A stretch of 24,475 nucleotides of DNA from a virus: positions 1 to 24,475 of IMG/VR virus record IMGVR_UViG_3300032288_005553; one strand, given 5' to 3'. The notes under the pieces are model-generated. The model searched no databases and was not told the origin of the DNA. It worked only from the letters and a program-made list of their open reading frames with translations. This document shows, in pieces, positions 1 through 24,475 of this stretch (the stretch's first letter is position 1; each line of letters begins with the position of its first letter). A program made the translations under genes and the position numbers.

Positions 1-2
1 CA

Positions 3-653
3 CAAAAGATGCAAATGAAACGTGAAGGTCTGTCCGATAAAGGTGTTTGGACGGCCAAGAAACGTTACATTCTGAATGTTTACAACAACGAAGGTGTTCA
101 ATATGCCGAACCTAAGATTAAAGTCATGGGTTTGGAAATGATTAAATCTTCTACACCATCGGCAATCCGTGAAAAGATGTGGGAAGCCGTTAAGTTGATG
201 ATGACTGGTACCGAATCTGAAATTCAACAGTTTATTGCCGATTTTAGAAATGAGTTTGGTAAACTGCCGCCGGAAGAAATATCTTTCCCACGTGGTTTGA
301 ACGGACTCGCCACATATTCCGATAGTGTTACACTATATAAAAAAGGAACACCTATTCATGTGAGAGGTGCCATTCTATATAACCACAATCTCAAACAGTT
401 TGAGTTAACGAAGAAATATCCACTTATTCAAGAGGGTGAAAAGTTAAAATTTACCTATTTGAAAATGCCAAATCCTTTCAAGTCCGATGTGATTTCATAT
501 CCATCTAGATTGCCACCAGAATTTAATCTTGACAAATATATCGATTATGATGTACAATTCGAAAAGGCGTTCTTGGAACCAATTAAGGTTATTTTGGATT
601 GTATTGGTTGGTCCGCAGAAAAGACAAACTCGCTTGAAGATTTTTTTAATTGA
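3..653 (+). CDS. 43: DNA polymerase family B, C-terminal part (T4 gp43-like), 5' truncated
   Basis: The reading frame is open from the window edge, so only the last ~216 residues of the replicative DNA polymerase are present. The segment with GVWTAKKRYILNVYNNEG, AEPKIKVMGLEMIKSSTP and the later PFHIRG-like stretch (here TPIHVRGAILYN) matches the palm/thumb region of T4 gp43 as I remember it (FWTGKKRYALNVW, AEPKLKIMGLETQKSSTP, CPFHIRGILTYN). The end, IGWSAEKTNSLEDFFN, looks like the C-terminal sliding-clamp-binding tail of this family (T4 ends SLFDMFDF). It catalyses template-directed DNA synthesis at the phage fork. uvsX follows 9 b after its stop. Catalytic Asp motifs lie upstream of the window and cannot be checked. 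Confidence 0.95.
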   Translation, partial: QKMQMKREGLSDKGVWTAKKRYILNVYNNEGVQYAEPKIKVMGLEMIKSSTPSAIREKMWEAVKLMMTGTESEIQQFIADFRNEFGKLPPEEISFPRGLNGLATYSDSVTLYKKGTPIHVRGAILYNHNLKQFELTKKYPLIQEGEKLKFTYLKMPNPFKSDVISYPSRLPPEFNLDKYIDYDVQFEKAFLEPIKVILDCIGWSAEKTNSLEDFFN

Positions 654-662
654 AGGAACATT

Positions 663-1700
663 ATGAGCATCCTAGACAAAATCAAAAAGAATAGTTCTAT
701 TAAAGATTCTGCTATTCTATCTAAATCAAAATTCTTTACCGATAAAGATATGATTCCCACGGCAGTACCAGCAGTCAACATTGCGTTGTCTGGTCGCCTT
801 GATGGTGGTCTAACACCAGGTCTTACAATGTGGGCAGGCCCATCCAAACATTTTAAGACTGCATTCTCACTATTGATGGCCAAATCTTATATGGACAAAT
901 ACGAAGATGCAGCACTTTTATTTTATGATTCTGAGTTTGGCACTCCTCAGTCATATTTCGACTCGTTCGGGATTGATACGGATCGGGTTCTTCACACTCC
1001 TATTACTGACATTGAACAGCTGAAGTTTGATATTATGAATCAACTCACTCAGTTAGAGAGGGGTGAACATTTGATTATTGTAGTTGATTCTATCGGTAAT
1101 CTCGCATCTAAAAAAGAAGTTGAAGATGCATTGGATCAAAAATCAGTTGCAGATATGAGCCGTGCAAAGCAAGTCAAATCTTTGTTCCGCATGGTAACGC
1201 CTCACCTATCACTCAAAGACATTCCAATGATTGTTGTCAATCACACATACAAAGAAATTGGTATGTTCCCCAAAGACATTGTTGGTGGTGGCACAGGTTC
1301 TTACTACTCAGCCGACAACATCTTTATTCTTGGTCGCCAGCAAGAAAAAGATGGTACAGAAATTACTGGTTATAATTTTATTATTAATGTGGAGAAATCT
1401 AGATATGTCAAAGAAAAATCAAAAATTCCTGTTTCTGTATCTTTTGATGGTGGCATTAGCCGTTGGTCAGGCCTACTTGATGTTGCGTTGGAATCCGGAC
1501 ATGTCATCAAACCCTCAAACGGGTGGTATAGCAAAGTGGATGTTTCCACCGGTGAAGTAGAAGAAAAGAAATACCGTGAGAAAGACACAAACACATCCGA
1601 TTTTTGGGATTCATTATTGAAAGATGAAGGTTTCAAAGCCTTCGTTGAAAGTAAATATCGTGTCGCTAACGTTGATATTCTACAAGAGGAAACAACATGA
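663..1700 (+). CDS. uvsX: UvsX RecA-like recombinase
   Basis: A 345-aa RecA-family ATPase for strand invasion, recombination-dependent replication and repair. The Walker A motif GPSKHFKT (residues 59-66) is close to the T4 UvsX form (GPSKSFKS), and the Walker B strand LIIVVDSIG lies at 137-145. The VNHTYKEIGMFPKDIVGGGTGSYYSAD region is the DNA-binding loop area typical of UvsX. The length fits the family (T4 UvsX is about 390 aa). A Shine-Dalgarno AAGGAA sits just before the ATG. Position directly after the polymerase gene matches T4 (43-uvsX-40-41). The stop overlaps the next ATG (ATGA), suggesting translational coupling. Confidence 0.96.
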   Translation: MSILDKIKKNSSIKDSAILSKSKFFTDKDMIPTAVPAVNIALSGRLDGGLTPGLTMWAGPSKHFKTAFSLLMAKSYMDKYEDAALLFYDSEFGTPQSYFDSFGIDTDRVLHTPITDIEQLKFDIMNQLTQLERGEHLIIVVDSIGNLASKKEVEDALDQKSVADMSRAKQVKSLFRMVTPHLSLKDIPMIVVNHTYKEIGMFPKDIVGGGTGSYYSADNIFILGRQQEKDGTEITGYNFIINVEKSRYVKEKSKIPVSVSFDGGISRWSGLLDVALESGHVIKPSNGWYSKVDVSTGEVEEKKYREKDTNTSDFWDSLLKDEGFKAFVESKYRVANVDILQEETT

Positions 1701-2020
1701 TAGAAGGTGAAGATTTCTGTTATATCTTTCCAAAAGAAGATTCGACAACAGTAAATATAAAATTTCTACAGGGTCCATACAAAGATACCATATTCAAATA
1801 TGGTAAGGTCAAATTTAAGGAAGAAAATGACCAGGTCTATTTACTTTTTGCATATGATGTGTTAGAATCTCCTGTAATGAAACCTTCAAAACTAGAGAAG
1901 GATGATACGTTTAAAAATTATATCGGTGATTTATTGGTAGAAATCATGTCATCGAATATTGAACAGGAAATTGTTGATGAAACTAGAACAAACGATTCTC
2001 AAGAATCTAATTTACAATGA
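1697..2020 (+). CDS. conserved small protein between uvsX and helicase (T4 gene 40 position)
   Basis: A 107-aa acidic protein with no motif I recognise. The N-terminal two thirds alternate hydrophobic and charged residues (beta-like: VNIKFLQGPYKDTIFKYGKVKFKE), and the C-terminus is a polar acidic tail. It starts in an ATGA overlap with uvsX, and its 3' end overlaps the helicase gene by 44 b in another frame, so it is embedded in the recombination/replication operon. T4 has gene 40 in this place, but I see no similarity that would justify that name. Confidence 0.75.
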   Translation: MIEGEDFCYIFPKEDSTTVNIKFLQGPYKDTIFKYGKVKFKEENDQVYLLFAYDVLESPVMKPSKLEKDDTFKNYIGDLLVEIMSSNIEQEIVDETRTNDSQESNLQ

Positions 2021-3374
2021 CGAATACCTACGTAAAGTACTACCTTTCATTAAAGCAGAGTATTTTACGGATAGGACCGATAGAACAATCTTCAATGAAA
2101 TTTCCGAATTCGTACAATCTTACAATTCTACACCAACGATTGAAGCGATTGAATTGGCCGTCAAAGAAAGGCGAAATCTATCAGATGAAGAAGTGGAGAA
2201 GTGCGAAACTTGTCTACAAGAGATTGTTAAACATAAACAGGAAGAATCCAAGATTGAATGGTTGGTTGACAAGACCGAAAAATTCTGTCAAGAGAAGGCC
2301 ATATACAATGCAGTATTGGGGTCTATTTCCATCCTCGACGGCAAAGATAAAACCCAAGATAAAGGGTCCATACCTAAGTTACTTTCCGATGCACTATCTG
2401 TAAGTTTTGATGCGTCTGTTGGCCATGATTATTTGGAGAATAGTGATGAACGGTATGAATTCTATCACAAAAAAGAAGAACGAATTCCTTTCGACCTTGA
2501 GTATTTCAATAAGATTACAAAAGGTGGCCTTCCTTCTAAAACTCTTAATATTGCCTTGGCTGGCACTGGTGTTGGTAAGTCTTTATTCATGTGTCATGTT
2601 GCCTCTAGTTGTATGGTACAAGGCAAAAATGTCCTGTATATTACTATGGAAATGGCTGAAGAAAAGATTGCAGAAAGAATAGATGCGAACTTATTGAATG
2701 TGACTGTTGATGACCTTATCAATTTACCTAAAGATTTGTATGACAAAAAGATAGAAAAACTCCGGGCCAAAACTGTAGGCAAACTTATTATCAAGGAATA
2801 TCCAACAGCTTCGGCGTCCGTAACACATTTTAGGACACTGTTAAATGAACTCAATCTCAAGAAAAGCTTTGTTCCTGATATTATCTTTGTGGATTACCTC
2901 AATATTTGTTGTAGTTCTCGCATTAAAGCCGGAGCTAATGTCAACTCTTATACCTACGTCAAGGCTATTGCCGAAGAATTGCGAGGTCTTGCCGTTGAAT
3001 TCGGAGTCCCAATTGTTTCTGCTACGCAAACTACTAGAAGCGGATTTACTTCATCCGACCCAGGTTTGGAGGACACAAGTGAGTCTTTTGGTTTGCCAGC
3101 AACCGCTGACCTGATGTTCGCCTTGATTTCTTCTGAACAGTTGGAAGAACTTGGTCAAATCATGGTTAAACAATTGAAGAATCGTTATTCTGATCCAACC
3201 ATGTATAAAAGATTTACTGTAGGCATCGATAGAGCTAAAATGCGTTTATTCGATATTGAACAATCTGCACAAGATGGATTGGCAGATGCTGGCGTAACTT
3301 CGCCACCAGATAAACCACTTAACACATTTGGTAATAGAGAAATGAAAAAGAAATTTGATGGATTTAAAGTATGA
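1977..3374 (+). CDS. 41: DnaB-like replicative helicase (T4 gp41-like)
   Basis: A 465-aa hexameric 5'-3' helicase that unwinds the fork and partners gp61 primase. The Walker A motif GTGVGKS is at 196-202. It is followed by NVLYITMEMAEEKIAERIDANLL and the Walker B region IIFVDYLNICCSSRI, both nearly identical to T4 gp41, as are the KAIAEELRGLAVE and SESFGLPATADLM stretches. The preferred start is the ATG at 1977 (MKLEQTILKNLIYND), preceded by AGGAAA at 1965-1970. A TTG at 1959 is in frame but less likely, because T4 gp41 also begins with a short helix of this kind. The stop overlaps the next start (ATGA). Confidence 0.95.
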   Translation: MKLEQTILKNLIYNDEYLRKVLPFIKAEYFTDRTDRTIFNEISEFVQSYNSTPTIEAIELAVKERRNLSDEEVEKCETCLQEIVKHKQEESKIEWLVDKTEKFCQEKAIYNAVLGSISILDGKDKTQDKGSIPKLLSDALSVSFDASVGHDYLENSDERYEFYHKKEERIPFDLEYFNKITKGGLPSKTLNIALAGTGVGKSLFMCHVASSCMVQGKNVLYITMEMAEEKIAERIDANLLNVTVDDLINLPKDLYDKKIEKLRAKTVGKLIIKEYPTASASVTHFRTLLNELNLKKSFVPDIIFVDYLNICCSSRIKAGANVNSYTYVKAIAEELRGLAVEFGVPIVSATQTTRSGFTSSDPGLEDTSESFGLPATADLMFALISSEQLEELGQIMVKQLKNRYSDPTMYKRFTVGIDRAKMRLFDIEQSAQDGLADAGVTSPPDKPLNTFGNREMKKKFDGFKV

Positions 3375-4480
3375 GTTTAACATTTGATGAAGCTCAACAT
3401 TGTGCAAAAGTATTTAAAGATTATTTTGGTGGGTTCAATCGTGTAGATGATTACATGAGAGACCAGAAGATGGCCTCTCTTTCGGAAATTCCATCAAATC
3501 CATTATTTCCCCTAGAAGATGATTTGTTTCAGGATTTCTCTATGCATCCAAATGATATGGATTTTGATGTATGTGAGATTCCCATTGAACAATGGGAAAA
3601 TTTATTGAACATTACCAGCTCTCACATCAACATTGCACCTGTTGGTCGCCAAGTTCGATTGGCTGTATTTGAAAAGAATACTAAAAAGATTGTTGGCTTT
3701 CTCCGTCTTGGTTCTCCTGTCATAAACATGAAACCAAGAAATGAAATGCTGGGTCAAGTGTTTACGCAAAAACCTGAATGGGGAAAAAGATTTAATGATT
3801 CGGCAATGATGGGTTTTGTTATCGTGCCAGCGCAACCTTTTGGTTACAATTATCTCGGTGGAAAGTTACTTGCAGGTATTTGTACCTCACACCACGTGCG
3901 TGAGATTGTAAACAAGAAATACAATATGAATTTATGTCTGTTTGAAACTACCAGTCTTTATGGTTCATCTAAAACAGTATCTCAGTATGACGGCATGAAA
4001 CCTTTTATTAGATTCAAAGGTTTAACTGATAGTGATTTCATTCCTATGATGCACGGCAAACCATATGAAAATTTGCGTGATTATGTTGAAAGTCGCATTG
4101 GTGAAATCGTGGATCCAGATTCTTCAAGTAAGAAACTCAAGATTACCATGAGAATTATTGCCATGACTAAAAGCGCATTAAAGAGTGATAAAGTCGCTTT
4201 AGACGCATTTAATGATACAATAAAGAACGCCAAAGACCTAACCGAACAGAAACGGTATTACATTTCAGACTATGGATTTAAAAACATGGTCGACTATGTA
4301 AATTGCAAAACTGACAAACTGGTACCGGGTGAAAACTACGAAAAACATGAACTTGAGAATATAATCAAGTGGTGGAAAAACAAGGCTTCAAACAGATTTG
4401 AAAACTTAAAGAATGAAAATAAAATCAGAACGGAACTTGAAGTTTGGACTTCCGGAAAGCACATTGATATAATAAGATAA
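3371..4480 (+). CDS. unknown protein with DUF4338/DruA- or Mom-like pattern
   Basis: 369 aa, translationally coupled to the helicase gene. The core from about residue 95 to 220 reads as a GNAT-like alpha/beta domain: RLAVFEKNTKKIVGFLRLGSP (96-116), then FNDSAMMGFVIVPAQPFGYNYLGGKLLA (141-168), then LCLFETTSLYGSSKTVSQYDGMKPFIRFKGLTDS (188-221). The order strand, LGSP, Leu-Ala helix, then 'xxETxxxxGssYxxxxxxxxGxT' resembles DUF4338 (the DruA protein of the Druantia defence system) and the DNA-modification protein Mom of phage Mu. That link is by pattern only and is an inference. The C-terminal third is Lys/Glu-rich and helical. Its place after gp41 argues for a nucleic-acid-related role. It could also simply be a conserved marine-phage protein of unknown function. 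Confidence 0.7.
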   Translation: MSLTFDEAQHCAKVFKDYFGGFNRVDDYMRDQKMASLSEIPSNPLFPLEDDLFQDFSMHPNDMDFDVCEIPIEQWENLLNITSSHINIAPVGRQVRLAVFEKNTKKIVGFLRLGSPVINMKPRNEMLGQVFTQKPEWGKRFNDSAMMGFVIVPAQPFGYNYLGGKLLAGICTSHHVREIVNKKYNMNLCLFETTSLYGSSKTVSQYDGMKPFIRFKGLTDSDFIPMMHGKPYENLRDYVESRIGEIVDPDSSSKKLKITMRIIAMTKSALKSDKVALDAFNDTIKNAKDLTEQKRYYISDYGFKNMVDYVNCKTDKLVPGENYEKHELENIIKWWKNKASNRFENLKNENKIRTELEVWTSGKHIDIIR

Positions 4481-4491
4481 ATATTCTTATT
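4471..4491 (+). promoter_or_regulatory. T4-like late promoter candidate within an inverted repeat
   Basis: GATAAATA at 4476-4483 matches seven of eight bases of the T4 late -10 element TATAAATA. It lies 19 b before the ATG at 4503 and overlaps the stop of the previous gene. Flanks AATAAGA (4471-4477) and TCTTATT (4485-4491) are complementary, a 7-bp stem around the element. The 12-mer AAGATAAATATT is repeated exactly at 18652-18663 before another structural gene, which supports a regulatory role. Confidence 0.45.
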
Positions 4492-4502
4492 TGAGGTCAT
4501 AA

Positions 4503-5939
4503 ATGGCTGACACACTTAATGCCACGGAATTTTTCAAACTTCCAAACAAGTCTAGACCTGACCGAAAGGCTGTATTCTTAGACAAATATAAAAATCAAAA
4601 ACCTTTCGAAGTTAAGGGTAGTGCCAGACTTGTTGTTTTTCTTCCAGAACCGGCAGTGTTATCCAAAATCTCAGACCTACAACCTGGTGATAAAGTTCAA
4701 TTTGAAAATATCCGTTTAAAGGGCCTAGACGGAAAATATTACAAAATGAACCAACTCAAAAAGACAAAAGAGTTTGGTGGCGGTGGTGGTTCTGGCGCCG
4801 GCGCAGAATTGACCGAGTTCACAGAATCTGGTCAATGTTATGTTTGTTCAGTTGTATATAATATATTACAAAGGCCGATTGCGTGGGAAGATTTAACTTA
4901 TGAAAATCTAAAAGAAGGTGCCAAGTATGTTGACACAGGCAAAACCTCGTTGGATCAAATTATCGAAAAGTCTCCTCCTGAATGGGTGCAATCTTATGTG
5001 AAAACGGCAAATATTATGTACGCAAACTATCAAATGAAACCTGGAAAAAAGGTACAATTTCACAGAGATTCCAGATTTATGAATAAAATCTATGAATATA
5101 AATCATTGACACAGAAAAAAGATAAAGAAAGTGAAACGCCTCAAGCACCAGGTACGTTTGCAAATGATAAATGGAATCCAGGTGATATATGGATGACAAC
5201 TCTTGATTCTGTACCTGAATTACCCACAGATAGTTGGATGTCACTAAATTCTGAAATCTACAGATTGGCTCAAGAAAGAGTCATGTTGGGTGTTTCACTT
5301 AAAAAGATTATAAGAACACCAAAAATTGATGAATATAATTCACCAAAAAATTCCAAACAAAGATATAACTTTCAAAACTTTAGATTGAGTGCTGCAGCAA
5401 GAGGAAAAGGAACACCGTTCTTTGATTCGATTGATATGTACATGACTATTTCTGGTCAAGAAGTTCAATTTCGAGCAACAAGTGGTTCTGCATCTTGGCA
5501 AGGAGAAATTAAAGGTGCTACTGCTGCAGGCGGAAAAATCGGTGGCGGTAATGTTAATTTCTTTTTGAAAAAATATACTGGCAGAGAATTGTTTAATAAA
5601 TCCGAAAGTGAGATTACAAACTATGCCAAAACGACAAACGAAACTTTTTGGAAAGATTTCTACACTCTTTATACTAGATGGTTTAATCACAACAAATTGA
5701 ATCCTAGTTTAGGTGATAATCCCGTTCCCTATGATTCATTCAAACAATTGGCAACAGATAAAACTAAAGACCCGTCTGGTGGACAAGCCTACCTATTCTC
5801 AAAGTACATGAATATGAAGTTCTTGGACATTTTCTTGAGTGCTGGTGATACTGCACAACAAAATATTGTTTCAGACCTTTTCCTTTACGGAGCTTCTAGT
5901 ACGGATCAAAGTTCTTTCTTCATTAAAGTATACGAATAA
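4503..5939 (+). CDS. large unknown phage protein with Gly-rich hinge
   Basis: 478 aa, ATG with GAGG at 4492-4495. The N-terminal ~90 residues form a compact module (SARLVVFLPEP, LQPGDKVQFENIRLKGLDGKYYKMNQLKKTKEF). A glycine run, GGGGGSGAGAE, follows at 92-102, then ESGQCYVCSVVYN with a CxxC pair. The rest is mixed alpha/beta, and the C-terminus (KVYE) is strand-like. I recall this 'EFGGGGGSG-TEx(E/S)QC' arrangement from marine T4-like phages annotated only as hypothetical or structural. The function is not known to me. A late-type promoter before it suggests late expression and perhaps a virion role (inference). No enzyme motif is recognised. Confidence 0.8.
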   Translation: MADTLNATEFFKLPNKSRPDRKAVFLDKYKNQKPFEVKGSARLVVFLPEPAVLSKISDLQPGDKVQFENIRLKGLDGKYYKMNQLKKTKEFGGGGGSGAGAELTEFTESGQCYVCSVVYNILQRPIAWEDLTYENLKEGAKYVDTGKTSLDQIIEKSPPEWVQSYVKTANIMYANYQMKPGKKVQFHRDSRFMNKIYEYKSLTQKKDKESETPQAPGTFANDKWNPGDIWMTTLDSVPELPTDSWMSLNSEIYRLAQERVMLGVSLKKIIRTPKIDEYNSPKNSKQRYNFQNFRLSAAARGKGTPFFDSIDMYMTISGQEVQFRATSGSASWQGEIKGATAAGGKIGGGNVNFFLKKYTGRELFNKSESEITNYAKTTNETFWKDFYTLYTRWFNHNKLNPSLGDNPVPYDSFKQLATDKTKDPSGGQAYLFSKYMNMKFLDIFLSAGDTAQQNIVSDLFLYGASSTDQSSFFIKVYE

Positions 5940-5954
5940 AATTGAGGTTATATT

Positions 5955-6665
5955 ATGAGTGCAACTGTGATTATACCAACAACCGGTACACCAGAATTAA
6001 ATGGTGCTGTTGGTAGTGTTTTAAAACAAACAACCGAAACAAAATGTTACGTGATTGCCGATGGCGTACAATCACATTCCAAAACAAGAATTATTACCGA
6101 CAATTTTCTGGAAAGAAAAAATCTGGAAAGATGTTTTTTGCCACTTAATGTTGGTGCAAATGGTTTTTATGGCCATCGTGTGTATGCCGCTTTCACACAC
6201 TTAATTGATACCGATTATGTACTTTACCTGGATCAAGACTGTTGGTTCGACAACGACCATGTACAGTCTTGCATTGAAACGATAGAAAAAAACAACCTGG
6301 ATTGGTCCTACTCTCTCCGCAAGGTTTGTGACAAACAAGGCAACTTCATTTGCAATGATGATTGTGAGTCTTTAGGTAAGTGGCAATCTTATCATGGAAT
6401 TAATCATATAGACACAAATTGTTATTGCATTAAAACTGAAGTTGCGATAAAATTAGCTTCTGTTTGGCATGGAGGTTGGGGACAAGATAGAGTGTTTTTA
6501 TCGGTTCTTGCTCAACATTTTCCAAAATTTGATTGTACAAGAAAATACACCGTGAACTATCGAGTGGATGGAAATGCTGGATCAGTAAATTCAGAATTCT
6601 TTTTGAATGGAAATAAATTAATGAAACAAAAATATAATGGAGAATTCCCATGGCAAAAAATTTAA
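5955..6665 (+). CDS. GT-A glycosyltransferase, family 2 type
   Basis: 236 aa. The N-terminus ATVIIPTTGTPELNGAVGSVLKQT is the typical nucleotide-binding start of family 2 glycosyltransferases. The DxD-like metal/nucleotide motif YLDQDCWF (D93-Q-D95) follows, and WGQDR (around residue 176) is a plausible acceptor/base region. It would transfer a sugar from an NDP-sugar in the cytoplasm. It opens the glycan cassette: GAGG before the ATG and a 16-b overlap with the next gene. The substrate cannot be read from sequence. It could act on host LPS/capsule precursors, a virion protein or, less likely, modified DNA. Confidence 0.85.
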   Translation: MSATVIIPTTGTPELNGAVGSVLKQTTETKCYVIADGVQSHSKTRIITDNFLERKNLERCFLPLNVGANGFYGHRVYAAFTHLIDTDYVLYLDQDCWFDNDHVQSCIETIEKNNLDWSYSLRKVCDKQGNFICNDDCESLGKWQSYHGINHIDTNCYCIKTEVAIKLASVWHGGWGQDRVFLSVLAQHFPKFDCTRKYTVNYRVDGNAGSVNSEFFLNGNKLMKQKYNGEFPWQKI

Positions 6666-7507
6666 TTATTGGTGGATTCACCAATTATGTTATCAATCAA
6701 CTTAAACCCTGGGTAATTTCGGCAAAAGAAGTTGCTGGAGAAAATGATGTTGTTTTGATTACTGGTCAAACAACTCAAGAAACGGTTGATTGGTTAAAAG
6801 AACAAAATGTCATAGTTATTCCCATGAAGCAAGTTGAAGGAATTCCTGTTCATGTATTGCGTTTTCTTTCTATCTATGAATACCTAAGACACAATTGGGC
6901 CAGTTATCGCTTTGTGGTGACAACTGATGTAAAGGATGTTTATTTTCAAAGTGATCCTTTTGAACAATTGGAAAGACTAATATCTCCAGGTTCAACAACC
7001 AAATTGGTAATTGCATCAGAAGGTTTGAAATATAAAGACGAACCTTGGGGAGATGACAATCTCAAACAGGCATATGGTCCATATGTTTATGAACAATTCA
7101 AAAATAACACCATCTACAATGTAGGCACTTTTGGTGGTGTTTCTGAATATGTAAAAGACATGGTGTTCAACATCTTTACCAATGCAACCAATCGTCCAAT
7201 TCCCATCTGTGACCAAGCTGTATTCAATGTCTTAATCAATACACAACCATTCAAAGATGTTTGTGTTCCGACGAATAATTGGGCATGTGAAGCGGGAACT
7301 GTTGCTGATCCATCCAAGATTGAATATTTCAGACCAAATTTACTATGTTATGAACCTGTGTTTGAAAATGGTACCGTAGTGACACAGGATCGTTATGTGT
7401 TTCCGATTGTTCACCAATATGACCGTGTTCCTGAATGGAAGAAGTTTGTTCAAGAAAAATATGGACAAGAAAGTACCGAACAATATTTTGTGTACAATAC
7501 AATTTAA
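6650..7507 (+). CDS. putative GT-A type glycosyltransferase
   Basis: 285 aa. Residues 86-104 (YRFVVTTDVKDVYFQSDPF) form the 'TDxrDvxFqsdPf' signature found in several glycosyltransferase families, where the Asp residues bind the metal and nucleotide. NTIYNVGTFGG (around residue 153) and CDQAVFNVL (around residue 187) correspond to the acceptor-side G-G and D-Q motifs of such enzymes. The start is the ATG at 6650 inside the previous gene, with GGAG at 6640-6643. It is part of the overlapping cassette. The sugar and acceptor are unknown. Confidence 0.75.
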   Translation: MAKNLIIGGFTNYVINQLKPWVISAKEVAGENDVVLITGQTTQETVDWLKEQNVIVIPMKQVEGIPVHVLRFLSIYEYLRHNWASYRFVVTTDVKDVYFQSDPFEQLERLISPGSTTKLVIASEGLKYKDEPWGDDNLKQAYGPYVYEQFKNNTIYNVGTFGGVSEYVKDMVFNIFTNATNRPIPICDQAVFNVLINTQPFKDVCVPTNNWACEAGTVADPSKIEYFRPNLLCYEPVFENGTVVTQDRYVFPIVHQYDRVPEWKKFVQEKYGQESTEQYFVYNTI

Positions 7508-7517
7508 GGATTATAAA

Positions 7518-7997
7518 ATGAATGATGAAATATCTATATTGATTAAACTTGTCACAAATGATTCGGATGTTGAAACACTCCGGGTTATTAGAAATACTTG
7601 TAGAACTTTTATGACAAGACAGATATATGAAATTGATACACAAAACCAGCAAATCTGGTGGCAAAAATTGGACAAGTCTACAAACTTTCCATACTTGTTA
7701 TATAAAGCAGAATTTGGTGTGATTATCTACCCGATTGGTTATGGTTACGTCAGATTTGAGAATGGTGAAATATTATTAACTGGAGGATTAATTCCTGAAG
7801 AACGTGGTAAAGGTTACGGCAAAAAGTTATTTGAACTAATGATTAATTCAAGTAAGAGATATAATGTACCAATCAAATTAGAAGTTCTTAATTCAAATAC
7901 AAATGCGTTTGAAATGTATAAGAAAATAGGCTTTACTGTCATTTCAAAAGATGACAAAATAACAAAAATGGAGTATCATTATGATTCAGTTATTTAA
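7518..7997 (+). CDS. GNAT-family N-acetyltransferase
   Basis: 159 aa from the ATG at 7518, which follows AAGGA at 7506-7510. The frame is open further upstream, but that would run deep into the previous gene. Acetyl-CoA motif A is present as GLIPEERGKGYGKKLFELMI, with the RGKGYG loop at about 96-101. The C-terminal LEVLNSNTNAFEMYKKIGF is the standard GNAT motif B ending (N..A...Y.K.GF). It would transfer an acyl group to an amine. Since the next gene is a sugar aminotransferase overlapping by 17 b, the likely substrate is the amino sugar that enzyme makes, as in N-acetylated NDP-deoxyamino sugar pathways (inference from context). Confidence 0.88.
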   Translation: MNDEISILIKLVTNDSDVETLRVIRNTCRTFMTRQIYEIDTQNQQIWWQKLDKSTNFPYLLYKAEFGVIIYPIGYGYVRFENGEILLTGGLIPEERGKGYGKKLFELMINSSKRYNVPIKLEVLNSNTNAFEMYKKIGFTVISKDDKITKMEYHYDSVI

Positions 7998-9057
7998 AGT
8001 TAAAATGTCAAATGATGCACCAAGTTTGTTGAGTGAGGTGCTTTTATCGGGTTTTATTGGCCAAGGTCCAAAAGTTGAAGAATTTGAAGATGCTTTACAG
8101 AAACAATTGAAAAGTGTGCGTAGACCAGTTACTGTAAATTCTTGTACACATGCAATTGATCTTGCATTGGCACTACTTGATGTGGGTCCTGGTGATGAAA
8201 TTATTGCTACACCACAAACTTGTTTTGCTTCACAGATTGGCGCCATGCACCGTCATGCCAAAATCAGATGGACAGATATTGATCCAATTACGGGTCTGAT
8301 GGATACAAACACAGTTGAAAAATTAATTACCAAAAAAACAAAAGCAATCATTGCTGTCAATTGGGCCGGCCGTGTCTGTGATTACAAAAAATTAAAATCG
8401 TTTGGTGTTCCTGTAATTGAGGATGCCGCACATACTTGGGATGTAGATGTACCAATTACAACAGAACGTGGCGACTATATCTGTTACAGTTTTCAAGCAA
8501 TCAAATATTTGACAAGTGGTGATGGGGGCGCATTGATTTGCCCCACAGAAGAAAAAGAAAATGAGGCCAAAATTTTAAGATGGTTTGGTTTAGATAGAAC
8601 GAAAGGAGAATCTTTCCGTTGTTCACAAAACATAACCAGAGCCGGTTACAAATATCACATGAATGATATTAACGCAACTATCGGATTAGCTAATATTGCA
8701 CCTGCGTTAGAGTCTGTTATAAAACAGAAACAGAACACACAATACATTATAGATAATGTAAAGAATAAAAATCTGATACTTCCAAAGTATGATAATGAAT
8801 GTTCATTCTGGTTATTCAGTATGCATGTATTAAATAATAGAAAACAAGAATTTATTGATTATTTGGCTAAGAATGAGATTTCTTCAAGTCCAGTGCATTT
8901 TAGAAATGATTTATATGATAGTACGATACATTTTAAAGAGGAAGATTTGCCTGGAGTATCATCATTTCACGATACACAAGTTTGTATTCCTAATGGTTGG
9001 TGGTTATCTGATGATGACTTAAATAGAGTAATTACTACATTAAATAATTTTAAATGA
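7981..9057 (+). CDS. DegT/DnrJ/EryC1/StrS-family sugar aminotransferase
   Basis: 358-aa PLP-dependent aminotransferase acting on NDP-keto sugars. Visible signatures: the phosphate-binding NSCTHAIDLAL (53-63), the pyridine-ring Asp in VIEDAAH (D148), and the Schiff-base lysine in SFQAIKYLTSGDGG (K175). All are in family order, and the length is normal. The C-terminal small domain with SSPVHFRNDLYD fits the dimer active site. It presumably makes an amino sugar for the glycosyltransferases around it, with the adjoining GNAT acylating it. The NDP-sugar dehydratase that should precede it is not in this window, so the keto sugar may come from the host or from elsewhere in the phage genome. Confidence 0.93.
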   Translation: MIQLFKVKMSNDAPSLLSEVLLSGFIGQGPKVEEFEDALQKQLKSVRRPVTVNSCTHAIDLALALLDVGPGDEIIATPQTCFASQIGAMHRHAKIRWTDIDPITGLMDTNTVEKLITKKTKAIIAVNWAGRVCDYKKLKSFGVPVIEDAAHTWDVDVPITTERGDYICYSFQAIKYLTSGDGGALICPTEEKENEAKILRWFGLDRTKGESFRCSQNITRAGYKYHMNDINATIGLANIAPALESVIKQKQNTQYIIDNVKNKNLILPKYDNECSFWLFSMHVLNNRKQEFIDYLAKNEISSSPVHFRNDLYDSTIHFKEEDLPGVSSFHDTQVCIPNGWWLSDDDLNRVITTLNNFK

Positions 9058-9725
9058 AAATTGCACTTTGTTTTTCTGGTCAAACCAGATCATTTGAAAA
9101 AGGTTACGAATATTATAAACGTAATCTTTTGGATCACCACGATGTTGATGTATACATACACTCTTGGATACCAGCCAATTCAGAAATAGTTAAACTATAC
9201 AATCCTGTTTCTTTTTCCTTTTCAACTCCTCTGGTTGAAGATGTAAACAGCAAATATACAAACACACCAAACCCACAAAAATATCCTCCAAACAATACAT
9301 ACAGTATGTTGTACTCATTGTACATGGTGAGTAAAATGATAAAAACAAAATATGATTGGGTGATAAAATCTAGAACAGACTATGCTTTGAATGTAAATAT
9401 TCCTTTTGAAGAATTAAATTCAAATTTTTTGTATATTCCGAATTGTCGAATGGTGCCAGAAAGAGATTTTGGCAACGACCAATTTGCTTTCAGCTCGCAG
9501 AGTAATATGGACAAATACATGAAAACCTTTTTGTATATTGATGAATATTACAAAGCCGGAAATCAATTTATAGGCGAAGATATGATGAGAGCCAATTTAC
9601 ACAAACATGGCCTTCATGGTGAAAAATTAGTATATGTTAATATGAATAATCCTTTTCCTCCTGGACCACATAACGGCACTTGGCATTCATTAATTCGTGA
9701 TGACTATAATCAATGGAAAAAATAA
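9054..9725 (+). CDS. glycosyltransferase-like protein of the 'ALCFSGQTRSF' type
   Basis: 223 aa, overlapping the aminotransferase by ATGA. The N-terminus MKIALCFSGQTRSFEKGYEY and the central WVIKSRTDYAL (R/D pair near residue 105) are typical of a poorly characterised GT-like family found in viral and bacterial surface-glycan loci. GNDQFAFSS (around residue 140) and FIGEDMM (around residue 173) resemble later GT acceptor-side motifs. No Shine-Dalgarno is evident, so translation probably depends on coupling. The exact activity is unknown; the glycosyltransferase call rests on motif shape and neighbourhood. Confidence 0.65.
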   Translation: MKIALCFSGQTRSFEKGYEYYKRNLLDHHDVDVYIHSWIPANSEIVKLYNPVSFSFSTPLVEDVNSKYTNTPNPQKYPPNNTYSMLYSLYMVSKMIKTKYDWVIKSRTDYALNVNIPFEELNSNFLYIPNCRMVPERDFGNDQFAFSSQSNMDKYMKTFLYIDEYYKAGNQFIGEDMMRANLHKHGLHGEKLVYVNMNNPFPPGPHNGTWHSLIRDDYNQWKK

Positions 9726-10456
9726 TCAAAGAATTAAATGGACATTCAGGATCAAAAGTTTACTTAAAAGAAATTGATGGCCAATATTGTGTTGAAAAAA
9801 TAGGAAACACAAAAAGGAATTTGGAAAGAATAACTGCCTTATGGGAACAAGGTTATAGTATTCCTAAAATATATTCGGTTGGTGATGACACATTAACTAT
9901 GGAGTACATACATGGATTGGACATGAAAACATATCTGATTCACAACAATATAAATTATCTGTACAATTTTATTAGTAAAACAATAGATGATTTCTCCAAA
10001 GATTCCGCAATAAAAGATTATACAGAAATATATCACAAAAAAATTTCTTGGTTGGATGATTGTGATTTTTTACCATTCACCAAAGAACAGTTAATATCCA
10101 AATTGCCAAAGAGATTACCCAAATCAACCTATCACGGCGATTTTACTTTAGAAAATCTTATACATACGAATACTGGTTTTGTTATGATTGATGCGGTAAC
10201 CATAGAGTATGACTCTTATGTGTTTGATATCGCAAAGTTGAGACAAGACGTTGAGTGTAAATGGTTTCTAAGAAGTTCTGATGTAAAGTTAGATACAAAA
10301 CTGGAAATAATAAATTCGAAATTGAAAAAAGATTACAAACAATATTTTGATGATAATCTTTTAATATTGATGTTATTGAGAGTGTTACAACACTGCAAAA
10401 TAGGTGACAGTAACCACAAATTTTTAATGAAAGAAATTTACAGATTATGGAAATAA
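9713..10456 (+). CDS. APH/choline-kinase-like phosphotransferase
   Basis: 247-aa protein with the small-molecule kinase fold. The catalytic loop YHGDFTLENLI (H141-G-D143 ... N148) is the Brenner-type HGDxxxxN, followed by the metal-binding MIDAVTIEYDS (D160) in place of the usual IDxE. The N-lobe has VEKIGN, the probable ATP-anchoring Lys region. Such kinases phosphorylate sugars, choline or aminoglycosides. It overlaps the previous gene by 13 b and the following nucleotidyltransferase-HAD gene by 10 b. The simplest reading is that it phosphorylates the small molecule that the next protein couples to a nucleotide (inference). The substrate is unknown. Confidence 0.8.
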   Translation: MEKIIKELNGHSGSKVYLKEIDGQYCVEKIGNTKRNLERITALWEQGYSIPKIYSVGDDTLTMEYIHGLDMKTYLIHNNINYLYNFISKTIDDFSKDSAIKDYTEIYHKKISWLDDCDFLPFTKEQLISKLPKRLPKSTYHGDFTLENLIHTNTGFVMIDAVTIEYDSYVFDIAKLRQDVECKWFLRSSDVKLDTKLEIINSKLKKDYKQYFDDNLLILMLLRVLQHCKIGDSNHKFLMKEIYRLWK

Positions 10457-11475
10457 TTGTACCCGCAGCTGGACTTTCTACCAGATTTCCAAACATGAAA
10501 CCCAAATATCTACTATATGATTATAAGGGTGATATGATGTTAATGAACGCTTTGAAAACCTTCAGACAAAAAGGATTCAGAATTCATCTGGGTATTTTGA
10601 AAGAACACCAGGAAAAATATAATGTTATTGAACAGATACAACATGAATGGCATGACAATATCAATTATGTAATCATCGATAAGCCCACAAGAGGTCCTGC
10701 GGACACAGTATATCAAATTATCAAGGCGGCCGGCATACACACCTCCGAAATCTTCATCAAGGATTGTGATAGTTTCTTTGAACATGAGATTACCAAAGAT
10801 GACAATTATGTTTGCGTTTCAAGAATTTCACAGCATGAAATACTAAAAAAACTTGCATCAAAGAGCTTTACAATTGCTAACGAAAATGGTATAATAACGG
10901 ATATCGTTGAGAAAGAAGTGGTATCTGATACTTTCTGTGTTGGTGGTTATAAGTTTTCAACAGCCATGATGTACAAAAAGGCCTTTGAAGAATTGAACAC
11001 AGATAGAGAGGTATTTGTTTCCGATGTGATTGGTCGTTGCATCAACAGTATGCAAATCTTTACCAACAAATATGTAACTGATTATGTTGATGTTGGTACC
11101 GCACAAGACTGGTTTGAATACAATGACAAGCCTGTAATTTTTTGTGACATTGATGGTACAATCATCGAAGCGCAATCCAGACTTGACCTGGAAGCCAAAA
11201 GAGAACCTGTGGTATTAGAAAACAATGTGAATAGATTGCTTCAGTTACAGGAGACCGGCGCACAATTCATATTCACTACAGCAAGAGAAAACGAATACAC
11301 TTCTTTAACCAGAGAAATGTTATATAAGTTAGGGTTCAAAAGTTTCAATTTAATTTGTGGTTTACAGAACTCAAAACGTATTATAATCAATGACTACAAC
11401 GAAGCAAATCCATATCCAAGAGCGGTTGCAATCAATCTTTATAGAAATGATGACAGACTACAGGACTTTTTATGA
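10447..11475 (+). CDS. bifunctional nucleotidyltransferase-HAD phosphatase fusion
   Basis: 342 aa with two domains. Residues 1-225 are a sugar-phosphate/choline-phosphate nucleotidyltransferase: IIVPAAGLSTRF...KPKYLL (3-23) is the NTP-binding start, TRGPADTV (81-88) the second nucleotide loop, and IKDCDSFF (104-111) the metal-binding Asp. Residues 228-342 are a HAD domain: FCDIDGTI (232-239; D234 and D236 are the nucleophile and acid), TTAR (277-280) as motif II, and Lys310 and IINDYN (313-318) as motifs III/IV. The pairing of kinase, nucleotidyltransferase and phosphatase recalls activation of a heptose or a phospho-alcohol to an NDP form. The product cannot be assigned. Translation starts inside the kinase gene. 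Confidence 0.87.
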   Translation: MEIIVPAAGLSTRFPNMKPKYLLYDYKGDMMLMNALKTFRQKGFRIHLGILKEHQEKYNVIEQIQHEWHDNINYVIIDKPTRGPADTVYQIIKAAGIHTSEIFIKDCDSFFEHEITKDDNYVCVSRISQHEILKKLASKSFTIANENGIITDIVEKEVVSDTFCVGGYKFSTAMMYKKAFEELNTDREVFVSDVIGRCINSMQIFTNKYVTDYVDVGTAQDWFEYNDKPVIFCDIDGTIIEAQSRLDLEAKREPVVLENNVNRLLQLQETGAQFIFTTARENEYTSLTREMLYKLGFKSFNLICGLQNSKRIIINDYNEANPYPRAVAINLYRNDDRLQDFL

Positions 11476-12164
11476 TTATACCAGATAAAAATTTGTTCAT
11501 TGTTTCTTCAGCAATAAAACCATCCATTGGAATATATTCTTTTGAGGAAAGGTTTAGTCAAACCGTACAGTCACTAAAATCAGTAAGAGAAAAAGTTCCA
11601 AATGCTATAATTGTATCAGCTGATGTATCACTTGTTCCTTTGACACAAATGGAAAAAGATATAATTTATAACTATTCTGATGTTTTTATTGATTTATCGC
11701 AAGAACACAACACAAAAACTTTTTCCGAAAGAGGAATGAAAAGTCATGCTGAAAACGCTTTGTTGTTTGCCACTTTATTGACTTTGAGACATAACCATGA
11801 ATTAAGTAAGATGTTATCTTCCGTTAAAAGAATCTTTAAATTTGGTGGTCGAACTGAATTGCAAGATACTTTTGATATTAAAGAATATGATAATCTTTTT
11901 GGAAAATTTGTATTTAAAAAAAGAATACCAACTTGGATGCATCCGCCAATTACTTCCAATCTGTTGATTACAAGAATGTTTTCTTTTTGTCCTTCTTTGT
12001 ACGACACATATTTAAATGTTATTCAGAAAAACTTCACAGTATTAGATAGTTTAGATACTGAACACGCACACTTCTTGAACATTCCAAAAGAACATTTGGT
12101 CGAATTTGACACGCTTCATTGTTGGGGTCGAATCGCTGTAACAGGTCAAATCGAACATTATTGA
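11472..12164 (+). CDS. unknown cassette protein, possibly GT-like
   Basis: 230 aa, overlapping the previous gene by ATGA and closing the glycan cassette. The N-terminus KNLFIVSSAIKPSIGIYSFEERFSQT followed by VREKVPNAIIVSADVS looks like a Rossmann-type start. KRIFKFGGRTEL (around residue 119) resembles the 'K.sGRy.L' motif seen in surface-glycan transferases, and MHPPITSNLL and FDTLHCWGRI are conserved-looking late segments. I do not recognise a named family. A role in the same glycan pathway is inferred only from the overlap and position. Confidence 0.7.
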   Translation: MIIPDKNLFIVSSAIKPSIGIYSFEERFSQTVQSLKSVREKVPNAIIVSADVSLVPLTQMEKDIIYNYSDVFIDLSQEHNTKTFSERGMKSHAENALLFATLLTLRHNHELSKMLSSVKRIFKFGGRTELQDTFDIKEYDNLFGKFVFKKRIPTWMHPPITSNLLITRMFSFCPSLYDTYLNVIQKNFTVLDSLDTEHAHFLNIPKEHLVEFDTLHCWGRIAVTGQIEHY

Positions 12165-12219
12165 CACTATATATCAATCCCAAAATTTAAAAATTTTATT
12201 GGTCTATATTTAAAACTTG

Positions 12220-12227
12220 TATAAATA
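12220..12227 (+). promoter_or_regulatory. T4-type late promoter (perfect TATAAATA)
   Basis: The exact T4 late consensus TATAAATA lies 41 b upstream of the next ATG, in the largest gap of the window (12165-12268). T4 late transcription uses this -10 element with gp55/gp33 and needs no -35. Just upstream at 12182-12197 is an AT-only palindrome (AAAATTTAAAAATTTT) that might help end the cassette transcript, but it has no GC stem, so I do not call it a terminator. Nothing else is seen in this gap. Confidence 0.65.
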
Positions 12228-12268
12228 CCTTTTGGCAACCAAAGTGTGTTGCATATCAGAGGATTTTA

Positions 12269-13462
12269 ATGAAATCGTTTCGAAGTTATTTAATTGAACA
12301 GGAAGATCCTGAAGAGGGTGCCAGCCGTCAGATTAAACATTTGACGCACGCTGAAGATCGTCCATTGCAAAACGGAGAAAAAGGTGCTGGCAGAGCACTA
12401 AAGATATTGGCTGCAGCTGCCGAACACATCAAACAAGGCAAGAAAACCTCAGAACTAACCACAAAATATGATGGTTCTCCAGCAATTGTATATGGTCACC
12501 ACCCTGAAACGGGCAAATTCTTTGTAGCGTCCAAATCGGCATTTAATAAGACACCAAAGATTAATTATACCGAGAAAGACATTGAAAAGAATCATGGCCA
12601 TGCGCCAGGCCTGGTAAAGAAACTAAAAGACGCACTGAAACACCTACCAAAAGTTGCACCAAAAGAAGGTGTATATCAGGGTGATATGATGTTCTCACAA
12701 GAGGACAAACACAAAACAAAAGATGGTACGTCTTTTCATCCAAACCCATCTGGACTCACATATACTGCACATGGCACACATAAATCTGCCGTAGACAAAG
12801 CCAAAATTGGTGTCGTTACACATCTATCATATAAGGGTAAAGATGCCAAAAGTTTGAATGCAAACCACGAAGTTGACCATGAAAATTTTGGTAAACATTC
12901 AGATGTTTTCTCGGTTGACCCTAGAATGGACACATCTAAGGTACATTTCAGTCCACAACAACAAAAAGAATTCAGTAAACACCTATCTGCTGCTCAATCT
13001 GTACATGATACGCATGGTGATGACATGTATGCAGGAACAAAGATACATCAGGGTATCGGTGGCCACTTAGAAACCTATATGAATCACACGGTCAGAACAG
13101 GTGAACAACCAAATCACCAAAATTTTAAGAACTGGCTGGAAACCAAGAAGAATAAAGAAATCGACAAACTAAAAGTCGAAAAGAATAAGACAGCTAAGCA
13201 ATCCGAACTGAAAGGTGAGTTAGACAAGATTGAACGTAATAAGAAACATTACAATAATCTATTCAAAATGCATGGTCACTTACAAGCTGCAAAGAATACA
13301 TTGATTGATGTTATGAATCAACATCAAGAATTTCAACACACACATGGTGGTGAAAATGCTAACCCTGAAGGTTATGTTTTTCATCATTCCGGTGATTCCG
13401 ACAAATTTGTTAACCGCCAAGAGTTTTCTCGTAGAAATTTTGCGGGAATAAGAAACATATGA
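12269..13462 (+). CDS. KxDG-motif nucleotidyltransferase-like protein with capsid-targeting-like N-terminus
   Basis: 397 aa. It starts MKSFRSYLIEQED, resembling the capsid-targeting peptide of T4 internal proteins (MKTYQEFIAE), with L-I-E at 8-10 fitting the prohead protease rule. The body shows a possible covalent nucleotidyltransferase set: TTKYDGSPAIVYG (KxDG at 66-69, like ligase motif I), EGVYQGDMMF (133-142, motif III-like), PEGYVF (366-371, like motif IV EGxV) and DKFVN (378-382, motif V-like). Spacing between I and IV is unusually long because of a His- and Lys-rich middle with a coiled-coil-like 290-345. I recall this type from cyanophages as an unassigned DUF (DUF6267-like). Ligase-type activity is an inference. 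AGAGG precedes the ATG. Confidence 0.8.
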   Translation: MKSFRSYLIEQEDPEEGASRQIKHLTHAEDRPLQNGEKGAGRALKILAAAAEHIKQGKKTSELTTKYDGSPAIVYGHHPETGKFFVASKSAFNKTPKINYTEKDIEKNHGHAPGLVKKLKDALKHLPKVAPKEGVYQGDMMFSQEDKHKTKDGTSFHPNPSGLTYTAHGTHKSAVDKAKIGVVTHLSYKGKDAKSLNANHEVDHENFGKHSDVFSVDPRMDTSKVHFSPQQQKEFSKHLSAAQSVHDTHGDDMYAGTKIHQGIGGHLETYMNHTVRTGEQPNHQNFKNWLETKKNKEIDKLKVEKNKTAKQSELKGELDKIERNKKHYNNLFKMHGHLQAAKNTLIDVMNQHQEFQHTHGGENANPEGYVFHHSGDSDKFVNRQEFSRRNFAGIRNI

Positions 13463-15258
13463 AAAAGTTTTTAGAAAAGATTCAAGAGGATTTACAGACA
13501 CACACGCCTGTGGTGATGGCTTTTGGCCGCATGAATCCTCCAACAATTGGACATGAAAAGTTGGTCAACCGAGTAAAAGAAATTGCTCAAGACTATCATG
13601 CTCCACACCACATTATATTGTCACATTCCATGGATGCGAAAAAGAATCCGTTGGATGTGGCAGCTAAAATTAAGCACGCAAAAAGATTTTTTCCAAATAC
13701 CAACATCATTTCTTCCAGTAAAGACAAACCAACGTTTTTACAACATGCAGCTGCATTACACCAGGCTGGACACGATCATCTAATTATGGTTGCCGGATCG
13801 GATAGAATACCTGAATACGAACAAAAACTGCATCAGTATAACGGTGAAGGTCCAGGAAAACTATTTAATTTCAAAAAGATTGAAGTTAAATCTGCTGGCC
13901 AGCGTGATCCTGATGCCGAAGGTGCAGAAGGAATGTCAGCATCCAAGATGCGTGAACATGCCAAAAATAATGACCTTGCCTCTTTTAGACAAGGTGTTCC
14001 ATCTCATGTACCAGAAAAACATGCAAAAGAATTATTTCGTGATGTGCGCCGTGGCATGGGTATCAATGAACAAAATGAACGTGGTATGTTCAAAGCAATT
14101 TTCATAACTGGTGGACCAGGTTCTGGTAAAGATGTAATTTTACGTGAAGCAATTGCTGAATCCAAAATGGTAGAAATTAACCTGTCACAAGCTTTCGAAT
14201 ACTTGGCAGACAAAAAGAAACTCTCTGAAAAAACAAACGATTATCGTAGAGAGTCAATCAGAAAACGTGGTCCACTCATCATAAATGGTCCAGCAGACTG
14301 CAACGAAGATATATTATATGTGAAAGAAGAACTGGAAGAACTTGGATATAAAACATCCATGGTTTTTGTGAGTACCACAAATGAAGTCAGTCAGGAAAGA
14401 AACCAGAAACTTTCCAAAATGATTGCCGAATCTGTTAGAAATGACAAGTGGAAATTATCACAAAAATACAAAACTGATTACTCATCAATGTTTGAAGAAT
14501 TCATGGTCGTAGATAATTCAAAGAACCTACAAGATATCGAAGAAGAAATTACCGAGACATATAAAAAATTAAATTCTTTTATTGATTCAACAGAAAAAAC
14601 TGACACTGCAATGTTATGGTTAGAAAACCATGGTATGCTAAATATAAATGATTCTATTCAATCTTTATTTAAGGAAGAAAAAAATGATAAAGTGGTTTCT
14701 AGATTTATTCAAAGGTTCCAAGAAAGTCGAGGATCAAAAACATCCCCTAGACTTCACAAGTCGGACAGCAATGGTCGAGCCATCGGCCCAAGTGATATCC
14801 CAGCCGATAACCGAGCCTCAGACCCCAACAGTGACAACATCAAGTGGGACGCCAACAAGCGCCGTGGAGGTTACACCTTCAGAACCTACACAGAAGCCGA
14901 AGAAACCACGAACAAAAAAACAAACTTCAGCAAAGACAAAGAAAAAGTAAAGAAAAACAGATTTTCCGATAGTCCAACCGTAAATCAAAGAATGAGAAAC
15001 GTTACATCTATCGGACCCGAATTTGATACTCGCCAACAGGGAACAGTATACCCAATGTCAGGCCTCGGCGATGTAACATATAGAGAATCGAAGAATTTTT
15101 TATCTTTTAGAAATTCACTAAAAGAATCATTTATGGATCCAGGCGACAACGAAATGGGTGTTGGTGGTGTTTTGAATGGTGCAACAAATAAAGAGCCAAT
15201 TCAAAATCCAAAAGATAACATTGGTATAACAATTTTAAAGAAGAAGAAAAAGAAATGA
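13459..15258 (+). CDS. bifunctional cytidylyltransferase/NMNAT-like + P-loop kinase protein with low-complexity tail
   Basis: 599 aa. Residues 15-190 are a HxGH-type nucleotidyltransferase: VVMAFGRMNPPTIGHEKL (T29-I-G-H32), IISSSKDKP, MVAGSDR and the SASKMRE (160-166) equivalent of the ISSTxxR motif. Residues 212-400 are a P-loop kinase domain with Walker A GGPGSGKD (218-225). The order nucleotidyltransferase then kinase recalls NadR-type NMN adenylyltransferase/ribosylnicotinamide kinase; cyanophage homologues are usually called cytidylyltransferase. The interdomain linker has GINEQNE (I-N-E at 202-204), a possible prohead protease site. From about 405 the tail is polar and basic and ends in a Lys run. 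The N-terminus MKKFLEKIQED resembles a capsid-targeting peptide. The tail region is also covered by a second frame (14684-14950). ATGA couplings exist at both ends. Confidence 0.85.
   Translation: MKKFLEKIQEDLQTHTPVVMAFGRMNPPTIGHEKLVNRVKEIAQDYHAPHHIILSHSMDAKKNPLDVAAKIKHAKRFFPNTNIISSSKDKPTFLQHAAALHQAGHDHLIMVAGSDRIPEYEQKLHQYNGEGPGKLFNFKKIEVKSAGQRDPDAEGAEGMSASKMREHAKNNDLASFRQGVPSHVPEKHAKELFRDVRRGMGINEQNERGMFKAIFITGGPGSGKDVILREAIAESKMVEINLSQAFEYLADKKKLSEKTNDYRRESIRKRGPLIINGPADCNEDILYVKEELEELGYKTSMVFVSTTNEVSQERNQKLSKMIAESVRNDKWKLSQKYKTDYSSMFEEFMVVDNSKNLQDIEEEITETYKKLNSFIDSTEKTDTAMLWLENHGMLNINDSIQSLFKEEKNDKVVSRFIQRFQESRGSKTSPRLHKSDSNGRAIGPSDIPADNRASDPNSDNIKWDANKRRGGYTFRTYTEAEETTNKKTNFSKDKEKVKKNRFSDSPTVNQRMRNVTSIGPEFDTRQQGTVYPMSGLGDVTYRESKNFLSFRNSLKESFMDPGDNEMGVGGVLNGATNKEPIQNPKDNIGITILKKKKKK
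14684..14950 (+). CDS. overprinted small gene nested in the kinase gene (+1 frame)
   Basis: An 88-aa frame inside the preceding gene, with a strong Shine-Dalgarno AGGAAG (14672-14677) six bases before its ATG. The product starts MIKWFLDLFKGSKK, an amphipathic or membrane-seeking helix. It continues with a Pro/Thr/Ser-rich middle (TEPQTPTVTTSSGTPTS) and ends in a basic tail (KPKKPRTKKQTSAKTKKK), a sensible layout for a phage protein. The shared stretch, about 14755-14890, is visibly richer in G and C than its surroundings, as expected if two frames constrain it. The host frame also looks genuine here and beyond, so both may be translated. It may instead be a chance open frame. Confidence 0.5.
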   Translation: MIKWFLDLFKGSKKVEDQKHPLDFTSRTAMVEPSAQVISQPITEPQTPTVTTSSGTPTSAVEVTPSEPTQKPKKPRTKKQTSAKTKKK

Positions 15259-15938
15259 AATCATTCTTAGATTTTTCCAAAGAACGTGAAAACGATGAGT
15301 TGAAAAGACAAATCGATCATTACACAGAAATGGCCGAAAAACAACAAGAGAGAGCGGAAGCCGCACTGATGATGGGTGACCGTGATGGTTACGCATTATT
15401 TATGGCAAAAGTCAATCATCTAAAGACTCAATGTGAAAATCTAAAGGGTATGAAAGAAGAAGTTGAACAGATTGATGAAATGGACAAATCTCAACCATCA
15501 AGTGACCGTGGGGGTGAAAGTTCAGGTGATCCATATGCCAAAGGTGATAAATCTAAACCGGTGAAAACCAAAAATTTTACTGACAAAGCCGGCAAAATAT
15601 TAAGCCAGGCAATGAACAAAGCTTACAAAAAAAATGTAAAAGAAGAAGTTGAATTGGATGAATCCACACCAGCTTGGCAACGCAAAGAAGGCAAGTCAGA
15701 ATCTGGCGGCCTAAACAAAAAAGGCATTGCATCCTATCGTAGAGAAAATCCAGGTTCAAAATTATCGATGGCTGTCACAACCAAACCATCAAAGTTAAAA
15801 CCAGGTTCAAAAGCTGCCAATCGTCGCAAATCTTTTTGCGCTAGAATGAGCGGCATGAAAAAACGCTTGACCTCTGCAAAAACTGCTAGAGATCCAGATT
15901 CTAGAATTAACAAATCACTACGCAAGTGGAATTGCTGA
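15255..15938 (+). CDS. basic virion-associated protein with two EEVExxDE motifs and Cys-containing C-terminal domain
   Basis: 227 aa, starting MKSFLDFSKERE (capsid-targeting-like, although the cleavage triplet is S-K-E rather than I/L-x-E). Residues 10-65 are a coiled coil. The acidic motif occurs as EEVEQIDE (68-75) and EEVELDE (130-136), with Lys-rich linkers. The last ~75 residues form a compact basic domain, GGLNKKGIASYRRENPGSKL...RRKSFCARMSGMKKRLTSAKTARDPDSRINKSLRKWNC, with Cys at 195 and 227. I recall this small module from many T4-like aquatic phages (a DUF6321-like domain), function unknown. It follows the kinase gene by ATGA overlap. It is probably an internal head or DNA-binding protein (inference). 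Confidence 0.8.
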   Translation: MKSFLDFSKERENDELKRQIDHYTEMAEKQQERAEAALMMGDRDGYALFMAKVNHLKTQCENLKGMKEEVEQIDEMDKSQPSSDRGGESSGDPYAKGDKSKPVKTKNFTDKAGKILSQAMNKAYKKNVKEEVELDESTPAWQRKEGKSESGGLNKKGIASYRRENPGSKLSMAVTTKPSKLKPGSKAANRRKSFCARMSGMKKRLTSAKTARDPDSRINKSLRKWNC

Positions 15939-15951
15939 ACGGAGAAAAAAA

Positions 15952-16860
15952 ATGATAAACTTAAAAGCAAAAGATTCTGTCGCTGACGCAGTAAAAGACA
16001 TCCTTCAACAGGAAGCTTTAAAAGGTCAACAACATCAAATCGATAAAAACAAAAACAAAAAAATTGATGCTCAAGATTTTGCCATCTTGCGTGGTGAAAA
16101 GAAACCTGAGGTCAAAAAAGAAGAAGTTGAACAAATCGATGAATTGAAAAAGTCAACTGTCAAGTCATATCTTAGTAAGAAAATGGCTAGCCTGCCGGGT
16201 AAAAATCCAAAGAAAGACCAAGAAAGTATGATGAAAGCTCATCACCGTGTGACTGGTGTTAAGCCAACATCAGAAGAAGTTGAACTAGACGAAGGCACAA
16301 TGACCCATATCACTCTTGGTAAAAAAGTAAAGAATGATGAAGGTGGCCACAACCAAGATGTTCATTACAAAGGTAAAAAAATAGGTTCTATCGACTCCTA
16401 TAAACACAGAACCGGTTTACGTTATGGTGGCAAACATGATGCGACCGGTGATATGGATGCAGGTTCTAGAAGTCCGGAAGAAGCAGTTGATTTTGTTAGA
16501 AGTTCCCATGCTGAACATTTAAAAAGTATGAAAGAAGATACTGAACTGAATGAACGTGAAATGACCGCAGGCGAAACTGCTGAAAAAGAGCGTATTGTTA
16601 AAGGTATGAAAAAGAGTCTTTCCGGTTTCAAAGCACGTTATGGTGAAAAAGCCAAAAACGTCATGTATGCTACCGCTACAAAACAGGCCATGAAAGAGGA
16701 AGAACGGGTTGACGAAGCTAATTCTCCTTTTGATTGGAAAAAACCACGTGAACCTGAAGTAAAAGGTGGAGCTGGTTTTAAACCTGGTCGTGCTTATGGC
16801 GGCGCAGCACAAAAGTCTAAACCAGAACAGGAAGATGAAAAAGCCGAAAAAAAAAAGTAA
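15952..16860 (+). CDS. motif-repeat virion-associated protein, zero-frame product
   Basis: 302 aa, GGAG before the ATG. It has a single EF-hand/dockerin-like loop, DKNKNKKIDAQD (31-42). Four copies of the acidic motif follow: EEVEQIDE (57-64), EEVELDE (108-114), EDTELNE (195-201) and EEERVDE (249-255). They separate small basic segments, among them a KSYLSKKM helix and a beta-like HITLGKKVKNDEG...KKIGSIDSYKHR domain. The frame ends in a Lys run encoded by ten consecutive A's, immediately before a stop. The -1 frame then continues with a protein of the same style up to 17036 (separate entry), so this end may be only the unshifted product. Confidence 0.78.
   Translation: MINLKAKDSVADAVKDILQQEALKGQQHQIDKNKNKKIDAQDFAILRGEKKPEVKKEEVEQIDELKKSTVKSYLSKKMASLPGKNPKKDQESMMKAHHRVTGVKPTSEEVELDEGTMTHITLGKKVKNDEGGHNQDVHYKGKKIGSIDSYKHRTGLRYGGKHDATGDMDAGSRSPEEAVDFVRSSHAEHLKSMKEDTELNEREMTAGETAEKERIVKGMKKSLSGFKARYGEKAKNVMYATATKQAMKEEERVDEANSPFDWKKPREPEVKGGAGFKPGRAYGGAAQKSKPEQEDEKAEKKK
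16851..16857 (+). promoter_or_regulatory. -1 ribosomal frameshift slippery site A AAA AAG
   Basis: In the zero frame the codons are AAA (16852-16854) and AAG (16855-16857), preceded by A: the classical A_AAA_AAG heptamer used in E. coli dnaX and several phage genes. It ends a run of ten A's (16847-16856), and the zero-frame stop TAA follows at once (16858-16860). AGGAAG lies at 16829-16834, 16 b upstream, a possible stimulatory Shine-Dalgarno, although dnaX has it nearer (about 10 b). I see no convincing downstream hairpin. Reiterative A's could also allow transcriptional slippage. Confidence 0.55.
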
Positions 16861-17036
16861 ATGAGGCTAAAAGGCCAGAGTCTGACGATGTACCTTTTGC
16901 TGGACCATACAACACAACATCTTCTCCAGCAAATGTTGTTGATAAATCAGGTGCAACACATACACCTATGTCAAGAGTAAAACATCTGGCCAAAATGGCA
17001 ATGAAAAAAGTTAACAAAGACTTGGGCAAGAAATAA
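16857..17036 (+). CDS. -1 frame extension of the preceding gene (frameshift product tail)
   Basis: After slippage the frame reads on for 59 residues: VNEAKRPESDDVPFAGPYNT, then a Ser/Asn linker, then TPMSRVKHLAKMAMKKVNKDLGKK. It has no start codon or Shine-Dalgarno of its own. It continues the logic of the upstream protein: the junction KKKVNEAKRPE mirrors EEERVDEANSPF a little earlier, and the basic helical end matches its neighbours. Its stop is one base from the ATG of the next gene (TAACATG), a typical coupling distance, and that gene has no good Shine-Dalgarno. This suggests ribosomes do reach 17036. One extra A in the run would also fuse the frames, so an assembly or sequencing miscount must be excluded. 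Confidence 0.65.
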   Translation, partial: VNEAKRPESDDVPFAGPYNTTSSPANVVDKSGATHTPMSRVKHLAKMAMKKVNKDLGKK

Positions 17037-17037
17037 C

Positions 17038-18651
17038 ATGGACAAAAAAATAGAACGATTAAAAGCTATTTTGAAAAAGGGTTATACCGAAAGACCAACT
17101 TTTGGTACTGACCCTAGAGATCCTTGGTCTACAAGATATAATATCAATGAAAGTGCATCACTCGATAAGTATTTGAAATCTAGAGGAATAAACCCTCAAT
17201 TTGTATCAAAAGACACAAAAGTTGCTCATTCAAAATCTTTGGCTTTTTTGGCTTGGCAAAAAGCCCATCAAAATGAAGAAGTGCAAGTTGAAGGTATGAT
17301 GACAAAACATACTCCAACAGAAAAAAGAGCACATCAATTGAAAAGAGCTGTTCATTATGGTACTGAGGTTAGAACGAACGGCGGCCTCCACGGAAAAGAA
17401 TTGCACTCAGAAGAAGTGGAAGATACAATAACTTTTGATATACCACTTTTAATTCGTATGTTGGAATACGCACGTGAAGATGCCAAGACCGACATGGACC
17501 TACACAAAGTAGTCAAAAAACTTATTGGTATCCGTGACAAAGGTACGTTGACTATGGACGATTATACATTTGTCACAAAAATCAAAGAAGAATTTGAAAT
17601 CACCGAGCAAGATTGTAAATGTAAAGATAAAAAAGAATGGGAAAAAGTTGCTCAATCGAGATCAGAAATTTGGCGCAGAAAAAGATTAAAAATTGATGAA
17701 GATTTGCGTCAATGGTTCAGCAAGTCACATCCAGAAGGTGGTTGGAAAAGAATCAATTCAAAAGGTGAAGCTATTGGACCTTGTGCTAGAGAGCCAGGCG
17801 AACCAAAACCAAAATGTATGTCAAATGAGAAACGTGCTCAACTGAGTAAAAAGGAACGTGCTGCTGCAGTTGCAGCCAAACGTAAACATGATCCGGTGGC
17901 CGATAGATCGGGTAAAGGTGGTAAACCAGTTAATGTTTCGAATTACGGAAAAGGAAAACTTGGAGAAGCTGCCACACCAGCACAACAAGCTGCAATTGCA
18001 ATCGCTATGAAAAAAGCTGGCAAAAAACCAAAGAACGAAGAAGTTGTCGATGAAGCTTGTTGGGATACACACAAACAAGTGGGTATGAAAAAGAAGGGCA
18101 ATCGAATGGTTCCTGATTGTGTTCCAAAAAATGAAGAAGTGGAATTGATTGATGAAAAGAATTCACCAACCAATCCGAAATTGTGGTCACGTGCAAAAGC
18201 AATGGCTCGTTCTAAGTTTGATGTTTATCCATCAGCATATGCAAATGGTTGGGCATCAAAATGGTATAAATCTAAAGGTGGCGGTTGGAAAACCGTTAAA
18301 GAGGATAAGTATCAAGACCCATATGCAGCTACACAAACAGTAGGTTCTGAAGTTGATACAGATTCAATGCCTAAACGTTCAAAAGAATTATCTAAATCCG
18401 CCAGAATCATTAAATCAATTTATAAGAAAAAGGGTGTTAAAGAGGATTTATACGACCACGAAAAAGAAAGTAAGTCGGTTGCTGGACCAGGAAAAAAACC
18501 AAAAATGAGCACATCCATAAAAGCTGCTTTTGGAGATTCTGAACCTCAAGCGGCCGCAGTACTTTCCGGTGGAAAAACACTCACTGGTGGAAACAGGGAC
18601 ACAATTGAAATTGACCCTTTGATGCGTAAACCAAAACCAGCAAAACAATAA
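17038..18651 (+). CDS. multidomain basic virion-associated protein with acidic motif repeats
   Basis: 537 aa built from small modules joined by charged linkers. EEVQVEG is at 80-86. A helical module (TFDIPLLIRMLEYAREDAKTDMDLHKVVKKL) spans 132-162. CKCKDKKEW follows at 193-201. LKIDEDLRQWF (217-227) opens a basic module with a GGWKRINSKGEAIGPCAREPGEPKPKC segment. EEVVDEACWDTHKQVGMKKKG is at 334-354. EEVELIDEKNSP (366-377) opens a Trp-rich module, NPKLWSRAKAMARSKFDVYPSAYANGWASKWYKSKGGGWK, that I recall from aquatic phages as a DUF5872-like domain. The Cys residues are clustered. No enzyme signature is seen. It is probably packaged or structural (inference). The start depends on coupling to the stop at 17034-17036. 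Confidence 0.78.
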   Translation: MDKKIERLKAILKKGYTERPTFGTDPRDPWSTRYNINESASLDKYLKSRGINPQFVSKDTKVAHSKSLAFLAWQKAHQNEEVQVEGMMTKHTPTEKRAHQLKRAVHYGTEVRTNGGLHGKELHSEEVEDTITFDIPLLIRMLEYAREDAKTDMDLHKVVKKLIGIRDKGTLTMDDYTFVTKIKEEFEITEQDCKCKDKKEWEKVAQSRSEIWRRKRLKIDEDLRQWFSKSHPEGGWKRINSKGEAIGPCAREPGEPKPKCMSNEKRAQLSKKERAAAVAAKRKHDPVADRSGKGGKPVNVSNYGKGKLGEAATPAQQAAIAIAMKKAGKKPKNEEVVDEACWDTHKQVGMKKKGNRMVPDCVPKNEEVELIDEKNSPTNPKLWSRAKAMARSKFDVYPSAYANGWASKWYKSKGGGWKTVKEDKYQDPYAATQTVGSEVDTDSMPKRSKELSKSARIIKSIYKKKGVKEDLYDHEKESKSVAGPGKKPKMSTSIKAAFGDSEPQAAAVLSGGKTLTGGNRDTIEIDPLMRKPKPAKQ

Positions 18652-18653
18652 AA

Positions 18654-18661
18654 GATAAATA
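18654..18661 (+). promoter_or_regulatory. T4-like late promoter candidate
   Basis: GATAAATA, 7/8 to the T4 late consensus, sits 32 b before the ATG of the Ig-like protein gene and directly after the stop of the preceding gene. The surrounding AAGATAAATATT is identical to the sequence before the gene at 4503. Confidence 0.5.
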
Positions 18662-18693
18662 TTACAATAACCCATAGGTTAAAGGAGAAAAAC

Positions 18694-19374
18694 ATGTCAT
18701 CTTGGGGAAATAACGATAATGCTGCCAATGCACCATATTGGGCAGTAAATTCTACAATAGTAAATGCAGCAGGAGTAAAAGCCGTAGCTGCAGCACCTAC
18801 AGCAGCCAATGTGGCATTGCTGTATGCAAACACAACAGCTGATGCGTATACTGTTGGAGAAACCATTGGTTTGTTCGCAGTTGATACACAAGAAGCTTCA
18901 ACGTCAAATAGAGTACATGCCGGCTGGGTATTAAGAACCACGGGTTCTGGTGGCCGTGCAAATCGTGTACAAGAAGAAGTTTTGGTTGCCTTGAGTGGTA
19001 TGAGTGCTGACAATTCCGACGGAGATGCACAAACTTATGCTAACGTTTCTATTACATTGTCTGGTCCATCAAGCGGATCTGTTTTGGCCAATGCAACATA
19101 CTATGCAAACGTGGTTTCCTTCTCTGTAACACCAACATTAGATGGAAATACAGCAGCAACATTGACATATCAGTGGCAATACGACAATGGTGGTACATGG
19201 GCAAATATTCCAGCGAATACTACCCCAATTAGATGGTCTGGCGCAACAACCTCTACATTGCAAGCTCGTCCTGGAACGACAGCAAACAATGGAACAGTAT
19301 TGCGTGTTGTCGTAACAGCAGCAGACCAAGGCGTAACAGCAACTTCTGCAAACGCAACATTGACCGTTGCATAA
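18694..19374 (+). CDS. capsid decoration / Ig-like domain protein (Hoc-like)
   Basis: 226 aa, strong AAAGGAG (18681-18687) before the ATG. The N-terminal ~105 residues (SSWGNNDNAANAPYWAVN..., ending ...HAGWVLRTTGSGGRANRVQEEVLVAL) form a module rich in Ala, Asn and Gly that I associate with virion surface proteins of marine T4-like phages. Residues 120-226 are an Ig-like beta-sandwich: ITLSGPSSGS, SFSVTPTLDGNTAATLTYQWQYDNGG, TLQARPGTTANNGTVLRVVVTAAD and SANATLTVA, with the conserved Trp of the Y-Q-W-Q strand. Such domains decorate capsids (Hoc) and bind surface carbohydrates. Gene-specific expression is suggested by the late-type promoter before it and the hairpin after it. The exact virion location is unknown. 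Confidence 0.8.
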   Translation: MSSWGNNDNAANAPYWAVNSTIVNAAGVKAVAAAPTAANVALLYANTTADAYTVGETIGLFAVDTQEASTSNRVHAGWVLRTTGSGGRANRVQEEVLVALSGMSADNSDGDAQTYANVSITLSGPSSGSVLANATYYANVVSFSVTPTLDGNTAATLTYQWQYDNGGTWANIPANTTPIRWSGATTSTLQARPGTTANNGTVLRVVVTAADQGVTATSANATLTVA

Positions 19375-19378
19375 TAAA

Positions 19379-19394
19379 AGGGGCTTCGGCCCCT
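19379..19394 (+). terminator. GC hairpin with UUCG loop after the decoration gene
   Basis: AGGGGC-TTCG-GCCCCT gives a six-pair stem capped by the very stable UUCG tetraloop, four bases after the stop codon. The following bases are CTTAAATA, so there is only a short U tract. It may terminate inefficiently or protect the 3' end of the abundant upstream mRNA. Confidence 0.7.
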
Positions 19395-19395
19395 C

Positions 19396-19402
19396 TTAAA
19401 TA
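19396..19402 (+). promoter_or_regulatory. weak late-promoter-like element after the hairpin
   Basis: TTAAATA directly follows the hairpin and overlaps the first base of the ATG at 19402. If used as a late -10 element, the transcript would start a few bases inside the gene and could serve only the internal ATG at 19435. Evidence is limited to the 7-base match. Confidence 0.25.
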
Positions 19403-19788
19403 TGTTTGAGAATTTGAATGAGGATAATTTTATAATGTATGCAATGAAGTGTTATACTTCACCACATTGTATATTATCCGAATTCGAAAGTGATATAAAA
19501 AGAACCAAGTATTTGAAAAGACTTTTTCGTAGATATAAATCATCGAGAACTTTAAAAGAAAGATTAGTTTTAAATCATATCATTTTATTGAACAATGTTT
19601 TTGGTCCAGAAGCTACGTCCAGAATATTGTTCTATAAAATTGATGAACGTGATTATGATGTATTGAAAACATTTTTATCATACTTAAATATTGCACCTGA
19701 TGTGGTGTACGGTATTAACGGAAAAAACATTGATGTTGCAAGAATTCCTTTAGACATGAATGTTGTAAAAATTTTATTAAAGATATGA
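19402..19788 (+). CDS. conserved small T4-like phage protein, function unknown
   Basis: 128 aa, MFENLNEDNFIMYAMKCY..., with a helical middle (RTKYLKRLFRRYKSSRTLKERLVLNHIILLNNVFGPEATSRILFYKI) and an IPLDMNVVKILLKI ending. I recall close relatives in cyanophages (DUF7207-like) that start with the same MFENLNE. I therefore keep the ATG at 19402, although only a hairpin and no Shine-Dalgarno precedes it. An in-frame ATG at 19435 has GAGGA at 19420-19424 and could give a shorter form. The stop overlaps the next start (ATGA). Role unknown. Confidence 0.8.
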   Translation: MFENLNEDNFIMYAMKCYTSPHCILSEFESDIKRTKYLKRLFRRYKSSRTLKERLVLNHIILLNNVFGPEATSRILFYKIDERDYDVLKTFLSYLNIAPDVVYGINGKNIDVARIPLDMNVVKILLKI

Positions 19789-19964
19789 AAACTTTCAAAG
19801 ATTTTGTTAAAGAAGATGGCATGGCCGCTGCGCCCACAAATTCTGTATCAGGTGTTGCAGGATCTGGCGACACACGTTTGCCACAAAATCAAAGAGAGCC
19901 TGGTGTAAGTAAAAAAAGAAATCCTGTTATGATGAATGTGAGAAGAAAACCTCCAAAGACGTAA
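19785..19964 (+). CDS. 59-aa basic protein with capsid-targeting-like N-terminus
   Basis: A short gene starting in an ATGA overlap with the previous one. The product begins MKTFKDFVKEDG, the closest match in this window to the T4 internal-protein leader MKTYQEFIAE. It continues with a small-residue segment (MAAAPTNSVSGVAGSGDTR) and a basic Pro-rich end (SKKRNPVMMNVRRKPPKT). After removal of the leader it would be a ~49-residue basic peptide, like the small internal head peptides of T4. The cleavage triplet would be V-K-E rather than I/L-x-E, which weakens that reading. Confidence 0.7.
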   Translation: MKTFKDFVKEDGMAAAPTNSVSGVAGSGDTRLPQNQREPGVSKKRNPVMMNVRRKPPKT

Positions 19965-19965
19965 A

Positions 19966-20448
19966 ATGTGGATTTTAAAGTGGCTGCCTGATTGGATTTT
20001 CTATGCAACCCTACTAATAGGTTTAGCAGGGTTCTTTGCCACATATCTACTAAAATTCATACCAATCCCCGCAATTTACATTTATAAAACACCGATACAA
20101 ATTGTATCTTTAATTTTAATTGTTGTTGGTGTTTATATGTCAGGCGCAATTTCAAATGAAGAAGCGTGGCAGAACAGAGTAAAAGAATTAGAAGTAAAAC
20201 TTGCTGCGGCCGAAGCAGAAGGTGCAAAAGAATCTGTAAAAATTGTTGAGAAGGTTGTTACACAACAAAAAGTGATAAAAGAAAAAGGTCAAGAAGTAAT
20301 CAAATATGTTGACCGTGAAGTCGTAAAATATGACACTAAGTTTTTACCTGGTGGTGAGTGTGAGATACCAAAAGAATTTTTAAAAGCGATTAACGAAGCA
20401 GCCAAAGCACCTGAGGGTGGAGTTTGGGGTCTGGAGAAAAAGAAATGA
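19966..20448 (+). CDS. inner-membrane spanin-like protein (Rz analogue)
   Basis: 160 aa. There are two predicted membrane segments, about 11-30 (IFYATLLIGLAGFFATYLL) and 41-62 (KTPIQIVSLILIVVGVYMSG). A long charged coiled coil follows at about 65-130 (AWQNRVKELEVKLAAAEAEG...KVIKEKGQEVIKYVDREVVKY). Membrane anchor plus periplasmic coiled coil, with the 3' end overlapping a small lipoprotein gene, is the i-spanin layout. Spanins fuse inner and outer membranes at the last step of lysis. Two anchors instead of one is unusual for Rz. The start is one base after the previous stop (TAAAATG). Confidence 0.72.
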   Translation: MWILKWLPDWIFYATLLIGLAGFFATYLLKFIPIPAIYIYKTPIQIVSLILIVVGVYMSGAISNEEAWQNRVKELEVKLAAAEAEGAKESVKIVEKVVTQQKVIKEKGQEVIKYVDREVVKYDTKFLPGGECEIPKEFLKAINEAAKAPEGGVWGLEKKK

Positions 20449-20711
20449 AATATCTTGTTGTCTTGATTGCATTCTTTCTAACAGGTTGTGCTACCGTTTC
20501 TGTTCCAGTTAAAGCTAAATTTCCGGTAATGCCGGAGACATTATTGGTTAAATGTCCACAATTAGAACAAACGCCAGAAAATGCGAAATTGAGTGATATA
20601 AGTAAAGTGGTTGCAGTTAATTATACAACTTACTATGATTGTGCAGTGAAACATGATGCTATCGTTGAATGGTACAAAATTCAGAAAACAATTTATGAAA
20701 GTGTAAAATAA
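20445..20711 (+). CDS. outer-membrane lipoprotein spanin-like (Rz1 analogue)
   Basis: 88 aa from the ATG at 20445, with GGAG at 20433-20436. The lipoprotein signal MKYLVVLIAFFLTGC has its lipobox LTGC at 12-15, so the mature protein would start at Cys15 and sit in the outer membrane. The frame is open 21 b further upstream, but that would add MGSGEKE before the signal and is unlikely. Overlap with the i-spanin-like gene and position just before the endolysin gene fit an o-spanin. Two more Cys (39 and 68) could form disulfides. Confidence 0.75.
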   Translation: MKYLVVLIAFFLTGCATVSVPVKAKFPVMPETLLVKCPQLEQTPENAKLSDISKVVAVNYTTYYDCAVKHDAIVEWYKIQKTIYESVK

Positions 20712-21334
20712 TGGAACTCACTAAAGAACAATTAAAACAACTATTGCCAAAAAATCCATATGTTGATTATTGGTACAATGCTTTATCAAAGTTGTTACCA
20801 GAATATAAAATCGATACACCAAAACGTATTGCGGCATTCATTGCACAGTGTTCACATGAATCTGGTGGTTTCATGGTTTTGCAAGAAAATTTAAATTACA
20901 GACCACAAACGTTAAGAAAGATATTTCCAAAATATTTTCCCACAGATGAATTAGCAAATCAATATTGTTCAAGACCAAACAAACAAGAAGCAATTGCAAA
21001 CCTTGTTTATGGAAATCGTATGGGTAATGGTGATGAGGCTTCGGGCGATGGTTACCGTTATCGTGGTCGTGGACTTATTCAATTGACAGGAAGAGATAAT
21101 TATGCTTTTTTTGCCGGCTCACTTGGTATTTCTGTTGAAGAAGCGGCAGAATATATGGCCACATTTGAAGGTGCGGCACAGTCTGCATGTTGGTTCTGGG
21201 AAACAAATAATTTAAATCAATGGGCCGATAAAGGTGACATTCTAACATTAACAAAGCGCATCAATGGCGGCACCATTGGTCTTGAAGATCGTATTAAACA
21301 TTATGAACATGCTCTACACGTACTAGGAGCATAA
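20711..21334 (+). CDS. endolysin, glycoside hydrolase family 19
   Basis: 207 aa, the length of a single-domain GH19 lysozyme/chitinase-like endolysin that cuts the glycan strands of peptidoglycan. Signatures: AAFIAQCSHESGGF (41-54, catalytic Glu50), QENLNYRPQTLRKIFPKYFP (58-77, second Glu59), and YRYRGRGLIQLTGRDNY (115-131), the substrate-cleft motif. The C-terminal LTKRINGGTIGLEDR is also standard. There is no signal peptide, so release needs a holin. It overlaps the lipoprotein gene by one base. Confidence 0.93.
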   Translation: MELTKEQLKQLLPKNPYVDYWYNALSKLLPEYKIDTPKRIAAFIAQCSHESGGFMVLQENLNYRPQTLRKIFPKYFPTDELANQYCSRPNKQEAIANLVYGNRMGNGDEASGDGYRYRGRGLIQLTGRDNYAFFAGSLGISVEEAAEYMATFEGAAQSACWFWETNNLNQWADKGDILTLTKRINGGTIGLEDRIKHYEHALHVLGA

Positions 21335-21335
21335 C

Positions 21336-21632
21336 ATGGTTAACGACAGAAAACTTTTTGTCATACTATTGATTCTTCTTGCATTACCTGTTGGTCTTGC
21401 TTTCTTTGGTAGCGACAGATTTCGTTATCCATGTCAAGACCCCGCAAATTGGGAAAAAGACATATGCAAGTTTCCCAAATGCGATGTGACAAGAACTTGT
21501 CCAGAACATGTTTTTAAAGGTCAGCGTGATCCAAGATTAGGTCCACCACCAACAAGAATAGAACCTATAGGACAAACACCAGCACCAGCGGCTTGTCCAA
21601 CACCTACACAAGGAGCTAATTGTGGAAAATAA
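21336..21632 (+). CDS. small membrane protein with Cys-rich exterior
   Basis: 98 aa with one N-terminal membrane segment (LFVILLILLALPVGLAFFG, 7-25). A Cys-rich periplasmic part follows (RYPCQDPANWEKDICKFPKCDVTRTCPEHVF, four Cys), then a Pro-rich tail with two more Cys. I recall similar 'CQDPANWxKDIC' proteins in cyanophage lysis or tail regions. The function is unknown; disulfide-stabilised periplasmic anchoring is likely. Its end overlaps the next gene by 11 b. Confidence 0.75.
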   Translation: MVNDRKLFVILLILLALPVGLAFFGSDRFRYPCQDPANWEKDICKFPKCDVTRTCPEHVFKGQRDPRLGPPPTRIEPIGQTPAPAACPTPTQGANCGK

Positions 21633-22077
21633 TACATTCATTTATACAGAAGAACAGTTGATGGCTCGACTGAAATTCTTCATTGGTGTTTGCCTTGCGC
21701 TCACACTTACAGGAATCGTTTTCGTTGTTCTATATTCAATCATCTTTGTCACTCAGCCACTCAATGCAATTTCTCCAATTGACCAGAAATTCTTTGAGTT
21801 GATTATTCCTATTGCCACATTCTTGACTGGTACACTATCTGGTATTATGTTGTCAGGTGCCAAAAAGGAAGATCAAGAAGCAATGCTTGCTGCAAACAAA
21901 CAAGCACAGGAAAACTTTGCTGAAACAAAGAAGGCTATGACTGCTCCGCCTCCAGCACAGAGACTTGAGCCGGCATTCAATGCTCCTATTGGCGGTACTG
22001 TAACGACCACCACGCAAGTTATTACTGGTTATGGTGGAAAGTTAGCCCCTCCTCCTGCACCACAACCAGAAATTTAA
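21622..22077 (+). CDS. two-helix membrane protein with Pro-rich tail
   Basis: 151 aa starting with GTG, chosen because AGGAG (21611-21615) stands six bases before it. The membrane segments are about 19-43 (FFIGVCLALTLTGIVFVVLYSIIFV) and 61-80 (IIPIATFLTGTLSGIMLSG). A polar cytoplasmic-like helix and a Pro/Thr-rich end (APPPAPQPEI) follow. It could be a holin or antiholin by size and position, but no family is recognised. Confidence 0.75.
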   Translation: MENNTFIYTEEQLMARLKFFIGVCLALTLTGIVFVVLYSIIFVTQPLNAISPIDQKFFELIIPIATFLTGTLSGIMLSGAKKEDQEAMLAANKQAQENFAETKKAMTAPPPAQRLEPAFNAPIGGTVTTTTQVITGYGGKLAPPPAPQPEI

Positions 22078-22320
22078 ATGTTAAATAACTTATTAAACGA
22101 TAGTATTGATGGTTCATTGAGTAGTAAAAGAGTAATAACTTTCTTTGCTTTTTTGCTTTGTGCGACAGCTTTCATCTCAAATTTATTTTGGGGTTTTGAA
22201 ATCAAACAATTTATGTATGATAGTATGATTTATTTGACAATGGTTGGCCTTGGTGTTACCGTAGCTGAGAAATTCTCACCACTAAATAAAAAATCAGATT
22301 CAAAAAAGGGGTTACTATGA
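22078..22320 (+). CDS. holin-like small membrane protein
   Basis: 80 aa with two predicted membrane segments: VITFFAFLLCATAFISNLFWG (19-39) and FMYDSMIYLTMVGLGVTVAEKF (45-66). The tail is short, polar and basic (NKKSDSKKGLL). Size and topology match class II holins, and it lies downstream of the endolysin gene. It starts directly after the previous stop and overlaps the next gene by four bases. The holin role is inferred; the neighbours at 21622 and 22538 are rival candidates. Confidence 0.7.
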   Translation: MLNNLLNDSIDGSLSSKRVITFFAFLLCATAFISNLFWGFEIKQFMYDSMIYLTMVGLGVTVAEKFSPLNKKSDSKKGLL

Positions 22321-22529
22321 AAAAGATTCTAATTTCCATGATGGTTGTTCTTTCATCTATTGCTTTCACCAGCGCTCATGCTGAAGGTGAAACAAAAAAA
22401 GTTTGTGTAGATGTTAAAGATAAAGAAGGTAAACCAGTTAAAGATGCTAAAGGCAATGTCAAGCAAAATTGCAAAGAGATGAAACAGCACAAGAAACTGG
22501 AAGGCACCAAAGTTCCAGAAAAGAAATAA
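22317..22529 (+). CDS. small secreted periplasmic protein
   Basis: 70 aa. A cleavable signal peptide (KKILISMMVVLSSIAFTSAHA, predicted cut after Ala22) leaves a ~48-residue, highly charged peptide with two Cys (KKVCVDVKDKEGKPVKDAKGNVKQNCKEMKQ). It looks like the small host-type periplasmic proteins that betaproteobacteria encode, which may hint at the host, but that is weak. Function unknown. Confidence 0.7.
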   Translation: MKKILISMMVVLSSIAFTSAHAEGETKKVCVDVKDKEGKPVKDAKGNVKQNCKEMKQHKKLEGTKVPEKK

Positions 22530-22537
22530 TATAAGTC

Positions 22538-22843
22538 ATGGCAACCACCACAGAAAGAATTGGTATCGTTGAAACTAAGGTAGAAAATCTTAGTGAAAAG
22601 GTCGATGAATTAAAAGTTGGCGTTAAAGACATGCACGATTGTCTTGACAGGACACGTGATGAATTAAAAGATCAACTTCAAGTGATGTATGATGCATCTT
22701 GTGCTCAACATGCCGAATTAGCCAAAAAAATAGGATCATTGGAAAAAATCCGTGAAAAAACCATGTGGATGGTTGCCGGCGCCGTGGCCGCTGCCGGTAT
22801 ATTTTCAGGTCACCTGGATAAGTTGCTTGCATTCTTTTTGTAA
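22538..22843 (+). CDS. coiled-coil protein with C-terminal membrane anchor (XhlA-like)
   Basis: 101 aa. Residues 5-75 are a heptad-patterned coiled coil (IGIVETKVENLSEKVDELKVGVKDMHDCL...), and 76-98 form a hydrophobic segment (MWMVAGAVAAAGIFSGHLDKLLAFFL). This is the layout of XhlA/haemolysin-type lysis accessory proteins that act with a holin. It is the last gene of the lysis region; a promoter for the primase gene begins in its final codons. Confidence 0.7.
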   Translation: MATTTERIGIVETKVENLSEKVDELKVGVKDMHDCLDRTRDELKDQLQVMYDASCAQHAELAKKIGSLEKIREKTMWMVAGAVAAAGIFSGHLDKLLAFFL

Positions 22844-22855
22844 TTAGTATATAAT
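22827..22855 (+). promoter_or_regulatory. sigma70-type promoter before primase
   Basis: TTGCAT (22827-22832), a 17-b spacer and TATAAT (22850-22855) make a near-consensus host promoter, about 30 b before the primase ATG. This fits early expression of primase and ThyX by unmodified host RNA polymerase, apart from the late-type genes upstream. The run between -10 and ATG has no Shine-Dalgarno. Confidence 0.65.
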
Positions 22856-22885
22856 TGAGTTTCTTGTAAACTTTAATTTTTTGTT

Positions 22886-23902
22886 ATGTCTGTTTTCATT
22901 GATAGGACTTTTTTGCTTCGGGTTTCTCCGAAGCTTTCCAAATTCTCACAGAAGAAAGAGGACCTCTACAATTTTAGGTGTCCTCTCTGTGGCGATTCAC
23001 ATAAAAATAAAACCAAAGCACGTGGTTATATTTACCGCAAAAAGAACGATTACTTTTATCGTTGCCACAATTGCGGCGCATCCACATCGTTCTATAATTT
23101 CCTGGAAAAAGTTGATTCGAACTTAATCAAGGAATATGCACTTGAGCGTTATAAAAACGGCGAACAAGGCCGGGTTGATAATTATGCCAAACCCACATTT
23201 GAAGAATTCGTTACACCCACACCAGTATTTAAAAAGAAACTGAATCTTCCCAGTATAGATTCTTTGCCTGATAACCATTTTGCAAAAACTTATGTTGTAG
23301 GCAGAAAAATTCCAGAAAAGTTTTTAAGTGAATTATATTATGCTGAGGATTTCAAATCTTTTGTGGAAGAATTGGGTATTGAAAAGGATGGTCTGAAAGA
23401 AAACGATCAACGTTTGGTTATTCCTTTCTATGACCAAAAAAAGAATTTGGTAGCCTTTCAGGGTAGAGCTCTTGGTGAGTCAAAATTGAGATACATAACC
23501 GTAAAGGTTGATGAGAATAATCATAAGATATTTGGCCTCGATAGAGTTAACATGGATGAAACTGTTTATGTTTTGGAAGGTCCAATTGACTCTATGTTTT
23601 TGGAAAACTGTATCGCTACAGCAGATTCGAATTTAATAGCTGCATCCAAACACCTTAACAAAGATAAAATTGTTTTGGTTTATGATAATGAACCAAGAAA
23701 TAAAGAGCTTCACAAACAAATTGATTTGGCTATTGAACAACACTACCAAGTTGTCATTTGGCCGGAAATGATTGAAGAAAAAGATATAAATGAAATGGTT
23801 CTTGCTGGCTTTACTTCCGAAGAACTTTCTGATATAATCGAAAAGAACACTTTTGTTAATCTGAGAGCAAAAATGGAATTTATTAATTGGAAAAAAACTT
23901 AA
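22886..23902 (+). CDS. 61: DNA primase (T4 gp61-like)
   Basis: 338-aa primase that makes RNA primers on the lagging strand with gp41. The N-terminal zinc finger has CPLCGD (C32, C35) and CHNCG (C60, C63), with the KARGYIYR stretch between. The TOPRIM-like domain contains RLVIPFYD, AFQGRALGESKLRYIT, VYVLEGPIDSMFLEN (E231) and LVYDNEPRN (D267, E269). These match T4 gp61 almost motif for motif (VLEGPIDSLFIENG, VLDNEPRH). Its length equals that of T4 gp61 (about 342). No Shine-Dalgarno precedes the ATG. Confidence 0.95.
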   Translation: MSVFIDRTFLLRVSPKLSKFSQKKEDLYNFRCPLCGDSHKNKTKARGYIYRKKNDYFYRCHNCGASTSFYNFLEKVDSNLIKEYALERYKNGEQGRVDNYAKPTFEEFVTPTPVFKKKLNLPSIDSLPDNHFAKTYVVGRKIPEKFLSELYYAEDFKSFVEELGIEKDGLKENDQRLVIPFYDQKKNLVAFQGRALGESKLRYITVKVDENNHKIFGLDRVNMDETVYVLEGPIDSMFLENCIATADSNLIAASKHLNKDKIVLVYDNEPRNKELHKQIDLAIEQHYQVVIWPEMIEEKDINEMVLAGFTSEELSDIIEKNTFVNLRAKMEFINWKKT

Positions 23903-23912
23903 TGGAGTTATT

Positions 23913-24475
23913 ATGAATGTAAAATTGATTAACTATTCTCAAGGTCCGTTTGAGAATATTTTAGGTGTAGATGTTCCTTCCAAAAAATCACTTTTGGATC
24001 AGATTGCATACTGCGCTAGAGTGTCAAACCCCTCCAACCAAAACAACACGGACACATCAGAAAAACTGGTTCGATATCTGACTAAGAACCAGCATTGGTC
24101 TCCGTTGGAGATGGTTTCCGTCTGTCTAGAAATTGAAACAACCCGTGATATTGCAAGACAGATTTTGCGACACCGTTCGTTTAGTTTCCAAGAGTTTAGT
24201 CAACGATATGCTGATCCAACCAAAGACTTGGATTTCGTAACACGTGAAGCTAGATTGCAAGACACAAAGAATCGACAGAATAGTATTGAAGTAGATAATA
24301 ATTTATTGCAGAATGATTGGTACCGTGCTCAACAACGTGTAATTTATGCAGCACAAAGAGAGTATGCTTGGGCCATTGAAAATGGAATCGCAAAGGAACA
24401 AGCTCGTGCTGTTTTACCAGAAGGCATTATGGGTTCTAGATTGTATATGAATGGAACTGTTCGGTCATGGGTACA
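23913..24475 (+). CDS. thyX: flavin-dependent thymidylate synthase ThyX, 3' truncated by window
   Basis: 187 codons are present and the frame is open at the window end. ThyX makes dTMP from dUMP using FAD, NADPH and methylene-tetrahydrofolate. The signature RHRX7S is intact: RHRSFSFQEFS (R86-S96), followed by QRY. Also visible are ARVSNPSNQNN (35-45), HWSPLEM (61-67) and the late ARAVLPEG (about 165), all in family order. In many ThyX proteins the second of these ends in His (SPFEH); here it is Met. GGAG at 23904-23907 precedes the ATG. It lies 10 b after the primase stop and is probably co-transcribed, supplying thymidine for an AT-rich genome. Confidence 0.95.
   Translation, partial: MNVKLINYSQGPFENILGVDVPSKKSLLDQIAYCARVSNPSNQNNTDTSEKLVRYLTKNQHWSPLEMVSVCLEIETTRDIARQILRHRSFSFQEFSQRYADPTKDLDFVTREARLQDTKNRQNSIEVDNNLLQNDWYRAQQRVIYAAQREYAWAIENGIAKEQARAVLPEGIMGSRLYMNGTVRSWV

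Follow-up and report, generated by a model that had tools for sequence, protein, structure and literature searches.

The virus from which this 24,475-base fragment (hereafter the window) derives is a T4-related phage of aquatic bacteria, at least four of whose proteins bear a T4-style head tag. The operon at positions 12269-19964 probably encodes the head cargo of a T4-type phage, i.e. proteins that are targeted to the head, trimmed by the gp21 protease and delivered with the DNA. Since relatives of two of these proteins have been found in purified virions, ready-made enzymes probably travel with the virus DNA. The computed support consists of the leader and its conservation, the late promoter, the linkers at module starts, the presence of gp21 in relatives, and the enzyme folds; from these we infer that the proteins are cleaved, reside within the head and are delivered. 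The tagged N-termini, with their scores in the leader profile described below, are as follows:

12269..12298, plus strand: capsid-targeting leader of gene A, MKSFRSYLIE, with a predicted cut after residue 10 (score 19.1, conservation)
13459..13488, plus strand: leader of gene B, MKKFLEKIQE, which fits at positions 4, 8 and 10 and has Lys at 7 (score 3.7, fourth in the window)
15255..15284, plus strand: leader of gene C, MKSFLDFSKE, with F4 and F7 and without the canonical cut site (score 11.5)
19785..19814, plus strand: leader of gene H, MKTFKDFVKE (score 11.8)

A preliminary description of this DNA had listed these four open reading frames and their N-termini, read them as T4-like capsid-targeting leaders, and noted that LIE (gene A) and IQE (gene B) match the triplet (I/L)xE, while SKE (gene C) and VKE (gene H) do so inexactly. 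The reading frames, N-termini and triplets were confirmed in the sequence, and the core reading is supported with corrections. First, genes A and B had been named as the two best fits; the best are A, H and C, and B is the weakest. Second, Alt had been proposed as the T4 model, whereas its N-terminus, MELITELFDE, ranks 168th of 243 in T4, and the better models are IPI-III and apparently gp61.1.

In T4, the genetics of IPIII assigned targeting and processing to leader positions 4, 7, 8 and 10. In a check proposed in the preliminary description, these same positions proved to be kept in homologues of gene A: the 23 distinct leaders of its relatives retain F4, F/Y7, I/L8 and E10, and the leader type is common to two clades at about 30-35% identity. 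In an alignment of 53 sequences E10 is invariant and the neighbouring positions vary. Gene A thus has aromatic residues at 4 and 7, I/L at 8 and E at 10. Genes C and H have both aromatics and lack (I/L)xE at 8-10; T4 IPI resembles gene C in possessing the targeting residues with no nearby cut site, and likewise lacks (I/L)xE at 8-10. Gene B has F4, I/L8 and E10, and position 7 is Lys throughout its clade (12 distinct leaders with F4, K7, I/L8 and E10, position 10 being D in two of the 12 and A in another); canonical leaders occur in much of the remaining gene B family, in other clades.

A weight-matrix profile of the leader was trained on DUF6267 proteins of aquatic phages only, blind to T4. 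Applied to 243 T4 ORFs, it placed gp61.1, IPII and IPIII in ranks 1-3 and IPI fifth; applied to the window, it placed A, H, C and B in ranks 1-4, far above the rest (the next gene scores -8.9). The canonical pattern M..[FYW]..[FYW][ILVM].E begins 12 of 981 ORFs in three near-complete relatives and 150 kb of T4. Internal copies of the same 9-mer pattern number 35 in about 212,000 residues, from which about 0.16 chance leaders are expected at ORF starts; the pattern at ORF starts therefore exceeds chance, although one of the 12 ORFs, encoding a hydrophobic protein (G003 8093), is probably a chance match.

The cluster is preceded by a predicted T4-type late promoter, as expected for a T4-type internal head protein with a capsid-targeting leader:

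12220..12227, plus strand: T4-type late promoter TATAAATA in front of the gene A-H cluster (sequence match, position, conservation)

The box is the single exact match in the window with both strands scanned, against 1.6 expected by chance, so that its position and conservation carry the weight: among 44 distinct relatives, 32 carry it 48-57 nt ahead of gene A, compared with 5 of 3561 control windows. In three relatives scaffold gene 22 is also preceded by this box. Because the window is only a fragment, the search for a gp21-like protease suggested in the preliminary description was made in relatives: a gp21-type prohead protease is encoded in seven longer ones. In three relatives, the inferred propeptide of gp23 ends in LNE, with T or A as the next residue.

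The first two genes encode predicted enzymes:

12269..13462, plus strand: gene A, DUF6267, an RNA/DNA-ligase-like nucleotidyltransferase and predicted packaged enzyme (PF19782, motifs, model)
13459..15258, plus strand: gene B, a nucleotidyltransferase (NMNAT/PPAT fold) with a P-loop kinase-like domain, predicted packaged enzyme (phrog_3041, fold)
14059..14070, plus strand: candidate protease site GINE at the junction of gene B's enzyme domains ((I/L)xE there in nearly all relatives)

Gene A matches PF19782 (E 3e-91). The KxDG nucleotidyltransferase-like character originally proposed for it agrees with KxDG, EGxV and KxVxR motifs that are invariant or nearly so (K66, D68, E367-G368-x-V370, K379-x-V381-x-R383) and with a modelled ligase fold (pLDDT 83.6, residues 1-23 disordered). 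The 50 structural neighbours listed for the model all belong to the RNA/DNA ligases, the best having Z 8.8 with an rmsd of 3.9 over 190 aligned residues, and a Foldseek search returned nothing significant (E 0.14). By motifs and fold, gene A belongs to the covalent nucleotidyltransferase/RNA ligase superfamily, with a predicted activity; it shares ligase-type motifs and fold with the RNA ligase family, but at low identity and with a phage leader added. Gene B, described from the outset as a nucleotidyltransferase-kinase, matches the cytidyltransferase family phrog_3041. The N-terminal domain has the NMNAT/PPAT fold (Z 14.8) with a (T/H)xGH motif inside an invariant NPPTxGH, and the second domain, modelled at moderate confidence, contains a P-loop. 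NadR (6gyf) is second in the Foldseek list for gene B. The predicted architecture is NadR-like, with predicted enzyme activities; the domain order is that of the NadR family, while identity is low and a phage leader is added. Between the domains, nearly all relatives have (I/L)xE (MNE in one), and residues 205-210 are modelled with pLDDT below 50. A second, C-terminal protease site in gene B, NFLSFRNSLKE, was dropped since relatives do not conserve it. Searching solved structures with the sequences of A and B yielded nothing of use. In NCBIfam, genes A, C, D, E and H have no specific family and gene B has just a nucleotidyltransferase match below the cutoff, and a literature search found no paper naming DUF6267, DUF6321 or DUF7207.

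Published virion mass spectrometry for homologues covers genes B and E only. Cytidylyltransferases of the gene B family were reported in virions of S-SM1, S-SCSM1, S-CREM2 and S-SZBM1, and E-like modular proteins in virions of S-CREM2 (ORF160) and S-SZBM1. When the former were traced from the published proteomes, all four proved to begin with a leader of the F..F type that ends in (I/L)xE (MKKFSAFLNE, MKSFLQFLKE, MKNFSSFLTE, MRFRQFIIE). The S-SM1 virion protein, SSM1_190 (cluster T4-GC190), is 40% identical to gene B; proteins of this cluster share with it a homologous nucleotidyltransferase domain and a leader-bearing N-terminus, whereas no P-loop kinase-like domain, as fused in gene B, was seen in those with virion data. 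The nucleotidyltransferase has thus been found repeatedly in cyanophage virions, and the leader offers a specific packaging mechanism; none was proposed in the cyanophage proteome literature examined, in which no demonstration of cleavage of these proteins was found either.

These data bear on the strongest alternative, namely that the leader targets the prohead but the proteins are parts of the scaffold core, or are mostly degraded or lost, and that the enzymes act in assembly and are not delivered. The late promoter common to scaffold gene 22 is compatible with it, as is the fact that gp21 cuts T4 core proteins, which are mostly removed (PMC9026906). We nevertheless consider it unlikely, because cytidylyltransferases and modular proteins were detected in mature virions of several cyanophages and the conserved catalytic motifs suggest an enzymatic role.

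Three further genes of the cluster encode modular proteins:

15255..15938, plus strand: gene C, leader and modules joined by cleavage-like linkers, with DUF6321 at the end (PF19846, E 2.4e-18)
15453..15479, plus strand: linker KEEVEQIDE in gene C (motif)
15639..15662, plus strand: linker KEEVELDE in gene C, immediately 5' of the DUF6321 module (motif)
15663..15935, plus strand: DUF6321 module of gene C, pI 11.3 (Pfam match)
15952..16860, plus strand: gene D, modular, with four linkers (linker motif)
16117-16143, 16270-16293, 16531-16554 and 16693-16716, plus strand: gene D linkers KEEVEQIDE, SEEVELDE, KEDTELNE and KEEERVDE, respectively (motif)
17038..18651, plus strand: gene E, a modular protein (linkers; modules common to S-CREM2 ORF160, E 9e-14)
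18034-18054 and 18130-18156, plus strand: gene E linkers NEEVVDE and NEEVELIDE, on either side of a CW...K.VPDC module (motif)

DUF6321 begins right after (I/L/V)xE, be it behind a leader or behind a linker: all 18 distinct T4-like-linked contexts have the triplet in front of the module, compared with 9 of 63 others. In other phages the domain is free-standing and begins at its own Met. The linker motif did not arise in 2000 shuffles of the gene D protein; raw (I/L)xE counts in C-E are not above those of shuffled proteins, and only the linker motif is. A DLRxWF module was not used as a post-cleavage module, because it does not consistently follow (I/L)xE. Genes C-E are modular, with (I/L/V)xE at module starts as if the proteins were cut up in the head, a new arrangement for which cleavage is predicted from sequence.

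The same module starts weigh on a second alternative, in which the N-termini are short amphipathic helices that mediate oligomerisation or bind partners, their resemblance to T4 leaders is convergent, and detection in virions reflects co-purification. The prediction for gene B does have a helix over residues 2-12, and the authors of the S-CREM2 study cautioned that virion preparations may hold contaminants or co-purified proteins. The leader is also not universal, as leaderless homologues exist both of the cytidylyltransferase (P-HM2, Syn1, CBB) and of DUF6267 (several cyanophages); that cyanophage homologues lack leaders as a rule proved wrong, being true of some only. Yet the profile recovered the T4 internal proteins blind, E10 is invariant amid varying neighbours, unrelated proteins of one operon bear the leader, and module starts directly follow the predicted cut, which together make this alternative very improbable.

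Two other genes are linked to virion proteins of cyanophages:

18694..19374, plus strand: gene F, counterpart by position and weak sequence similarity of an annotated cyanophage virion structural protein (P-HM2 PHM2_169, 39% over 75 aa, E 1e-5)
4503..5939, plus strand: leaderless protein, probably virion-associated (25% identity, E 2e-26, to S-SCSM1 gp282, annotated as a virion protein)

That the proteins reside in the neck, tail or baseplate, as the structural annotation of neighbours (gene F; the S-SCSM1 gp277 "tail fiber") might suggest, is the least probable reading, since the leader class, the gp21-type sites and the promoter common to head-core genes favour the head, and the T4 proteins known to have a leader of this class are internal head proteins.

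Under the preferred head-cargo reading, the operon would be transcribed late from the T4-type promoter, as head scaffold genes are. Capsid targeting would be the role of residues 1-10 in A, C and H and, in variant form, in B; their aromatics at 4 and 7 would dock the proteins to the prohead core during head assembly. The gp21 protease, cutting after (I/L)xE, would remove the leaders of A and B; it would probably also cut the repeated (K/S/N)EEVExxDE linkers of C-E as well as the GINE junction in B, and so free small modules and individual enzymes within the head. DNA would be packaged around this cargo, which would enter the host with it, like the T4 internal proteins.

The ten-residue leader, aromatic at positions 4 and 7 and with I/L8 and E10, is shared with T4 IPII and IPIII, and the gp21-type protease (here in relatives) and the late promoter box with the T4 internal protein system. 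In contrast to IPI-III, the cargo here includes enzymes, several tagged genes form one operon, there are many internal cleavage-like linkers, and no relation of the cargo to IP sequences was seen. With Alt the common element would be an enzyme that travels in the head and is injected; its N-terminus and enzyme class differ. In the giant phages SPN3US and phiKZ, proteases with a distant relationship to gp21 (PMC9026906) process ejection proteins of the head; prohead protease processing would be the shared feature, and the cleavage motifs differ.

The T4 coliphage targeting system would thereby extend to aquatic T4-type phages, and the leader provides a sequence rule for predicting proteins loaded into phage heads. 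If the linkers are cut, phages deliver mixtures of peptides and enzymes from polyproteins. More tentatively, and with somewhat less than an even chance in our estimation, aquatic T4-type phages may possess a shuffled polyprotein kit of head cargo, in which a module of whatever kind, once it follows a capsid-targeting leader or an (I/L/V)xE linker, would enter the prohead and be cut back by gp21 to a common mature end; uniform loading and trimming would make injected peptides and enzymes swappable by simple module exchange. Such a kit would here contain a ligase-like enzyme together with a NadR-like enzyme pair, with possible roles in RNA repair or NAD+ restoration at the onset of infection.

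The last tagged gene has a counterpart in T4 itself:

19785..19964, plus strand: gene H, 59 aa, leader-bearing, upstream of gp61, counterpart of T4 gp61.1 in leader and rough position

Both proteins are small and encoded near gene 61 and their leaders are nearly identical (MKTFKEFIKE in gp61.1), whereas the mature parts differ. No report of gp61.1 in T4 virions was found in the literature, and the comparison suggests it as unrecognised head cargo. Relatives have this kind of leader and the same tail, with a CW module inserted between them.

The window, 24,475 bases long, is a viral contig from a T4-like phage, in which three genes were named from the sequence and from the annotated gene order in relatives (uvsX, gp41, the cluster discussed here, gp61):

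663, uvsX
near 1959, gp41
22886, gp61

Four ORFs of the cluster had been singled out in the preliminary description for a T4-like N-terminal leader: A (12269), B (13459), C (15255), and H (19785). All four, with the N-termini MKSFRSYLIE, MKKFLEKIQE, MKSFLDFSKE, and MKTFKDFVKE, were found in the window exactly as given there. The cluster's other genes are D (15952), E (17038), F (18694), and G (19402). The presence of T4-type capsid-targeting leaders on A, C, and H, and of a variant form on B, is strongly supported, and by homology the mature proteins are likely located inside the heads.

The proposed conservation of the leader was borne out by alignment of the relatives of A, a DUF6267 protein. 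In its close relatives (23 distinct leaders), position 4 is always F and position 10 always E, position 7 is F or Y, position 8 is I or L, and positions 2, 3, 5, 6, and 9 are more variable. The same positions are fixed in two other DUF6267 clades (~30-35% identity), for which the counts describe the majority form, being restricted to leaders with F..[FYW]..E at positions 4, 7, and 10 (30 of 56 distinct starts in one clade, 19 of 45 in the other). In most of the remaining starts, either the leader is shifted or position 7 holds H, L, or some other residue. Across a 53-sequence alignment of all three clades, E10 is invariant and F4 nearly invariant. For the T4 internal head protein IPIII, ten residues are enough, positions 4 and 7 being most important for targeting and positions 8 and 10 mattering for processing (review of T4 head assembly, PMC9026906).

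The pattern M..[FYW]..[FYW][ILVM].E was observed at 12 of 981 ORF starts in three near-complete relatives and 150 kb of T4, versus ~0.16 expected from the rate of the same 9-mer within proteins (35 in ~212,000 residues). A leader weight matrix was also derived from DUF6267 homologues, which supplied 63 distinct leaders; T4 contributed none. When applied to 243 T4 ORFs, it placed gp61.1, IPII, and IPIII at ranks 1-3 and IPI at rank 5. The scores in the window were 19.1 for A, 11.8 for H, 11.5 for C, and 3.7 for B, followed by -8.9 for the next gene; the test is circular for A, since A and its relatives fed part of the matrix, and non-circular for T4, C, H, and B. The top scorers in three relatives (four in G001, five each in G002 and G003) all lie inside the same cluster. 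T4 gp61.1 (NC_000866, 18966-19130; 54 aa), the best T4 ORF by this aquatic-phage matrix, begins MKTFKEFIKE and, judged by sequence, is possibly an unrecognised internal head protein of T4.

Within its own clade, the B leader takes the form MK(K/S)FL(E/Q)K(I/L)xE, with Lys at position 7 and D at position 10 in 2 of 12 leaders; outside this clade, leaders of the B family are usually canonical or near-canonical. Purified virions of S-SM1 (PMC3037559), S-CREM2 (PMC10665884), S-SCSM1 (PMC9602691), and S-SZBM1 (PMC9146016) were reported to contain cytidylyltransferases of this family, and these papers cite a fifth report, for S-CBWM1. The N-termini of the first four proteins are MKKFSAFLNE, MKNFSSFLTE, MKSFLQFLKE, and MRFRQFIIE, respectively, and B is 40% identical to the S-SM1 protein over 188 residues. 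In S-SZBM1, a DUF6267 protein without a leader lies beside the leader-bearing cytidylyltransferase, and the main text of the virion paper (PMC9146016) was searched for the number of this DUF6267 protein with no match; this contrast is suggestive, not proof.

The 50 structural matches listed for the modelled fold of A (pLDDT 83.6) are RNA and DNA ligases, the best with Z 8.8, and the motifs KxDG, EGxV, and KxVxR are invariant or nearly so; Foldseek alone gave no significant match for this model (E 0.14). The N-terminal domain of B has an NMNAT/PPAT fold (Z 14.8), and the kinase-like domain is more poorly modelled. The second Foldseek match of B is NadR (6gyf), in which an NMNAT domain is joined to a P-loop kinase. 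The junction of the two B domains carries (I/L)xE in nearly all relatives.

Genes C, D (15952), and E (17038) contain two, four, and two copies, respectively, of a linker motif, (K/S/N)E(E/D)..(I/L/V)(D/N)E, that almost never arises in shuffled versions of these proteins and is restricted to the matching genes in three relatives and T4. These linkers are candidate cleavage sites on sequence grounds. In loci with T4-like markers, all 18 distinct contexts of the DUF6321 module, with which C ends, have (I/L/V)xE no more than 5 residues ahead of the module; elsewhere the figure is 9 of 63 contexts, some of the latter being leader-bearing loci without a T4-like label. The module stands directly behind a leader (MISFKKFLEE, MLTFQEFITE) in some loci, behind the linker EEVELDE in others, and has its own Met start in yet others. 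Of the 14 contexts of a CW..K module, 10 follow a similar pattern; where contexts come from related phages, they do not count as independent. Gene E has modules in common with S-CREM2 ORF160, detected in the virion by 7 peptides (PMC10665884), and a CW module is also present in S-SZBM1_139, detected in the virion by 4 peptides (PMC9146016). On contigs without T4-like markers (L127-L206), DUF6321 modules can also be free-standing or follow Gly-rich stretches.

The gp21-like prohead protease, suggested earlier as a search target, was indeed present in relatives: PF03420 was detected in 5 of 10 and 2 of 21 searched contigs, including all three near-complete genomes, and contigs lacking it may be mere fragments. 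In the N-terminal regions of the relatives' head protein gp23, LNE stands directly before a T or A, much like FLTE/A in T4 gp23, and by this analogy LNE would be a processing site. The leader-bearing proteins would likewise be cut by gp21 and would be injected.

The T4 late-promoter box, TATAAATA, matches the window exactly only once, at 12220, directly upstream of A. Because ~1.6 matches are expected there by chance, the weight rests on position and conservation: of 44 distinct relatives, 32 have the box 48-57 nt before the start of A, compared with 5 of 3561 control windows. Three genomes carry only 7-9 copies each, with one upstream of the presumed scaffold gene 22 in all three and upstream of A in two. 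Before DUF6267 genes, it is infrequent in the C48C1-like clade (4 of 70), and the Melnitz-like clade has it in 18 of 60 cases.

Small, very basic proteins adjoin DUF6267 at L121 (10254-10625) and L126 (5612-6004); those beside DUF6267 in C48C1 and Melnitz begin MLSFKQFVSE and MKKFSELTSE, and are candidates for further head cargo in relatives. A literature search found no link between capsid targeting and cyanophage cargo; as most subscription papers were outside its scope, this speaks only weakly for novelty.

Several other genes were noted. In one relative, an additional gene (MNFLRFKQFDSYNLNE..., L052, 10199-11185) lies between A and B. The window gene at 3371-4480, adjoining gp41, matches DruA of the Druantia anti-phage system (Pfam, E 2.5e-10). 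Between the gene at 4503 and the putative head-cargo operon, an apparent sugar or surface-modification block (5955-12164) includes, on visual inspection, glycosyltransferases, an aminotransferase, a kinase, and a sugar nucleotidyltransferase that has a HAD-like portion; its gene content varies among relatives.
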